Below, piece after piece: positions 1-61,487 of a DNA stretch of 61,487 nt. A program made the translations under genes and the position numbers. How positions within the stretch are numbered: the first letter of the stretch is position 1; the number at the start of each line of letters is the position of its first letter. The stretch is from an uncultured Arenicella sp. (lineage in GTDB: Bacteria > Pseudomonadota > Gammaproteobacteria > Arenicellales > Arenicellaceae). Location: the NCBI GenBank assembly GCA_937973905.1, contig CALJJR010000023.1:1-61487 (forward strand), given 5' to 3'. The notes beneath the pieces were generated by a model, which saw only the letters and a list, made by a program, of their open reading frames with translations, was not told the origin of the DNA and searched no databases.

Positions 1-549
1 CCCGATCTTGAGAAAGCTCTAAATTCCCGAGTTTTTCCAGGCTCTCAAGGTGGGCCATTGATGCATGTCATTGCTGCTAAAGCCATTGCCTTCAAAGAAG
101 CCTTAGGCCCAGATTTTAAGGACTATCAGCAACGCGTATTAAATAATTCTCGTGTTCTGGCTGACGGTCTCAAAACAAGAGGGTACAGCCCCGTATCTGG
201 TGGGACTGATAACCACCTTAGTCTAATTAGCTTGGTTGAAAAGGGCCTTACGGGTAAGGCCGCTGAAGCCGAGCTCGGCGCCGCATTCATCACCGTAAAC
301 AAAAACGCGGTACCTGCTGACCCGCAAAGCCCGTTTGTTACCTCCGGTATTCGAATCGGCACGCCGGCCATCACCACACGCGGGTTTGGAGTAGGCGAGA
401 CAGCCCAACTGGCAACCTGGATGGCAGACGTCATGGATAGTTTGGCTGAGAATGGTGGAGAGCATGCCGCTACAGAAGTAATCGAGCGCGTTAAATCAGA
501 AGTGCTTGAACTCTGTGGGCGTTTCCCAGTTTATGATTATTCGGATTAA
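1..549 (+). CDS. glyA: Serine hydroxymethyltransferase, C-terminal part (cut by window edge)
   Basis: The frame is open from base 1 and ends at the TAA at 547-549. The visible part, about 182 residues, begins inside the conserved [13 protein letters not shown] segment that in GlyA follows the PLP-lysine loop, so the PLP lysine itself lies outside the window. Later family landmarks are the GGTDNHL stretch and the [15 protein letters not shown] motif. The enzyme interconverts serine plus THF with glycine plus 5,10-methylene-THF in the cytoplasm. It is followed 33 bp later by nrdR, the usual gammaproteobacterial order. Functionally it also links to the C1/betaine cluster further right, because glycine and methylene-THF are end products there, but this is probably a coincidence of location. 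Family identity is certain; only the N-terminal half is missing. Confidence 0.97.
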
Positions 550-582
550 CCCTCCGCATTGTCAGTGTTTGTGAGCTAGTCA

Positions 583-1089
583 ATGCGTTGCCCATTCTGT
601 CAAAACGATGATACGCGGGTGGTTGATTCTCGCTTGACTGAAGATGGCGATGCCGTGCGCCGCCGCCGCAGCTGTGAAGCTTGTGGAGAACGTTTTAGCA
701 CGATGGAGGAGGCCAGTTTAAAACTCCCTTTTATCGTCAAGTCTAATGGTGATCGAGAGCATTATGATGAGTCTAAGCTGGCTCGTGGGCTTGAGCGAGC
801 ATTGGAAAAGCGGCCAGTTGAGTCGGGGCAAATTGACCAAATACTCCATCGCATCAAACGGAATTTATTGACCTGCGGCGAGCGCGAAATAAATGCGCGA
901 GAAATCGGCGAGCTAGTGATGAATGAGCTGCGTGAAGTAGATCAAGTGGCTTACGTGCGCTTTGCTTCAGTTTATCGCTCGTTCCAAGATGTAGATGCTT
1001 TCAGCGATGAGATTCGCCGACTCCAGGCCGAGACCGTTCGCGGCCGACAAAGCACGCGCAAAAAAGCCGTAAATCGCAAAAAGAACTGA
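583..1089 (+). CDS. nrdR: Transcriptional repressor NrdR
   Basis: A 168-residue zinc-ribbon/ATP-cone regulator that represses ribonucleotide reductase genes by sensing ATP/dATP. The N-terminal zinc ribbon is visible as C3-P-F-C6 and C31-E-A-C34, with the basic RRRR run between them. The ATP-cone follows from about residue 46, where the PFIVKSNG segment opens it. The length is slightly above the usual ~150 because of a basic C-terminal tail (STRKKAVNRKKN). The ATG at 583 gives the canonical MRCPFC start. The stop codon overlaps the ATG of ribD by one base, so nrdR is probably cotranscribed with the riboflavin genes, as in many Gammaproteobacteria. No NrdR box was identified next to it. Confidence 0.97.
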   Translation: MRCPFCQNDDTRVVDSRLTEDGDAVRRRRSCEACGERFSTMEEASLKLPFIVKSNGDREHYDESKLARGLERALEKRPVESGQIDQILHRIKRNLLTCGEREINAREIGELVMNELREVDQVAYVRFASVYRSFQDVDAFSDEIRRLQAETVRGRQSTRKKAVNRKKN

Positions 1090-2225
1090 TGCCAGATCCA
1101 GCTGTTACTGCAAATTTTTCGGCCGCCGAAACGGCGCTTATGGAACGCGTGTTTGAGCTGGCTGCTAAAGGTTGTCAGACCACACAGCCGAACCCTCGGG
1201 TTGGCTGCGTATTAGTCAAAGGTGGCGAGATTGTCGGTGAGGGGTATCATGGATTCGCGGGCGAAATGCACGCAGAAAGAGAGGCCCTAAAACATGCCGG
1301 TGAGCGTGCTCGTGGTGCTACTGCCTACGTAAACCTAGAACCTTGTTGTCATCAGGGTCGCACCCCTCCCTGTACGGATGGATTAATTGATGCTGGTGTG
1401 GTTAAGGTGATCGCTGCGATGCGCGACCCAAATCCGCTGGTTGCCGGTGGTGGTTTTGAGACACTCAAATTGGCCGGTGTTGAAGTGGCTTCTGGGCTGT
1501 TGGAAGAGCAAGCGCGTTGGCTAAATCGCGGTTTTATCACTCGGATGCAATCTGGCCGCCCATGGGTTAAATTAAAATCGGCTGCCACACTCGACGGCAG
1601 AACTGCTGATGCAGACGGTTTTAGCAAATGGATTACTGGTTCAGAGGCACGCTCTGAAGTACAGCTTTTGCGGGCTGAGAGTTCTGCGGTTGTTACTGGG
1701 ATAGGGACCGTGCTAGCCGATGATCCCCAGCTCAACGTGCGCCTCGAAAACGTACATCGTCAACCCATGAGGGTTATTTTAGATAGCCAGCTGAGTATGC
1801 CTCTGGATGCAAAGATTATCGGCGACGGAGATAACGTTTTACTATTTACCTGCTCCGACGACTATGACAAGCAGGGAGCTTTTGCCGAGTTGGGTGTTGA
1901 AGTTCTCCACCAGGTGGGCGATCAAAACCGCTTGGTTCTCGAAGAAGTATTGGCAGAATTAGCCAATTGGCAGTGCAATGAAATTCTGCTTGAAGCAGGC
2001 CAGACGCTGTGCGGTGCATTTTTGCAAGACTCGTTAGTTGACGAAGCAGTGCTCTACTATGGCGGCAGTATGTTGGGGGATCGAGGCAAGTCTGTATTTG
2101 TCTCAGATGCCGCTATTTCATTCGATTCTCGACCCGAGTTCGTTATTCAATCTGCTGACATGATCGGGCCAGACGCGCGCATTACAGCAGTACACAAAGC
2201 CAGCAAAGCGAGATTAGCAGCCTAA
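1089..2225 (+). CDS. ribD: Bifunctional riboflavin deaminase/reductase RibD
   Basis: Performs the second and third steps of riboflavin synthesis: deamination of the GTP-cyclohydrolase product, then NADPH reduction of the ribosyl side chain. The 378-residue protein has an N-terminal cytidine-deaminase-like domain with zinc site H61-A-E63, the PCCHQGRTPPC loop (C86 and C95), and a C-terminal RibD/DHFR-like reductase domain from about residue 150 (KLKSAATLDGR opening). Both catalytic parts look intact. It overlaps nrdR upstream and ribE downstream by one base each (TGATG and TAATG type junctions), a sign of translational coupling. It belongs to the operon nrdR-ribD-ribE-(MAPEG)-ribB-ribH-nusB. 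Confidence 0.97.
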   Translation: MPDPAVTANFSAAETALMERVFELAAKGCQTTQPNPRVGCVLVKGGEIVGEGYHGFAGEMHAEREALKHAGERARGATAYVNLEPCCHQGRTPPCTDGLIDAGVVKVIAAMRDPNPLVAGGGFETLKLAGVEVASGLLEEQARWLNRGFITRMQSGRPWVKLKSAATLDGRTADADGFSKWITGSEARSEVQLLRAESSAVVTGIGTVLADDPQLNVRLENVHRQPMRVILDSQLSMPLDAKIIGDGDNVLLFTCSDDYDKQGAFAELGVEVLHQVGDQNRLVLEEVLAELANWQCNEILLEAGQTLCGAFLQDSLVDEAVLYYGGSMLGDRGKSVFVSDAAISFDSRPEFVIQSADMIGPDARITAVHKASKARLAA

Positions 2226-2872
2226 TGTTTACAGGAATTATTGAAACTGTGGGGCAGGTTCGTGCAGCACGTAGAACCGGTGGTGATGTGCGCATTGTCA
2301 TTGCCGCTGAACACTTTCTAAATCACGACATAGCCATTGGCGACAGCGTGGCTTGCAATGGGGTTTGCCTGACAGTTATAGAGCGCAATGGCGCAGATCT
2401 GAGCTTCGATGTGTCGATCGAATCGATTAACCATTCTCTAATCGGGGATTGGCAGGAAGGTGCCATGGTTAATCTGGAATTGGCCTTGCAGCCGCAAAGC
2501 CGTCTCGGGGGTCATCTGGTATCAGGGCATGTAGATGGGCTGGCGGAATTGGTCGAACTGAAAGAAGACGCCCGGTCTTGGCGGATGAAATTTAAGGCGC
2601 CTAAACAATTAAAAAAGTACATTGCGCAAAAAGGCTCGATCACCATCAATGGCATTAGCTTAACGGTAAACAACGTGGCTGATCAGTACTTCGAAATTAA
2701 TGTGATTCCACATACCTTTGAGGTAACAACTTTGGGAGATATTAAGGTTGGCCATCGGGTGCATATTGAGGTTGATCTTATTGCTCGTTACCTCGAACGC
2801 CTGCTCATAGGCGACAGCACCAGCAAAGGTGATCTGTCATATTCATTTTTGGCAGAGCATGGCTTTGCTTAA
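2225..2872 (+). CDS. ribE: Riboflavin synthase alpha subunit
   Basis: Catalyses dismutation of two 6,7-dimethyl-8-ribityllumazines to riboflavin. The 215-residue sequence shows the tandem lumazine-binding barrels of the family: MFTGIIE at the N-terminus, the GDSVACNGVCLTV motif with the catalytic-region cysteine, and the second-repeat counterpart KGSITINGISLTV near residue 138. The start is fixed by the MFTGIIE motif and by the one-base overlap with ribD. In E. coli the same protein is called RibC/RibE. Only the MAPEG gene separates it from ribB. Confidence 0.96.
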   Translation: MFTGIIETVGQVRAARRTGGDVRIVIAAEHFLNHDIAIGDSVACNGVCLTVIERNGADLSFDVSIESINHSLIGDWQEGAMVNLELALQPQSRLGGHLVSGHVDGLAELVELKEDARSWRMKFKAPKQLKKYIAQKGSITINGISLTVNNVADQYFEINVIPHTFEVTTLGDIKVGHRVHIEVDLIARYLERLLIGDSTSKGDLSYSFLAEHGFA

Positions 2873-2898
2873 AACCGATAAACTTTGCTGGTGATACG

Positions 2899-3288
2899 AT
2901 GTTAGCTACTCCGTTCTTTGCAGCTATTTTTGCGCTGTTTTATGTGTTTTTGTCGTTTGGTGTGATTCGCTTTCGGTTGGGAGAAAAGATCTCCCTGGGC
3001 GACGGAGACAACCGTGATTTGAAAGTTGCGATTCGCGTGCATGCAAACTTTATCGAATACGTACCGCTGTCGTTGTTGTTGATGTGGTTCATCGAAACAG
3101 CCTTGTTCGACAGCAATTTTGCGCTGATTTTAGGCGTGATGTTGTTGCTTGGACGAGTGCTGCACGTCTTCGGGATGAAAAACCCGTCTAAATATATCTT
3201 GCTGCGGCAAGTGGGTATGATCGTCACTTTGTCGGTACTGATTCTTGGCGCAGTAAGAATACTGTGGCATTACATCCCGTCTTTGTAG
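2899..3288 (+). CDS. MAPEG-family integral membrane protein
   Basis: A 129-residue hydrophobic protein with about four membrane helices. It matches the MAPEG family (membrane-associated proteins in eicosanoid and glutathione metabolism), seen in the RVHANFIEYVPLSLLL segment (R-x-H-x-N-x-x-E-x-x-P signature) and in GRVLHVFGM. Bacterial members are small inner-membrane proteins, some with glutathione transferase or peroxidase activity; the substrate of this one cannot be told. It lies 26 bp after ribE and 9 bp before ribB, so it is almost certainly in the riboflavin operon although it has no known role there. Start chosen at the ATG at 2899. Confidence 0.85.
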   Translation: MLATPFFAAIFALFYVFLSFGVIRFRLGEKISLGDGDNRDLKVAIRVHANFIEYVPLSLLLMWFIETALFDSNFALILGVMLLLGRVLHVFGMKNPSKYILLRQVGMIVTLSVLILGAVRILWHYIPSL

Positions 3289-3297
3289 GAACCAATC

Positions 3298-4398
3298 ATG
3301 ACTTTGAGCAGTATCGAGGAGATCCTTGAGGACTACCGCAACGGCAAGATGGTTATCATCACTGATGATGAAGACCGCGAAAACGAAGGCGATCTGATGA
3401 TGGCGGCTGATTGCGTCACTGCCGAAGATATTAATTTTATGGCACGCTGGGGACGAGGTTTGATCTGTCTCACGCTCACTGAAGAACGGTGCGAGCAGAT
3501 TGGTTTGCCGCTCATGGTTGGCGACAACAATGGTGCACGGTTCTCTACTAACTTTACGATGTCGATAGAGGCTGCCGAGGGCGTCACCACTGGTATATCC
3601 GCCGCTGATCGTGCGCAAACCGTGGCGGCCGCCGTGGACGCGAATGCAAAGCCCTCTGATATCGTGATGCCTGGGCATATTTTCCCGATAATGGCGCAGC
3701 CGGGTGGTGTTTTAACTCGTGCTGGACATACCGAAGCCGGCGTCGATTTTCCGCGCTTAGCGGGCCGAGATCCGTCCAGTGTTATCTGTGAGATCTTGAA
3801 TGAAGATGGCACCATGGCACGTATGCCAGACTTAGAGCAGTTCGCCGCGGAGCACGACCTCAAAATCTGTTCAATCGCTGAACTGATTCGTTATCGTCTC
3901 GAAAAAGAACCCACTGTTATCCCGGTTAAAGATACCAAGATAGAGACCAGCCGCGGATTGTTAAGAACAGTTCTGTTTCAGGATACGGAACGTGATGAGA
4001 CCCATATTGCGCTGGTAAAGGGAGACATTGATCCGGCAGAGCCAACACCGGTCAGAATTCATGTTGAATCTGATTTTCTCAACCTGCTAAAAGATATCGA
4101 AGGCAAAACTTCTTTTGCTGTCGATGATGCGCTGGACTATATAATCGAGGCTGGTACTGGTATCGTCGTGATTCTGCGATATGTACAAAATGCTGAGGAA
4201 GTCGCATTCGACCTCGAGCAGTTAAAAATGAATCGTCGCCCTGGAGGGCAAAGCCACCTGCGACTATTGGGTGCCGGCAGTCAGATACTCTCGAGCCTAG
4301 GGGCTCGCAAGATTAAAGTTTTAGGGCGAGAGCGTAAAACCCATGGTTTGTCGGGCTTTGACCTAGAAATTGTTGAATACATAAGTAATAGAAAATGA
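3298..4398 (+). CDS. ribBA: 3,4-dihydroxy-2-butanone 4-phosphate synthase with degenerate GTP cyclohydrolase II domain (RibBX type)
   Basis: Makes the four-carbon precursor of lumazine from ribulose 5-phosphate. The N-terminal ~200 residues form an intact RibB domain with the acidic [11 protein letters not shown] loop, the [12 protein letters not shown] segment and the HTEAGVDF motif. The C-terminal ~160 residues align with GTP cyclohydrolase II, but this half contains no cysteine at all, so the three zinc cysteines required for cyclohydrolase activity are absent. It therefore looks like the RibBX architecture, in which only the RibB half is catalytic. A functional ribA must then exist elsewhere in the genome. 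The stop overlaps the ribH start by four bases (ATGA). Automatic annotation would probably call it bifunctional RibBA, which the missing residues argue against. Confidence 0.93.
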
Positions 4399-4862
4399 CC
4401 CACAATATTATTCACGGTGAGCTGCAAGGCGGGCACCAAAAATTGGCAATCGTCGTTGGGCGGTTTAATAGTTTTATTGGCGATGCCTTACTTGGCGGGG
4501 CCACTGACGTGCTCGAGCGTCACGGTGTTAAGTCTGAAAATATCACCGTTGCCTATGTGCCCGGTGCCTTTGAAATTCCATTACTAGTCAAAAAGTTCGC
4601 TCAAAGTGGAGACTATGACGGTGTGGTCGCTCTGGGCGCTGTGATTCGAGGTTCCACGCCGCACTTCGATTATGTCGCCGGCGAGTGTGCAAAGGGGCTT
4701 AATTCAGTGCAGCTTGAAACTGGTGTGCCAGTTGGCTTTGGTGTGCTCACTGTCGATTCAATTGAGCAAGCAATAGAAAGAGCTGGCACTAAAGCTGGCA
4801 ATAAGGGCGCCGAAGCCGCCATGACTGTGTTGGAAATGGTCAATGTCATGAGTAAGGTATAG
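4395..4862 (+). CDS. ribH: 6,7-dimethyl-8-ribityllumazine synthase
   Basis: Condenses the RibD-derived pyrimidine with the RibB product to form lumazine. The 155-residue length is standard. The family motifs are visible in order: VGRFNSFI, the VPGAFEIPL loop, [14 protein letters not shown] with the catalytic histidine, and [13 protein letters not shown]. The ATG overlaps the ribB stop by four bases, implying translational coupling. nusB follows after 9 bp, the usual gammaproteobacterial ribH-nusB neighbourhood. The protein is expected to assemble into a cytoplasmic oligomer. Confidence 0.97.
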
Positions 4863-4871
4863 GCAGCCCCG

Positions 4872-5279
4872 GTGTCAAATCGCCATAATGCCCGCAAGGC
4901 CGCCGTACAGGCTTTGTACCAATGGGACCTTACAGCCCAAGCGGCTGATCAAATTCAAACGCAGTTCGAAAAAATCCATGATATGCAAAACGTGGATAAA
5001 AAATATCTACGGGAAATAACAGATAAAGTTCCGACCAATGTGGTTGAACTTGACGCCGCTATCAGTCTGCATCTGGACCGTGACTTTGAGAAACTCGACC
5101 CCGTAGAGCGAGCAATTCTTCGTCTAGGGGCTTATGAGTTGAGTTATCGCGCCGACGTGCCAACCAAGGTTGTACTCAATGAAATGGTGGAAATCGCCAA
5201 AGTATTTGGAGCCGATCACTCGTACAAATTTATCAATGGCGTGATGGATAAAATGGCTGCGGTATTACGCAAGGCTTGA
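4872..5279 (+). CDS. nusB: Transcription antitermination factor NusB
   Basis: The RNA-binding partner of NusE (ribosomal protein S10) in rRNA antitermination. The 135-residue all-helical protein shows the N-terminal RHNARKAAVQALYQWD signature and the C-terminal KFINGVMDKM motif. The start is GTG at 4872; no upstream ATG preserves the N-terminal motif. It lies 9 bp behind ribH and 58 bp before thiL, so cotranscription with the riboflavin genes is likely. Confidence 0.97.
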   Translation: MSNRHNARKAAVQALYQWDLTAQAADQIQTQFEKIHDMQNVDKKYLREITDKVPTNVVELDAAISLHLDRDFEKLDPVERAILRLGAYELSYRADVPTKVVLNEMVEIAKVFGADHSYKFINGVMDKMAAVLRKA

Positions 5280-5337
5280 GTCCATGTGGCGGCTCACTGT
5301 CATCATATTCTATGCGGCCCGCCCGCTGCGACCTTAG

Positions 5338-6285
5338 ATGATGTCTGAGTTTTCGATCATAGATCAGTATTGTCGTGGTCTTGGTTATATTCATCCAGAA
5401 ACCCAGCTGAGTGTTGGCGATGACGCAGCCGTGGTCGATGTGCCAGTAGGTATGGATTTGGTAGTCAGTGTCGATACCATGGTCGAGGGAGTGCACTTCT
5501 TCGCTGATCTTGCGCCGGCTAAGCTCGCGCACAAATTGCTCGCAGTAAATCTCAGCGATATGGCAGCGATGGGCGCTACGCCTAAGTGGGCGACATTGGC
5601 GCTAACAATTCCCCAAGTTGACTCTGGCTGGCTAGGTGCCTTTTCGGATTCATTGCACTCACTTGCCAGCGAATATCGCGTGCAATTAATCGGCGGCGAT
5701 ACAACCTCAGGCCCACTAACGCTTTCCTTACAAATAATGGGCCTGGTAAAAAAAGGCGATGCAATTGTGCGTTCTGGTGCTCGGGAAGGCGATGCTGTTT
5801 ATGTCTCAGGGTATTTGGGCGACGCCGCGCTGGCGCTCCAGCAGCGGCAAGAGCAGGGCAGCGTAAACAATCCACTGCTGTTGCAAGCCTTAGAACTACC
5901 GCAACCACAAGTCGAGCTGGGTGTTTCATTGCTGGGTTCAGCCACTGCGGCAATAGATGTTTCTGATGGATTGGTTGCCGACTTGGCGCATATTGCTAAG
6001 GCGAGTGACGTATCCATTGAACTTGAACTGAGCGCATTACCGCTGTCTGAATCTTTTATGGCAGCGCAAGCCCCTATTGAGCTTGCGCTGCATGGTGGTG
6101 ACGATTATCAGCTTGCGTTCACAGCGCCTGAAGCCGTCGTCGCTGGGCTTGAACTTGATTCCAAATTCTTGATCACCCAGATTGGGCAAGTTGTATCTCA
6201 CGGCGATGAACCCGTTGTCTTGCGATCAAATGGCGAGCAAGTTCCGATTCGACACAAACAAGGTTTTGATCATTTTGAAAAGTAA
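5338..6285 (+). CDS. thiL: Thiamine-monophosphate kinase
   Basis: Phosphorylates thiamine monophosphate to the active diphosphate cofactor. The 315-residue AIRS/PurM-like fold is recognised by SVGDDAAVVDVP near residue 25, the DTMVEGVHF segment, the NLSDMAAMGA helix, GGDTT, and the C-terminal ALHGGDDYQLAFTAP motif. Two adjacent ATG codons (5338 and 5341) are both possible starts, and no strong ribosome-binding site discriminates between them. The gene sits between nusB and pgpA as in E. coli. Confidence 0.96.
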   Translation: MMSEFSIIDQYCRGLGYIHPETQLSVGDDAAVVDVPVGMDLVVSVDTMVEGVHFFADLAPAKLAHKLLAVNLSDMAAMGATPKWATLALTIPQVDSGWLGAFSDSLHSLASEYRVQLIGGDTTSGPLTLSLQIMGLVKKGDAIVRSGAREGDAVYVSGYLGDAALALQQRQEQGSVNNPLLLQALELPQPQVELGVSLLGSATAAIDVSDGLVADLAHIAKASDVSIELELSALPLSESFMAAQAPIELALHGGDDYQLAFTAPEAVVAGLELDSKFLITQIGQVVSHGDEPVVLRSNGEQVPIRHKQGFDHFEK

Positions 6286-6304
6286 ACAGCAGCAGCCGTT
6301 TAAC

Positions 6305-6775
6305 ATGTTGAATCCGGTGCACTTTTTAGCACTGGGGTTCGGTAGTGGTCTAATACGGCCCGCGCCGGGCACTTGGGGAACCTTGGCCGGTGTGCCGCTT
6401 TATTTGGCTGTTGTGCACTATATAAGCCCTTTTTCCGTAACCTACCTTGTTTTAATTGCCTTGCTATTTTTGCTTGGGATCTATCTGTGTGGTCGCGCGG
6501 CAAAAGATGTGGGTGTGCATGATCATGGAGCAATCGTCTGGGATGAGATTGTTGGGTTGTTAATCACCTTCGTGTGGGTTCCTCCTACGCTGGTAAACCT
6601 GATTATTGGCTTTTTGCTGTTTCGTTTATTCGATATCGTCAAACCTTGGCCGATCAAATTACTCGATCGACATGTGCACGGAGGGTTCGGGATTATGATT
6701 GATGATGTGCTGGCGGGTGTTTTCGCTTGTACTCTGCTTATTTTGTTGCAACCCGTTTTAGCAGCCCTCATATGA
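6305..6775 (+). CDS. pgpA: Phosphatidylglycerophosphatase A
   Basis: Dephosphorylates phosphatidylglycerophosphate to phosphatidylglycerol in the inner membrane. About 156 residues with several membrane helices. The family motifs are GFGSGLIRPAPGTWGTLAG at the N-terminus, HDHGAIVWDEIVG in the middle and RLFDIVKPWPI towards the end. The frame is open further upstream to 6182, but that would overlap thiL by about 100 bases; the ATG at 6305 gives the normal family N-terminus (MLNPVHFLALGFGSG). The stop overlaps the ATG of ampD. Confidence 0.95.
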   Translation: MLNPVHFLALGFGSGLIRPAPGTWGTLAGVPLYLAVVHYISPFSVTYLVLIALLFLLGIYLCGRAAKDVGVHDHGAIVWDEIVGLLITFVWVPPTLVNLIIGFLLFRLFDIVKPWPIKLLDRHVHGGFGIMIDDVLAGVFACTLLILLQPVLAALI

Positions 6776-7320
6776 GACTGGATTCTCAGACTGGTTTTAT
6801 TAATCAGGCGCAAGTGGTTGCGTCGCCAAATTGTGATGACAGAGAGAATTTTAGTGAGCCTGAGGCGCTCATTATTCATTGCATCAGCTTGCCGCCGGGT
6901 GAGTATGGTGGCACGGCGATCAATGACCTTTTTCTAAACCAGTTGGATTCTGCTGCACACCCTTATTTTGCCGAGATCGCCGCGCTGAAGGTGTCTTCAC
7001 ACTTTTTAATTCGTCGTGATGGTGTATTGGTGCAGTACGTATCAACCTTGCAGCGAGCATGGCACGCTGGCGAGTCCTATTGCTTAGGCAAACCCAAAGT
7101 GAATGATTTTTCCCTAGGGATCGAATTAGAAGGTCTTGATACTGATGAAAATGGTTATGCCAGCCCGCAGTATCAAACCCTAGCCGAGCTGATCAAGGCT
7201 CTGCGCAAAGTCTATCCTCAACTCACGGATGATCGCATCTTCGCGCATAGCGATATTGCGCCCGGGCGGAAAACCGACCCTGGGCCATTTTTTAAATGGT
7301 CAAAGGTATTTGTAGCTTAA
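6772..7320 (+). CDS. ampD: N-acetyl-anhydromuramyl-L-alanine amidase AmpD
   Basis: A cytoplasmic zinc amidase of cell-wall recycling that cleaves the peptide from anhydro-muropeptides; in many Gammaproteobacteria it controls AmpR-dependent beta-lactamase. The roughly 182-residue Amidase_2 domain shows the LIIHCISLPPG segment (first zinc histidine), SSHFLIRRDGVLVQYV, RAWHAG, FSLGIELEG, and the C-terminal AHSDIAPGRKTDPGP motif carrying the remaining zinc ligands. The ATG at 6772 overlaps the pgpA stop by four bases and gives the expected family start, in preference to the longer frame opening at 6727. Confidence 0.94.
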   Translation: MRLDSQTGFINQAQVVASPNCDDRENFSEPEALIIHCISLPPGEYGGTAINDLFLNQLDSAAHPYFAEIAALKVSSHFLIRRDGVLVQYVSTLQRAWHAGESYCLGKPKVNDFSLGIELEGLDTDENGYASPQYQTLAELIKALRKVYPQLTDDRIFAHSDIAPGRKTDPGPFFKWSKVFVA

Positions 7321-7894
7321 CTATTGCAGTGCATGCTGCCAAAGCTTGACATGTATTGCCCTACAATCATGGTTATTGAATCAGCTCGCAACACACTAAA
7401 TTTCTGAGCCAACATCAATAGATAGACTAGTGTCCAGAGCAATTAGTTTATGCAAAACAGCAACATATGTTGTATATACACAACACAACATACAATATAT
7501 ACAGTGGATTCTTGCTTAAATTGTTGAAATATATACATAATAAATTTGTGCCAAAAGTCACAAAAAATGACAAAGATGTTGTTTTTTAGTTGAAATGGAT
7601 TTAAGGTAGACGCATATCGAGAGATACAGGCTGTCTGTATCAATTGATTAAAACAAAACCAAGAGACGCAGCAGTTCCGTTACTCACTGACGTCCCGAGC
7701 CTATAAAGAGAGAGTGGCCCGCCCGTTGATCGGGAAGGAAGCCGCCTAAAAACGTCATGAGAATGTAAGAGTTGACTTGCATTGTCAGGTTAGTACGAAG
7801 TTGTAGATCGTATTGCCAGGCAGTAGCAAAAAGTTGACCAGCGTATCTGTTGCCGTGGTTTCGTTGTACTCAATAACGAAAAGAGAGGCTCGAA
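7321..7894. promoter_or_regulatory. Long intergenic leader of the TonB-dependent receptor, with palindromes
   Basis: 574 bases without a supportable gene. The centre is unusually AT-rich. It holds a perfect 12-bp palindrome CAACATATGTTG at 7461-7472, then TGTATATACACAAC-like repeats to about 7500. There is an inverted repeat GATACAG-N5-CTGTATC at 7623-7641 and an overlapping ATCAATTGAT palindrome at 7639-7648. A GC-rich stretch follows around 7710-7750. These look like operator sites for one or more regulators of the receptor, but the regulator is unknown. No cobalamin riboswitch box was recognised. A TTGACA at 7346 has a TACAAT only 10 bp away, too close to be a standard promoter. Confidence 0.35.
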
Positions 7895-10792
7895 ATGCTT
7901 AGACTTAGTGATATTCCAACGGCCACCATGATGGCCACTCGCGGGAAACCTGCGACGCGTTTTACCTACCCGGTAGCACGAGTCGCTGGCACCCTCGCAG
8001 TTCTATTTTCTTTAACCACATTCCCGCTGCAAGCGCAGGAAGAAGGTACCAGCGTCGCAGACGGGGTACTTGAAGAGGTTACCGTTACCGGTTCGCGAAT
8101 TCAGCGCGCTGATATAACGTCAACCTCGCCTGTTTCTGTTTATGGTGCGGATGAAATTCAATCAGTCAATACCGTTAACGTAGAAGAATTCCTGCGTGAT
8201 CTTCCCCAGTTTAGTCCTTCGGTAGGAGCCCAGGGCAATAACGGTAACGATGGTTCTGCAACTGTCGATTTACGCAACCTTGCTGAAGAGAGAACGCTGG
8301 TTCTACTCAATGGTAAGCGATTTACTCCATACGATTCGCAAGGTTATGTCGATTTGGGGATGATTCCTGCATCACTCGTTAAACGGGTCGAAGTATTGAC
8401 CGGCGGTGCTTCCGCAGTTTACGGGGCAGATGCCGTGTCTGGCGTGGTCAACTTTATCCTTAAAGATGATTTTGAAGGGCTTGAGTTGGATTTGTCCTAT
8501 GGAATCACCGAAGAAGGTGACGGCGATACGGTAGATATTAGTCTTACTGCCGGCGGTAACTTTGCTGATGGGCGTGGTAATGCGGTCGTCAATATGGGTT
8601 ATTCAACCTCAGAATCAATAGCACAAGGCGACCGTTCGTTCTCGGTTGAAACGCTCGATAATTTGCTCAATACCGTGGGCAGTGGAACCGTACCGCGAGG
8701 TGGCGTGTTCGATATTATCGGTGGTTTTCAATTTTCTGATTCAGGCGGAGAAGTCGAACCTCGTAATGATCGCTTTAACTTCAACCCGTTTAATCTCTTT
8801 CAAGTGCCACAAGATAAGTTGACGCTTACGGCTCTGGCTGACTATGAGATCAACGACAAGCTGCGCGCTTACACCAGAGCGTCGTTCGCTAACAATCAAA
8901 TTGACACCATCATTGCGCCGTCAGGCACCTTCTTCTTCTCATTTAATGTGCCATACGCGCAAAATCCTGGCGGATTTTTAGGCGCCAGCGCGATTGATCG
9001 ACTTCGTCAACACGACTCCATGGAGCTCGGCGCGACCGCCAATAATGGTGTGGCAGATGGCTTGTTGATCGGCCGCAGAACGGTCGAAGTTGGCCCGCGT
9101 ATTTCGCAGTATGAAAACTCTGCTTTTCAAGTATTAGCAGGTCTTGAAGGTGAGATCGCTGACAACTGGAACTGGGATACTTTCTTTCAATATGGGCAAA
9201 CTTCCCGCACGCAGAATTTTATCAATGATCTCAACGCCACCAATGTGCAAGCAGGTATCAGTGGCTGTCCGGCAGGTTCTCCGGCTGGTTGTGTGCCACT
9301 AAATCTCTATGGTTTGGATACCATCACTCCGGCGATGGCGAACTTTATCCGCTTGAACTTAGTTGAAACTAATCGCACCGATCAAATTGTCTTTGGTGGG
9401 TCCATTTCGGGCGATATCGCTGGTGTACAGCTACCAGGCGCTGACGCGCCGTTGGCCTTTGCGGCGGGTATTGAGTACCGAGATGAATCGGCTCTTAATC
9501 GCCCAGATACCAATTACGCCTCTGGCAACAGTATTGGTTTCGGCGCTAGCTCACCGGTGGATACTCAGTTTGATGTCATTGAGTACTACGCCGAGGGTAT
9601 TTTACCGGTTGTGCAAAATCAGGCATTTGCGGATTCTATTTCGCTCGAAGCAGGGATTCGATTCAGTGACTACGACTATCAAATCAATCAGTTTTCAAAC
9701 TCCTTTGATACGACCACTTGGAAGGTGCTAGGAACTTGGGCGTTTAACGAAAATGTGCGCATGCGCGGTGGTTTTAATCGTGCCGTACGTACGCCGTCTA
9801 TCCAAGAAGCGGGTCTGCCGCTGACACCTTCCACTGGAGATCTGAGTGTTGATTATTGTGAAGGTGCGGGGCCTGTCGGTGATGCTGCGTTGACTCAGCT
9901 GTGTATCGATACCGGTGTGCCAGTTTCACAAATTGGCAACGTAACGAGCATTATCTCAGGGCAGGTGAATAACTTTGTTGGAGGAAACCCCAACCTTGAA
10001 CCTGAAGAGGCCGATACCTATACGCTCGGTTTTGTATTCACGCCTAACGATAGCCCATTAACCGTAACCTTGGATTATTACGACATTACGGTCGACAACG
10101 CCATCGTACAGTTGGCTGAGCAAGATGTGGTTGATGGTTGCTATTTGACCGAACGCGATGCCAATGGTCGGTTCTGTAGTTTGATCACTCGAAATGGCCT
10201 CGGTGGCTTGATTGGGCCGACTACGGTGGGCGTTAATGTTGCGGTTAATAACTCAGCAGTTCTGGAGCAAAAAGGTATCGATCTAGGTATCGATTACGCC
10301 TTTGATCTTGGCGGCAACGGAGTATTGGACTTGAACTTCAATGGCAACTATTTGATCGACAATAAGCAGCAAGCCGCGGAATTCACACCGCTTAATAACT
10401 GCGTTGGTTTAGTCGGAAATACCTGTCAGGACCCAGATCATGAGTATCGTTTTGTACAGACCACGCGTTGGAGCAATGGTCCTTGGGATGTGCAGTTGCG
10501 CTGGCAGTATCTTGACGGTGTGACGAATGATTCATTGGTCTTAGCCAATGCGCCGGCGTCTAACTTTGCGGCACCAAATATCGATTCAGAACATTACTTT
10601 GATCTGACCGGTCGATATCAAGTCACCGAAAACTTGCAACTCAGAGGCGGTATTTTGAATCTATTAGATACTGACCCACCGATTGTAGGTAACTCTTACG
10701 GCGGCACATTGCAAAACAGTGGTAACACGTATCCGGCAACCTATGACCCATTAGGCCGACGTTTCTTCTTCGGCTTGAAGGCAACTTTATAG
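7895..10792 (+). CDS. TonB-dependent outer-membrane receptor
   Basis: A 965-residue active transporter of the outer membrane driven by TonB/ExbBD; the ligand is unknown. The N-terminus has a long n-region followed by a hydrophobic signal sequence ending near residue 47 (FPLQAQ). The TonB-box-like EEVTVTGSR follows, then the plug domain with the IPASLVKRVEVLTGGASAVYGADAVSGVVNFILK segment that defines the family (quoted in parts: VKRVEVLTGGASAVYGADA). The C-terminal barrel ends in RRFFFGLKATL with the terminal aromatic pattern of outer-membrane barrels. Size and plug sequence are like the large receptors of Caulobacter, Xanthomonas and marine Gammaproteobacteria that take up carbohydrates or other nutrients. 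It stands alone between a long leader and a strong terminator, so it is probably monocistronic. Confidence 0.93.
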   Translation: MLRLSDIPTATMMATRGKPATRFTYPVARVAGTLAVLFSLTTFPLQAQEEGTSVADGVLEEVTVTGSRIQRADITSTSPVSVYGADEIQSVNTVNVEEFLRDLPQFSPSVGAQGNNGNDGSATVDLRNLAEERTLVLLNGKRFTPYDSQGYVDLGMIPASLVKRVEVLTGGASAVYGADAVSGVVNFILKDDFEGLELDLSYGITEEGDGDTVDISLTAGGNFADGRGNAVVNMGYSTSESIAQGDRSFSVETLDNLLNTVGSGTVPRGGVFDIIGGFQFSDSGGEVEPRNDRFNFNPFNLFQVPQDKLTLTALADYEINDKLRAYTRASFANNQIDTIIAPSGTFFFSFNVPYAQNPGGFLGASAIDRLRQHDSMELGATANNGVADGLLIGRRTVEVGPRISQYENSAFQVLAGLEGEIADNWNWDTFFQYGQTSRTQNFINDLNATNVQAGISGCPAGSPAGCVPLNLYGLDTITPAMANFIRLNLVETNRTDQIVFGGSISGDIAGVQLPGADAPLAFAAGIEYRDESALNRPDTNYASGNSIGFGASSPVDTQFDVIEYYAEGILPVVQNQAFADSISLEAGIRFSDYDYQINQFSNSFDTTTWKVLGTWAFNENVRMRGGFNRAVRTPSIQEAGLPLTPSTGDLSVDYCEGAGPVGDAALTQLCIDTGVPVSQIGNVTSIISGQVNNFVGGNPNLEPEEADTYTLGFVFTPNDSPLTVTLDYYDITVDNAIVQLAEQDVVDGCYLTERDANGRFCSLITRNGLGGLIGPTTVGVNVAVNNSAVLEQKGIDLGIDYAFDLGGNGVLDLNFNGNYLIDNKQQAAEFTPLNNCVGLVGNTCQDPDHEYRFVQTTRWSNGPWDVQLRWQYLDGVTNDSLVLANAPASNFAAPNIDSEHYFDLTGRYQVTENLQLRGGILNLLDTDPPIVGNSYGGTLQNSGNTYPATYDPLGRRFFFGLKATL

Positions 10793-10846
10793 GTCGGAAT
10801 AAATAATGAAATTTCAGAGAGAGTTTTAAAAGTAGGCTCGGACTTG

Positions 10847-10873
10847 GGGCCCGCTTCGGCGGGCCCATTTTTT
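10847..10873 (+). terminator. Rho-independent terminator after the TonB-dependent receptor
   Basis: A perfect 8-bp GC-rich stem (GGGCCCGC at 10847-10854 and GCGGGCCC at 10859-10866) closed by a stable TTCG tetraloop, followed by a run of six T at 10868-10873. It lies 55 bp behind the receptor stop. Confidence 0.93.
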
Positions 10874-10913
10874 GCTTTTAAGAATGGGTATTAGAAAGGT
10901 AGGCGTCTAAAAA

Positions 10914-11402
10914 GTGTTATTTATCCAAAGGTTATGTACAGCATTGAACGAACAAGAATTACTGTATGCAGTGGCAGGGGGCCATGCAGTTGCTTTTCAC
11001 GGCGCACCCCGAGGCACAATCGATATCGATTTTGTCGCTGCGTGGAAGCCAGAGAATTTGGTGGGCATGCAGTCAGTGTTCAGCAATCTAGGTTTGATCT
11101 CAAAACAGCCGCTTGAAGCCATCGATGTTTACCAATTTCGCGATGAATATGTGTCTAAGCGTGGACTCATTTCGTGGAACTTTTACAACCCTAACAATTT
11201 GACCGAGAACGTGGATATTGTGGTCACCTTTGATCTACAAGAGGGGGATGCAATTGATTTGGACGTGGGGGGCGTGCAGGTTCCAGTGTTAAAGCTGGAA
11301 AAATTAATTGATATGAAACGAGCCAGTAACCGAGACCAGGATAGATTTGATCTCGAAGCATTGCTGGCGATACAAAAGCGCACACAGCGGAGCGAAACAT
11401 GA
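10914..11402 (+). CDS. Nucleotidyltransferase-fold protein, possible AbiEii/MNT-like toxin
   Basis: A 162-residue protein starting at GTG 10914. It shows the nucleotidyltransferase-fold hallmark: GG at residues 22-23 followed by D37-I-D39 (GTIDIDF). A second acidic/hydrophobic strand (NVDIVVTF) and a C-terminal LKLEKLIDMKRASNRDQDRFDLEAL segment are typical of AbiEii-like and DUF6036-like nucleotidyltransferases. Such proteins often form type IV-like toxin-antitoxin or minimal nucleotidyltransferase modules. Its stop overlaps the next gene by four bases (ATGA), and that gene encodes a ribbon-helix-helix-like protein, supporting a two-gene module. The exact substrate, and whether it is toxic, are not knowable from sequence. 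Confidence 0.72.
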   Translation: MLFIQRLCTALNEQELLYAVAGGHAVAFHGAPRGTIDIDFVAAWKPENLVGMQSVFSNLGLISKQPLEAIDVYQFRDEYVSKRGLISWNFYNPNNLTENVDIVVTFDLQEGDAIDLDVGGVQVPVLKLEKLIDMKRASNRDQDRFDLEALLAIQKRTQRSET

Positions 11403-11677
11403 AGCCAGTTCAGTTATTTACCAACGAATACGTTGACCGATGCGCGGAGATGACACCTTTGCAAATCGCTCGATTCCTCGATGATTTTCGCCGTGTGCAC
11501 GCACCGACGAATGAGCACAAAGCGGTCTCAAAGCTGATCAGCATGCGCGTGCCAGAAGACCTATTATTTGCGTTCAAAACACAAGCGCAACTGCAAGGTC
11601 GGCCATACCAAGCAGTGATCAAGGAGTTGATGAGGAAATGGCTGATCGAATTCGATCAAGAGCGAAAGATTGCCTAG
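11399..11677 (+). CDS. Ribbon-helix-helix-like small protein, probable partner/antitoxin
   Basis: A 92-residue protein translationally coupled to the preceding nucleotidyltransferase. The C-terminal half reads ISMRVPEDLLFAFKTQAQ then GRPYQAVIKELMRKWL. This is the strand-helix-helix pattern of CopG/BrnA-type DNA-binding antitoxins: a beta-strand of the form ISMRVP, a first helix, a GxPYQ turn and a second helix. The N-terminal half is less clear. It most likely dimerises, binds its own promoter and/or neutralises the upstream protein. That is an inference from family and operon layout. Confidence 0.68.
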   Translation: MKPVQLFTNEYVDRCAEMTPLQIARFLDDFRRVHAPTNEHKAVSKLISMRVPEDLLFAFKTQAQLQGRPYQAVIKELMRKWLIEFDQERKIA

Positions 11678-11760
11678 GATTGTCAACAATAATTATAAAT
11701 AGGAACCAAAATCACGCAAAAATTAGATAAAATCGATCATTTTGTAAACAGTTTATTAGG

Positions 11761-11777
11761 GCGAGTGATATACTCGC
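11761..11777. promoter_or_regulatory. Inverted repeat with -10-like element upstream of acnD
   Basis: GCGAGT (11761-11766) and ACTCGC (11772-11777) form a perfect 6-bp inverted repeat around GATAT. The sequence TATACT at 11769-11774 inside it resembles a sigma-70 -10 box. No well-spaced -35 is clear. It may be a promoter overlapped by an operator for the acnD-prpF operon. Confidence 0.3.
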
Positions 11778-11821
11778 GCGCTCCATATTTGAGTGCACAC
11801 TTATACGTCCGAGATGCTGTG

Positions 11822-14416
11822 ATGGTCCTAAATTCCGCTTATCGAAAAAAACTGTCAGGCTCAGAGCTTGATTTCTTTGATACCCGCGCAGCGATTGAAG
11901 AGATCGCCTCAGGTGAATATCAAAAATTGCCTTATTGCTCCAAGGTGTTTGCTGAGAACCTGGTGCGCCGCTGCCCGCCGGAACAACTTGAAGATGCACT
12001 AAAACAAATAGTCGAGCGCAAACGTGACCTCGATTTCCCTTGGTTTCCAGCTCGTGTTGTTTGCCACGATATTCTCGGTCAAACCGCGTTGGTTGATTTG
12101 GCCGGTTTGCGCGATGCCATTGCCGAACAGGGCGGGGATCCAGCATTGGTGAACCCGGTTGTGCCAACTCAGTTGATCGTCGATCACTCGCTTGCCGTCG
12201 AGCATGCCGGATTTGAAGAGGATGCGTTTGATAAAAATCGTGCCATCGAAGATCGACGCAACGAAGATCGTTTTCACTTTATTAATTGGACCCGCAAAGC
12301 GTTCAAGAACGTGGACGTGATTCCTCCTGGCAATGGCATCATGCATCAGATCAATTTGGAGCGTATGTCGCCGGTCATTCATGCGCGCGATGGTATTGCA
12401 TTTCCCGATACGCTGGTAGGCACGGATAGCCATACTCCGCACGTTGATGCGCTCGGCGTTATTGCAATTGGCGTAGGTGGATTGGAAGCCGAAAGCGTCA
12501 TGCTAGGTCGTGCTTCTTATATGAGGCTGCCCGACATTGTTGGCGTAGAGCTTAAAGGGAGAAGGCAACCTGGCGTCACAGCTACGGACATTGTCTTGGC
12601 GATAACGGAGTTTTTACGTCAAGAGCGAGTGGTCTCCTCTTATCTTGAGTTCTATGGTGAAGGAGCTGCAGATTTAACCTTAGGGGACAGAGCGACCATT
12701 TCCAATATGACGCCCGAATACGGCGCCACCGCCGCGATGTTTTATATAGATCAAAAGACGATCGACTATCTTCGCTTGACCGGTCGGGACCAAGCACAGA
12801 TCGAATTAGTGGAAAACTACGCCAAACAAACCGGGCTATGGGCCGACGGTATGGTTGAGGCCGAATACGAACGTGTGCTGACATTTGATCTGTCTTCAGT
12901 CGGTCGTAACATTGCTGGCCCATCCAATCCACACCGTCGAGTGGCAACCAAAGATTTGGCGGCACATGGGATTACTGGTGAGTATTCAGAGGATGGCGGC
13001 CTTATGCCGGATGGCGCGGTGATCATCGCCGCGATTACCTCGTGTACTAACACCAGCAATCCGCGCAATGTGATCGCAGCTGGATTGTTAGCGAGAAATG
13101 CCAATCAACTCGGTTTGAATCGTAAACCATGGGTCAAAACATCGCTCGCGCCGGGTTCTAAAGCTGTACAGCTGTATTTAGAGGAATCCGAATTGTTACC
13201 GGAGCTTGAGCAGCTAGGCTTTGGGATCGTGGGTTTCGCCTGCACGACCTGCAACGGTATGAGCGGAGCGCTTGACCCTGATATTCAACAAGAGGTTGTG
13301 GAACGAGATTTATATTCCACGGCAGTATTATCGGGTAACCGCAACTTTGATGGGCGTATCCATCCGTATGCCAAGCAAGCGTTTCTCGCTTCGCCACCTT
13401 TGGTTATTGCTTATGCAATCGCGGGCACCATCCGATTTGATATCGAAAACGGCGTGCTTGGAATCGATCAAGATGGTCAAGAAGTGCGGCTGGCGGACAT
13501 TTGGCCGACAGATGACGAGATTGATGAAATTGTCGCCGCAAGCGTGAAGCCGCAACAGTTTAATGATGTCTATGAGCCTATGTTTAACGTGCAGGTAGAA
13601 CAAGGCGAGCAAATCAGCCCACTGTACGATTGGCGCGAGATGAGTACTTACATTCGCCGCCCACCCTATTGGGAGGGTGCCTTAGCGGCTCCGCGAACGC
13701 TACGAGATATGCGTCCCTTGGCGATCTTAGGCGACAACATCACGACTGATCATCTATCTCCTTCGAATGCGATCTTGGCGAGCAGTGCGGCTGGTGAATA
13801 CTTGGCGAAAATGGGTTTGCCAGAGGAAGACTTTAATTCCTACGCTACCCATCGCGGTGACCATTTAACGGCGCAGCGAGCGACGTTCGCAAATCCCAAG
13901 CTACTGAATGAGATGGTGGTAGAAGGCGATGAGGTCAAACAGGGTTCTTTGGCTCGAGTTGAGCCAGAAGGCGATACTCTGCGCATGTGGGAGGCGATTG
14001 AGACGTATATGCAGCGCAAGCAACCGCTAATTATTATCGCTGGTGCAGACTACGGGCAGGGTTCGTCACGCGATTGGGCCGCAAAAGGAGTGCGGCTGGC
14101 GGGCGTTGAGGCCATTGCTGCAGAAGGGTTTGAGCGTATTCATCGCACCAATTTGATTGGGATGGGTGTGTTGCCATTGGAGTTCCAAGCGGGTACCACA
14201 CGTAAAACACTCAAGCTCGATGGCACTGAGACTTATGACGTAGAAGGAACGCCTGCTCCTGGTGCATCGCTCAGCTTAATCGTGAAACGACAAAACGGCG
14301 AGCAACTTGAAGTACCTGTGTTATGTCGACTAGATACCGCAGAAGAGGTGTCCATTTATGCAGCTGGCGGCGTATTGCAAAGATTCGCCAAAGATTTCTT
14401 GGAGCAGGCTGCGTAA
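11822..14416 (+). CDS. acnD: 2-methylcitrate dehydratase, Fe/S-dependent (AcnD)
   Basis: An aconitase-family [4Fe-4S] enzyme that dehydrates 2-methylcitrate in the propionate-degrading methylcitrate cycle; with PrpF it replaces PrpD. Cluster-binding cysteines are visible in ITSCTNTSNP and in GFACTTCNGM. The C-terminal swivel domain has GDNITTDHLSP and YGQGSSRDWAAKG. The open frame extends up to a GTG at 11765, but the ATG at 11822 gives the family N-terminus (YRKKLSGSELDFFDTR) and about 864 residues. Its stop is 2 bp before the prpF start, the diagnostic acnD-prpF pairing that separates it from ordinary AcnA. prpB and prpC, normally just upstream, are missing here. Confidence 0.92.
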   Translation: MVLNSAYRKKLSGSELDFFDTRAAIEEIASGEYQKLPYCSKVFAENLVRRCPPEQLEDALKQIVERKRDLDFPWFPARVVCHDILGQTALVDLAGLRDAIAEQGGDPALVNPVVPTQLIVDHSLAVEHAGFEEDAFDKNRAIEDRRNEDRFHFINWTRKAFKNVDVIPPGNGIMHQINLERMSPVIHARDGIAFPDTLVGTDSHTPHVDALGVIAIGVGGLEAESVMLGRASYMRLPDIVGVELKGRRQPGVTATDIVLAITEFLRQERVVSSYLEFYGEGAADLTLGDRATISNMTPEYGATAAMFYIDQKTIDYLRLTGRDQAQIELVENYAKQTGLWADGMVEAEYERVLTFDLSSVGRNIAGPSNPHRRVATKDLAAHGITGEYSEDGGLMPDGAVIIAAITSCTNTSNPRNVIAAGLLARNANQLGLNRKPWVKTSLAPGSKAVQLYLEESELLPELEQLGFGIVGFACTTCNGMSGALDPDIQQEVVERDLYSTAVLSGNRNFDGRIHPYAKQAFLASPPLVIAYAIAGTIRFDIENGVLGIDQDGQEVRLADIWPTDDEIDEIVAASVKPQQFNDVYEPMFNVQVEQGEQISPLYDWREMSTYIRRPPYWEGALAAPRTLRDMRPLAILGDNITTDHLSPSNAILASSAAGEYLAKMGLPEEDFNSYATHRGDHLTAQRATFANPKLLNEMVVEGDEVKQGSLARVEPEGDTLRMWEAIETYMQRKQPLIIIAGADYGQGSSRDWAAKGVRLAGVEAIAAEGFERIHRTNLIGMGVLPLEFQAGTTRKTLKLDGTETYDVEGTPAPGASLSLIVKRQNGEQLEVPVLCRLDTAEEVSIYAAGGVLQRFAKDFLEQAA

Positions 14417-14418
14417 TC

Positions 14419-15594
14419 ATGGCTACGACTCCGCAGATCAAAATTCCTGCCACTTATATTCGTGGTGGCACCAGCAAAGGTGTGTTTCTCCGGCTGGAAG
14501 ACTTGCCACAGGCAGCTAAACAACCAGGGCCTGCACGCGATGCCATGTTGTTGCGAATTATCGGCAGCCCCGACCCTTACGGTAAACAAACTGACGGCAT
14601 GGGGGGAGCGACGTCTAGCACGAGTAAGACGGTCATTTTGTCTCGCTCGCAACAAACCGATCATGATGTGGATTATCTCTTTGGTCAGGTCTCTATTGAC
14701 AAGCCTTTTGTTGATTGGAGCGGTAATTGTGGGAATTTGAGTTCCGCAGTAGGTCCGTTTGCGATAAGCAAGGGGTTGATTGATCCTTCGCGAGTGCCGG
14801 AAAATGGTGTGGCCGAGGTTCGTATTTGGCAAGCAAATATTCAAAAAACCATTGTCGCCAAAGTCCCAATTACTAATGGCGAGGTTCAAGAAACCGGTGA
14901 GTTTGAATTAGATGGCGTGACCTTTCCGGCGGCAGAAATCGAGGTGGCGTTCTTAGACCCGGCCGGTGAAGGTAATATGTTTCCTACCGGTAATATTGTT
15001 GATCAGCTTGATGTGCCTGGGGTCGGCGTATTCGACGCAACGCTCATCAACGCCGGTATCCCAACGATTTTTGTAGATGCGGAATCAATCGGATATCTTG
15101 GCACCGAATTGCAGGCTGATATCAACAGCGATGCATCGGCACTAGCAAAGCTAGAAGCGATTCGCGCTGCCGGTGCGTTGAGAATGGGATTGATTATTGA
15201 ATTGAGCGAGGCGGAAACGCGCCAGCATACGCCCAAGATCGCTTGGGTGGCCAGCCCGCAGAGCTACCAGGCCTCCAGCGGCAAGCGTATCGAAGCGGAT
15301 GACGTCGACCTATTGGTGCGAGCCATGTCAATGGGGCAACTTCATCACGCGATGATGGGAACTGCTGCGGTCGCGATTAGCATTGCTTCGGCGATCCCCG
15401 GTACGCTCGTAAATCGTGCTGCTGGCGGCGGCGAGCGCGACTTTGTTAGATTTGGTCATCCCTCAGGCACGCTTAAAGTGGGTGGCGAAGCGATCAAGGT
15501 CAATGATCAGTGGTCGGCGGTTAAAGCGGTTATGAGTCGCAGCGCCAGAGTATTGATGGAAGGGGTTGTGCGGATACCCGGCGATAGTTTTTAA
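14419..15594 (+). CDS. prpF: 2-methylaconitate isomerase PrpF
   Basis: A 391-residue diaminopimelate-epimerase-fold protein that isomerises the 2-methylaconitate made by AcnD so that an aconitase can hydrate it to 2-methylisocitrate. The N-terminal ATYIRGGTSKGVF motif, the GMGGATSSTSKTVI segment, and SGNCGNLSSAVGPFA in the active-site region identify the family. The frame is open from 14323 inside acnD, but the ATG at 14419, two bases after the acnD stop, gives the expected length. A perfect hairpin without a T-run lies downstream. Confidence 0.95.
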   Translation: MATTPQIKIPATYIRGGTSKGVFLRLEDLPQAAKQPGPARDAMLLRIIGSPDPYGKQTDGMGGATSSTSKTVILSRSQQTDHDVDYLFGQVSIDKPFVDWSGNCGNLSSAVGPFAISKGLIDPSRVPENGVAEVRIWQANIQKTIVAKVPITNGEVQETGEFELDGVTFPAAEIEVAFLDPAGEGNMFPTGNIVDQLDVPGVGVFDATLINAGIPTIFVDAESIGYLGTELQADINSDASALAKLEAIRAAGALRMGLIIELSEAETRQHTPKIAWVASPQSYQASSGKRIEADDVDLLVRAMSMGQLHHAMMGTAAVAISIASAIPGTLVNRAAGGGERDFVRFGHPSGTLKVGGEAIKVNDQWSAVKAVMSRSARVLMEGVVRIPGDSF

Positions 15595-15632
15595 CTCTGC
15601 GGGTTCATCGCATAAGTTCTAGCAGATGATTC

Positions 15633-15652
15633 GCCGCTCTTATCTGAGCGGC
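15633..15652. terminator. Hairpin between convergent prpF and fhs
   Basis: A perfect 7-bp inverted repeat, GCCGCTC (15633-15639) and GAGCGGC (15646-15652), separated by 6 bases. It lies in the 94-bp gap between two convergent genes, where a bidirectional terminator is expected. No T-run follows on either strand, so intrinsic termination is uncertain. Confidence 0.4.
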
Positions 15653-15688
15653 AAACCACTGCTTGTTTAATGCTGAGTTGGCCGGGAG

Positions 15689-17365
15689 CTAAAACAACCC
15701 GTCGATTTGACCATCGTCGTTGATACAGATTGCTTCTGCAGAAGGCACTCTAGGCAAGCCTGGCATGGTCATAATTTCGCCACAGATGGCGACAATAAAT
15801 CCGGCGCCAGCCGCCAGCCGCACTTCGCGGATTGGCACAGAGTGGTTGTTAGGTGCGCCGCGCAGATTCGGATCGGTGCTAAAGCTGTATTGCGTCTTGG
15901 CCATACAAATCGGTAGGTTTCCGTATCCTTGCTCTTCCCATTGCTTCAATTGATTGCGGATCTTTTTATCGGCGATTACTTCGTCGGCTCGGTAAATACG
16001 TGTGGCAATCGTTGAGATCTTTTCCATGAGAGGCATTTCATCAGGATAAATCGGCGCGAAAGACGCCATATCTGCATCCGCAATTTCGGCGACTTTGGTG
16101 GCCAGCGCCTTAGAGCCCTCGGAGCCATGCTCCCAATGTTTTGAAACAATCGCCTCAGCGCCTTGTTCGGCCACGTAGTCTTGGATTGCCGCGACTTCAG
16201 CATCGGTGTCGGTGACGAAGTGGTTGATCGCGACCACGACTGGCACTCCAAACGATTTTAAATTTTCGATGTGACGTCCAAGGTTAGGGCAACCAGCTTG
16301 AACGGCTGATACATTTTCTGGCCCCAGGTCTTTCTTCTCGACACCACCGTTCATTTTCATGGCTCTGACTGTGGCAACCAGAACCACAGCGCTCGGAGAA
16401 ATGCCCGCCTTACGACATTTGATATTCAAGAACTTTTCAGCGCCCAGATCAGCGCCGAAACCAGCTTCAGTGACGACGTAGTCGGCGAGTTTTAACGCCG
16501 TGGTGGTGGCAACCACCGAGTTACAGCCGTGTGCAATATTGGCAAATGGGCCGCCATGCACAAAGGCCGGATTATTCTCTAAGGTTTGCACTAAGTTTGG
16601 CTGCATGGCTTGTTGCAGAAGAACCGTCATCGCACCGTCGGCTTTGATGTCTCGGCAGTAAATCGGTGTAAGGTCACGGCGATAGGCCACGATGATGTCG
16701 CCCAATCTTTTTTGTAGGTCTTCCAGATCGTTAGACAAGCATAGAATCGCCATAACCTCGGAGGCAACGGTGATATCAAAACCAGTTTGGCGCGGAATGC
16801 CGTTTGCTACCCCGCCTAAGCTGGTCACCGTGTCGCGGAGCGCGCGATCGTTCATGTCCATAACGCGTCGCCAGGTAACGCGGCGATGATCAATCTCTAG
16901 TTCGTTGCCCCAGTAGATGTGATTGTCAATCATGGCAGACAACAGGTTGTGAGCTGAGGTGATGGCGTGAAAGTCACCGGTGAAATGCAGGTTCATATCC
17001 TCCATAGGGACCACTTGCGCCATGCCGCCGCCCGCAGCACCGCCTTTCATTCCAAAGCAGGGGCCCAGCGAAGCCTCGCGGATGCAGATAGCCGTCTTCT
17101 TGCCAATCGCATTGAGTCCGTCACCCAATCCAACCGTCGTTGTGGTTTTACCTTCGCCAGCCGGAGTTGGATTGATCGCCGTCACGAGGATCAACTTGCC
17201 ATCGGGTTTGCCGCGTTGCTCGGCGATAAAATCTGCACTCACTTTGGCTTTATCGTGGCCGAAAGGCAGCAAGTGCTCGGAAGGTATATCAAGCTTGGCG
17301 CCAATATCTTGAATGGGTTGCTTGTTGGCCTCGCGAGCTATTTCGATATCGGTTTTAAAACTCAT
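15689..17365 (-). CDS. fhs: Formate-tetrahydrofolate ligase
   Basis: Reversibly joins formate and THF to 10-formyl-THF with ATP; in C1-oxidising pathways it runs backwards to make formate and ATP. The 558-residue protein has the P-loop [14 protein letters not shown] at about residues 67-80 and the usual family segments, including [20 protein letters not shown] (quoted in part: [13 protein letters not shown]) and [13 protein letters not shown] near the C-terminus. It is transcribed away from the dimethylglycine-dehydrogenase-like gene. The shared 478-bp divergent region and the position beside a methyl-transfer cluster suggest that it handles C1 units released from methylated amines. folD, the companion enzyme, is not in the window. 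Confidence 0.97.
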
Positions 17366-17843
17366 TGCTACAATCCTCTGGTGGTGGCGTCTTGCGACCT
17401 ATTTATATGATTTGATGATGGTAATTAGTGCGCTGTTTTTAGACTATTCTCTCTGCGACATCAGTGGTGCGATCCGATCACGCCCAGTTTGACTCATGCG
17501 GACTTAAAGCCTTGCTAAAACTAGCTTCAATCGAGAAAATGCCACTGTTCTGAACGACACTTATCTGAGTCGTATTTAGAGCATTTAGACCCGAATAATT
17601 GGCGTAGATTAGGCCGCATCGTGGCGTTCCCAGCTTCAACCAATTGGCGCAGTTTCGCACGCGAGTAAGAGAGCGGCTTAGAGCCAGATTTGAGTTGTTT
17701 TGGGTCCAGTGAATTGCGACTATTGATTGACCAAGCGCTGTCATATCAGAGAGCGAAAAGTCACTTCCAATTCTACGCGCCATCAACACAATAAAAGTAG
17801 CCTCAAAAGGCATACTAGGATAGCAAGAGGAGTAGTCAGCCAC
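17366..17843. promoter_or_regulatory. Divergent promoter region between fhs and the betaine/C1 cluster
   Basis: 478 bases between two divergently transcribed genes. It must hold promoters for both fhs and the large plus-strand cluster. I could not pick out a well-spaced sigma-70 pair with confidence. A TATAAA occurs on the minus strand shortly before fhs, and an AAGAGGAG ribosome-binding site precedes the plus-strand gene at about 17825-17832. A long minus-strand open frame in this gap has no recognisable domain and is judged spurious. I looked for a glycine riboswitch and did not recognise one. Confidence 0.35.
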
Positions 17844-20336
17844 ATGAAAACCCACGTAAAAGCCCTGGTTGTTGGTGGCGGCGCAGTAGGCGCCGGCATT
17901 GCGTATCATCTAGCAAAGTATGGCTGGGAGGACGTTATGTTGGTTGAGCGCGACGAGCTGACATCTGGGTCTACATGGCATGCTGCGGGCCTATTGCCCT
18001 TGTTTAATATGGGTTACGCAACGTCTCATCTACACGATTATTCAGTCGACTTTTATAAAACTCTAGAGCAAGAAACAGGCTTGAACGCTGGGTTTTCGGT
18101 GGTTGGCAATTTACGGATGGCCCAGTCTCAAGACCGGATGGATGAGTTTCTACTCTACGGATCTACCGCGGAAACTGTCGGTATTCCTTATGAGAAGTTG
18201 ACGCCAGCACAGATAAAAGAGCGTTGGCCTTTGATCCACGTTGATGATCTGGTCGGTGCCATTTACCACCCCACTGATGGTTATATCAATCCTGCTGACG
18301 TTACTATGGCGATGGCCAAAGGCGCCCGTCAGCGCGGTGTGACTATCGAACGAAAATGGCAGGTGGATGCCTACCAATGGACTGGCGCTGAATGGCGAGT
18401 CACGCTCACCAAAATGAAGGATCAGGGCGGCAATCTAGTGGTCACAGAAGAACAAGTTGTGGTGACTGCGGAACACGTTGTCACAGCCACAGGCAACCAT
18501 GCCCAGCGTACCGCTCAACTGCTTGGAATTAAGATTCCAGCAATTCCAGTTGAGCACCAATTTATTGTGACTGAGCCGGATGCAGCGTTGCAGGCTTGGC
18601 GAGCTGAGGGTAATCCGGAGCACCCAGTAATTCGTGATGCAGATGCTCAGTCTTACGTGCGTGAGGAGCGAGGCGGCTGGATACTCGGAGTGTACGAGCG
18701 TGGAGCCCCAGCGCGTTTCGAATATGGCGTACCAGATGAGTTCCGCGCCGATCTTTTCCCGCTCGATTTAGAGCGTATCGAAGAGCAGTACATGGCGATG
18801 ATTCATCGCATGCCATCCTGTGAGCAAAGCGGTTTGAAAGACGACTATAACGGCCCCATCTGCTACACGCCAGATGGCAATCCTCTAGTAGGTCCAGCCC
18901 CTGGACTGCGGAATATGTGGCTAGCTGAAGGTTTCAGTTTTGGTATCACTGCTGCCGGTGGGGTAGGGAATTATCTGGCGCAAATGATGGTCGAGGGTGA
19001 GGCGGAAATCGATATGGCTTCGCTTGATCCAAAACGGTATGGCGACTGGATGACCACTGAATATGGTGCCAGAAAGAACGAAGAATGCTATGAGCACGTT
19101 TATGTGCTGCATCATCCCGATGAAGAACGTGAGGCATGTCGTCCGCTGCGTACTTCACCTGCCTACGATCGACAAAAGGCAGCCGGGGCGCAATTTGGTC
19201 AGGTCAACGGTTGGGAGAGACCTAACTACTATGCACCTGAAGGATTTGATGATCACGCTGCTCGCTCATTTCGAAGAGGAGCATGGTGGCAGTACGCGGT
19301 AGCAGAGGCCAAAGCGATTCGCGACAACGTTGGCCTGATCGATGCAACGGCATTCACCAAGCATGTAGTAAAGGGCCCGGGTGCTACGGCGTTTCTGGAT
19401 TGGTTCACTTGCAACAAACTACCTAGTGTGGGACGCATCAATCTCACCTACGCATTGACCGCAAAAGGTACTACACGTACTGAATACACGATCGTGCGAC
19501 GGACAGAAGAGGAATATTATCTAGTATCCGCGGGTGCTTGGACGGCCTATGACGCTGACTTCTTGCGTAAAGCCGCCGCCGATAGAGCCGACCAGTTTGG
19601 TTACGTCGAGATTCAGGATGTCACAACCCAATGGGGCGTGTTTGCGATCGCCGGCCCTAATGCTCGTGCGGTTTTGAGCAAGGTTATAAAGGACGCCGAT
19701 CCAGCCTCAGCTTTATCGAACAAGCGCTTCCCTTGGTTGTCGGCGCGCGATATTGAATTGGGCATGTGCCCGGTGCGAGCCATAAGGGTCGCTTATACCG
19801 GTGAACTTGGCTGGGAATTGCACCATCCGATTGAAATGCAAAACTACTTGTATGACTTGTTGATTGCTGCCGGAGAAGAGTTTCAGATGAAGCTGGTTGG
19901 TGCTCGTGCACAAAACTGGTTGCGGCAAGAGAAGTCATACCGTGCTTTCGGTACCGAATTGGGTCGCGACGCGACCCCGCAAGAAGCCGATCTGCCTCGA
20001 TTTATCGACTTGTCTAAAGAGTTTCATGGTAAAGCCGAGATGGTGGCCACCGGTGTGCGCTGGAAATGCGTGACGCTGCTAATCGATGGTCCTGCTGACG
20101 CGGATCCTTGGGGGCGAGAAGCGCTCTATGATGGTGACGAGAAAGTTGGAAGGCTGACCTCGGGCGGCTATTCAGTCGCGTTTGAAAAGAGTATTGGGCT
20201 TGGCTATGTGACGCCAGAGGTGGCTGAAGTAGGCCAAAAACTGAAGGTCAGAATGCAAGGAGAATTGTGGGATGCAGAAATTGTCGTCGACAGTCCTTAC
20301 GACCCCAAGAACGAAACGATTAGAAAAGACGGTTGA
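17844..20336 (+). CDS. Dimethylglycine dehydrogenase-like FAD/GcvT fusion flavoenzyme
   Basis: An 830-residue two-part enzyme. The N-terminal half is a DAO-type FAD domain with the dinucleotide-binding GGGAVGAGIAYHL at residues 11-23. The GSTWHAAGL motif follows, with H46 at the position of the covalent histidyl-FAD link known from dimethylglycine dehydrogenase. The C-terminal half, from about residue 450, is a GcvT-like folate-binding domain plus GCV_T C-terminal domain (ELGWELHHP, then VGRLTSGGYSVAF). The family oxidatively demethylates dimethylglycine or sarcosine and passes the methylene group to THF. Start at the ATG at 17844, preceded by an AAGAGGAG site; the frame is open to 17727 but lacks support there. 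It leads the same-strand cluster with the corrinoid methyltransferase genes, fitting a role in removing the second and/or third methyl group of glycine betaine. Substrate is inferred. Confidence 0.88.
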   Translation: MKTHVKALVVGGGAVGAGIAYHLAKYGWEDVMLVERDELTSGSTWHAAGLLPLFNMGYATSHLHDYSVDFYKTLEQETGLNAGFSVVGNLRMAQSQDRMDEFLLYGSTAETVGIPYEKLTPAQIKERWPLIHVDDLVGAIYHPTDGYINPADVTMAMAKGARQRGVTIERKWQVDAYQWTGAEWRVTLTKMKDQGGNLVVTEEQVVVTAEHVVTATGNHAQRTAQLLGIKIPAIPVEHQFIVTEPDAALQAWRAEGNPEHPVIRDADAQSYVREERGGWILGVYERGAPARFEYGVPDEFRADLFPLDLERIEEQYMAMIHRMPSCEQSGLKDDYNGPICYTPDGNPLVGPAPGLRNMWLAEGFSFGITAAGGVGNYLAQMMVEGEAEIDMASLDPKRYGDWMTTEYGARKNEECYEHVYVLHHPDEEREACRPLRTSPAYDRQKAAGAQFGQVNGWERPNYYAPEGFDDHAARSFRRGAWWQYAVAEAKAIRDNVGLIDATAFTKHVVKGPGATAFLDWFTCNKLPSVGRINLTYALTAKGTTRTEYTIVRRTEEEYYLVSAGAWTAYDADFLRKAAADRADQFGYVEIQDVTTQWGVFAIAGPNARAVLSKVIKDADPASALSNKRFPWLSARDIELGMCPVRAIRVAYTGELGWELHHPIEMQNYLYDLLIAAGEEFQMKLVGARAQNWLRQEKSYRAFGTELGRDATPQEADLPRFIDLSKEFHGKAEMVATGVRWKCVTLLIDGPADADPWGREALYDGDEKVGRLTSGGYSVAFEKSIGLGYVTPEVAEVGQKLKVRMQGELWDAEIVVDSPYDPKNETIRKDG

Positions 20337-20486
20337 TGCTGGTACGCAGCGGATAACTGGAGATTTTGAACCGATTTATACCAAACAAAGGGTTATGAGG
20401 CGTGTTTGAGAAAGTCTCGGCTGCCATCCTGTTGTTGAATTACGAATATAGAAAAAACCTGCTCAGGGCGGGTGTTGGAGAAGACG

Positions 20487-21173
20487 ATGAGTGATGACCA
20501 AGATTTTGATCTAAAAGATCTCGACGACGGTGAATTGGTGGAGCAAATTCAGGACGATCTTTATGATGGTCTTGAAGGCGAAGTCGCTGAAGGGGTCGAA
20601 ATACTTTTAGATCGTGGCCAAGACGCGAACGATGTGCTGGGCAATGCCTTGGTGGGCGGCATGAAAATTGTCGGCGAAGATTTTCGCGATGGAATTTTGT
20701 TCGTGCCTGAAGTGCTTAAATGTGCTGCGGCGATGAAAGCCGGGATGGTGCTGTTACGACCAATACTCGCAAATAGCAGCATTGATATCTCACTCGGTAA
20801 GTTCGTAATTGGAACCGTGAAAGGGGATATTCACGATATTGGTAAAAACCTAGTCGGCATGATGTTGGAGGGCGCGGGTTTTGAAGTGATTGATTTAGGA
20901 ATCAATAACCCAGTTGAAAACTACCTCGAAGCCTGCGATGAGCATAAGCCGGTAATCATGGGTATGTCAGCATTGCTCACCACGACCATGCCTTATATGG
21001 GAGTTGTGATCGAAGAGTTCGACAAGCGCGGGATGATGGATGACATTCACATCATGGTGGGTGGCGCGCCGTTGAATCAAGAATTCGCTGACGCGATTGG
21101 TGCACCTGCCTACGGTCGCGACGCTGCTAGAAGTTCCGAAATGGCAGCCGATTACGCGCGCAGCTTACAGTAA
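20487..21173 (+). CDS. Corrinoid (B12-binding) methyl-carrier protein, MttC/MtgC-like
   Basis: A 228-residue cobalamin carrier that shuttles a methyl group between an MttB-family methyltransferase and a THF methyltransferase. The N-terminal helical cap domain is followed by a Rossmann B12 domain with the base-off ligand motif D114-I-H116-D-I-G119 and the downstream MGMSALLTTTM and MVGGAPLN segments. An in-frame GTG at 20472 exists, but the ATG at 20487, spaced behind GGAG, is better. The first 36 residues contain 15 acidic and one basic residue, an unusually acidic extension. Its partners in this cluster carry Arg-rich tails, which may matter for docking (see findings). It lies 150 bp after the flavoenzyme and 28 bp before the oxygenase gene. 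Confidence 0.94.
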   Translation: MSDDQDFDLKDLDDGELVEQIQDDLYDGLEGEVAEGVEILLDRGQDANDVLGNALVGGMKIVGEDFRDGILFVPEVLKCAAAMKAGMVLLRPILANSSIDISLGKFVIGTVKGDIHDIGKNLVGMMLEGAGFEVIDLGINNPVENYLEACDEHKPVIMGMSALLTTTMPYMGVVIEEFDKRGMMDDIHIMVGGAPLNQEFADAIGAPAYGRDAARSSEMAADYARSLQ

Positions 21174-21201
21174 AAGTTGCTCAGAGTGTTGGTTGCAGAT
21201 T

Positions 21202-22317
21202 ATGTTGACGCTCGCTAAAAACGCTCTAACCATAGAGTTAGACAAAGCTGCCACTTTCCACTACGTGTGGCTACGCGACAATTGTCCATGCGCCAAATGC
21301 GTTCATCCGGATACGAAGGAACGCATTCTGGTTACACACACAATTGCTGACGATATCGCTCCGGAGTCCGCTGAATTGCGCGACAACGAATTACTTGTCA
21401 ACTGGAACCAAGCTCAACATCAGAGCCGCTACTCAATAGACTGGCTGGCGGCGCACAATTACAGTGATCACGCATTTGAATCTGACTCGGCTATTGGTTC
21501 CTCGGTTCTTTGGGGCAAAGAACTGCAAGATCACATTCCAACTTTTTCCTATCAAGACCTGCGCAATGATGATCTTGTGTTGTTGGAGTGGTGTGAGGCT
21601 CTGAGAGACTATGGGCTTTCGATAATTCGCGGCGCACCGCTAGAAGAGGGCGAGATTGAACGTTTTGCTGAACATGTCGCGGTAGTGCGCGAGACCATTT
21701 ACGATCGACTACACAACGTTCGTGCCACACCAGGCGAATACAATGCTTATAACGTGGCGTCTACGACTCTTGAACTTAAACCGCATACCGACATGCCGAA
21801 TTACAATAATCCGCCCGGCGTGCAAATGTTTCACTTTCTGGTCAATGAGAGTGAAGGTGGCCACAGCACAGCGGTTGACGGCTTCAATGTTGCCAAGCAA
21901 TTATTGGAACAAGACCCTGATGCCTACCGAGTGCTGAGCCAAACACCGGTCCACTTCAAAATGTTCAGCGCTCGAGGCGACATAGAGTCGCGCAACCCCC
22001 TACTAACACTTGATACCGATCAGAGATTGAAGGTTTTTCGTTATTCTAATCAACTGGCGCAACCCGCCAACTTGTCGATTGATGATATGGAAGCTTTCTA
22101 TAGCGCCTATCGAAAGCTTGGCCGCCTAGTTGAAGCACCCGAAAACATGGTTGAATTTCGGCTTAACACGGGCGATATGATGGCGACGAATAACCTTAGG
22201 GTAATGCACGGTAGAAAAGCATTCGATCCAAGCACGGGCGACCGACACTTGCAATTATCGTATATGGATATGGACGACGTTTTAAGTCGCATTCGAATGA
22301 TTAGAAAAGCGCTATGA
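21202..22317 (+). CDS. Fe(II)/2-oxoglutarate oxygenase, TmpA-like (gamma-butyrobetaine-hydroxylase family)
   Basis: A 371-residue protein. The N-terminal DUF971-like zinc domain has C28-P-C30-A-K-C33. The catalytic TauD/BBOX jelly roll carries iron ligands H195-T-D197 and H336 (in VMHGRKAF). The family hydroxylates trimethylammonium compounds next to the quaternary nitrogen chain; members include gamma-butyrobetaine hydroxylase, trimethyllysine hydroxylase and TmpA. TmpA hydroxylates 2-(trimethylammonio)ethylphosphonate at C1. The four-base overlap (ATGA) with an HD-domain oxygenase gene is the tmpA-tmpB arrangement and is the main reason to prefer TmpA over carnitine synthesis. The frame is open back to 21097 inside the corrinoid gene; the ATG at 21202 matches the family N-terminus. 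Substrate assignment is inference. Confidence 0.85.
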   Translation: MLTLAKNALTIELDKAATFHYVWLRDNCPCAKCVHPDTKERILVTHTIADDIAPESAELRDNELLVNWNQAQHQSRYSIDWLAAHNYSDHAFESDSAIGSSVLWGKELQDHIPTFSYQDLRNDDLVLLEWCEALRDYGLSIIRGAPLEEGEIERFAEHVAVVRETIYDRLHNVRATPGEYNAYNVASTTLELKPHTDMPNYNNPPGVQMFHFLVNESEGGHSTAVDGFNVAKQLLEQDPDAYRVLSQTPVHFKMFSARGDIESRNPLLTLDTDQRLKVFRYSNQLAQPANLSIDDMEAFYSAYRKLGRLVEAPENMVEFRLNTGDMMATNNLRVMHGRKAFDPSTGDRHLQLSYMDMDDVLSRIRMIRKAL

Positions 22318-22895
22318 AAAAAGTAGCGTTTACTAAAATGGAGGACGGTACAGCGGCCGAATACGTGTTCCTAGATAAATTGGAAGATGAGTTCAAAGCT
22401 GCTCTGCCGAATAAGTTGCTGGCTCAACTTGAGGGTTTGGAATACTCACTTTCAGGTTATCAGATTTCGCGACTTGAACATTGTTTGCAGGCCGCGACTC
22501 GTGCACACCGTGCGGGCGAAAAAAGAGAATGGGTTATGGCCGCTCTACTGCATGATATCGGTGATGAGCTAGCGCCTTATTCGCACAGTGAAATGGCGGC
22601 GGCGATTCTGCGCCCTTTTGTGAGCGACGAAGTGTATTGGGTGGTAAAGCATCACGGTTTATTCCAAATGTACTATTACGCGCATCACTCTGGCGGTGAT
22701 CGGCATGCGCGAGACATGTTTAAGAATCATAAGTATTTTGATTCCGCAGTAAGGTTTTGTCATGACTATGATCAAAACTGCTTCGACCCTGGTTACCAAT
22801 CCGAGCCACTGGCTTTTTTTGCGCCGATGGTAAAAGAGTTTTTTAGTCAATCCAGGGTAGATGACCCGGAGCATGAGGCACGTTATGGCGGGTAA
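22314..22895 (+). CDS. HD-domain mixed-valent diiron oxygenase, TmpB/PhnZ-like
   Basis: A 193-residue HD-domain protein whose pattern matches the C-P bond-cleaving oxygenase PhnZ and its relative TmpB rather than an HD phosphohydrolase. Likely diiron ligands are H56 (in LEHCLQA), H80-D81 (LLHDIGD), H91 (SHSEMAA), H114 (KHHGLFQ) and an aspartate near 151-153 (CHDYD). The spacing resembles PhnZ at the N-terminal sites. PhnZ splits 1-hydroxy-2-aminoethylphosphonate to glycine and phosphate; TmpB splits the trimethylated analogue to glycine betaine and phosphate. Translation is coupled to the oxygenase gene upstream. Downstream corrinoid genes would consume the betaine. The alternative is an uncharacterised HD enzyme on another hydroxylated quaternary amine. 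Confidence 0.8.
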   Translation: MKKVAFTKMEDGTAAEYVFLDKLEDEFKAALPNKLLAQLEGLEYSLSGYQISRLEHCLQAATRAHRAGEKREWVMAALLHDIGDELAPYSHSEMAAAILRPFVSDEVYWVVKHHGLFQMYYYAHHSGGDRHARDMFKNHKYFDSAVRFCHDYDQNCFDPGYQSEPLAFFAPMVKEFFSQSRVDDPEHEARYGG

Positions 22896-23499
22896 ACGGT
22901 TAGTTTTAGGCTGTGGTGCTTTAGCTCACGACATGATTGCGTTGGTGAAAAATAACGAGGCGCTCAAGGCGGTAATCGACATTCGATGTTTGCCTGCAAA
23001 ATTACATAACACACCGCAATTGATCGCCGGTGAGGTCGATAAGTACCTCCAGCAACATGGCCACAATTATGCGGATATTTTTGTTGCTTATGGTGATTGT
23101 GGAACAGCTGGTGAGTTGGATAGGGTGCTCGATAAATATCAAGCTCAGCGTCTTCCGGGTGCGCATTGCTATGAGTTTTTTGCTGGCTCCGATCATTACC
23201 AAGGACTGATTGATGAAGAAATCGGTAGCTTTTTCCTGACCGACTATTTAGTACGGCATTTTGAAAGATTGGTGATCGAAGGGCTCGGCTTGGACCGTTA
23301 TCCAGAACTCTTTGATGATTATTTTAAGCATTACAAACGCTTGGTTTATTTGGCTCAGACTGAGAATGCAGAGCTGCGGGATAAGGCACGACGACACGCA
23401 GAAGCGTTTGGGCTTGATTATGAGTATCGAATGGTGGGCATTGCCGGGCTACAACCGTTAGCGGGTGCGCCATTTCGAATAGAGGTGAATCATGTATAG
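22885..23499 (+). CDS. DUF1638 protein
   Basis: About 204 residues of the DUF1638 family, recognised by the N-terminal RLVLGCGALAHDM motif and the internal YGDCGTAGELD segment with conserved cysteines. The biochemical function is not established to my knowledge. Homologues recur beside MttB-family methyltransferases and corrinoid proteins in Archaea, clostridia and marine Proteobacteria, which points to a role in corrinoid methyl transfer or cofactor handling. The start at the ATG at 22885 overlaps the previous gene by 11 bases and has GAGG upstream; an ATG at 22861 is also in frame. The stop overlaps the next gene by eight bases, so the three genes are translationally linked. Confidence 0.8.
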   Translation: MAGKRLVLGCGALAHDMIALVKNNEALKAVIDIRCLPAKLHNTPQLIAGEVDKYLQQHGHNYADIFVAYGDCGTAGELDRVLDKYQAQRLPGAHCYEFFAGSDHYQGLIDEEIGSFFLTDYLVRHFERLVIEGLGLDRYPELFDDYFKHYKRLVYLAQTENAELRDKARRHAEAFGLDYEYRMVGIAGLQPLAGAPFRIEVNHV

Positions 23500-23980
23500 T
23501 CTGCGCCGCTTCGCTACTCGACATTCACGTGCTTTCGAGGCTTTTTACAATTTTGCTGAGCCCGTCATCCTACCGATAATGAGTGGGCTGAGTAAGCTTT
23601 CAGGTGGGCGGCTGGATGCGCCCATGACGTGGGTTGAAAAACAGGCCAAGGGCGCGCTATTCGATTGCCAAATGTGTGGCAATTGTGTGCTCTCCAGCAC
23701 TGGCATGACGTGCCCAATGAATTGTCCAAAAACCATCCGTAACGGCCCCTGTGGCGGCGTGCGCGAAAACGGTAATTGTGAAGTTAAACCAGAAATGAGA
23801 TGTGTTTGGGTCGAGGCCTGGGATGGCGCATCGCGCATGCGAGGCGGCGACAAAATTCATACGGTACAGTTCGCTAGTGACCGGTCTAAGCGTGGCACAA
23901 GTGCTTGGCTCAATATACTCAAGCAACGCGAGTTGGAAGCAGCCGGCCGCGTAAAATCTGCGCCTCCGCGAACTCAATAG
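23492..23980 (+). CDS. metV: MetV-like methylenetetrahydrofolate reductase partner (MTHFR_C domain)
   Basis: A 162-residue cysteine-rich protein of the MTHFR C-terminal/virulence-factor family. Eight cysteines cluster at C59, C62, C65, C74, C78, C87, C96 and C104 (CQMCGNC, CPMNCPK, GPCGG), suited to a metal or Fe-S site. In acetogens MetV forms a complex with a short MetF to make a methylene-THF reductase of different electron-donor use. Here a short MetF follows 9 bp later, supporting such a MetVF complex. In this cluster it would run in the oxidative direction, turning the methyl-THF derived from betaine into methylene-THF. That direction is inferred. Confidence 0.85.
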   Translation: MYSLRRFATRHSRAFEAFYNFAEPVILPIMSGLSKLSGGRLDAPMTWVEKQAKGALFDCQMCGNCVLSSTGMTCPMNCPKTIRNGPCGGVRENGNCEVKPEMRCVWVEAWDGASRMRGGDKIHTVQFASDRSKRGTSAWLNILKQRELEAAGRVKSAPPRTQ

Positions 23981-23989
23981 GCTAGCGAG

Positions 23990-25003
23990 ATGAACGCACC
24001 AGATCATCATCCCTTTGTGGAAGATCCCGGCAGCCCACTGCCGCCCCTGGAGGGTCATGTTTCCCTTGGCCGTTTTGAACGAGTTTTACGTGCAGGGCAA
24101 TTCGCTGTGACGAGTGAAATCGCTCCACCCGATTCTGCCGATGCTGAAGAAGTGTATCGCCGCGCAGCGTTGTTTGACGGAGCTATTGATGCCATTAACG
24201 CGACCGACGGTTCGGGCGCAAACTGCCATATGTCCAGCGTCGCTGTGTGTGCTTTGTTGTCGCACATTGGTTACTCGCCAATATTGCAAATTTCTTGCCG
24301 TGATAAAAACCGCATTGCTATCCAAGGAGACGTTTTGGGCGCTGCGGCAATGGGGGTCTGCAACGTGCTCGCCCTAACCGGTGATGACGTTTCAGCAGGC
24401 GATCACCCAGAGGCAAAACCGGTATTTGACCTAGATAGTATTTCGCTCCTTTCTACCATTAAAACAATGCGCGACGAGTCGAAATTTTTGAGTGGGCGAA
24501 AACTGGATATGCCGCCAAAGATATTCGCAGGATCCTCAATCAATCCGTTTGTGCCTCCGGTTGAAAATCGGGTGGATCAACTCAAGAAGAAGATTGATGC
24601 GGGTGCTGAATTTATTCAAAGCCAATATTGTTTTGATCTAACAATTCTCAAAGACATGATGGCGCGAGCGGTTGATGCGGGCTTAACGGAAAGAGCATTT
24701 ATTTTGCCGGGAGTCGGCACTTTAGCCTCCGCGCGTACAGCTCGATGGTTACGCACCAATGTTCCGGGTGTTTATATCCCTGACGAGATTATTTTGCGCT
24801 TAGAGGGCGCAGAAAATCAGAAGCGTGAAGGTCAAAAAATCTGTGTTGAGCTCATGCAGCAAGTAAAAGAAATTGATGGCGTACATGGCGTTCACATCAT
24901 GGCCTATAAGCAAGAAGAATTCGTACGTGAAATGGTGGCGGAGTCGGGTGTGCTGGATGATCGAGAAGCCTGGGCACCCGAAGACACCGGCGCTATTGCG
25001 TAG
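23990..25003 (+). CDS. metF: Methylenetetrahydrofolate reductase MetF-like
   Basis: A 337-residue TIM-barrel flavoprotein of the MTHFR family. Family features include the N-terminal AVTSEIAPPDSADAEEV strand-loop with its catalytic-type glutamate, ILQISCRDKNR, the VLALTGDDVSAGDH flavin loop and GAEFIQSQYCFDL. It has an N-terminal extension of about 30 residues (proline-rich) before the barrel. Paired with MetV directly upstream, it interconverts 5-methyl-THF and 5,10-methylene-THF. The position inside the corrinoid cluster suggests a dedicated catabolic copy separate from the biosynthetic MetF used for methionine. Electron acceptor unknown. Confidence 0.9.
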   Translation: MNAPDHHPFVEDPGSPLPPLEGHVSLGRFERVLRAGQFAVTSEIAPPDSADAEEVYRRAALFDGAIDAINATDGSGANCHMSSVAVCALLSHIGYSPILQISCRDKNRIAIQGDVLGAAAMGVCNVLALTGDDVSAGDHPEAKPVFDLDSISLLSTIKTMRDESKFLSGRKLDMPPKIFAGSSINPFVPPVENRVDQLKKKIDAGAEFIQSQYCFDLTILKDMMARAVDAGLTERAFILPGVGTLASARTARWLRTNVPGVYIPDEIILRLEGAENQKREGQKICVELMQQVKEIDGVHGVHIMAYKQEEFVREMVAESGVLDDREAWAPEDTGAIA

Positions 25004-25054
25004 CTAGCATTTCAATCTAATAACAATAAACATAAAACTTTTGCAGGAACCAGA

Positions 25055-25972
25055 ATGACACACACTAGAATTACCTCGCCTAAGCAAGAAGTCATCATCG
25101 GGTTTGATCGACCGTTCACCATGATTGGAGAACGAATAAATCCAACAGGTCGAAAAATTCTGGCCGCTGAAATGAAGGAAGGCGACTACAGTCGGGTCGA
25201 GGCAGACGCCATTGCCCAAGTGCAAGCTGGCGCGCAGATGCTCGATGTTAATGCAGGCATACCCCTTGCTGACGAGCCAGCAATTTTGGCTGAGACCATT
25301 CGTCGGGTGCAAGCCGTGGTGGATGTGCCTCTTTGTATTGATTCATCAATTATTGAAGCGCTCGAGGCCGGTCTTGAAGTTTACCAAGGTCGCCCATTGG
25401 TCAATTCAACCACTGCAGAAGAAGAAGTGATGGAGCGCGTCTTGCCGCTAGTGAAAAAGTACGACGCGGCGGTGGTGGCGATATCCAACGATGAGACCGG
25501 CATTTCTGAAGACCCAGACGTGCGTTTTGAAATCGCCAAACGTATCGTAGAACGTGCCCAAGACTATGGCATAAAGCCAGAGGACGTTGTAGTAGACCCG
25601 CTGGTGATGCCGATCGGCGCAATTGGTCAAGCGGGTCAGCAAGTCTTTCAGTTAGTCAGACGCCTGCGTGATGAACTCAAAGTAAACACAACGTGCGGCG
25701 CTTCTAATATTAGTTTTGGTATCCCCAATCGACATGGAATCAACAATGCGTTCCTGCCAATGGCAATTGCCGCTGGCATGACGTCGGCGATTGTGAATCC
25801 GCTGCATGCGGGCTTGGTTCAATCCGTTCATGCAGCGGACGTGCTCGCCGGCACCGACAGCAATTGTGAGAATTGGATTAATACTTATCGGGAACCACCT
25901 AAAGAGGGTGAATCGGCGGCTGGAGGGCGTGGCAACCGTGAAGGGCGCCGCAATCGTCGTCGTCGAGCATAG
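25055..25972 (+). CDS. Methyltetrahydrofolate:corrinoid methyltransferase, MtgA/AcsE-like
   Basis: A 305-residue pterin-binding TIM barrel that moves methyl groups between the corrinoid protein and THF. Visible motifs are the pterin-pocket TMIGERINPTGRK, QMLDVNAGIPLADE, CIDSS, NSTTAEEEVM, VVDPLVMPIG and TCGASNISFGIPNR with the usual active-site Asn/Gly pattern. Length fits the stand-alone AcsE/MtgA type, not full MetH. The C-terminal 16 residues form a Gly/Arg-rich tail ending RRNRRRRA that is not part of the barrel. Similar tails occur on the activator and the MttB-like protein nearby. Starts at the ATG at 25055 after a 51-bp gap. Confidence 0.92.
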   Translation: MTHTRITSPKQEVIIGFDRPFTMIGERINPTGRKILAAEMKEGDYSRVEADAIAQVQAGAQMLDVNAGIPLADEPAILAETIRRVQAVVDVPLCIDSSIIEALEAGLEVYQGRPLVNSTTAEEEVMERVLPLVKKYDAAVVAISNDETGISEDPDVRFEIAKRIVERAQDYGIKPEDVVVDPLVMPIGAIGQAGQQVFQLVRRLRDELKVNTTCGASNISFGIPNRHGINNAFLPMAIAAGMTSAIVNPLHAGLVQSVHAADVLAGTDSNCENWINTYREPPKEGESAAGGRGNREGRRNRRRRA

Positions 25973-25985
25973 TGAGAATTTAACA

Positions 25986-26375
25986 ATGACGGTTCGAAGT
26001 GGATCCTGCGTTTGCGGAAAGGTGCGGTATACGGCCTCCAAGGTAAAACCGATCTGGTATTGTCATTGTGAACAATGTCGGCGCATGACCGGACACTATA
26101 TGGCGGCCTCGCAAGTTGATCTGACCGATATCGAGATTACTGGTGCGCCAAAATGGTATTACGTTAATCAACGTTCGAAGCACGGGTTTTGTCCGGATTG
26201 TGGTTCGCAGATGTTTTGGCGCAATGAAGAAAACCCGTATATGAGCATCACCGGCGGCAGCATGGATAACACTCATGATTTGCCCAATAAGGGGCATATT
26301 TTTGTCGCCGAAAAAGGTCACTACTATCAGCTACCTGATTCAGAAGTTCAGTGTGACCAATGGACGGAAGACTAG
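25986..26375 (+). CDS. GFA/CENP-V family zinc protein
   Basis: A 129-residue protein of the GFA fold, named for glutathione-dependent formaldehyde-activating enzyme. Zinc-site cysteines are seen at C8, C10, C26, C28, C31, C68 and C71 (CVCGKVRY, YCHCEQCRRMTG, GFCPDCGSQMFW). True formaldehyde-activating function is doubtful for much of the family. Here, though, it is embedded between methyl-transfer genes and downstream of a flavoenzyme that can release formaldehyde, so handling of formaldehyde or another thiol adduct is plausible. The ATG at 25986, 13 bp after the previous stop, is chosen over the long open frame starting at 25806, which overlaps the upstream gene. Confidence 0.85.
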   Translation: MTVRSGSCVCGKVRYTASKVKPIWYCHCEQCRRMTGHYMAASQVDLTDIEITGAPKWYYVNQRSKHGFCPDCGSQMFWRNEENPYMSITGGSMDNTHDLPNKGHIFVAEKGHYYQLPDSEVQCDQWTED

Positions 26376-26381
26376 TTAGCC

Positions 26382-28310
26382 ATGAGTAAAGTTGTTTTCA
26401 CACCGGCCGGACTAGCCCGCGAGACCGAACCGCAAACCACGGTGCTGGCTGCGGCGTTTGACGCTGGTGTGCAGATCCGTTCCTTATGTGGGGGTAATGG
26501 TAATTGTCGTCAATGTTGGGTGAGAATCATTGAAGGTTCTCACAGCAAGCACGGCATCGAGGTAGGGCCCGAATCAGCTTCGCCGATGACCGACATCGAG
26601 CAACGCATGACCAGCCGCATCAAACGCTATCAGGGTATGCGTTTAGCCTGCCGCACTAAAGTGTGTGGTGACTTGTTGGTTGACGTTCCTGAGGCAAGTC
26701 AGGAGCATCTGACCAATATTAGTAAAAGCAACGTCGCGCGTGATTTTATAATTCATCCAAGCATCCAACTCGTTGATCTCACTCTGGCCGAAGCTACGAT
26801 GGATGACAATCCATCGGCCAGCGAAAATATCTCCGCGCGGCTCGCCGAACAGGGCGTGGAAGCAAGGCTAAATTTTCATTGTTTAGCTGGTCTGCAATCG
26901 GCCATCGAAGAATCCAAAGGTTGCCTGACCGTCGCGGTTAGGGATGCTCGAGAGGTTGTCGCAATATATCCCCCGGAAACCAAGCGTGTAATCGGTGGCG
27001 CGGTTGATATCGGCTCGACCACCATTGCACTGTATATTCATGATCTGCACACCGGTGAGCTGCTTTACGAAGCGTCAGCGATGAATCCGCAAATTCGCTT
27101 TGGTGAAGATCTCATGAGCCGTGTCTCTTATGTGATGATGAATAAAGGTGGCGATGCAGAAATGACCAAAGCGGTGCGGGATAAGTTGCTAGAGATGGTC
27201 ACGGCAGCTTGTAAAAAACTCGAACTCGCGGCGGAAAGGTTGTTGGAGCTGGTGCTGGTTGGTAATCCGATTATGCATCACTTGTTTTTCGGGATATCAC
27301 CGGTTCCACTCGGCCAAGCCCCCTTCACCGTCGCATCGCGAGAGCTTCAAACCGTGCTTGCCGTAGACCTTGGCTTGGAGATCAACCCAACAACGAGAAT
27401 CACGTTTTTACCGCTCATTGCAGGTCATGTTGGTGCCGATACCGCCGCCGCCTATTTGAGCGAAATAGAGACCATGCAAAGTAAGACCGCATTGCTGGTC
27501 GACATTGGTACCAATGCTGAAATCATGTTGGCAAAAAATGGCCGCGTATACGCGACCTCTTCACCAACCGGCCCAGCGTTTGAGGGTGCAGAGATCAGCG
27601 CCGGAGTGCGTGCGTCGCATGGCGCAATTGAGCGCGTTAGAATTGACCCTGAAACTCTCGACGTGAGTTATAAATTGATTGGCGTGGACAGTTGGTCGGA
27701 TACCGAAGAATTTGCCTCCACTCGACAACGGGCGATTGGAATCTGTGGCTCAGGCATCATCGAAGTCATGGTTTGTTTGGCACAAGCTGGTCTCATTGAT
27801 CAAGGCGGCTTGTTTGTACAAGATCGGGCCCCGCACTTATTCGATACAGTGGATAACACTACGCGGTTTTTGCTGGTGGAGCAGGGCGAACATTCGATTT
27901 ATGTGGAACAGACCGATGTGCGCTCGATACAATTGGCTAAAGCGGCCTTGTATGCGGGTGTGCAACTGCTCATGGATTACCTTGAATGCGACTCCGTTGA
28001 AACGGTGCTGTTAGCTGGCGCCTTTGGATCGCATCTCGACCCCGATTACGTGGCCGATTTGGATTTAGTGCCGCATGCGCGAAAAGATCAGATTCGATCG
28101 GTCGGCAATGCAGCAGGGATCGGCGCAACTAAGGTGCTTCTCGACACCCGGGAACGAGAAAGAATTATTACAGAGGTTGGAAAAGTTCAAAAAATTGAAA
28201 GCGCGAATGAACCGCGCTTTCAAGAATATTTTGTTGAAGGCATGAAGTTTTCTGTGTCACCGGTTGCCGGGCAGAAATCACAGCGCAATCGTCGCCATAG
28301 GCGTTCATAA
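26382..28310 (+). CDS. Corrinoid-activating [2Fe-2S]/ASKHA ATPase (RACo/RamA-like)
   Basis: A 642-residue reductive activator that uses ATP and a low-potential electron to return oxidised Co(II) corrinoid protein to active Co(I). The N-terminal plant-type ferredoxin domain has C36, C42, C45 and C90 (CGGNGNCRQC and LACRTKV). The C-terminal ASKHA/DUF4445 ATPase domain shows the GGAVDIGSTTIALYI phosphate loop, LLVDIGTNAEIML, and GICGSGIIEVM and LAGAFGSH motifs. It follows the GFA gene by 6 bp. The last dozen residues are Arg-rich (QRNRRHRRS). In an oxic marine organism this repair protein would be essential, because cobalamin is easily oxidised. Confidence 0.94.
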   Translation: MSKVVFTPAGLARETEPQTTVLAAAFDAGVQIRSLCGGNGNCRQCWVRIIEGSHSKHGIEVGPESASPMTDIEQRMTSRIKRYQGMRLACRTKVCGDLLVDVPEASQEHLTNISKSNVARDFIIHPSIQLVDLTLAEATMDDNPSASENISARLAEQGVEARLNFHCLAGLQSAIEESKGCLTVAVRDAREVVAIYPPETKRVIGGAVDIGSTTIALYIHDLHTGELLYEASAMNPQIRFGEDLMSRVSYVMMNKGGDAEMTKAVRDKLLEMVTAACKKLELAAERLLELVLVGNPIMHHLFFGISPVPLGQAPFTVASRELQTVLAVDLGLEINPTTRITFLPLIAGHVGADTAAAYLSEIETMQSKTALLVDIGTNAEIMLAKNGRVYATSSPTGPAFEGAEISAGVRASHGAIERVRIDPETLDVSYKLIGVDSWSDTEEFASTRQRAIGICGSGIIEVMVCLAQAGLIDQGGLFVQDRAPHLFDTVDNTTRFLLVEQGEHSIYVEQTDVRSIQLAKAALYAGVQLLMDYLECDSVETVLLAGAFGSHLDPDYVADLDLVPHARKDQIRSVGNAAGIGATKVLLDTRERERIITEVGKVQKIESANEPRFQEYFVEGMKFSVSPVAGQKSQRNRRHRRS

Positions 28311-28362
28311 CCTTTGGCGCACGAGTTCGCACAAGAACAATTACAGAGGAGTCAAAACCATA

Positions 28363-29892
28363 ATGGCTAGAGAACGAAGAAATAGAAGAAGACGCGGTGG
28401 TGATCAGGGCGTGGACAACAGGCCCAAAGCCCCAGCGTTTATTAAACGTAAAATTCCTCATTTTGAAATACTCGATGAAGAAGCGCTGCAGACGATTGAA
28501 GGTAACGCTGAAACCATTCTTGAAGAAATTGGGATCGATTTCCTGGAAGACCCAGAATCGATTGAGATATTTAAAGAAGCAGGCGCTGATATCAAGGGTG
28601 AGCGAGTTCATTTCCCGCGTGGGATGTGCCGTGAAATTATCCAAAAAACAGCTCCTCGCGAATTCACCCAGCACGCGCGCAACCCTGCTCGCAGCGTGGT
28701 CATTGGAGGTAATAATTTAGTCTTGGTGCCGGCTTATGGGCCGCCCTTCGTGCATGATCTCGATAACGGCCGTCGCTACGCAACCATCGAAGACTTCCGC
28801 AACTTCGTCAAGCTGGCGTATATGTCAGACAATCTTCACCATTCTGGAGGCACGGTTTGTGAGCCTGTTGACCTGCCAGTCAATAAACGCCACTACGATA
28901 TGGTTTACAGCCACATCAAATACTCTGACAAAGCGTTTATGGGGTCGGTGACTCACCCAATGCGAGCGCAAGATTCAGTAGATATGGCGAAGATCGTATT
29001 CGGTGACGAATTTGTCGATCAAAATTGCGTCATGGTTAACCTTATTAATGCGAATTCACCAATGACCTTTGATGCCACGATGCTGGGCGCATTGAAAGTT
29101 TACGCACGCAATAATCAGGCAACGATGGTATCGCCGTTTATCGTGGCGGGCGCCATGTCGCCGGTATCGGCTGCCGGTGTTGCCGCGCAGAGCTTTGCCG
29201 AAGGACTCGCGGGCATGACCTTGGTTCAGTTGCTGCGCCCTGGTGCGCCGATGATCTATGGTAATTTTGTGAGTTCGATGTCGATGCAATCCGGCGCGCC
29301 AACTTTTGGTTCTCCTGAGGCAGGACAAGTTATGAATATTGGCGGCGCACTAGCACGTCGTTTAGGCGTACCTTTTCGCAGTGGGGGTGGTTTCACTTCC
29401 TCAAAGCTACCAGATGCTCAAGCTGCTTATGAAGCTGCCAATACTTTGAATGCAACATTGATGGCGGGCGTTAATTTTGCTCTGCATACTGCGGGCTGGT
29501 TGGAAGGTGGTCTGGCCATGGGTTATGAGAAATTCGTCATGGACGCAGACCAAGCTGGCATGATTCGCATTATGGCAGAGGGCGTTGATATGTCTGAAAA
29601 TGGGCAAGCAATGAGCGCCTTACGAGAGGTGGGACCTGGGCAACATTTTCTGGGGTGCGAGCACACGCAGGCAAATTTCAAAACAGCGTTCTACATGTCT
29701 AACGTGAGCGATAACAACAGTTATGAGCAGTGGGTTGAAGATGGCAGTCAAGATACGGCGACTCGTGCTAATGCTCGATTTAAAGAAATGTTGGCCGCGT
29801 ATCAAGCGCCCGAGCTGGATCCCGCGATCGATGAAGCATTGCTGGCGTTTATGGAGCAACGCAAAGCGAGCTTTCCAGATTCCAATATTTAG
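28363..29892 (+). CDS. MttB-superfamily methylamine methyltransferase without pyrrolysine (glycine betaine type)
   Basis: A 509-residue member of the trimethylamine methyltransferase (MttB) superfamily. Recognised by the EGNAETILEEIGIDFLEDPE N-terminal helix (quoted in part), NLVLVPAYGPPFVHDLDNG, HHSGGTVCEP, QSFAEGLAGMTLVQLLRPG (in part) and the C-terminal GPGQHFLGCEHTQANF. The frame has no internal amber codon, so it lacks pyrrolysine, as in MtgB, which demethylates glycine betaine to dimethylglycine. The gene neighbourhood with a dimethylglycine-dehydrogenase-like enzyme supports the same substrate; carnitine, proline betaine or butyrobetaine are alternatives within the superfamily. Start at the ATG at 28363 behind AGAGGA. 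Residues 2-12 are strongly basic (ARERRNRRRRG). Confidence 0.92.
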   Translation: MARERRNRRRRGGDQGVDNRPKAPAFIKRKIPHFEILDEEALQTIEGNAETILEEIGIDFLEDPESIEIFKEAGADIKGERVHFPRGMCREIIQKTAPREFTQHARNPARSVVIGGNNLVLVPAYGPPFVHDLDNGRRYATIEDFRNFVKLAYMSDNLHHSGGTVCEPVDLPVNKRHYDMVYSHIKYSDKAFMGSVTHPMRAQDSVDMAKIVFGDEFVDQNCVMVNLINANSPMTFDATMLGALKVYARNNQATMVSPFIVAGAMSPVSAAGVAAQSFAEGLAGMTLVQLLRPGAPMIYGNFVSSMSMQSGAPTFGSPEAGQVMNIGGALARRLGVPFRSGGGFTSSKLPDAQAAYEAANTLNATLMAGVNFALHTAGWLEGGLAMGYEKFVMDADQAGMIRIMAEGVDMSENGQAMSALREVGPGQHFLGCEHTQANFKTAFYMSNVSDNNSYEQWVEDGSQDTATRANARFKEMLAAYQAPELDPAIDEALLAFMEQRKASFPDSNI

Positions 29893-29928
29893 AGCGGAAA
29901 TTCAATAATTCTGTTGGAGTGACGTTAA

Positions 29929-30297
29929 GTGGAATACGAATCGATTAATTTTGCCGCCAAGCTGGAGAAAATTGATGATCATTGGCAGCCGCGTGTCTTA
30001 GCAGAACTTAATGATTATCAGTTCAAGATCGTCAAGATTCTCGGTGACTTTGTTTGGCACTCCCATACAGATACCGATGAGGCATTTATCGTTCTTGACG
30101 GCGAGCTGCGAATCGATTTTCCAGATGGCCAAGTTACAATTGGGCGGGGCGAGATGTATGTGGTACCAAAAGGTTTAGAGCACAAACCCTTTGCTGAACA
30201 GGAAGTAAAGATGCTGTTGGTCGAACCAAAAGGCGTGGTTAATACGGGTGATGAAGAATCATCCGCGCGCACGGCTAAAAATGATCTGTGGATTTAG
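29929..30297 (+). CDS. Small cupin protein
   Basis: A 122-residue single-domain cupin starting at GTG 29929 behind TTGGAG. Motif 1 reads WHSHTDTDEAFIVLDGEL (two His and a Glu as metal ligands), and motif 2 is near VVPKGLEHKPFA. Such proteins bind a metal, but their reactions vary widely (isomerase, dioxygenase, sugar or osmolyte modification). It ends the plus-strand cluster 36 bp after the MttB-like gene and faces a convergent enolase-superfamily gene only 14 bp away. Function unknown; cotranscription suggests an accessory role in the same pathway. Confidence 0.82.
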   Translation: MEYESINFAAKLEKIDDHWQPRVLAELNDYQFKIVKILGDFVWHSHTDTDEAFIVLDGELRIDFPDGQVTIGRGEMYVVPKGLEHKPFAEQEVKMLLVEPKGVVNTGDEESSARTAKNDLWI

Positions 30298-30311
30298 CTG
30301 CCTGAGTTGCC

Positions 30312-31397
30312 CTAACCCAGTGCGAATTGATCGAGCGTATTTTGATTAAAGGTAAAACCTGTGCCCGGGCGTTGGGGTATCTGCAGCAGGCCATTTTGTA
30401 ACTCGAGAGTTTCATTAAACAGCGCGCTAAACCAAGGCATGTGCTCAACACTGATGCAGTTGGGAGCTGCACCCGCAATACAAAGGCTGTGTTCCGTAAA
30501 GATATGTGTTGAAATCGGCACGTGGTAAGCGCTGGCTAAGGCCGCCACCTTGAGCATTTCAGACAGGCCGCCAATCCGCTGGAGATCTGGCATGAGTACA
30601 TCGCAGGCTTTTGCCTGCAGCATGGCCTGCATGCCAAAACGAGTGTACTCAGTTTCGCCTGAAGCAACTGGCATGGGGGCCGCCGCAGTTACCTGCGCAT
30701 GGCCGTCAAGATCATGTGCGGCAACCGGTTCTTCGAGCCATGCGATATTGAGTTGATCGAGTTCTCTGGCGAGCTTGATGGCGTGTTTCACACCTAGATT
30801 TTGATTGGCGTCGGCTAATAGCTCGATATCATCCCCAATGGCCTCCCTCACGATCCGGGCTCGCTCAATATCGTCGCTCAATTTTGGTGATCCAACTCGC
30901 ATCTTAATGCTCCTAAATCCCTGCTGAACAAAGTTTTGCGCGTCTAACGCTAATTCTTCTATGGAGTTGCTAAGCCACAAGCCACCACTGGCGTAGGTTT
31001 TGATTTCATCACGGCATGCGCCAAACAAGCGATGCAAAGGCTGATCGGCGATCTTGCCAACGAGATCCCAGCACGCCGTGTCCATTGCGGAGAGCGCCGC
31101 CACGGTGACGCCTTTTTGCCCGCTGGGGTTTATCTCTTGCCATATTTCCTGCCAGATCGCGCTTACGAAATGCGGGTCTCGCCCGATTAAAACATGATCA
31201 AAGCCTCGTACCATTTCATCGAATGCTTTGAGGCGAGCTGCGTTGATCGTAAATAGGTAAGATTCACCAACCACGCCTTGATCGCTTTCAAGTGTGAGAC
31301 AAACACAGCCGACTGAACTAATTTGGTGTATTGCCGTGGCAATAGGCTTGTCCAATGGCAGGTTTACGAGACGCGTGGTTACGCCAGTGATTTTCAT
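30312..31397 (-). CDS. Mandelate racemase/muconate-lactonizing family enzyme
   Basis: A 361-residue enolase-superfamily enzyme of the mandelate-racemase subgroup. Expected residues are present: base K165-x-R167 (SIKMRVG), Mg ligands D196, E222 and E248 (LADANQ, WLEEP, SGETEYT), and the D271/H298 dyad (MPDLQRIGG and STHIFTEH). The subgroup covers acid-sugar dehydratases and alpha-proton racemases, so the substrate cannot be read from sequence. It overlaps a LysR regulator gene by four bases at its 5' end and ends 14 bp from the cupin stop. Neighbours suggest a role linked to quaternary amines (for example epimerisation of a betaine) but a sugar-acid dehydratase is equally possible. Confidence 0.88.
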   Translation of the reverse strand: MKITGVTTRLVNLPLDKPIATAIHQISSVGCVCLTLESDQGVVGESYLFTINAARLKAFDEMVRGFDHVLIGRDPHFVSAIWQEIWQEINPSGQKGVTVAALSAMDTACWDLVGKIADQPLHRLFGACRDEIKTYASGGLWLSNSIEELALDAQNFVQQGFRSIKMRVGSPKLSDDIERARIVREAIGDDIELLADANQNLGVKHAIKLARELDQLNIAWLEEPVAAHDLDGHAQVTAAAPMPVASGETEYTRFGMQAMLQAKACDVLMPDLQRIGGLSEMLKVAALASAYHVPISTHIFTEHSLCIAGAAPNCISVEHMPWFSALFNETLELQNGLLQIPQRPGTGFTFNQNTLDQFALG

Positions 31398-32242
31398 TCG
31401 GATCTCACCGCTTGTAGACCGCGCAGTGCAGTTTGTACCGCTTCGGTTTCTTCCGACGCAGTGAAGTACGCGAGGTAGGTAGTTAAACTAAATTCTGGTG
31501 CATCGGAAACCCTAAAAAGTTGTTCGCTTGCGAGTAACTCAATGACTTCACTCTCCAGAAAGTAACCCGACCCACCTTGTTCAAGAATATGGCTGAGCGC
31601 GACGGCGGATAAGCCCACCGTCATCTGATGGGTAGGATTGTCTGGAAAGCGCCGGCTGTGCTCAGACCTAAATCGCTGCCCCCAGTCCACATAAACGTAG
31701 CCCTCTACGGGAGTAGGCTGTGCTTGCCGAGGGTAGGTACACACCAAGATGAGTTTCTCGCGCACGTATTCTTCAATTACTAAGTCTGGGTTGCGCTGAG
31801 GTTCGTAGAGCACTGCAGCGCTGATTAGACCATTGCGCAACATGCTCATCAGCCTGTCTGAATAATCAGAATGAACTTGAGTGGCAATATGTGGCGCGTT
31901 TTCCTTCATCCATTGCAACCAGGGAGCCGCGGTGGTTTGCCAGTGGTTCAGTTGGACGCCCATGCCCACCATTGCGTTGACGCCAGCGGATAAAGCGCTT
32001 TCTTGTTTGGCGAGCTCCCACGCTTGTACCAATGTCAGCGCATGCTTATGAAATGCAAGCCCGCCATTAGTGAGGGTGGCGCCGGTGCGTTTGCGCGTGA
32101 AAAGTTGGCGATTGAGGTGTTCTTCTAGGTTTTTGATCCGCGCCGACATCGCTGATTGAGTGATGCTGAGGTTGTCCGCGGCGTGCAAAAAGCTCCCAGT
32201 TGAAGCAACCTCTAAAAAGGCGCGAATGGTCTCAATGTTCAC
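31394..32242 (-). CDS. LysR-family transcriptional regulator
   Basis: A 282-residue LysR-type regulator. The N-terminal winged helix-turn-helix shows FLEVASTGSFLHAADNLSIT then SQSAMSARIKNLEEHL-like residues, followed by the LFTRKRTGATLT wing. The periplasmic-binding-like effector domain runs from about residue 90. It is the first gene of a two-gene minus-strand operon with the enolase-superfamily enzyme (4-bp overlap) and is divergent from the SMR transporter gene across 112 bp. It probably controls both and itself. Effector unknown. Confidence 0.92.
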   Translation of the reverse strand: MNIETIRAFLEVASTGSFLHAADNLSITQSAMSARIKNLEEHLNRQLFTRKRTGATLTNGGLAFHKHALTLVQAWELAKQESALSAGVNAMVGMGVQLNHWQTTAAPWLQWMKENAPHIATQVHSDYSDRLMSMLRNGLISAAVLYEPQRNPDLVIEEYVREKLILVCTYPRQAQPTPVEGYVYVDWGQRFRSEHSRRFPDNPTHQMTVGLSAVALSHILEQGGSGYFLESEVIELLASEQLFRVSDAPEFSLTTYLAYFTASEETEAVQTALRGLQAVRSE

Positions 32243-32269
32243 AGGTTAAAATCTAACAAATCGAAATAA

Positions 32270-32289
32270 TTGCATTGTCATGCTAGCAA
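32270..32289. promoter_or_regulatory. Candidate LysR-type operator
   Basis: TTGC (32270-32273) and GCAA (32286-32289) form a short inverted repeat with a 12-base gap, close to the T-N11-A shape of LysR sites. It lies in the divergent gap between the LysR gene and the SMR transporter. The short arms make this a weak call. Confidence 0.25.
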
Positions 32290-32354
32290 ATTTAGAAATA
32301 TGAGATCAACTAGATTAATATGATGCTGAAATTGATGATAGAACGCTAAGAATT

Positions 32355-32681
32355 ATGAACGCATGGACCTATTTACTGTTAGGTATATTGTTTGAGGTGT
32401 CTGCAACAAGCACCCTGAAACTGAGCGAGGGGTTTACCAAGCCATTGCCGACGACAATCTGTTTGCTGGGCTTTTGTGCGGCTCTTTACGCTCTTTCTAA
32501 AGCCGTTGAGACCTTAGAGATTGGTGTGGTTTACGCTATTTGGTCTGGCGCGGGTATTGTGCTGATTGCCTTGATTGGCATCGTCTTTTATGGTGAGACG
32601 GTAAACTTGGCAAAAGTGTTTTTTACCGCGCTAGTGCTCATAGGAGTGGTTGGCTTGCAATTGCAGTCTGTTCACGCCTGA
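32355..32681 (+). CDS. Small multidrug resistance (SMR/EmrE-type) transporter
   Basis: A 108-residue four-helix inner-membrane proton antiporter. The essential glutamate E14 is in place (LGILFEVSATSTLKLSEG), followed by the conserved KPLPT turn, AYAIWSG-like VVYAIWSGAG, and the GE motif in helix 4 entry (FYGETV). SMR proteins export quaternary ammonium compounds, and EmrE is reported to move betaine and choline. Placement beside a betaine cluster and divergent from a LysR gene suggests a role in exporting or balancing a quaternary amine. It overlaps the convergent Smr-domain gene by 10 bases at the 3' ends. Confidence 0.9.
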   Translation: MNAWTYLLLGILFEVSATSTLKLSEGFTKPLPTTICLLGFCAALYALSKAVETLEIGVVYAIWSGAGIVLIALIGIVFYGETVNLAKVFFTALVLIGVVGLQLQSVHA

Positions 32682-33211
32682 GCCGGACCTAGCAGCACAT
32701 AGACGGCGCCGGTTCCACCATCGTTGGCCGGTGATGAACACACCGCAATGACGTATTGGTTTTTGCTCAGCCAGCCGAGCAGCATGTTTTTCAAAACAGG
32801 TGTGCGGCCTGCCGAATTTCGGCCCTTGCCGTGAACTATTCTGACCGCTCTGACGCGATCACGTGCACAGTCGTTCACGAATGCGTGAGTCTCTTGTTTG
32901 GCCTCGGAGGCTATCAAACCGTGCAAATCGAGCTCGTCTTGAATGGCGTAATCACCGCGGCGGAGCTTCTTAAGCAGTCGAGATGAATATCCAGAACGAA
33001 GGAACTTGAGTTCGTCACCACTTTCAAAGCTTGTGGTTTCTTCCGATTCCTCGAGCAGCTCTTGCATCACTCGAGCATCGTCCAAAAGACGCTGTCGCGG
33101 TGTGGGCTCTAAAGGTGGTCGATAGGGCGCCACCTTATCTTGTTTTAAACGCTTGACGCCAAGTTTCTGCAGTTCGAGCAGTTTCTCCATTTGGTCGGCG
33201 TCATCTGCCAT
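32672..33211 (-). CDS. Smr-domain protein (YfcN/SmrB-like)
   Basis: A 179-residue protein with a C-terminal Smr domain, recognised by ELDLHGLIASEAKQE and the VRIVHGKGRNS loop. Smr domains are nucleases or nucleic-acid-binding modules; SmrB (YfcN) cuts mRNA at collided ribosomes. The N-terminal ~80 residues are charged and resemble the YfcN leader (KVAPYRPPLEPTPRQR). The length matches E. coli YfcN, so SmrB is the best guess. It is upstream of, not overlapping, the trxB stop by 20 bp on the same strand, so cotranscription from trxB is possible. Confidence 0.85.
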   Translation of the reverse strand: MADDADQMEKLLELQKLGVKRLKQDKVAPYRPPLEPTPRQRLLDDARVMQELLEESEETTSFESGDELKFLRSGYSSRLLKKLRRGDYAIQDELDLHGLIASEAKQETHAFVNDCARDRVRAVRIVHGKGRNSAGRTPVLKNMLLGWLSKNQYVIAVCSSPANDGGTGAVYVLLGPAQA

Positions 33212-33231
33212 CAGTAAGCAGCTAGAAAGCT

Positions 33232-34239
<1,008 letters not shown>

Positions 34240-34354
34240 CTAAACAAATCCTCTGCGGCTGCCTAGCTATGAATTCAAGCTTTGAAGAGATCGAAATCGG
34301 AAAAAGCTGTAGCGTGTCATTAGAACCTAATCAGGCTAGAATACAGCCATACTC

Positions 34355-34382
34355 GTGGCGTAACTAGCCACCCGATTTTTTT
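34355..34382 (+). terminator. Hairpin with T-run just upstream of ftsK
   Basis: GTGGC (34355-34359) pairs with GCCAC (34367-34371) around a 7-base loop, followed four bases later by seven T (34376-34382). This looks like a weak intrinsic terminator 18 bp before the ftsK start. It could be an attenuator in the ftsK leader. The stem is short, so confidence is low. Confidence 0.35.
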
Positions 34383-34400
34383 ACCAAGCACTAGAGCAAG

Positions 34401-36719
34401 ATGCCACAGGCAAAACGAAAACAAACCAAGCCCGAAGAACCACTCCTGTCGCCACGTTTCAAAGAACTAAGTTCTGAAATTGTGGTGTTTGTTAGTGTCG
34501 CAGTTGCTCTGTACGCGTTGCTCTCTCTATTGACCTACGATCCAACTGATCCAGCATGGTCACACAGCGGGGGTGAAGAGCAAGCCGTTGCTAATCGAGG
34601 TGGTAGCTTTGGCGCTAATTTTTCGGATCGCTTATTGCATGGCTTTGGGTACATGTCTTTCTTGGTGCCTTTGATGATTTTGGCGCTGGGAATCCGCTTT
34701 TATCGTGGTCGCCACAGTACTACCGAGCCGTCTTTTATTAACCGCTTGTTGGTCGGTATTGGTTTTATTGTTACGGTGATGGGTGGGTGCGGCTTAGAAA
34801 ATCTGCACTTTAACCATTGGGCCGCGGCACAGCCATTTGTCGCTGGCGGATTTTTGGGCGATTGGTTGAACAGCTCGGTAGTCGATCTGTTTGGTTATAT
34901 CGGTAGCACACTGATTATGGTGACGCTGTTCCTCACCGGCATCACTATTTTTACCGGCCTCTCATGGTTTCGTTTGATGGATAACATCGGCGAGCGGTTT
35001 TTCCAATTAGTCGAAACTATTCAAGAAAGAAGGGAGCAAAAAGAAGACCGCGAAATCGGCGCCAAAGCTCGCGTTGTTCGTCAAGAAGCGGTCACTGAGT
35101 TCAAGGAGAAAGTTCGAGTTGCGCCAAAAATCAAACCTAAGACAGCGCCGAATCTTGCCAATATAGAAAGCCCACGACGCGAACGCGAGCGTCAGACTAC
35201 GATGTTCGACAGCATGGTAAGCGCCAGTGATACGTTGCCGGCTCTTTCCTTACTAGATCCCGCCGAGCCGCAAAACGTTGGTTATTCGGATGATGAGCTG
35301 CAGGCTCTCTCGGTGTTGCTGGTCAAAAAGCTTGCTGACTTCAATGTGCCAATTGAGGTGATCAGCGTGCACCAAGGGCCGGTTATCACCCGGTTCGAAA
35401 TTGATCCTGCGCCCGGTATTAAAGCCGCCACCATCACCGGTTTGGCGAAGGACTTGGCGCGCGCAATGTCCACTATGAGTGTGCGAGTGGTTGAGAATAT
35501 TCCCGGTAAATCTTATATCGGTATCGAGATACCTAACGAAGCGCGTGAGATTGTGAGGCTGGTGGAAGGTTTATCGTCGAGCGAGTTTGATGATATGAAC
35601 TCCCCACTAGCATTAGTGCTGGGAAAAGATATTTCAGGTGATACTGTGATCGCCGATCTGGCGAAAATGCCGCATTTGCTGATCGCGGGCACGACCGGCT
35701 CTGGTAAATCCGTATGTATCAATGCCTTAATTATTAGCTTGTTGTACAAGGCTACGGCGCAACAAGTTCGCATGATCATGGTTGATCCAAAAATGCTTGA
35801 GCTCTCAGTATATGAAGGAATCCCGCACCTGCTTGCCCCCGTTGTAACCGATATGAGCGAGGCCGCTAACGCGCTGCGTTGGGGTATCGTAGAGATGGAG
35901 CGCCGCTACAAGCTGATGTCTGAGTTGGGGGTGCGGAATCTTGCCGGCTACAACCGTAAGGTAAAAACGGCTGCAGACAGTGGTTCGCCAGTGATGGATC
36001 CGATGGTTAAAGATGGAGACATCGCTGAACCGCTGCAAGAGCTGCCGTGTCTTGTCATCATCATTGATGAGTTGGCGGATCTAATGATGTCAGTCGGTAA
36101 GAAAGTTGAAGAATTGATCACTCGCTTGGCCCAGAAAGGGCGTGCTTCTGGAATCCATTTAGTGCTGGCAACACAGCGGCCTTCGGTGGATGTCATTACC
36201 GGCTTGTTGAAAGCGAATATTCCAACTCGAATCGCGTTTCAGGTTTCTTCTAAAGTAGATTCGCGTACCGTGCTGGATCAAATGGGTGCGGAGATGCTTC
36301 TTGGCCATGGTGATATGTTGTACTTGCCACCGGGTACGAGTGCGCCTGAACGGGTGCACGGGTCATTTGTCTCTGACAAAGAGGTGCACGCGATCGTGCA
36401 GTCTTTGAAAGGCAAAGAAGAACCTCAGTACGACGAATCGATACTCAGTGCACCAAAAGAGGTGAACGACGCCTTGCCGACCGCATTTCGTGATGAAGCC
36501 GCAGCTGATGACCCAGAAAACGACCCACTTTATGATCAAGCCGTGGAGTTTGTCACACGCAGCCGGCGTGCTTCCATCTCGTCAGTGCAGCGCCAGCTGC
36601 GAGTGGGTTATAACCGTGCGGCTCGAATGATTGAAACCATGGAAATGACCGGCGTAGTAACGCCTGCAGAAGATAACGGTAAGCGCGAAGTGCTAGCGCC
36701 GCCGCCACCCGAGGACTAA
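34401..36719 (+). CDS. ftsK: DNA translocase FtsK
   Basis: A septum-anchored hexameric motor that moves chromosome ends at division and activates XerCD at dif. The 772-residue protein has four N-terminal membrane helices, a short charged linker (about residues 200-290), a RecA-like motor with Walker A GTTGSGKSVCIN at about 430-441 and Walker B VIIIDELADLMM, and the C-terminal winged gamma domain (SISSVQRQLRVGYNRAARMIE). The linker is much shorter than that of E. coli. lolA follows with a 2-bp gap. Confidence 0.97.
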   Translation: MPQAKRKQTKPEEPLLSPRFKELSSEIVVFVSVAVALYALLSLLTYDPTDPAWSHSGGEEQAVANRGGSFGANFSDRLLHGFGYMSFLVPLMILALGIRFYRGRHSTTEPSFINRLLVGIGFIVTVMGGCGLENLHFNHWAAAQPFVAGGFLGDWLNSSVVDLFGYIGSTLIMVTLFLTGITIFTGLSWFRLMDNIGERFFQLVETIQERREQKEDREIGAKARVVRQEAVTEFKEKVRVAPKIKPKTAPNLANIESPRRERERQTTMFDSMVSASDTLPALSLLDPAEPQNVGYSDDELQALSVLLVKKLADFNVPIEVISVHQGPVITRFEIDPAPGIKAATITGLAKDLARAMSTMSVRVVENIPGKSYIGIEIPNEAREIVRLVEGLSSSEFDDMNSPLALVLGKDISGDTVIADLAKMPHLLIAGTTGSGKSVCINALIISLLYKATAQQVRMIMVDPKMLELSVYEGIPHLLAPVVTDMSEAANALRWGIVEMERRYKLMSELGVRNLAGYNRKVKTAADSGSPVMDPMVKDGDIAEPLQELPCLVIIIDELADLMMSVGKKVEELITRLAQKGRASGIHLVLATQRPSVDVITGLLKANIPTRIAFQVSSKVDSRTVLDQMGAEMLLGHGDMLYLPPGTSAPERVHGSFVSDKEVHAIVQSLKGKEEPQYDESILSAPKEVNDALPTAFRDEAAADDPENDPLYDQAVEFVTRSRRASISSVQRQLRVGYNRAARMIETMEMTGVVTPAEDNGKREVLAPPPPED

Positions 36720-36721
36720 AG

Positions 36722-37354
36722 ATGAAGGTTCAAGGAATCAAAGTGATTTGCGTACTTAGCGCATTACTCGTTGCTGAACAGGTGCTTGCCTCCGAAGCGC
36801 TACTTAGAGACTTCCTAGCCAATGGCGACACTTTGCGAGCAAAATTTGAGCAGCGGGTCGTTGATGAAACTGGAATGACCTTGGATTCCGCGAGTGGCAC
36901 CGTATATCTATCGCGACCCGGAAAATTTCGCTGGAATTACAACGGCGAAGATTCTGAGCAAGGGCAACAACTGGTTGCTGATGGAAAATCGATTTTTCTC
37001 TACGACCCAGATTTAGAGCAGGTGACTCAGCGCTCAATGGTAGACGCGATCAATCAAGTGCCGAGTTTGTTGCTGGTGCAGGATGGCGCTGCCCTAGATA
37101 CCTTTTTCGCCATCAGTGACATCGGTTTAACTGATGGGCTTAGCTGGGTTGCACTCAAGCCAAAGTCAGAAGATGCCGCCTACCAGCAGTTAATTCTTGG
37201 CTTTGACAGTGATGCTCTGACCGTCATTCAGTTAATCGATGGTCTGGGCAATGAGACTCGATTGAAGCTGTCTCAAGTAGTGACGAATCAATCTATCGCA
37301 GCCGACAGGTTTAAGTTTGATTTGCCGCCTGGCGTCGACCTGCTAAGCGAATAA
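36722..37354 (+). CDS. lolA: Outer-membrane lipoprotein carrier protein LolA
   Basis: The periplasmic chaperone that ferries lipoproteins from LolCDE to LolB. The 210 residues open with a Sec signal peptide (cleavage near LASEA, residue ~22). The mature part has LRAKFEQRVVDETG, the GTVYLSRPGKFRWNY strand (conserved Arg of the lipid pocket), and SIFLYDPDLEQVTQR. It sits 2 bp after ftsK, as usual. Confidence 0.95.
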   Translation: MKVQGIKVICVLSALLVAEQVLASEALLRDFLANGDTLRAKFEQRVVDETGMTLDSASGTVYLSRPGKFRWNYNGEDSEQGQQLVADGKSIFLYDPDLEQVTQRSMVDAINQVPSLLLVQDGAALDTFFAISDIGLTDGLSWVALKPKSEDAAYQQLILGFDSDALTVIQLIDGLGNETRLKLSQVVTNQSIAADRFKFDLPPGVDLLSE

Positions 37355-37364
37355 CGACGGCGCA

Positions 37365-39058
<1,694 letters not shown>

Positions 39059-39652
39059 TCAAGCGATCATCATTGCGAGACTTGGCTTTAGCGCACAGGG
39101 TTTAAGCGAAATCGTGTGCATCTTGTCTATTAAAGGTTCAAAACGCAGATTTTCTGTGACCAATTGTGAATTTAGGCACCGTCTTCTTTGTGTTGACGAA
39201 GGAATACCTATAGAGTTCGGCAAGCTATTTATTTTTATCACTTTTTGGTAGAATTTAGCTAGGTTGGGTACGCACATTAAGCGAATTCCCTTTGAAGTTC
39301 AGGCGCGAGGATGTTGAAACTACTTTCGTGGCATGAGTTTTTTAGTAAAAATAGGTTTTAGTATCAAGGCTGCGCAGCTTGATTGAGCGCGGCGGTATTT
39401 TAGCGACAACGCTTTCTCGGTTGGGGAATACGTCGTTGGCTGAATTTTTATTACTTGGGATTTTGCTGGCTTTCGTGCTGTCGTTAGTATTAGGGCTGTC
39501 TCGTTGTCGTTTGCGAGTAAGTCAAAGCTGGAGTCAGCGGGACTGCGAGTGCAAATTGGTATGGAATGACGTCCTAGGCAGTCAAGGCAATGTCATTCTA
39601 ATTCACCTGACCAAGAAACGTGCAACAGCATTCTGATATTACGAGAAATAAA
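39059..39652. other. Intergenic region before the polysaccharide locus
   Basis: 594 bases between serS and the first gene of the polysaccharide region. It holds one weak small open frame (listed separately at 39379-39636), a 10-bp palindrome GCTGCGCAGC at 39369-39378, and a TAGAAT -10-like element at 39249-39254 without a good -35. The TTGACG at 39193 has a TATAGA only 10 bp on, too close for a promoter. A regulatory region for the locus is expected here, but no site is convincing. Confidence 0.3.
39379..39636 (+). CDS. Possible small membrane protein (unrecognised)
   Basis: An 85-residue open frame from a TTG codon. It has one strongly hydrophobic segment (AEFLLLGILLAFVLSLVLGL) followed by a basic and cysteine-containing stretch. 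I recognise no family. No ribosome-binding site is obvious, the start is a rare TTG, and it ends 17 bp before the next gene start. It may be noise in an intergenic region or a genuine single-span membrane protein; listed because the gap is otherwise empty. Confidence 0.22.
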   Translation: MIERGGILATTLSRLGNTSLAEFLLLGILLAFVLSLVLGLSRCRLRVSQSWSQRDCECKLVWNDVLGSQGNVILIHLTKKRATAF

Positions 39653-41230
39653 ATGAATCGCTTTATTACTTGGTTGGCAACCTTTAGCCTTGTTGTCTTA
39701 TCGCTCACCGCGTCGACGTTAGTGAGCGCACAGGACTCTTCAATACAAGTGCTTGATCTTGATGATCAGTCTCAGCCTTATGTCACAGATTTAAGTGAGT
39801 TTGACAATCCGTCAACTGACTACGTGAAACCCCCGTCTGAAGCTAACCCCGAGTATGAAGATACCGAGTTTGGGGAGCTGCTCTATAACGAAGCGAGTTT
39901 ACCTACTCGCCTCGAAATTCTCCGACTGTTGAGCAAAGACACACCATCGATGATGGTCTTCTTGCATGCGGTTTCCATGGGGCTTGGAATCGATGACGTG
40001 ATGGAAGCGGCAATTCGTTATGAGCCGAGTCGCGGAAGAGACTTTGCACAATCGGCAGTCTCCATTTTGCCGTTGCTAACGGAGTCGGCGAGTTATATCT
40101 ACAGTGACTATGAGTTGGATGATCTTGAGCGCGAAGATGAGAACAAACCTTATTCGGTGGCGAAGGTTGCTGAACGCTTTTTCGAAGATCGCCAAGTATT
40201 AGTCCCTTACCCTGATTGGTTTGAGGGCCAGGTTCATTTTTACGCTTCTGCGGCCGAATTAAAAACCCTGCAAGATCAAGGTGAAGGCATCAAGTGGTAT
40301 CGCTCTCGTTCAGATATACCAGTTAGTAAACGGCCTATTTTTGTGGCGCTGTATGAAAATGATCAGTCGATCGTGATTGATGGGCAAGAAAGGATAGACC
40401 TTGCGTTGCAAGAAAATGGGCAAGATGCGATCTTACCAGTTGTGTTTATTTATAATCGCATCAATGAGCGGGCGGTAGACCAAATTGTCGACTACCCAAA
40501 AACGATTAAAGGCATTCAGCAGGCTTACGCTGAAAAATCTTTGATGGTGACGCCAACTCCCGAGTGGCAACATGGTGAATATCATCTAGATGGCAGTATC
40601 GCAGAGATGTACGATATTTTTGAAATTCCTGCCAAAGAGGATTTTGAACCAGAACACTGGCAGCGTTTAATCGAAGAAGCCGAAAATTATAAAATCGCGA
40701 ATACAGCCTTTCTATTCGTCGTGCTCTCGTCTGGAGATGAAGATCAGCTGAGTAGAAGTGTTAGAGATAATATGGTTGTAGCGCAGGCCAGTCGATGGGA
40801 CGATCCGCGCAGCGAAGAAACCTACCCCTATGTTGCAGGCGATGGTTCGCCAGTCAATTTGAAATCAATAATGGGTAAAGGGTTGATTATCAATCGCCCT
40901 GATCTTATTGCGGCGCTGAATTCTCTAGGTGTAACGAAGGTGCCTGTAGCGTTCTACTATATTAACAACGCTCGTACTAAGCCCTATGGTAAAGGCCCAA
41001 GAGGCTTGACGGCATTGGCTGTGGGTGCAGGTGTGCCGAGCGGCACGTTTGGCGGAGGTGGGTTCGGCCCACTGCCACCTGTGGCACCTCCACCTGTGGC
41101 GCCACCGCCGGTCGCGCCACCGCCAGTGGCACCACCGCCTGTAACACCTCCACCTCCTGTGGCGCCGCCACCACCGCCACCGCCGCCACCTCCACCACCG
41201 GTGTGTGCGTCGCCGCCGTGCAATTCATAG
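39653..41230 (+). CDS. Secreted protein with tandem PPPVA repeats and polyproline tail, unknown function
   Basis: About 525 residues beginning with a clear Sec signal peptide (LATFSLVVLSLTASTLVSA-Q). The mature body is acidic and mostly soluble, with no domain I recognise; it contains two similar-looking stretches (KVAERFFEDRQVLVPYPDWFEGQVHFY and the later YAEKSLMVTPTPEWQHGEYHL, both quoted in part elsewhere) that may be an internal duplication. The C-terminus is a Gly-rich hinge, then PPPVA-type tandem repeats from about 41075, twelve consecutive prolines, and a VCASPPCNS end with two cysteines. The start is the ATG at 39653; the frame opens upstream at 39620. A strong terminator follows, so it is a separate unit at the left border of the polysaccharide locus. 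Confidence 0.75.
   Translation: MNRFITWLATFSLVVLSLTASTLVSAQDSSIQVLDLDDQSQPYVTDLSEFDNPSTDYVKPPSEANPEYEDTEFGELLYNEASLPTRLEILRLLSKDTPSMMVFLHAVSMGLGIDDVMEAAIRYEPSRGRDFAQSAVSILPLLTESASYIYSDYELDDLEREDENKPYSVAKVAERFFEDRQVLVPYPDWFEGQVHFYASAAELKTLQDQGEGIKWYRSRSDIPVSKRPIFVALYENDQSIVIDGQERIDLALQENGQDAILPVVFIYNRINERAVDQIVDYPKTIKGIQQAYAEKSLMVTPTPEWQHGEYHLDGSIAEMYDIFEIPAKEDFEPEHWQRLIEEAENYKIANTAFLFVVLSSGDEDQLSRSVRDNMVVAQASRWDDPRSEETYPYVAGDGSPVNLKSIMGKGLIINRPDLIAALNSLGVTKVPVAFYYINNARTKPYGKGPRGLTALAVGAGVPSGTFGGGGFGPLPPVAPPPVAPPPVAPPPVAPPPVTPPPPVAPPPPPPPPPPPPVCASPPCNS
41075..41206 (+). repeat. Proline-codon tandem repeat (15-bp PPPVA units, then poly-Pro)
   Basis: Within the end of the preceding gene, 15-bp units encoding Pro-Pro-Pro-Val-Ala recur about five times with synonymous variation, then decay into a run of 12 proline codons at the end. 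Being multiples of three, unit gain or loss would change tail length without frameshift. Confidence 0.85.
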
Positions 41231-41250
41231 CGGAAAGATGAAATTTATTG

Positions 41251-41296
41251 AGCGAGCCATAGGGTTAAGGTTTGGTTGGAAACCTGGCTCGCTTTT
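41251..41296 (+). terminator. Rho-independent terminator after the polyproline protein gene
   Basis: A 9-bp perfect outer stem (AGCGAGCCA at 41251-41259 with TGGCTCGCT at 41285-41293) encloses a smaller GGTTT/AAACC stem. Four T (41293-41296) end the structure. It lies 20 bp behind the stop codon. Confidence 0.75.
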
Positions 41297-41340
41297 ACTC
41301 TAAGTAGTTTTAATGCGACTAATTTATAGCAGAAGCTCTA

Positions 41341-42729
41341 ATGAATACGGTACGAAAAAATAGAAAAGGGTTAGGAAGTCATCTCTTGGTTTCTCTGTCG
41401 ACGGTGGCAATCGGAGTGATGTCTGCCACAGTAGCTAACGCTCAAGTAACTAATAAAGGGTTACCTCCAGCGTCAAATACCAGCAGATCATTCGTCGACG
41501 CCTCCATTGTCCGAGATAGTGGAATCAATCAACCTCTGGACCTGCTGAACGACTTTTATCCCGCGATTGAAGTCACGATCTCGGAACGTGACAACCTGCG
41601 GCGTCGATCTGATATCGAAGAAAATGACACTGTCATTGCTGCGATGCCAAGCTTGGCGTATCGCACTAATTTAGGGCGTCACCAGTTTTATGCCGCTTAC
41701 TCGGGTATTTTTACATTTCACGATGAGTTGGATGAGGAAGACGCAGAATCAAATAATCTGCTCGCTAATTTAGGCTTAGACATTAGCCGCCGTTGGGACC
41801 TTAATCTTATGGCCGGGATTGGTGAATCCTTCGAAGAGAGGGGAGTTTCTGGTAGCCGCCCGTTTAATCAATTTATTACCGGAGGCGTGGATACTGGCCC
41901 TGACGAAATTGACTATTCGTTCTACGGCGCTGATCTCATTTACGGTAAGAAAGTTAGCCCATTGATCGCCATTCTTGGTTTCGAAAAACACGAAACAGGC
42001 TATATCAATAACTTCCAAGGTGACGAAAACTTGTTCGGTGGTCGTGACCGCGAAACGGACACAGTTCGCTTTGATCTGAGCTACAAAATAGGTGCCAAGA
42101 CCTCAGTGTTCGGTCGTATTAGTCGACAAGATATCGACTATGACCGTGAACTAAATTCCTTGGACAGTGAACAGACCGATTGGCTTTTAGGTGTGCGATG
42201 GAAGGCAAGCAATGCTTTGAGTGGCGTAGTCGGCATTGGCAATACGGATCGCGAGTTTGACGATTCGCGTAGAGCAGGGTACGACGATACATCTTACTAC
42301 GCCAATCTAAACTACATGATCAACCCTTTTTCAATTATCGAGTTCAGCGCATCGAGATCAGTTGAAGAGCCCGGTGATGACGTCTCAAATTTTTATGTCA
42401 GTGATTTGATTGGTGTCGGTTGGGATCATGCTCTCACTCCTCAGCTCATTTTTAACGCCTTCGCAAAATGGGTAGATGATGACTACGACACTGGTCGTCA
42501 AGATGAATTCTTTGATTTTGGGTTAGGCTTGGACTACGTATGGAGATCATGGTTAACGGCTGGAATTTACTACGGCGAGATCGAACGTGATTCGAGCGTA
42601 CCTGATTTTGACTATGATGATCGCTATTACGGTATTCGGATAAGGTCAGACCTCAGGTCATTGCTAAGAGGCCGCGGTAAAACCGAGGAACCCGCTTCCT
42701 TTAATTATCCTCGACCCAGCGATCGCTGA
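41341..42729 (+). CDS. Outer-membrane beta-barrel protein of the BBP2_2/EpsL type
   Basis: A 462-residue protein with a signal peptide (ending near ATVANAQ, residue ~35) and a mature part made of alternating amphipathic strands with many aromatic and Asp/Arg residues (for example NLRRRSDIEENDTVIAAMPS, RFDLSYKIGAKTSVFGRIS). The pattern fits the putative beta-barrel porin 2 family found in exopolysaccharide loci as an EpsL-like outer-membrane component. It is followed by a strong terminator and then by the Wza-like gene, so it is probably its own transcript. Function in polysaccharide export or surface attachment is inferred from position. Confidence 0.78.
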   Translation: MNTVRKNRKGLGSHLLVSLSTVAIGVMSATVANAQVTNKGLPPASNTSRSFVDASIVRDSGINQPLDLLNDFYPAIEVTISERDNLRRRSDIEENDTVIAAMPSLAYRTNLGRHQFYAAYSGIFTFHDELDEEDAESNNLLANLGLDISRRWDLNLMAGIGESFEERGVSGSRPFNQFITGGVDTGPDEIDYSFYGADLIYGKKVSPLIAILGFEKHETGYINNFQGDENLFGGRDRETDTVRFDLSYKIGAKTSVFGRISRQDIDYDRELNSLDSEQTDWLLGVRWKASNALSGVVGIGNTDREFDDSRRAGYDDTSYYANLNYMINPFSIIEFSASRSVEEPGDDVSNFYVSDLIGVGWDHALTPQLIFNAFAKWVDDDYDTGRQDEFFDFGLGLDYVWRSWLTAGIYYGEIERDSSVPDFDYDDRYYGIRIRSDLRSLLRGRGKTEEPASFNYPRPSDR

Positions 42730-42757
42730 TCGGAATTAATAATTCGGTGTTTGGGGG

Positions 42758-42782
42758 AATAGGGCGCCTTGCGCCCTATTTT
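42758..42782 (+). terminator. Rho-independent terminator after the beta-barrel gene
   Basis: A perfect 10-bp stem, AATAGGGCGC (42758-42767) and GCGCCCTATT (42771-42780), with a 3-base loop and a T-run TTTT spanning 42779-42782. It lies 29 bp after the stop codon. Confidence 0.9.
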
Positions 42783-42913
42783 CGTATTCTGGAGACCTGT
42801 CTGTTCCGCGCTTGTGTTCGATGAGTATGTTTGTTTCGTTATTTAGTTCGGTTTTTATGCAGTTTTCGATTATATTTGCCAGCATGGTTTCTTCTAAATC
42901 CTCCAATAAATCA

Positions 42914-44386
42914 ATGTCTTGGCTCGCAAAAAGTAGGCTATTTCTACGCAATTATTTGCTCCTCGCTGGCTTCATATGTTGCGCGGTTGGGTCTGCTTCT
43001 GCGCAGACGACGCCCTCCTTGGCGGCAGCGGGTAGTGAGAGTTTTCCAGTCCATACTCAATACGGCAAAGCATTTCTTACTGATGTACCAAGCACAGCGG
43101 CTTTTCGAGTTTTAAGTAAAACTGCTCAATGGTCACTCATTCAATTTTCGTCGCCCTCTGTTCCGGTCTGGGTGAGTGCAGATTTTTTGCGGCATGATGC
43201 AGGGCTGGTAACCGTCACTGCAAATCGTTTGAACATGCGTACGGCGCCGAGTATGGATGCTATCGTTCTTGCTTCCGTTGAACGAGGGTATCAAAGTGCC
43301 ATCTTGGAAGAACGAAATGGTTTCGTGAAGATCCTTGCACCCACGAGCTTGATTGTCGCCATCAACAATGGAACGAAGAATCAACTGGGTCAGTCTGGCG
43401 TGGACTCTAATGTGGCCGCACGACCTACGTCACAATGGCGCACGCAGTTGCCGCCCGGAGAGATCGTCAGCACTGATAGTGACGCTCTAAGTGAGATTAG
43501 CAATGCAGAAGCTGATGAAGCGAAAGTCCAAGCCGTTGAGATGGTTTCTGAAGCCGACGTAGTTGAAAACCAAATGAGCAATGAATTGGTGGCAGAGACT
43601 GAGGCATCGAAGCAGATTGAGCCTGAGCTCTCAGCATCGTTGCCACCGCGGGCGATTTCAGAGACAGAGCAAGAACATATACTCGCTCCTGGCGATACGA
43701 TTTCATTGCGTGTATTTGGTGAGCGTGATTTGAGCTTGCAGAACGTGCGTATACCGCAAAGCGGGCAGGTTTCATTTCCCTTGGTCGGGCCGATCGAGGT
43801 TGCGGGCAAGCGCATCGAACAGGTTGAGCAACAATTGCGCGACGTCTTATCACAAGGCTATGTCAATAACCCTCGGTTGAGTGTCACCATCGATAGTTAC
43901 CGACCTATTTTTGTCTTGGGTGCCGCTGCAACTATCGGTTCGTTTCCGTTCTCTGAAGGTCTGACTGTAGCTAAGGCGATTGCGGTCGCTGGCGGTGCGA
44001 AGTTCTCGGCTCGTAAAGACGGTGTTAACGTGCTTAGAGATGGTGAAATTGTCGAAGAGGGGCTATCAATCAATAGCCAGTTGCGAGTGTTATCTGGAGA
44101 TATAATTTCGATTGACGAAGAAGAAGGCGTCGGCGAGGAAGCTGGGTCCTTCGTCTACTTGCATGGTGAAGTTAGATCACCAGGTGAGTATGAATTTAGG
44201 CGCGGGTTGACGGTCGAAAAAGCCGTTGTATTGGCAGGTGGTTTTACCTTAAGAGCATCGCGTCGAAGAATTTCGGTTTCGCGAATTATTGATGGCGAGG
44301 AGCGGCCAAAAAAACTAAAAAAAGTGGCCCTGCATATGCCGGTTTTGCCAGGTGACATCATTGACGTGGGCGCGAGTTGGTTTTGA
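42914..44386 (+). CDS. Wza-like polysaccharide export protein with N-terminal SH3-like domain
   Basis: A secreted, periplasmic or outer-membrane exporter. After a signal peptide (LLLAGFICCAVGSASA-Q) comes an SH3-like region with the NRLNMRTAPSMDAIV motif typical of bacterial SH3_3. A Glu/Ser-rich linker follows, and the poly_export domain begins near the AHILAPGDTISLRVFGERD-like stretch (EHILAPGDTISLRVFGE) with FPLVGPIEVAG, followed by SLBB-type repeats (VLGAAATIGSFPFSEGLTV and VYLHGEVRSPGEYEF). The cysteines in the signal region do not form an obvious lipobox, so it may not be a lipoprotein as Wza is. In-frame starts exist at 42884 and 42821 as well; none has a good ribosome-binding site. 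It lies 6 bp before the Wzc-like gene. Confidence 0.85.
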   Translation: MSWLAKSRLFLRNYLLLAGFICCAVGSASAQTTPSLAAAGSESFPVHTQYGKAFLTDVPSTAAFRVLSKTAQWSLIQFSSPSVPVWVSADFLRHDAGLVTVTANRLNMRTAPSMDAIVLASVERGYQSAILEERNGFVKILAPTSLIVAINNGTKNQLGQSGVDSNVAARPTSQWRTQLPPGEIVSTDSDALSEISNAEADEAKVQAVEMVSEADVVENQMSNELVAETEASKQIEPELSASLPPRAISETEQEHILAPGDTISLRVFGERDLSLQNVRIPQSGQVSFPLVGPIEVAGKRIEQVEQQLRDVLSQGYVNNPRLSVTIDSYRPIFVLGAAATIGSFPFSEGLTVAKAIAVAGGAKFSARKDGVNVLRDGEIVEEGLSINSQLRVLSGDIISIDEEEGVGEEAGSFVYLHGEVRSPGEYEFRRGLTVEKAVVLAGGFTLRASRRRISVSRIIDGEERPKKLKKVALHMPVLPGDIIDVGASWF

Positions 44387-44391
44387 ACAAA

Positions 44392-46455
44392 ATGTCCCAT
44401 CAATCACCATCCTCCTCATCTTCGCCAGACGAGATGGTCAAGAACTGGTTCGCACAACCTAGTGCCGGCGGTGCAAGCGATTCTTTAGCGCAGGGTCTTG
44501 GAAATTTAATGCAGGTGGTGCGTGAAAACCGCTTAATGATTGTTTTGATCATGCTATTGGCCTGCATAGGCGGTATTGTAAAAGCGGTTTCAGAAACACC
44601 CGTTTATCAAGCGTCCCTGACAATGTCGGTTGAGCCAAGTTCTCTTCGTAACAGCAGTCAGGCCGTGTTCGACCCTTATGCGTTTCGCTTTTACGAAACA
44701 CAGTACGAATTATTAAAGAGTCGTTCAGTAGCCGAGCGGGTGGTTAATCGATTGCAATTGACCGAACGTGACTCCATTCAAGGCATGTTAGTGCCGCCAG
44801 GTATCGTTCGATCGTTGGCGATTGAATTTAAACGTCTTACTGGAATTGAATTATTACGCGCCGTGGAACCGCCAAAGGTTGCGGTGGCGAAAACACCTGC
44901 ACAGCTCGCGCAGCGCAAAGCTTGGCTGACCGCGATTGTTCAAGGGGGTGTTAATGTCAGTGGTGGTGATAAGACCAATTTGGTCGAAGTGACGTTTCAA
45001 TCTACCAACCCTGATTTTGCTGCTGAAGTCGCCAACGCTTTGGTTGATGCTTACATTGAACAGGGCTTTGACTCGCAATTAAATCGCACCCAACAAACCA
45101 GCGAATGGCTATCAGAGCGAATTGTTGAACTCAGGGCAACATTGGATGAAGCGCAAACTGATTTGCAAGCGTTTTTGGTAGCGGAAGACATGCTTGATTC
45201 GTCACGGTCTGCGCAGATCACCACAACGGAGCTACAAACCCTCAATCAAGAATATCTCGTGGCTCGAGCTAAATTAGACGATTTGGCCAAGCGTTATGGC
45301 GCCCGACATCCTCAAATTACAGCTGCTCGAGCAGAAGTTGCGGCCGCCAAGAGTAGGTTAGATAGCCGCTCTCGACGCATTTCTGCGAGCCGCGCTAAGG
45401 AAGTGGAACTCAATAGCCTAGAGCGCGATGTACAGGTGAGTCAGGAGTTGTATGAGGCATTTCTCGCTAAGTTTAAAGAAGCCGATCTGTCTACCACGGG
45501 TACACAAGTAGCCAGTGCTCGCATCATTGATAAAGCTTTGCCTCCTGTTTTACCGATTTACCCGCAGAAGCAAAGAATTGTTTTAGCCTGGACAATTGGT
45601 GGCCTGCTGTTTGGGGTTGGCTTGGCGTTCTTGAGAGAGCAACTCGACACCACTTTTAAGAGCGGTCGAGTCATTGAGGATAAATTAGGGCTGCCCTTGT
45701 TCGGCATAATGCAAGCCATGCCAAGTAGTGTGAAAGCCGTAGAACGACACTATTTAGATAATAAGCGTTCCGTATTTTCTGAAGCGGTTAATCACATTCG
45801 TACTGGTGTCACTTATTCCAATGTAGATACCCCCCCCAAAGTAATTGTCATAACTTCGTCGGTGCAAAGCGAAGGCAAGACAACCGTTGCATCAAATTTG
45901 GCACTTTCTTATGCGCAGCTCGGAATCACCCTGCTTATCGATGCAGATCTTAGGCGCCCCCGTATCAAACACATTGTTGATGCTGGGCACACTCGTGGCC
46001 TAGTTGACTATGTCGCAGGCGTCGTATCGCTCAAAGAATGTGTTAGCCAAGATAAGGAAGAGCAGAATCTTTACATTCTTAATTCCGGCACTGCTCCACC
46101 AAATCCTCTGGAACTGCTAGCCAGCGAAAAATTTGCCAACATTGTTACGGCATTGCGAAGTAAATTCAATTACATCATTATTGATACAGCGCCAGTTCTG
46201 CCTGCGAGTGATGCGGTGGTGCTGGGGCAATTGTGCGATGCTCTGCTCATGGTTGTTCAGTCGGATCGCACCACTCATCATATGGCGCGCGACGCGATTA
46301 AGCGCTTAAATGCCAGTAAAGTAGCGGTTGATGGATTGATTCTTACTCAGGCAAATATCAAAAAAGGAAACCCTTATCAATATGGCGGTTACTATGGGTA
46401 TGGCGCCTATGCTTATGTTGAAGACAACGATCCGTTGAAAACAAAAAAAAGTTAG
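44392..46455 (+). CDS. Wzc-like chain-length regulator / BY-type tyrosine kinase
   Basis: About 687 residues. N-terminal Wzz domain between two membrane helices (first at about residue 45-65, second near 400), a coiled-coil periplasmic region, and a cytoplasmic bacterial tyrosine kinase domain with Walker A SSVQSEGKTT at about 489-498, Walker A' LLIDADLRRPRIK and Walker B IIIDTAPVLPASD. The C-terminus carries the tyrosine cluster (YQYGGYYGYGAYAYVED) that is autophosphorylated in Wzc proteins. It controls polymer length and export with the Wza-like protein just upstream. The ATG at 44392 is chosen; a TTG at 44383 overlaps the upstream stop. Confidence 0.92.
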   Translation: MSHQSPSSSSSPDEMVKNWFAQPSAGGASDSLAQGLGNLMQVVRENRLMIVLIMLLACIGGIVKAVSETPVYQASLTMSVEPSSLRNSSQAVFDPYAFRFYETQYELLKSRSVAERVVNRLQLTERDSIQGMLVPPGIVRSLAIEFKRLTGIELLRAVEPPKVAVAKTPAQLAQRKAWLTAIVQGGVNVSGGDKTNLVEVTFQSTNPDFAAEVANALVDAYIEQGFDSQLNRTQQTSEWLSERIVELRATLDEAQTDLQAFLVAEDMLDSSRSAQITTTELQTLNQEYLVARAKLDDLAKRYGARHPQITAARAEVAAAKSRLDSRSRRISASRAKEVELNSLERDVQVSQELYEAFLAKFKEADLSTTGTQVASARIIDKALPPVLPIYPQKQRIVLAWTIGGLLFGVGLAFLREQLDTTFKSGRVIEDKLGLPLFGIMQAMPSSVKAVERHYLDNKRSVFSEAVNHIRTGVTYSNVDTPPKVIVITSSVQSEGKTTVASNLALSYAQLGITLLIDADLRRPRIKHIVDAGHTRGLVDYVAGVVSLKECVSQDKEEQNLYILNSGTAPPNPLELLASEKFANIVTALRSKFNYIIIDTAPVLPASDAVVLGQLCDALLMVVQSDRTTHHMARDAIKRLNASKVAVDGLILTQANIKKGNPYQYGGYYGYGAYAYVEDNDPLKTKKS

Positions 46456-46485
46456 CCACTTTGCAGGTGGGAGCGGAGAGAAATA

Positions 46486-47064
46486 TTGAACTCTGTTGCA
46501 AAAAGCTGTTTCTTGGCGCTATCGGCTCTTGCGTTTTGTCTGGTTGCGGTGACTTATCACCTGCGAACCGAGCCACGTTTTCTAGACGCCAGACCCCTCA
46601 GTCACGACCCAACGGCCTTGAGTGAGCGAGATTTTTCTCGACTTGCAGAGATTGAGACCAGTCTTGAATTCATGGTGTGGCCAACGGAACGGCGTGGTTT
46701 GTTACTCGAGCATATTGAACTTCTAAAGGTTTTGTTGCTGCAAGATCAAGTGTCTTCCAAGCATTGGCTAGACCTTTTGGGGTCCATGCATGAAATATCA
46801 GCGCCGCTTGAGGATCAATGGTGGGCGTTAGCCCATGTGATCGAGCTTCGTAACTGGGATCGTGGCAGCCAAGAATCGCAGATTCACTATTGCATACGCT
46901 TGCGGGCACAAATGCCGCGTCCGCTCTTAAACATGTGTGACCAAGTGCTGATCAATTTTCCATGGAACAAAAAGATTATTCAGCACGCCAACAGAATGAA
47001 ATTGAACCCACAACATCTTGAACGCGTACTCAATACCTTAGGCCACGACGGGAGCAACGAGTAA
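46486..47064 (+). CDS. Small membrane-anchored protein, unrecognised
   Basis: 192 residues from a TTG start at 46486, preceded by a strong GAGCGGAGAG ribosome-binding site that decides the start. One N-terminal hydrophobic segment (residues ~5-25) could be an anchor or signal peptide; the remainder is soluble and helix-rich with several tryptophans, and ends 5 bp before the polymerase gene. I recognise no domain. The location between the Wzc-like kinase and the first polymerase/ligase suggests a periplasmic accessory of polysaccharide assembly. Confidence 0.68.
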   Translation: MNSVAKSCFLALSALAFCLVAVTYHLRTEPRFLDARPLSHDPTALSERDFSRLAEIETSLEFMVWPTERRGLLLEHIELLKVLLLQDQVSSKHWLDLLGSMHEISAPLEDQWWALAHVIELRNWDRGSQESQIHYCIRLRAQMPRPLLNMCDQVLINFPWNKKIIQHANRMKLNPQHLERVLNTLGHDGSNE

Positions 47065-47069
47065 GGGCA

Positions 47070-48479
47070 ATGGATTCGTCATGCAATCGTTTAACGGTTT
47101 GGGTCGATAATAGTTTCTGGTGGCTACTGTTGGCTGGGATGGTATTTGTTTCAACCCACTCTGGTCGTTTCGACAGCATGATCTGGCAGACTGCGAGTCT
47201 GATTTTTTTCTTCTATACCGCGCTCTATTTTTTCGTTTTGACGTTATTACCAATAGGCTGCAATTCACAAGGCATTGTTGCGGCTAAATGGGCGTTGACT
47301 AGCATGTGCCTGATCGTTGTGTTCCTTGCCTTGCAGCTCGTGTGGCCCGCTGATACTGAACGGCTGTTTCCTTGGCAGGGAGAATTAACAAAGCCAAGCT
47401 GGTTTGACAGCAGTAAGGGAGTCGTAAGCGCTGCGCCGATACGAACGGGCTGGAGAATTTTGTCTACCCTGATCGGTATTCTCTGGTTGCTTGTATTGAT
47501 TTGTCAGATTCACAGTCGTGCTCGCTTAAAGCAACTATTGTGGGTCTTACTGATTATTGCTGCTCTGCACGCGCTGGTGGGCATTGCCGCTCTTCAGGCC
47601 GGTGTGTTTTTGGTGGATCCAAAGCTACTCGATGGACACTTTCATGCAGCTCGCGGTTGGTTTGTGAATCGAAATCACTTTGCTGCTTTGTTGATCGCGG
47701 CTGGCTCTGCCGGGGCAGGTTTAGGGCTCTTTCATCTAGTACGTGGACAGTTCTCCTGGCGTAATTTGAGCGGTAGAGAGTTGGCTCAAAGTGCGGTAAT
47801 TGCTGCAATATTGCTGCTTGTGGGCATTGCACTTGTGATGAGTCGTTCTAGAGCAGCGATTATCGCTCCGTTACTGTCATTATTGCTGGTTTCTTTTATC
47901 TGGGCATTTCAAGGATATCGACTGAAGCGAGTCGTGACCACCGCAATAGGTGTCCTCACCACTTCAGCCGTATTGATCACACTTTTCGGCCAACCGTTGG
48001 TGCAGCGCTTTAGCAGTGGGGGGCTGTCATTTGGTGAACGAGTTGAACAATGGAAAATTACCTGGCTGGCCATCTCTGAAGCGCCAATCATGGGCTATGG
48101 TGCAGGCAGTTATGGCGTGGTTTTCCAAGCAGTGCGAGATCACGTCGAGCTAAGGCAGGTTATCTATAATCAAGCACACAATGAGTATCTGCATATCCTC
48201 GTAGAGCAAGGGGTCGTTGGATTGTCTTTATTCTTGATTTTCTTATTTTCTACTGCTTATTGTGCTGTTCAAACGTTAACAGACAATCGTAGCAATTTGG
48301 TACGCGTTTCAACTCTCGCCGCTGTTTTTGCAGCTATCTCTGCACTTGTGCAGGCCCTAGTAGATTTCAATCTGCAAGTAATGAATGTACGCTGGTTTTT
48401 CTTTGTCGCCGTAGCTATTATTTTTGCCGCACCCTCCATCCGACATAGACACAGTTCGCAGCGCGTTGCTGGGCTATAA
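47070..48479 (+). CDS. O-antigen ligase/polymerase family membrane protein (Wzy/WaaL-like)
   Basis: 469 residues with about 11 membrane helices and a large periplasmic loop. The Wzy_C-type region contains ARGWFVNRNHFAALL and the later QAHNEYLHILVEQGVVGL segment with a conserved His/Glu, hallmarks of the Wzy_C/O-antigen ligase superfamily. It either polymerises repeat units or transfers the polymer to an acceptor. It follows the unknown membrane-anchored protein by 5 bp. A second related protein occurs at 56020. Confidence 0.87.
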   Translation: MDSSCNRLTVWVDNSFWWLLLAGMVFVSTHSGRFDSMIWQTASLIFFFYTALYFFVLTLLPIGCNSQGIVAAKWALTSMCLIVVFLALQLVWPADTERLFPWQGELTKPSWFDSSKGVVSAAPIRTGWRILSTLIGILWLLVLICQIHSRARLKQLLWVLLIIAALHALVGIAALQAGVFLVDPKLLDGHFHAARGWFVNRNHFAALLIAAGSAGAGLGLFHLVRGQFSWRNLSGRELAQSAVIAAILLLVGIALVMSRSRAAIIAPLLSLLLVSFIWAFQGYRLKRVVTTAIGVLTTSAVLITLFGQPLVQRFSSGGLSFGERVEQWKITWLAISEAPIMGYGAGSYGVVFQAVRDHVELRQVIYNQAHNEYLHILVEQGVVGLSLFLIFLFSTAYCAVQTLTDNRSNLVRVSTLAAVFAAISALVQALVDFNLQVMNVRWFFFVAVAIIFAAPSIRHRHSSQRVAGL

Positions 48480-48520
48480 TTAAGGCACTAGCGTGCCTAA
48501 GAGCAGCCACTAAATAGATC

Positions 48521-49477
48521 ATGACTAAGAAAATACTAGTGACCGGCGGGGCGGGATTCCTCGGTTCACATCTTTGTGAGAGATTGCTCGCGAGCGAAGA
48601 CGAAGTCTTATGTGTGGATAATTACTTTACCGGTAGTAAAAGTAACATTCTGCATCTGCTGGACAATCCGCGTTTTGAGCTTATGCGGCATGACGTGACT
48701 TTTCCGCTCTACGTTGAAGTGGATGAAATCTACAACTTAGCATGCCCGGCATCGCCGATTCATTATCAACACGACCCGGTACAAACAACTAAGACCAGCG
48801 TGCACGGTGCTATTAATATGTTGGGCTTGGCCAAAAGAGTCGGTGCGAAAATTTTGCAGGCCTCGACCTCGGAGGTCTACGGAGACCCAGAACAACATCC
48901 ACAAACGGAAAGTTATTGGGGGCATGTAAATCCAATTGGTGTTCGATCTTGTTACGACGAAGGAAAGCGCTGCGCTGAAACCCTGTTCTTTGATTATCAA
49001 CGCCAACATCACTTGGAGATCAAAGTGCTGAGGATTTTCAACACTTATGGCCCAAAAATGCACCCCAGCGATGGACGCGTTGTATCAAATTTTATTGTCC
49101 AAGCTTTAACTGATAATCCAATCACGATATACGGTGATGGAAGCCAAACTCGTTCTTTTTGCTATGTGGATGACTTAGTCAAAGGAATGCTGGCCTTAAT
49201 GGGGACTGGCTCTGACGTGACAGGCCCGATCAATGTTGGCAACCCCAATGAATTTACAATTTTGGAGTTGGCAGAAAAGGTGGTCGATATGACTGGTTCT
49301 AAGTCAGAAATCGTTCATCAACCGTTGCCCTTTGATGACCCCAAACAGAGACAACCGGATATTTCCCTCGCAGCTCGAGTGCTTGATTGGCAACCATCTA
49401 CGGCGCTCGATGATGGACTTGAGAAAACCATCGCATATTTCGATGGTTTGCATAAAGCTGGTCGCTTGAGTTCTTAG
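48521..49477 (+). CDS. UDP-glucuronate decarboxylase (UDP-xylose synthase)
   Basis: A 318-residue extended short-chain dehydrogenase that converts UDP-glucuronate to UDP-xylose. The NAD motif [16 protein letters not shown], the [16 protein letters not shown] stretch and STSEVYGDP are characteristic of the UXS clade, with the catalytic Y-x3-K at SCYDEGKR and the [18 protein letters not shown] segment near the C-terminal half. It predicts xylose, or a sugar derived from it, in the polymer. No UDP-glucose dehydrogenase is in the window. Confidence 0.94.
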
Positions 49478-49500
49478 CTGCCTCAGTATTCCTAGACCTT

Positions 49501-50586
49501 GTGAAAGTCGCACTTTACAGCGGGTTCAAGGCAGACCAGCGCCTGAGCATGGATATCTATGCCGAACAACTCGAGCGCTGCCTCGATGTTAATCACGACG
49601 TTGAAAGGGTTACTCCCAGTTCCAAGCTCGAGCGCCTTAGCGACAGTGCTTGGACCATGCGGTACCTGCGTTACGTAGACTACCCGCGTCGTGTTGGCCG
49701 AGTTCGCGCAGATGTTCATTTAGTCGTTGACCATGGCTACGCCCATTTGCAGCCTAAATTTGGCAGTGGAAAATCCTGCGTTTTGGTTCATGACTTAATA
49801 CCAATGCTGACGTATTTGGGTGAGATAAAAACTGAGAATCAATCGAGCCGGCCGCGTTTAAACGAACATAGCTTATCGTATTTGACTCAGTATGATCAGG
49901 TGGTGGTGCCGAGTCAGTGCACCGCAAATGATTTAATTAGGCAACTAAACATTCCCTTTCAAGATATTTCGGTTATCCCGCCTTGTGTTGATGATGGGTT
50001 TACGGTGCTTGAGAGCAGTTCAAGGATGGATTTTGCCAGTCGCTACAAATTAGATTCGAATGCGCGATGGGTGATGATCAGTGGTCAGGAGTTTTATAAA
50101 AATCATGAAGCAAGTTTGCTGGCGGTTAAAAAAATGATCGATAGCGGCACAAACGTACGAATCTTAAAAACAGGTATCACGACCAAGCATTTCAGGGGCA
50201 TGGTCCGTGAATTAGGGCTCGAAGGACAAGTGAGCAGTGTTTTCTTGAACGATCCTTGTGAGATGCCAGCAGTCTATAATTTTGTCGACTGCTTGCTGTT
50301 TCCCTCGTTATATGAAGGTTTTGGCATGCCAGTCGTCGAAGCTTTGGCGTGCGGCACGCCCGTGGTTACTTCCAGTGCAGGCGCGCTATTGGATACCGGC
50401 GGCAAATATGTTGCGCGTTGCTCCACAGAGGACATCGATTGTCTCGCAGAGTCTGCATTAGAGTTCTTGGGTGACTCCACTACTCGAGAAGAGCGGGTCC
50501 GCCGGGCCGAACCTGAGCTAAGAAAATACCGTCGCAAACAAGTGTCGCAAAAATGGCAGAATTTGTTGCGAGAACTAATCGCATAG
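49501..50586 (+). CDS. Glycosyltransferase family 4
   Basis: A 361-residue retaining GT-B glycosyltransferase that starts at GTG 49501. The C-terminal nucleotide-sugar domain contains the family's LLFPSLYEGFGMPVVEALACGTPVVTS pattern (quoted in part: FPSLYEGFGMPVVEALACG), including the E-x7-E motif, and the NP-loop region ISGQEFYKNHEAS. Donor and acceptor sugars are unknown. It lies 24 bp behind the UDP-xylose synthase gene, so xylose is a possible donor. Confidence 0.9.
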   Translation: MKVALYSGFKADQRLSMDIYAEQLERCLDVNHDVERVTPSSKLERLSDSAWTMRYLRYVDYPRRVGRVRADVHLVVDHGYAHLQPKFGSGKSCVLVHDLIPMLTYLGEIKTENQSSRPRLNEHSLSYLTQYDQVVVPSQCTANDLIRQLNIPFQDISVIPPCVDDGFTVLESSSRMDFASRYKLDSNARWVMISGQEFYKNHEASLLAVKKMIDSGTNVRILKTGITTKHFRGMVRELGLEGQVSSVFLNDPCEMPAVYNFVDCLLFPSLYEGFGMPVVEALACGTPVVTSSAGALLDTGGKYVARCSTEDIDCLAESALEFLGDSTTREERVRRAEPELRKYRRKQVSQKWQNLLRELIA

Positions 50587-50640
50587 AATTGTCATAAACT
50601 GTGGCCAAGCCCCAAGTCTAGGCCAACTTTAACGCTCGAA

Positions 50641-50692
50641 CGAGATATAATTCGCGACTTGTAATCCTGAGTAATTCAGGCCAAATATCTCG
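50641..50692 (+). promoter_or_regulatory. Nested inverted repeats before the ABC permease start
   Basis: CGAGATAT at 50641-50648 is matched by ATATCTCG at 50685-50692, ending one base before the ATG at 50694. Inside lies a second inverted repeat CCTGA/TCAGG (50666-50670 and 50676-50680). The left arm also contains a perfect TATAAT at 50646-50651 that could be a -10 box. In RNA this leader could fold over the translation start. Confidence 0.45.
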
Positions 50693-50693
50693 C

Positions 50694-51515
50694 ATGAGCA
50701 CTGAAACAATTACAATTAGACCGCGCCAAGGCTGGCGCAGCGTCGATTTCGCTGAGCTCTGGCGTTATCGAGAGCTTCTGCTTGCCCTCTCAACACGAGA
50801 TATCAAAGTCCGTTACAAGCAAACGGTGTTAGGTGTGGCTTGGGCGGTTATCCAGCCACTCACGGCAATGGTTGTTTTTACTTTGATTTTTGGCGGCTTG
50901 GCGAAGATACCGTCGGATGGTCTCCCTTACCCGGTATTTGTGTTTTCCGGTCTACTCGCTTGGAATTTCTTCTCCGCGGCGGTGGCGGCCAGTGGCACTT
51001 CACTCCTCTCTGCGGGAGGAATGATCAGTAAGGTCTATTTCCCTAGAATTATTGTACCGCTCGCGACGATCGGTGTCAGCATGGTCGATTTTGCTGTGGC
51101 AGTAATCATTTTACTCGTTTTGATGTTGATCTACGGTGTTCCGTTCACGCCCGGCATCGTGTTGGTTCCAATCTTTTTCGTCGGTCTAATGCTTACTGCG
51201 ATTGGTGTGGGCACGTGGCTCGCCGCGGTCACCGTCGCTTATCGAGATTTTAGATTTGTGATTCCGTTTATGTTGCAGATTTGGATGTACGTGACACCCG
51301 TCATTTACCCACTCTCATTTATTCCAGAACGATTTCAATGGCTGCTCAAACTTAACCCTATTCTAGGCTGGGTTGAAGGCATACGTGCCTCGTTCTTAGG
51401 TAGAGCGGTGCAATGGGATTTAGTTGGAATATCTTTGGCGATCACGGTAGTTTTATTGGTCGTTGGGATTCGGTATTTCGAACATGCTGAACGCCGTTTC
51501 GCCGATATCATTTGA
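50694..51515 (+). CDS. ABC-2 type polysaccharide transport permease (Wzm-like)
   Basis: A 273-residue inner-membrane permease with six predicted helices. The N-terminal amphipathic segment (WRSVDFAELWRYRELLLALSTRDIKVRYKQT, quoted in part) and the VLGVAWAVIQPL motif are typical of Wzm/KpsM-type permeases. It pairs with the ATPase 6 bp downstream to export lipid-linked polymer across the inner membrane. Confidence 0.93.
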   Translation: MSTETITIRPRQGWRSVDFAELWRYRELLLALSTRDIKVRYKQTVLGVAWAVIQPLTAMVVFTLIFGGLAKIPSDGLPYPVFVFSGLLAWNFFSAAVAASGTSLLSAGGMISKVYFPRIIVPLATIGVSMVDFAVAVIILLVLMLIYGVPFTPGIVLVPIFFVGLMLTAIGVGTWLAAVTVAYRDFRFVIPFMLQIWMYVTPVIYPLSFIPERFQWLLKLNPILGWVEGIRASFLGRAVQWDLVGISLAITVVLLVVGIRYFEHAERRFADII

Positions 51516-51521
51516 TCTGAT

Positions 51522-52754
51522 ATGAAGCCCAGTAATGCGATAGAAGCCAAAGGAGTCGGTAAACAATACATCCTCGGTGGTGCTGAACAGCGTTATGACT
51601 CGTTTGGCGACATGCTTCGCGGCGCCTTATCTTCGCCGTTTAGAAAATTTAAAAAGCTCAGCGGGAATACTAGCGAAAGTTTATTTTGGGCTCTTGAGGA
51701 TATAGGTTTCGATATTCCCATAGGTCAAGTCACAGGGGTAATAGGCCGCAATGGTGCCGGCAAGAGTACTCTGCTAAAAGTGCTGAGTCGTATCACGACG
51801 CCGACGACTGGTGAAATTAAAGTGCGTGGTCGAGTCGCCAGTCTGTTGGAGGTTGGCAGCGGTTTTCATCCAGAGCTCACTGGCCGTGAAAATATCTATA
51901 TGAATGCCAGCATTTTAGGGATGAATCGACAAGAGGTGCATTCGAAGTTGGACGCGATCGTTGAGTTTGCTGAGATCAATCAATTTTTAGACACGCCTGT
52001 GAAGCGATATTCCAGTGGTATGTACGTACGATTGGCGTTCTCGGTTGCGGCCCATGTAGACCCAGATGTGCTGCTGGTGGATGAGGTTTTAGCCGTCGGG
52101 GATGTAAAGTTTCAACAGCGTTGTATTGGTAAGTTGAATGAGGTCGGCCAGGATGGTCGTACGGTGATCTTTGTTAGCCATAACATGGGGCTTATTTCAG
52201 AATTATGTTCGCATACTATGTATTTAAAAAATGGCCGCCTCAACGCCTACGATGATACTGCGTCCATCTTAGGTAAATACATGAGTGATTCCAGTGCCGC
52301 CAGCGGTGAGATCGTTGTTGAAGCGCAGGCGCTGGAAAAATTGGTTTTTACTACCGCTCGTCGAGGGCCAACCAATTACGTTGACTACGACGAACCTTCT
52401 TTCATTGAGGTTTATTTTGGTGATGAGGGTAATTATTCTGATTATCATGTTGAGCTGTTGATCAGTGATGCGATTGGTAGAGAGGTGCTGTTATCAATCG
52501 ACAAAGATTCTATTCAATCTCTAGAGAATAGGCGACAGACTGGTAACTGCCTGAGATGTGCCATACCCAACGGATTGCTCAGGCCTGGAAAATATGTTGT
52601 CAAAGTCAGTTTTCGAGCCTTACGCCATGGCTACACAGCGTTCTTGGATCAAGCTGAAATTTCATTCGATGTTTCGGCCAATGGTTTTAGACTCAGTACC
52701 AGATCAGAAGGAATTGTTCTGCCGCGGCTAATCTGGGAAAGCCATGAGTCGTGA
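51522..52754 (+). CDS. Polysaccharide ABC transporter ATPase with C-terminal carbohydrate-binding domain (Wzt-like)
   Basis: 410 residues. The N-terminal ABC domain has Walker A GRNGAGKST at about 75-83, signature YSSGMYVRLAF near 164, and Walker B VLLVDEVLAVGD. The C-terminal 150 residues form a Wzt_C-type domain that binds the modified terminus of the polymer in O-antigen systems. The protein therefore suggests termination-coupled export. Translation of the next small ORF and glycosyltransferase gene is tightly packed behind it. Confidence 0.92.
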   Translation: MKPSNAIEAKGVGKQYILGGAEQRYDSFGDMLRGALSSPFRKFKKLSGNTSESLFWALEDIGFDIPIGQVTGVIGRNGAGKSTLLKVLSRITTPTTGEIKVRGRVASLLEVGSGFHPELTGRENIYMNASILGMNRQEVHSKLDAIVEFAEINQFLDTPVKRYSSGMYVRLAFSVAAHVDPDVLLVDEVLAVGDVKFQQRCIGKLNEVGQDGRTVIFVSHNMGLISELCSHTMYLKNGRLNAYDDTASILGKYMSDSSAASGEIVVEAQALEKLVFTTARRGPTNYVDYDEPSFIEVYFGDEGNYSDYHVELLISDAIGREVLLSIDKDSIQSLENRRQTGNCLRCAIPNGLLRPGKYVVKVSFRALRHGYTAFLDQAEISFDVSANGFRLSTRSEGIVLPRLIWESHES

Positions 52755-52830
52755 AATTCAATTGCAGCTTGCTTTGCCACCGAAGATATTGCTGAGTCTG
52801 CTAGATCAGGTGCTAGACATACATGATTAG
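52744..52830 (+). CDS. Tiny overlapping ORF, possible translational coupler
   Basis: An ATG at 52744, out of frame with the ATPase gene and overlapping its end by 11 bases, opens a 28-residue frame (MSREIQLQLALPPKILL start) that ends at 52830, eight bases into the next glycosyltransferase gene. It bridges the 68-bp gap on both sides. The product may be irrelevant, with the ORF serving to carry ribosomes to the next start. No family recognised. Confidence 0.22.
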   Translation: MSREIQLQLALPPKILLSLLDQVLDIHD

Positions 52831-53722
52831 TATCGCTATTTGCACCCACAATCGCGTTGAACAGCTGGAAGATCTTTTGGTCAGTTTGTTGGCGCTTAGG
52901 TCATCTGATTTCGAAGAAATTTTAGTCATCGCGAATTGTTGTACTGACGAGACTCACGAGAAGGTGAGTGATTTTCAATCACAGTTACCGATCCGATTGA
53001 TCCTTGAAGATAAATTGGGGCTCTCAAATGCAAGAAATCGTGCTCTCAAAGAGTTCTCTGGAACCAGTATCTGGTTTCTTGATGATGATACTTTGGTAGA
53101 CCAGAAGGCATTATCCGCGTATTCACTCGCACTAAATAACTATCAGCAATACACTTACTTTGGCGGACCAATTTCGGTTGATTGGCGTGATAAAAAACCT
53201 AATTGGCTTCGCAGTGATGATGTTTCTCTTTTGCGCGGTTTGTTTGGAGTCTTTGATCTTGGTGAAACAGATGTGCGGTTTCGGAAGGAAATGTTAGGGC
53301 CATACGGCGCAAATTTCTTGCTGCGTCGTGAGTTAATTGATGCGCTAGGAGACTTTGATGTAAATCTTGGGGTTCGAGGTAACATAGCTGGGCGAGGGGA
53401 GGAGTCCGACTATTTTTCACGTGCTATGGATCAAGGTTTTGATGGTATGTATCTTGCAGAAGCAAGAATTAGACATTGCTTTCAATCCGAGCGAATCAAT
53501 CTTGGATACCTCTGGCGATATGGCGTACAGAAGGGCAGAGCCGAAGTCAACTTAAGAAACGATACATCGCGACGATGGATAGGCACTGCGGGCTATCAAT
53601 TATTGGCTGGTATTTGGCAGTTATTAAAGGGTCGAAGAGATTATTTTTATCAGTGCTGGATTAATATGGGGATCGCACGTGGGCGCGTGTTGAGCACCAA
53701 AGAGAAATATAGCGCTTTGTAG
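52823..53722 (+). CDS. Glycosyltransferase family 2
   Basis: A 299-residue GT-A inverting glycosyltransferase. The N-terminal ISIAICTHNRVEQL opens the nucleotide-binding fold, LSNARNRAL and the catalytic metal site FLDDDT follow, and a later G-x-N-x-A-GRGEESDY segment (NIAGRGEESDYFSRA) matches the acceptor-side region. No membrane helices are predicted. The substrate cannot be assigned. Confidence 0.88.
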   Translation: MISIAICTHNRVEQLEDLLVSLLALRSSDFEEILVIANCCTDETHEKVSDFQSQLPIRLILEDKLGLSNARNRALKEFSGTSIWFLDDDTLVDQKALSAYSLALNNYQQYTYFGGPISVDWRDKKPNWLRSDDVSLLRGLFGVFDLGETDVRFRKEMLGPYGANFLLRRELIDALGDFDVNLGVRGNIAGRGEESDYFSRAMDQGFDGMYLAEARIRHCFQSERINLGYLWRYGVQKGRAEVNLRNDTSRRWIGTAGYQLLAGIWQLLKGRRDYFYQCWINMGIARGRVLSTKEKYSAL

Positions 53723-53743
53723 GGCTTCAACAATTCTCATCTA

Positions 53744-55909
53744 ATGCCAGAGCCGATAGAAAACCCTTCTTTAAGTGTCGTAATCCCGAGTTATAAGCGT
53801 GCTCAAATTTTATTGGCAACTTTAGATCAACTATTCGAACAAACGGTCCCAGCGCAGGAAATTATCGTTGTTGATCAGACTCGATACGAAACAAACGATC
53901 CTCATTTAAACACGCTACAAGGCTTAGCACAGGCTCAGAAAATTGTGTTTGAACAGCGCGCTGAACCGTCGATTCCCGCTGCAATGAATCGTGGTTTGGC
54001 CGCAGCCGATAGCGAATTCGTATTATTTTTGGATGATGATATCAAGATAGATAAGGGGTTTGTTGAGGCGCATCTCAGAGGTTTGTTGGCCGCACTGAAT
54101 GAACAGGGAGAGCTTCCCATAGCGCAAGTGGGTCAAGTGCTTCAACCCGGACAAGAATCAGGTGATCGTTCAGTGTTGTATCACGGTGGCTACGGTCTAA
54201 AGAGAGACCTGGCGTTTCCCTTCAACTCATCGAGCCCGGCTAGAATCGTTAATTGTATGGCTGGGAACTTTTGTGTAAATCGAAGATTGGCGCTTTCGAT
54301 AGGAGGGTTTGATGAAGCCTTTAAGGGCGCTGCATATCGTTTTGAAACCGAGTTTGCACGGCGTTTATTTCGAGTAACAAACCGACATCTTTGGTTCTGG
54401 CCTCACGCTAAAATCAACCATTTGCAGTGGCAGCAGGGTGGCACTAGGGAGGGAGCTTCACATCTCACGAGCACAAGTCCAAATCATTCGAGTGGTGACT
54501 ACTTCTATGCGCTCAGTGAGGGCAGTGGCGGCGATAAATGGAGTTATATTGCGCGGCGTTTTGTTTCTAGCCCGTTGGCTAAGTTTTATTTGCGCAAGCC
54601 CTGGCATATTCCTGGTCGCGTTGCTGCTGAAATTGGAGGTTTATATCAGGCAATCCGATTTTCTTGGTTTAAGGCAAATGTAACTCCCGGTATTGGTATT
54701 AACTCGCCCCCTAGAAAACCTCGACTGGCAATATTGATGTCCCATCCAACGCAACATTTTGCACCCGTCTACAGAACCCTAACTGAGGAAGGTCAAATTC
54801 AGGCGCGGGTTTTTTTTCTCGCAGAAAACGGCGTGCAAGCCAGTCGAGATAAAGAGTTTGATCGCGATGTGAAATGGGATGTGCCGATGTTGAAAGGTTA
54901 TCAGTATGAGATTTTAAGCCCAAGACGAATTATCGATGAGTTTAACTTCAAGACCATGGACCATGCTCGCGTCACTTCTGCTCTTGCAGACTACAAGCCG
55001 GATGCCGTTTGGTTGCATGGCTATGGAGCGCGAGCAAATTGGCGAGTAATATTTAATCGGGGGCTGGCAAGCAAGATATTCTATACCTCAGATTCGAATC
55101 TGCAAGATCCTCGAGCGGCTTGGAAGAAACTTATAAAAAAGCTGGTGTTAAGACAGTTTTTCGCGCGTTGCGACCGCTTTATTGCGATTAGCGATTCCAA
55201 TAGGGCGTACCTAAGATACTATGGTGTACCAGAGCGAAAAATTTTGGCTGCAAGTTTCCCTGTGGATATCGAATTCTGGGCGCGTCAGAAAGATAAGTTG
55301 AACGTAACAGAGTACGGGAACTTTCGCAGCAAGCGTAATTGGCCTGCAGAAGCGAAGGTGTTCTTGTTTGTTGGCAAGTTGGTGTCGCACAAACGAGCTA
55401 TAGACCTGATCGAGGCACTCTCTCGTTCTGGTCTTGAGCATGCATATGCAATAATCGTTGGTGATGGTCCAGAAGCCACTCATCTCAAACAGCAAGCCGA
55501 GAGATATTCTTTGCAAGATCGGGTTCATTTTACAGGCTTTGCGAATCAGACCGAGTTAGCGCGGTATTTTTGTGTCTCTGATGTTTTGATTTTCCCCTCA
55601 GAACGTGAACCTTATGGCGCCGTTGCTGCCGAGTCCTTGCCATTTGGTTTGCCAATCATAGCGAGCGACAAAATTGGCGCGATTGGGCAATCAATTGTGG
55701 CGGGTCGAAATGCGCTGTTGTACCCATCCGGTGATGTCGATGCTTTAGGGCAGCAAATGAAAAAGATGATGTCAGACTTGCCTTTGCTTACTGAGATGGG
55801 CGCTGAATCAAGCGAATTGGCCTCAGCTAATGGCTTGGAGAGTATCGTAAACTTGTTGACCGTCGAAACTTGTCAAAGTGCAAATTTTCATCAGACCGAC
55901 GGTGACTAA
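53744..55909 (+). CDS. Bifunctional glycosyltransferase: GT2 domain fused to GT4 domain
   Basis: 721 residues, about twice the usual size. The first half (about residues 1-310) is a GT2/GT-A enzyme with SVVIPSYKRAQILLATLDQLF (quoted in part) and the FLDDDIKI metal site. The second half (from about residue 322, starting at PRLAILMSHPTQHFAPVY) is a GT-B GT4-like enzyme with FVGKLVSHKRAIDLI and the E-x7-E-type FPSEREPYGAVAAESL. It likely adds two sugars in sequence. Frame continuity across the whole length argues for a true fusion rather than a sequencing error. It follows the GT2 gene by 21 bp. Confidence 0.85.
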   Translation: MPEPIENPSLSVVIPSYKRAQILLATLDQLFEQTVPAQEIIVVDQTRYETNDPHLNTLQGLAQAQKIVFEQRAEPSIPAAMNRGLAAADSEFVLFLDDDIKIDKGFVEAHLRGLLAALNEQGELPIAQVGQVLQPGQESGDRSVLYHGGYGLKRDLAFPFNSSSPARIVNCMAGNFCVNRRLALSIGGFDEAFKGAAYRFETEFARRLFRVTNRHLWFWPHAKINHLQWQQGGTREGASHLTSTSPNHSSGDYFYALSEGSGGDKWSYIARRFVSSPLAKFYLRKPWHIPGRVAAEIGGLYQAIRFSWFKANVTPGIGINSPPRKPRLAILMSHPTQHFAPVYRTLTEEGQIQARVFFLAENGVQASRDKEFDRDVKWDVPMLKGYQYEILSPRRIIDEFNFKTMDHARVTSALADYKPDAVWLHGYGARANWRVIFNRGLASKIFYTSDSNLQDPRAAWKKLIKKLVLRQFFARCDRFIAISDSNRAYLRYYGVPERKILAASFPVDIEFWARQKDKLNVTEYGNFRSKRNWPAEAKVFLFVGKLVSHKRAIDLIEALSRSGLEHAYAIIVGDGPEATHLKQQAERYSLQDRVHFTGFANQTELARYFCVSDVLIFPSEREPYGAVAAESLPFGLPIIASDKIGAIGQSIVAGRNALLYPSGDVDALGQQMKKMMSDLPLLTEMGAESSELASANGLESIVNLLTVETCQSANFHQTDGD

Positions 55910-56019
55910 GCCTTTTCGTAGCATATAATTCCGCATGCTGAGTACCACTCGGTCGTCCACGCAATAGTGATGTTGGGCGAAACCCTTCGTTCCTGTTTTC
56001 GGACCTCGTTTCACTCAAG

Positions 56020-57429
56020 ATGGCAGCCATACTGTTTTTCATATTTTTAGCCGGTGCATCGCTGTATGTGTTCAGCGCGCAGCGTCATGCCTTGCTGCTG
56101 ATTTTATTGATCGGGTTCAGCCAGGACATGGTACGCAAGTTGACCCCGGGAGAGCCGATAATTTTTATTGTGACAGTAGGTCTTCTGTTCGGCGCTGTTT
56201 TGTTGGGTATCTGGGCTAGGAGCGGGTTTGTTAGAAGCCTTGAACCCTTTCTAGGCTGGACGCAAAGTCTGCGTGACCCCTTGCTCATATTCTTATTGAT
56301 CCTGTTTGCACAGTTCGCGTACTCCTTGGTTCAGTATGGCAATGTGATTGTTGCCTCGATCGGGTTGATCACTTATATCGCACCATTTCTCGCCGTGATT
56401 GTTGGCTATGCGATGGTACGTAATCTCGAGAGTATCCGCGGATTTTTAAAGGTTTATGTCGTGTTTGGCCTAGCCGTTGCAGCTTCGGTTGTTTTGTCTT
56501 TCATGGGCTCGGAGCTGACAGTACTCAATGAAGTGGGCAGCGGCTTAAAGATTTATGATCAGGGCACGGTCTTAAAGTCGCATGCTGGGATCATGCGCAC
56601 CGGCGAGGTTGCTGCTTGGCATATTTCATCGACTGCGTGCTTGATTTTTGCTCTTGCTGTGACATCGGACAAACCCCGCAGAATTATTCCGGTGCTAATA
56701 ATTATTGGATTGCTGTTAATTGCCGTTTCACTCACCGGGCGGCGGAAAATGTTGATGCTGACGGTTTTATTCTTAATTGGCTTCTTTGTGGCTTCACTTT
56801 ATTACCGCAAAACTCTGAATCCAAAGTATTTCATTGGGATTCTAGTATTTTCAGTTGTCTGCTGGTTCGGATACGAGTTTTTCAGTTTGGCAAGTTACAA
56901 TGACTCATTGCGGGACTACATTGCACGTGGATCTACCACTTTTAACGATGCGTCTGGTCGATTCGTTCAGTTGGGCATCAACCCTATTCAATGGGCCTAC
57001 AACCGGGTTGGCTTGCTCGGAGGAGGGTTGGGGATTGCCTCGCAAGGCAGCTATCTGTTCAACTTGTCGGACGTTGCCGGGGGAGCTGGCGAAGGCGGTT
57101 TGGGTAAGGTTATGGTGGAGCTAGGCTTGCCTGGTTTGCTTTGCGGGCTGTGGCTATTAGTCGCTTTAGCATCTCATGTAGATAAAGGCTTGAAACTGAG
57201 CTTGGTAATAGGCGTCGATAGCCGCTTGTTACCCCTTATGTTGAGCCTGGCAATCTTGCTCACTGGAAATGCTGTTACGTTTTCTGTGGCGACACAAGTA
57301 TATGGCGATATTTTTATTCTCATCATGCTCGGTTTAATGGGAGGATTTATATTTGCCTTGCCAAAGATCGCCTCTCAATCCCTGCAACTAACCCAACAGT
57401 ATGAGAACGCCTCTCTGGTTACAGCATGA
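56020..57429 (+). CDS. Polytopic membrane protein, second Wzy/O-antigen-ligase-like candidate
   Basis: 469 residues with 11 or so membrane helices and a large loop near residues 290-360 that contains a Gly-rich LLGGGLGIASQGSYLF and GGAGEGGLGKVMVELGLPG segment, resembling the Wzy_C periplasmic loop. Sequence is too divergent for a firm family call; polymerase is the more economical reading next to the WaaL-like gene at 47070. The stop overlaps the carbamoyltransferase ATG by four bases. Confidence 0.65.
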   Translation: MAAILFFIFLAGASLYVFSAQRHALLLILLIGFSQDMVRKLTPGEPIIFIVTVGLLFGAVLLGIWARSGFVRSLEPFLGWTQSLRDPLLIFLLILFAQFAYSLVQYGNVIVASIGLITYIAPFLAVIVGYAMVRNLESIRGFLKVYVVFGLAVAASVVLSFMGSELTVLNEVGSGLKIYDQGTVLKSHAGIMRTGEVAAWHISSTACLIFALAVTSDKPRRIIPVLIIIGLLLIAVSLTGRRKMLMLTVLFLIGFFVASLYYRKTLNPKYFIGILVFSVVCWFGYEFFSLASYNDSLRDYIARGSTTFNDASGRFVQLGINPIQWAYNRVGLLGGGLGIASQGSYLFNLSDVAGGAGEGGLGKVMVELGLPGLLCGLWLLVALASHVDKGLKLSLVIGVDSRLLPLMLSLAILLTGNAVTFSVATQVYGDIFILIMLGLMGGFIFALPKIASQSLQLTQQYENASLVTA

Positions 57430-59183
57430 ACATTATTGGACTAAATGCTTTTCATGGCGATGCTGCTGCTTGTTTGTTTGTCGATGGCAAGATGGTTGCC
57501 GCAGCGGAGGAAGAAAGATTTCGCCGCATAAAACACTGGGCAGGGTTTCCAAATCAAGCTATTGAGTTTTGCTTGGAGAGGCAAAACTTGAGGCTTGAAG
57601 ACATTGATGTCATCGCGATTAACTCTGATTCCAATGCTGCGCGGAGCAAAAAGCTAGCCTATGCCCTGAGTGGTAACGCGTCGCTAAAGCTGCTGCGCGA
57701 AAAATTGTTGGTTAGGAAAAAACGGCAATCTATCCCGGAATTATTGGAACAAAATTTCCCCGGGCAAAAATTTTCTGGAAAAGTTGAGGTGGTTGAGCAC
57801 CATCTGGCTCATCTGGCTTCGGCTTACAATATGTCGCCTTTTGACAATGCCACTGTCGTATCAGTAGATGGCTTCGGCGATTTCGCCAGCTCAGCCTGGG
57901 GGCAGGGTAACAATGGCAAGCTGTCCTTAGAATCACGCGTGTACTTTCCGCATTCATTGGGTATTTTTTATCAGGCGATGACACAGTACCTCGGTTTCCC
58001 GCACTACGGAGACGAATACAAGATCATGGGATTGGCACCCTACGGAGAGCCCAGGTTTAGGGCTGAGATGGATAAGGTGTTGATTCAAAAGAGCGACGGG
58101 TCGTTCGAATTAGATTTGTCTTACTTTGTTCACCATCGTAACCCCATTGGTTATGAATGGGAGAATGATGCTCCCAAGGTGAGTCGCCTGTTCAGCGATA
58201 AAATGGCCGACTTGCTCGGCGGAACTAGGGATGCCTCACAATCACTGACTCAAACTCATAAAGATATTGCGCGTTCTGTACAAGACGCGTACGAGCGCGC
58301 ATTTTTTAATTTGCTCAATAATTTACATCATCGTCATGGCGGTAAACAATTGGCTCTTGCCGGAGGTTGTGGAATGAACTCTGTAGCCAATGGCAAAATT
58401 CATCTTAATACACCGTATCAAGACATCTACGTTCAAGCTGCTGCGGGTGACGCGGGAGGTGCAATTGGAGCTGCGCAGGTGGCTGCGGCACGGCATGGCG
58501 ATCAGCAACGATTCATTATGTCTCATGCCTATTGGGGCAGTAGCTATACAGACCACGAAATCACTCAGCTGTGTGAATCGAAGCGGCCCGGATTCGAATT
58601 ATCTGGTTGCGAGTATGTTGCTGGGCTTGAGATCGATGAGCTCGTGGAACGAGTATCAACGTACTTGTGCGATGGTAAAGTTGTGGGCTGGTTCCAAGGT
58701 GCTATGGAGTGGGGGCCTCGAGCTCTTGGTAATCGATCGATTCTCGGAGATCCTAGGCGATCAGATATGAAGGACATTCTAAACTTAAAGATAAAACGCA
58801 GAGAATCGTTTCGCCCATTCGCACCCTCCGTATTGAGAGAATGTGTCTCGGACTGGTTTGAGTCAGACGCTGATGTGCCTTTTATGATGAAGGTGTTCCA
58901 GATACGCGAAGAGAAACGCGCTCTGATCCCTGCTGTTTCGCACGTTGATGGTTCAGGCAGACTGCAAACCGTGACTCAAGCAGGTAATGATCTCTATCAT
59001 CGATTGATTAGCAGGTTTTATGAAAAAACCGGCATTCCCATGTTGCTAAACACCTCGTTCAATGAAAATGAACCGGTGGTACGTCAACCCAGTGAAGCTC
59101 TAGATTGTTTTCTGCGGACCAATATGGATGTGTTGGTAATGGGCCGGCAACTAATTGTGCGAGTCGACAACTCAAACCTATAG
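57426..59183 (+). CDS. Carbamoyltransferase, NodU/CmcH family
   Basis: 585 residues. The N-terminal Kae1-like domain (NIIGLNAFHGDAAACLFVDG, quoted in part; HHLAHLASAYNMSPF) binds ATP and carbamoyl phosphate to form carbamoyl-adenylate. The C-terminal domain holds GWFQGAMEWGPRALGNRSIL and the SFNENEPVVR motif. Products are O-carbamoylated sugars in Nod factors, antibiotics and polysaccharides, so this locus may build a carbamoylated polymer. It overlaps the WecA-like gene by 29 bases. Confidence 0.92.
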   Translation: MNIIGLNAFHGDAAACLFVDGKMVAAAEEERFRRIKHWAGFPNQAIEFCLERQNLRLEDIDVIAINSDSNAARSKKLAYALSGNASLKLLREKLLVRKKRQSIPELLEQNFPGQKFSGKVEVVEHHLAHLASAYNMSPFDNATVVSVDGFGDFASSAWGQGNNGKLSLESRVYFPHSLGIFYQAMTQYLGFPHYGDEYKIMGLAPYGEPRFRAEMDKVLIQKSDGSFELDLSYFVHHRNPIGYEWENDAPKVSRLFSDKMADLLGGTRDASQSLTQTHKDIARSVQDAYERAFFNLLNNLHHRHGGKQLALAGGCGMNSVANGKIHLNTPYQDIYVQAAAGDAGGAIGAAQVAAARHGDQQRFIMSHAYWGSSYTDHEITQLCESKRPGFELSGCEYVAGLEIDELVERVSTYLCDGKVVGWFQGAMEWGPRALGNRSILGDPRRSDMKDILNLKIKRRESFRPFAPSVLRECVSDWFESDADVPFMMKVFQIREEKRALIPAVSHVDGSGRLQTVTQAGNDLYHRLISRFYEKTGIPMLLNTSFNENEPVVRQPSEALDCFLRTNMDVLVMGRQLIVRVDNSNL

Positions 59184-60195
59184 CTTTGCAGTGATTACTC
59201 TCATATCTTTGGCTGCAGCAGTTGTTCTATGTGTGGGCTTGATGAAGGTTGCTCCGAGGCTAGGGATGTTGGCGCACCCAGGTGAGCATCGTCGTCATAG
59301 CGAACCAACACCTTTGGTGGGTGGTATAGCAATATTTATTATTATTGTCGGGTTCGTTTTATTTGATGCAGACATTGAAGTAGGGCTGCTTGGACCAATC
59401 CTCTTAATATTTTTCCTTGGCGCGCTCGATGACAGATTTAAGCTGCCTTCTTCGTTGCGGTTCTTGCTGCAGGCCATTGCGATTTGGTGGATGGTTGGAG
59501 AAACTGGGATTCGTCTAGATGAGCTGGGAGAGCTTTTACCTGGGCAACAAGTTCTAACTCAGAAGTGGGCGCTACCACTGACAATTTTCGCTGGCCTTGG
59601 TGTGATTAACGCGATCAATATGTCAGATGGCATGGATGGTTTAGCGGGCTGCATTGTTGTCTTAGTTCTGCTCGTATTCGCAGCGGTGTTCAGTGTAAAT
59701 GATCAGCTCGTAAGTATCTTAATCGGGGGGCTCGCTGGATTTTTAGTATTCAACCTGCGGGTGGGGCGAAGTCGAGCGGTTGTTTTTCTTGGTGACGCTG
59801 GCAGCACTCTGTTGGGTTTTCTGCTCGCTTTTATGTTAATCAAGCACTCACAATCCACGCTTGCCCTGTATTCTCCAGTCACGGCGCTCTGGCTGCTTGC
59901 CTTACCGCTATTTGATGCAGTGGCTGTTTTGCTGATTAGGCCTCTACGTGGAAGTTCTCCCTTTGCCGCGGATCGAATTCACTATCACCACATTCTGCAA
60001 GCGCACGGTTTTTCGGTCAACGTGACGCTGGCTATCATTCTTACGGTTCAGCTCATTTTGATTGTTGCTGGGATTTGGATGCTGCACACTAGCGTGCCGG
60101 ACTATGTGCAGCTGATCGCATTTCTCTCTTTGTTCATCATCTACTGCGGATATCTATGGCGATTCACGGGAAACAAAAAGACAATTCTTAATTAG
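59155..60195 (+). CDS. Polyprenyl-phosphate sugar-1-phosphate transferase, WecA/MraY family
   Basis: A 346-residue membrane enzyme that starts polymer synthesis by putting a sugar-1-phosphate (usually GlcNAc) on undecaprenyl phosphate. Motifs visible are HRRHSEPTPLVGGIAI, LGALDDRFKLP with the catalytic DD, NAINMSDGMDGLAG, FLGDAGSTLLGF and the C-terminal RIHYHHILQAHG histidine box. The start is uncertain: TTG at 59155 overlaps the preceding gene by 29 bases, GTG at 59191 is an alternative. It closes the polysaccharide cluster. Confidence 0.9.
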   Translation: MCESTTQTYSFAVITLISLAAAVVLCVGLMKVAPRLGMLAHPGEHRRHSEPTPLVGGIAIFIIIVGFVLFDADIEVGLLGPILLIFFLGALDDRFKLPSSLRFLLQAIAIWWMVGETGIRLDELGELLPGQQVLTQKWALPLTIFAGLGVINAINMSDGMDGLAGCIVVLVLLVFAAVFSVNDQLVSILIGGLAGFLVFNLRVGRSRAVVFLGDAGSTLLGFLLAFMLIKHSQSTLALYSPVTALWLLALPLFDAVAVLLIRPLRGSSPFAADRIHYHHILQAHGFSVNVTLAIILTVQLILIVAGIWMLHTSVPDYVQLIAFLSLFIIYCGYLWRFTGNKKTILN

Positions 60196-60245
60196 AAAAG
60201 ACCCTGGCAAATTCAGTATCTCGTATTCACCTTCTTGGGGTGATG

Positions 60246-60269
60246 GTCACTTCCATGTGACTGTGTTTT
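60246..60269 (+). terminator. Weak hairpin with short T-run behind the polysaccharide locus
   Basis: GTCAC (60246-60250) pairs with GTGAC (60257-60261) around TTCCAT, followed by TGTGTTTT. It lies in the 85-bp gap between two convergent genes. The stem is short, so this is a tentative call. Confidence 0.35.
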
Positions 60270-60280
60270 GGTACCTTTGA

Positions 60281-61487
60281 TTATTCGAGGATATTGCCAG
60301 CGGTATCGATCTTTATCACTTTACCCAATTCTAAAGCGCGCACTTTTTCTTCGACCTGTTGCATGTCGCCTACCACCAGCCACATCATATTTTCAGGCGT
60401 TATATATTTCTTCGAGGCGTCATGAACTTGAGATAGGCTAACAGCCTGCAGATCGGCAACATATTTGTCCCAGTATCCATCGCCAAGATCGTAGGCCACC
60501 ATCGAGGCGATGTCACCTTCAACTGACGACAGCGTTTCCCAGCGGCCGGGTAGGGTTAATATGCGCTTGTCGAGCGAACGGGCAAGCTCCTCCTCTTCGG
60601 CGAGCTTGCTGCTGCTGATGCCGATCAATTCTTTTTGAATTTCGCTCATCGACTCAGCGGTCTTGTCGCTTTGCACTGGCGCACGAACGATAAACGGGCG
60701 CTGTGACTGGGTGTTCTGAATTGAACTTCTGGCCCCATATGACCAACCCTTGTCCTCACGCAAATTCATATTCACGCGGGAGTTAAAACTGGCGCCCAGA
60801 ACTTCGTTCATCATTTGCAAGGGTAACTCATCCTCAAAGCCATACTCTGGCATCATCTTCGCCGCCATAATTGCGCTCTGAGCAGAGTCTGGTCGATCAA
60901 CCAAATACACGACCGATTCTTGCAACGGCTCAACACTGCCGATATTTTTGGTTGGAACGTCACCACTCGGCATATCGCCGAAGCTCTTCTCGATCATCGG
61001 TTTCAGTTCATCAACCGAGATGTCGCCAGTGACGATCAGGGTGGCATTGTTCGCTTTAAACCAATTCTGGTGATAGCTCTTCAAGTCATCGACTGACATT
61101 GAAGCCACACTCGTCTCGTCCCCAGACCCTGAAAATGGCGCCGCGTAGGCATGATCATCTCCGTAGAGCAGCTTCGGCAGCAATCTAAACCCAAGTCCGA
61201 AGGGAGAAGATTTTTCCTGGCTAATGCTCGCGAGTTGTTGCTGTTTTAGCCGTTCCAATTCGGTTTCCGGGAAGGTTGGGTTGAGTACCACGTCGGAGTA
61301 GATGTCTAAGGAATCGGCCAAATTCTCCTTAATCGTATTCATGCTTACATTGGATGAATCAAGCCGAGCGAAACTGCTGATCGACGTGCCCATTTGCGCC
61401 AACTCTGAGCTAATTTCGAGGGCATCCATATTTGCGGTGCCCTCATCCAGCATTTGCATGGTTAGATTTGCGGTGCCAGGTTTAACG
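60281..61487 (-). CDS. M16 (pitrilysin-family) protein, C-terminal part, cut by the window edge
   Basis: The frame runs off the right edge; about 400 residues are visible. The M16 fold is clear: PGTANLTMQMLDEGT, FARLDSSNVSMNTI, the middle LIVTGDISVDELKPMIEKSFG and the RPIVRAPVQSDKTAESM-like region, with a C-terminal MMWLVVGDMQQVEEKVRALEL. The first segment aligns with the active-site helix of M16 peptidases, but the HxxEH zinc motif is replaced by N-L-T-M-Q, so this half cannot bind zinc. It is probably the inactive second half of a tandem M16 protein, or the inactive partner of a separate active subunit, whose catalytic half would lie outside the window. Confidence 0.85.
   Translation of the reverse strand, partial: VKPGTANLTMQMLDEGTANMDALEISSELAQMGTSISSFARLDSSNVSMNTIKENLADSLDIYSDVVLNPTFPETELERLKQQQLASISQEKSSPFGLGFRLLPKLLYGDDHAYAAPFSGSGDETSVASMSVDDLKSYHQNWFKANNATLIVTGDISVDELKPMIEKSFGDMPSGDVPTKNIGSVEPLQESVVYLVDRPDSAQSAIMAAKMMPEYGFEDELPLQMMNEVLGASFNSRVNMNLREDKGWSYGARSSIQNTQSQRPFIVRAPVQSDKTAESMSEIQKELIGISSSKLAEEEELARSLDKRILTLPGRWETLSSVEGDIASMVAYDLGDGYWDKYVADLQAVSLSQVHDASKKYITPENMMWLVVGDMQQVEEKVRALELGKVIKIDTAGNILE

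Follow-up and report, generated by a model that had tools for sequence, protein, structure and literature searches.

A BBOX-family oxygenase and an HD-domain protein of an unnamed family form a gene pair, distinct from TmpA/TmpB, within a putative betaine demethylation cluster of Arenicella

The window, a 61,487 nt-long stretch of DNA from an uncultured Arenicella sp. (contig CALJJR010000023.1), contains two forward-strand genes that overlap by the sequence ATGA: one for a BBOX-family Fe(II)/2-oxoglutarate (2OG) oxygenase (21202–22317; 371 aa, with TauD and GBBH-like_N domains) and one for an HD-domain protein of an unnamed family (22314–22895; 193 aa, with six dinuclear ligands plus Arg53, Asp84 and Gln118). 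Both open reading frames (ORFs) and their coupling are thus present as described in the first-pass annotation. Upstream, on the same strand, lie genes for a flavoprotein with DAO, FAO_M and GCV_T domains (17844–20336; ORF listed from TTG at 17727) and for a corrinoid protein (20487–21173; ORF listed from GTG at 20472) that is nearest to MtgC yet below its cut-offs (194.6 vs. 370). No NCBIfam model exceeded its cut-off on the flavoprotein, which we take from its domain order to be dimethylglycine dehydrogenase (DMGDH)-like. Downstream follow genes for a DUF1638 protein (22885–23499; start overlapping the HD stop, ORF listed from ATG at 22861), a DUF5981 protein of the MTHFR C-terminal type (23492–23980), methylene-THF reductase (MTHFR; 23990–25003), a methyl-THF:corrinoid methyltransferase (25055–25972; 380.8 vs. 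a cut-off of 259), a GFA-domain protein (25980–26375), a RACo-type corrinoid activase (26382–28310) and an MttB-superfamily methyltransferase related to MtgB (28264–29892; in-frame stop absent), all on the forward strand. A formate-THF ligase gene (15689–17365) is encoded on the reverse strand.

The MttB homologue lacks pyrrolysine and is accompanied by corrinoid and methyl-THF partners, the combination that marks MtgB-type clusters. It scored 446–448 bits against the MtgB-type structures 2QNE and 9YCE, and its best match was 4YYC (716 bits), which is named only 'putative trimethylamine methyltransferase'. With an MttB-type methyltransferase, a corrinoid protein, a methyl-THF enzyme and a dimethylglycine step, the cluster resembles the MtgBCD system for glycine betaine demethylation in marine bacteria, whereas the 2OG/HD pair of the window cluster goes unmentioned in the accessible part of the paper on that system (PMC12478193). 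An assembly artefact was ruled out, because five genus-mates have the pair together with the corrinoid gene, and do so in two different arrangements. The pair had been placed inside a betaine demethylation cluster from the start, and the MttB homologue, corrinoid protein, DMGDH-like flavoprotein, methyl-THF enzymes and activase bear this out. The demethylation setting is real; betaine as the cluster's substrate is putative, judging from sequence.

The iron ligands previously assigned to the oxygenase (H195, D197 and H336) do align with H202, D204 and H347 of human BBOX. The protein further shares with BBOX its two domains, an N-terminal cysteine motif (Cys28/Cys30/Cys33) and the two carboxylate-side asparagines (N184 and N283; N187 and N287 in TmpA), while the position of TmpA Arg288 is taken by Q284, with Gln in 10 of 10 clade members. 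According to the available text of PMC9296572, which gives TmpA N187, N287 and R288 as phosphonate-binding, the Asn pair common to BBOX and TmpA binds carboxylate in BBOX. As the Asn pair is kept and the phosphonate Arg lost, a carboxylate-bearing substrate is favored. Two of the four cage aromatics are also lost (H171 and S187; Y167 and Y354 are kept), site 171 being His in 10/10 clade members and site 187 Ser in nine, with Gln in the tenth. At positions 181 and 194, aromatic residues occur in none of seven window-clade rows, compared with 22 of the 23 others. This loss of the cage argues against a trimethylammonium substrate, and thereby weakens glycine betaine as the product.

The oxygenase missed the cut-offs of both the TmpA model NF049936 (313.2 vs. 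400 bits), which four control TmpA genes of the same order all passed (430–588 bits), and the BBOX model TIGR02409 (323.9 vs. 414.75 bits). Trees were built from 30 aligned BBOX-family rows, our own selection from the hits rather than all members, from which the nearest hit outside the window clade (G059:C110; 37%, one internal stop) was left out. In two trees, the TmpA clade (seven rows) closed without the window oxygenase (100/98 and 100/100). The oxygenase formed its own clade (stem 1.07–1.25), which fell on the BBOX side at 54/79 and joined human BBOX1 at 80/66, both weak support. A position as sister to TmpA was compatible with the data whether the HD-paired rows belonged to the group (p-AU 0.22) or were taken out of the data (0.19); only a grouping of the oxygenase with TmpA from which the HD-paired rows are excluded was rejected (p-AU 0.0038). 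An AlphaFold model of the oxygenase, at pLDDT 60.7, was of insufficient quality and was set aside. An ordinary gamma-butyrobetaine hydroxylase making carnitine, its HD neighbor being unrelated, would fit the retained Cys motif and asparagines and the 39% identity to a Caballeronia protein passing the BBOX cut-off; identity to a TmpA from the Arenicella order is 30%. However, the missed BBOX cut-off, the altered cage, the separate long-stemmed clade and the repeated pairing with HD genes make this quite improbable.

In the HD protein, the five ligands listed earlier (H56, H80, D81, H91 and H114) are all correct and a sixth, D153, was missing from that list; all six are invariant in 32/32 aligned family members. 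The PhnZ-like spacing claimed for them holds for the first intervals (24 and 1), whereas the later ones differ (10, 23 and 39 vs. 21, 24 and 57; PhnZ ligand numbers from the accessible portion of PMC7916636). The protein is a member of an unnamed, widespread family that, at the level of sequence models, matches weakly to phosphonate oxygenases in NCBIfam. It reached 31.6 bits on the TmpB model NF049941 (cut-off 300) and 39.6 bits on TIGR03276 (cut-off 214.6), each over a short stretch, whereas two TmpB-like controls, also below 300 (239 and 271 bits), matched over nearly their full length. The positions of Glu27, His62, Lys108 and Arg158 in PhnZ/TmpB are occupied by Tyr, Asp, Gln and His. Asp84 (H62 position) and Gln118 (K108 position) recur in 69/69 family rows, in which position 150 (R158) is never Arg; the TmpB rows have His, Lys and Arg at these three sites in six of six cases. 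Another alignment has Asp84 in 37 of its 39 rows and Phe in the two divergent ones. The YxxE loop (Y24/E27), as described in the available part of PMC8177086, is missing, with L46 and Y49 in its place; of the 69 family rows, 11 carry Tyr at the first of these loop sites and none carries Glu at the second. In HD trees, a TmpB clade of six rows excludes the window protein, and branches with 100/100 support separate the TmpB rows from the HD family; PhnZ itself, available only as a fragment, is absent from these trees.

When a model of the HD protein (pLDDT 81.5, built from 10 sequences) was searched with Foldseek, the top ten PDB matches were to PhnZ (TM 0.61–0.63, including the best match) and TmpB (0.58–0.62). 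Next came myo-inositol oxygenase (MIOX; TM 0.55, but E 0.16), which has the same fold and ligand motif, is likewise an HD oxygenase without YxxE loop, and differs in partner and setting; hydrolases followed behind (TM 0.31, E 0.6). Pfam MIOX gave no match to the window HD protein at E 0.001, and two relatives came near its cut-off (18.6 and 23.8 vs. 25 bits). The pair thus resembles PhnY/PhnZ in a 2OG hydroxylase combined with an HD oxygenase fold and six iron ligands, and departs from it at the four PhnZ positions named above and partly in ligand spacing.

The first-pass annotation had read the pair as TmpA/TmpB, converting the phosphonolipid headgroup 2-(trimethylammonio)ethylphosphonate (TMAEP) to phosphate and glycine betaine. 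As in TmpA/TmpB of Leisingera caerulea, a BBOX-family 2OG oxygenase adjoins a dinuclear HD protein, in the same gene order and with an HD fold nearest to PhnZ/TmpB; the oxygenase clade could be a sister of TmpA, and glycine betaine would be usable on the spot. Yet both proteins fall far below the cut-offs and outside both clades, and they lack the phosphonate-binding residues and the YxxE loop. TmpA/TmpB pairs that carry these residues do occur in other members of the order. In the draft Arenicella genome, no further TmpA above cut-off and no convincing phosphonate uptake gene was found, the only PhnD-like hit over its cut-off being marginal (27.7 vs. 27 bits). We rejected TmpA/TmpB identity on these scores, clades and residues, and the headgroup as substrate is likewise unsupported; the chance that the pair nevertheless acts on TMAEP is slim. 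Since the pair is without the phosphonate-binding parts of TmpA/TmpB, it probably acts on another methylated amine, and the metabolic side of the annotation, in which the two enzymes contribute to the breakdown of methylated amines, still holds as an idea. The annotation had named as counter-evidence a grouping of the oxygenase with BBOX and of the HD protein with phosphohydrolases: the former was found with weak support and TmpA sisterhood unrejected, and the fold speaks against the latter.

The HD protein may be an oxygenase, as the modeled fold suggests, or a hydrolase-like enzyme, as Arg53 suggests. This residue, three before the first His, is present in 37/39 family rows, and in 69/69 (67 loci) once two divergent rows are dropped; the corresponding residue is Gln in PhnZ and Met in TmpB. 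In the accessible text of a review, HD phosphohydrolases are said to carry an Arg that usually precedes the first His by three residues, and the six-ligand motif to occur also in the diphosphatase YqeK; the Arg counts against the oxygenase reading. As a sign of oxygenases, the motif is described in the available part of PMC11203657 as not absolutely reliable. The HD protein could accordingly be of the phosphohydrolase type and the oxygenase act alone, for example as a hydroxylase of a butyrobetaine-like compound, the pairing reflecting a subsequent hydrolysis or the clean-up of metabolites. This would also suit the 59 of 63 HD-family matches that have no BBOX-family neighbor. As some members even lie beside housekeeping genes, and as one genus genome (G010, 87% complete) has retained the HD gene but has no window-type oxygenase next to it, the HD protein may have a job of its own. 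However, as Foldseek ranks hydrolases far below PhnZ and TmpB, two relatives come near the MIOX cut-off, and coupling to 2OG oxygenases recurs, we consider a phosphohydrolase unlikely.

Our preferred reading, with a probability of roughly 0.4, is a two-enzyme catabolic module. The BBOX-family oxygenase would hydroxylate a carboxylate-bearing methylated amine other than TMAEP, the dinuclear HD protein of the new family would cleave the hydroxylated product, and the resulting glycine betaine, dimethylglycine or close relative would pass to the surrounding MtgB-like, corrinoid and DMGDH-like genes. Pairing, ligands, HD fold, separateness from TmpA/TmpB, recurrence and setting are observed, whereas we infer which step comes first, that the HD protein works as an oxygenase, and what the product is. 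The pair might instead act further downstream and take dimethylglycine, sarcosine or a different partly demethylated amine as its substrate, providing an oxidative branch alongside the DMGDH-like enzyme: His and Ser in the trimethylammonium cage fit an N-H-bearing group, the pair follows the corrinoid gene, and at one Cocleimonas locus (L093) it lies beside two DMGDH-like genes. Against this improbable arrangement, a DMGDH-like gene is already there, and pairs elsewhere accompany choline- or betaine-type binding proteins, i.e. the entry side.

Of 398 proteobacterial genomes (the Arenicella genome among them), four have a BBOX-family gene next to an HD-family gene, as does a P. aeruginosa plasmid. 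The four genomic cases amount to 4/63 HD and 4/41 BBOX-family matches, where about 0.02 adjacent pairs would be expected by a hand estimate rather than a simulation (22 genomes hold both families). The HD family occurs in 22/33 genomes with BBOX-family genes and 37/365 without (Fisher p = 7e-13, confounded by relatedness). At four further sites, BBOX-like enzymes of another clade are paired with members of this HD family, and choline-, carnitine- or betaine-type catabolic genes adjoin three of these sites. Neighbors over cut-off at L134 were a choline-binding protein (458 vs. 379) and choline dehydrogenase (PRK02106, 756 vs. 605), while the betA (674 vs. 732) and BADH (425 vs. 669) models were missed. 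L152 has OpuAC and BKACE proteins (Pfam) and a carnitine dehydrogenase match at 413.7 vs. 414; L151 has a GbcA-like Rieske protein below cut-off (422 vs. 670) and a glutathione-dependent formaldehyde dehydrogenase above it. No clear amine-catabolic neighbors were found at two Cocleimonas loci (L085 and L089) and G435, which weighs against the catabolic module. The initial observation of a pair in the style of PhnY-PhnZ or TmpA-TmpB among would-be betaine-consuming genes is upheld, and similar pairs recur beside quaternary-amine genes.

The preferred reading can be pushed to a bolder, doubtful form, namely a first 2OG-hydroxylase/HD-oxygenase route without phosphonate, in which the amine would be hydroxylated and the HD enzyme would cut the adjoining C–C bond, the same HD family having been co-opted, in several lineages, by BBOX-like enzymes of different clades as a supply route for betaine demethylation. 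From a butyrobetaine-like substrate, this route would yield a glycine-betaine-like acid and glycolate. One review (PMC10574752), in its accessible part, distinguishes four variants of the 2OG/HD oxygenase pathway known so far, every one of them directed at phosphonates. Among the literature matches listed, none described a 2OG/HD pair as part of betaine or carnitine breakdown, which is no proof of absence. If the pair does act in methylated-amine catabolism, tandem 2OG/HD chemistry would reach beyond phosphorus acquisition, and the pair would offer an initial lead on the function of an HD family that is widespread yet unnamed. Architecture alone is insufficient for naming such pairs TmpA/TmpB.

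The window form of the pair was found only in Arenicella and Cocleimonas. A window-type oxygenase is present in 7 of 18 genus genomes and is adjoined by the HD gene in all seven, which argues against chance pairing; the two genes are also adjacent in 3/3 Cocleimonas loci. In a further genome (G006), decayed pieces of the oxygenase and HD genes lie beside a retained MttB cluster, which suggests an accessory function of the pair.

The oxygenase gene (21202-22317, plus strand) encodes a protein of 371 residues with TauD and GBBH-like_N domains, and the gene for the HD protein (22314-22895, plus strand; 193 residues) starts inside the ATGA of the oxygenase stop. The stop of the HD gene is in turn overlapped by a DUF1638 gene. 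Alignment placed H195, D197 and H336 of the oxygenase on H202, D204 and H347 of human BBOX, and the HD ligands H56, H80, D81, H91, H114 and D153 were unchanged in 32/32 aligned relatives. The genes and their pairing recognized in the first-pass annotation are real. The ligand intervals of the HD protein diverge from those of PhnZ beyond the HD dyad.

The pair is flanked by genes for a DMGDH-like flavoprotein (a label we assume from its domain set, no NCBIfam model scoring above cut-off), a corrinoid protein (nearest to MtgC, below cut-off), DUF5981, MTHFR, a methyl-THF:corrinoid methyltransferase (above the family cut-off), a GFA-domain protein, a RACo-type activase and an MttB homologue. The latter scored 716 bits against 4YYC ('putative trimethylamine methyltransferase'), 446-448 bits against the MtgB-type structures 2QNE and 9YCE, and 124 bits against the TMA methyltransferase 7XCL. 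Taken together with the DMGDH-like neighbor, these matches point to glycine betaine as the probable substrate; MtgBCD systems are described for marine bacteria in PMC12478193. The metabolic logic of the first-pass annotation, in which the pair feeds the demethylation genes around it, is plausible, but its identification as TmpA/TmpB is not supported by scores, clades or residues. Most likely, the two enzymes differ from TmpA and TmpB and form a novel type of 2OG/HD pair that serves methylated-amine catabolism. The DUF1638 gene (22885-23499) recurs in the corrinoid cluster of all eight genus-mates whose cluster was examined. Aconitase-family and PrpF genes (11765-15594) adjoin the cluster, an arrangement that presumably resembles a methylcitrate-type route. 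Contig C179 of the window's genome (L066:5572-6149) holds another MttB-superfamily gene, 53% identical and truncated at a contig edge; relatives within the order have as many as 19 of them.

The oxygenase stayed below the NCBIfam cut-offs for TmpA (313; cut-off 400), BBOX (324; 415) and TML dioxygenase (228; 268). The TmpA test itself works, since four BBOX-family genes within the same order, with TmpB-type HD neighbors, reached 430-588. The window clade comprised ten members in this analysis, one from the window, six from genus-mates and three from Cocleimonas. Nine loci were returned when 84,980 genomes were scanned with two short peptide patterns, which distant members may escape, and records with close relatives of the oxygenase were labeled Arenicella, Cocleimonas, or simply Gammaproteobacteria or Proteobacteria. 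In trees, the window clade was fully supported (100/100) on a long stem, and the TmpA clade was complete without it (100/98 in one tree, 100/100 in another). The deeper position of the window clade fell tentatively on the BBOX side at 54/79, and constrained trees uniting it with TmpA were not rejected, with p-AU values of 0.22 when the BBOX-like oxygenases from elsewhere that adjoin HD-family genes were included in the group and 0.19 when they were left out of the data.

In TmpA, the phosphonate is contacted by N187, N287 and R288, and the equivalent group in BBOX is bound by N191 and N293 (PMC9296572). At the TmpA positions the window oxygenase carries N184, N283 and Q284. At those of the human BBOX cage, which we take to be Y177, W181, Y194 and Y366 (human numbering), it carries Y167, H171, S187 and Y354. 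Aromatic residues at cage positions 181 and 194 occurred in 0/7 window-clade rows versus 22/23 other rows, the exception being the HD-paired protein of genome G368; PMC4736438 describes the cage in Pseudomonas numbering. We therefore rejected TmpA identity on the score, the tree, the replacement of the phosphonate-binding Arg by Q284 and the altered cage. The Asn pair and the cage residues point to a carboxylate with a cationic end other than a caged trimethylammonium, although new contacts (e.g., Y183) may have arisen. Unlike the window pair, a TmpA-type pair of Phyllobacterium in the plasmid set (L145) retains R288 and the TmpB residues. Contig C109 of the window's genome (L065:8051-12362) carries a second BBOX-like gene (30% identity), flanked on one side by a sulfatase whose C-terminal domain is of the choline-sulfatase type and on the other by a BCCT transporter; this may be a further route for quaternary amines.

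The HD protein scored 31.6 against TmpB, 39.6 against Phn-HD and 25.1 against PhnZ1, all over short stretches, and branches of 100/100 parted six TmpB proteins from its family. Those six have the YxxE-loop Tyr and Glu, a Met three residues ahead of the first His and, at the positions of H62, K108 and R158, the residues His, Lys and Arg, K108 being among the functional positions of PhnZ and TmpB; the part of PhnZ that was compared, which ends before R158, reads Tyr, Glu, Gln, His and Lys. The window protein has L46, Y49, R53, D84, Q118 and H150 instead. R53, D84 and Q118 were present in 69/69 HD-family rows (67 loci), the Glu position was Tyr or Phe throughout, position 150 was Arg in none, and the Tyr position was Tyr in 11. 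In PhnZ, E27 binds the amino group and H62 binds the hydroxyl, and R158 belongs to a proton chain (PMC7916636). A fifth histidine, conserved in the TIGR03276 clade, has been proposed as the better marker of organophosphonate dioxygenases (PMC11203657); this histidine is presumably H62, and the window protein has Asp in its place. TmpB identity was rejected on the low scores, the separate clade and the replaced residues. Whether the protein is an oxygenase at all requires caution, as HD phosphohydrolases carry an Arg, typically three residues ahead of the first His, which R53 matches, and YqeK carries the six-ligand motif as well (PMC8177086). Conversely, the ten best structural matches of the AlphaFold model (pLDDT 81.5) were PhnZ and TmpB, followed by MIOX at a non-significant E of 0.16 and HD hydrolases at E of at least 0.6. 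This ranking favors, without certainty, a putative oxygenase for another substrate.

The window-type oxygenase occurred in 7/18 genus genomes, always with the HD gene adjacent, and the HD gene in 8/18. In six of the seven, the pair adjoins the cluster's corrinoid gene, with MttB on the same contig in five (that of G016 spans just 4.2 kb). In the remaining genome, G008, a short contig holds the pair together with a DMGDH-like gene and what we take to be a small methyltransferase, its MttB cluster lying on another contig. In G010, the HD gene still adjoins the cluster but has no oxygenase gene next to it, and G006 retains the MttB cluster with decayed remnants of both genes directly upstream of the corrinoid gene. 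This distribution suggests that the pair has an accessory role beside the demethylation genes. The G006 remnants (L124; G006:C1:90372-90772) contain in-frame stops, and only the pair has been lost there by natural decay. In Cocleimonas, two pairs (L085, L089) lie outside any MttB cluster, and a third (L093) lies beside a LysR-type gene, two DMGDH-like genes and a distant MttB homologue (353 bits; cut-off 525). The window's own draft genome (G000, with the window as contig C23; 3.38 Mb, 231 contigs) yielded no TmpA above cut-off, a soft absence since it is 89% complete. Its one PhnD-family stretch (27.7 bits; cut-off 27) is uninformative, as the model matches 12/14 control genomes.

The HD protein had matches in 47/61 relatives, and its family profile in 59/398 genomes sampled across the phylum. 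By coordinates, a BBOX-family gene adjoins it in four of the 59 (the window's, G207, G368 and G435); a Pseudomonas aeruginosa plasmid adds a fifth case. The other four oxygenases fall in a clade beside TmpA, outside the window clade (96/94; G368 sits on a long branch), and the HD proteins of the pairs occupy two or three places in their tree. The genes were thus paired, or the pairing exchanged, on more than one occasion. On the plasmid, a choline-binding protein and choline dehydrogenase scored above cut-off, and an aldehyde dehydrogenase below. G368 neighbors include an OpuAC protein (257 versus 379, choline-binding model), BKACE, a carnitine dehydrogenase (413.7 versus 414) and, both below cut-off, a second BBOX-like gene and a GbdR-like regulator. 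G207 has a GbcA-like Rieske protein (422 versus 670), sarcosine-oxidase-like flavoproteins below cut-off, a GMC protein (579 versus 605, choline dehydrogenase cut-off) and a formaldehyde dehydrogenase above cut-off. Around the G435 pair, no amine-catabolic genes were found save a weakly GbdR-like regulator. These neighborhoods are an association and do not prove the substrate. We have moderate confidence in a general 2OG/HD module of methylated-amine catabolism and low confidence in any single substrate.

Some HD-family members adjoin what we presume to be gyrB, uvrD/ilvE or hut genes. In G028:C165 (L075:2016-6310), one follows genes that we take to resemble hutI, hutC and hutU, overlapping the hutU-like gene by one base. 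In G024:C14 (L035:7789-10173), a solitary member of the window protein's HD family lies on the other strand, ~80 bases from a TmpA-type gene (430 bits, above cut-off) and a TmpB-like gene, so that HD proteins of two kinds are neighbors.
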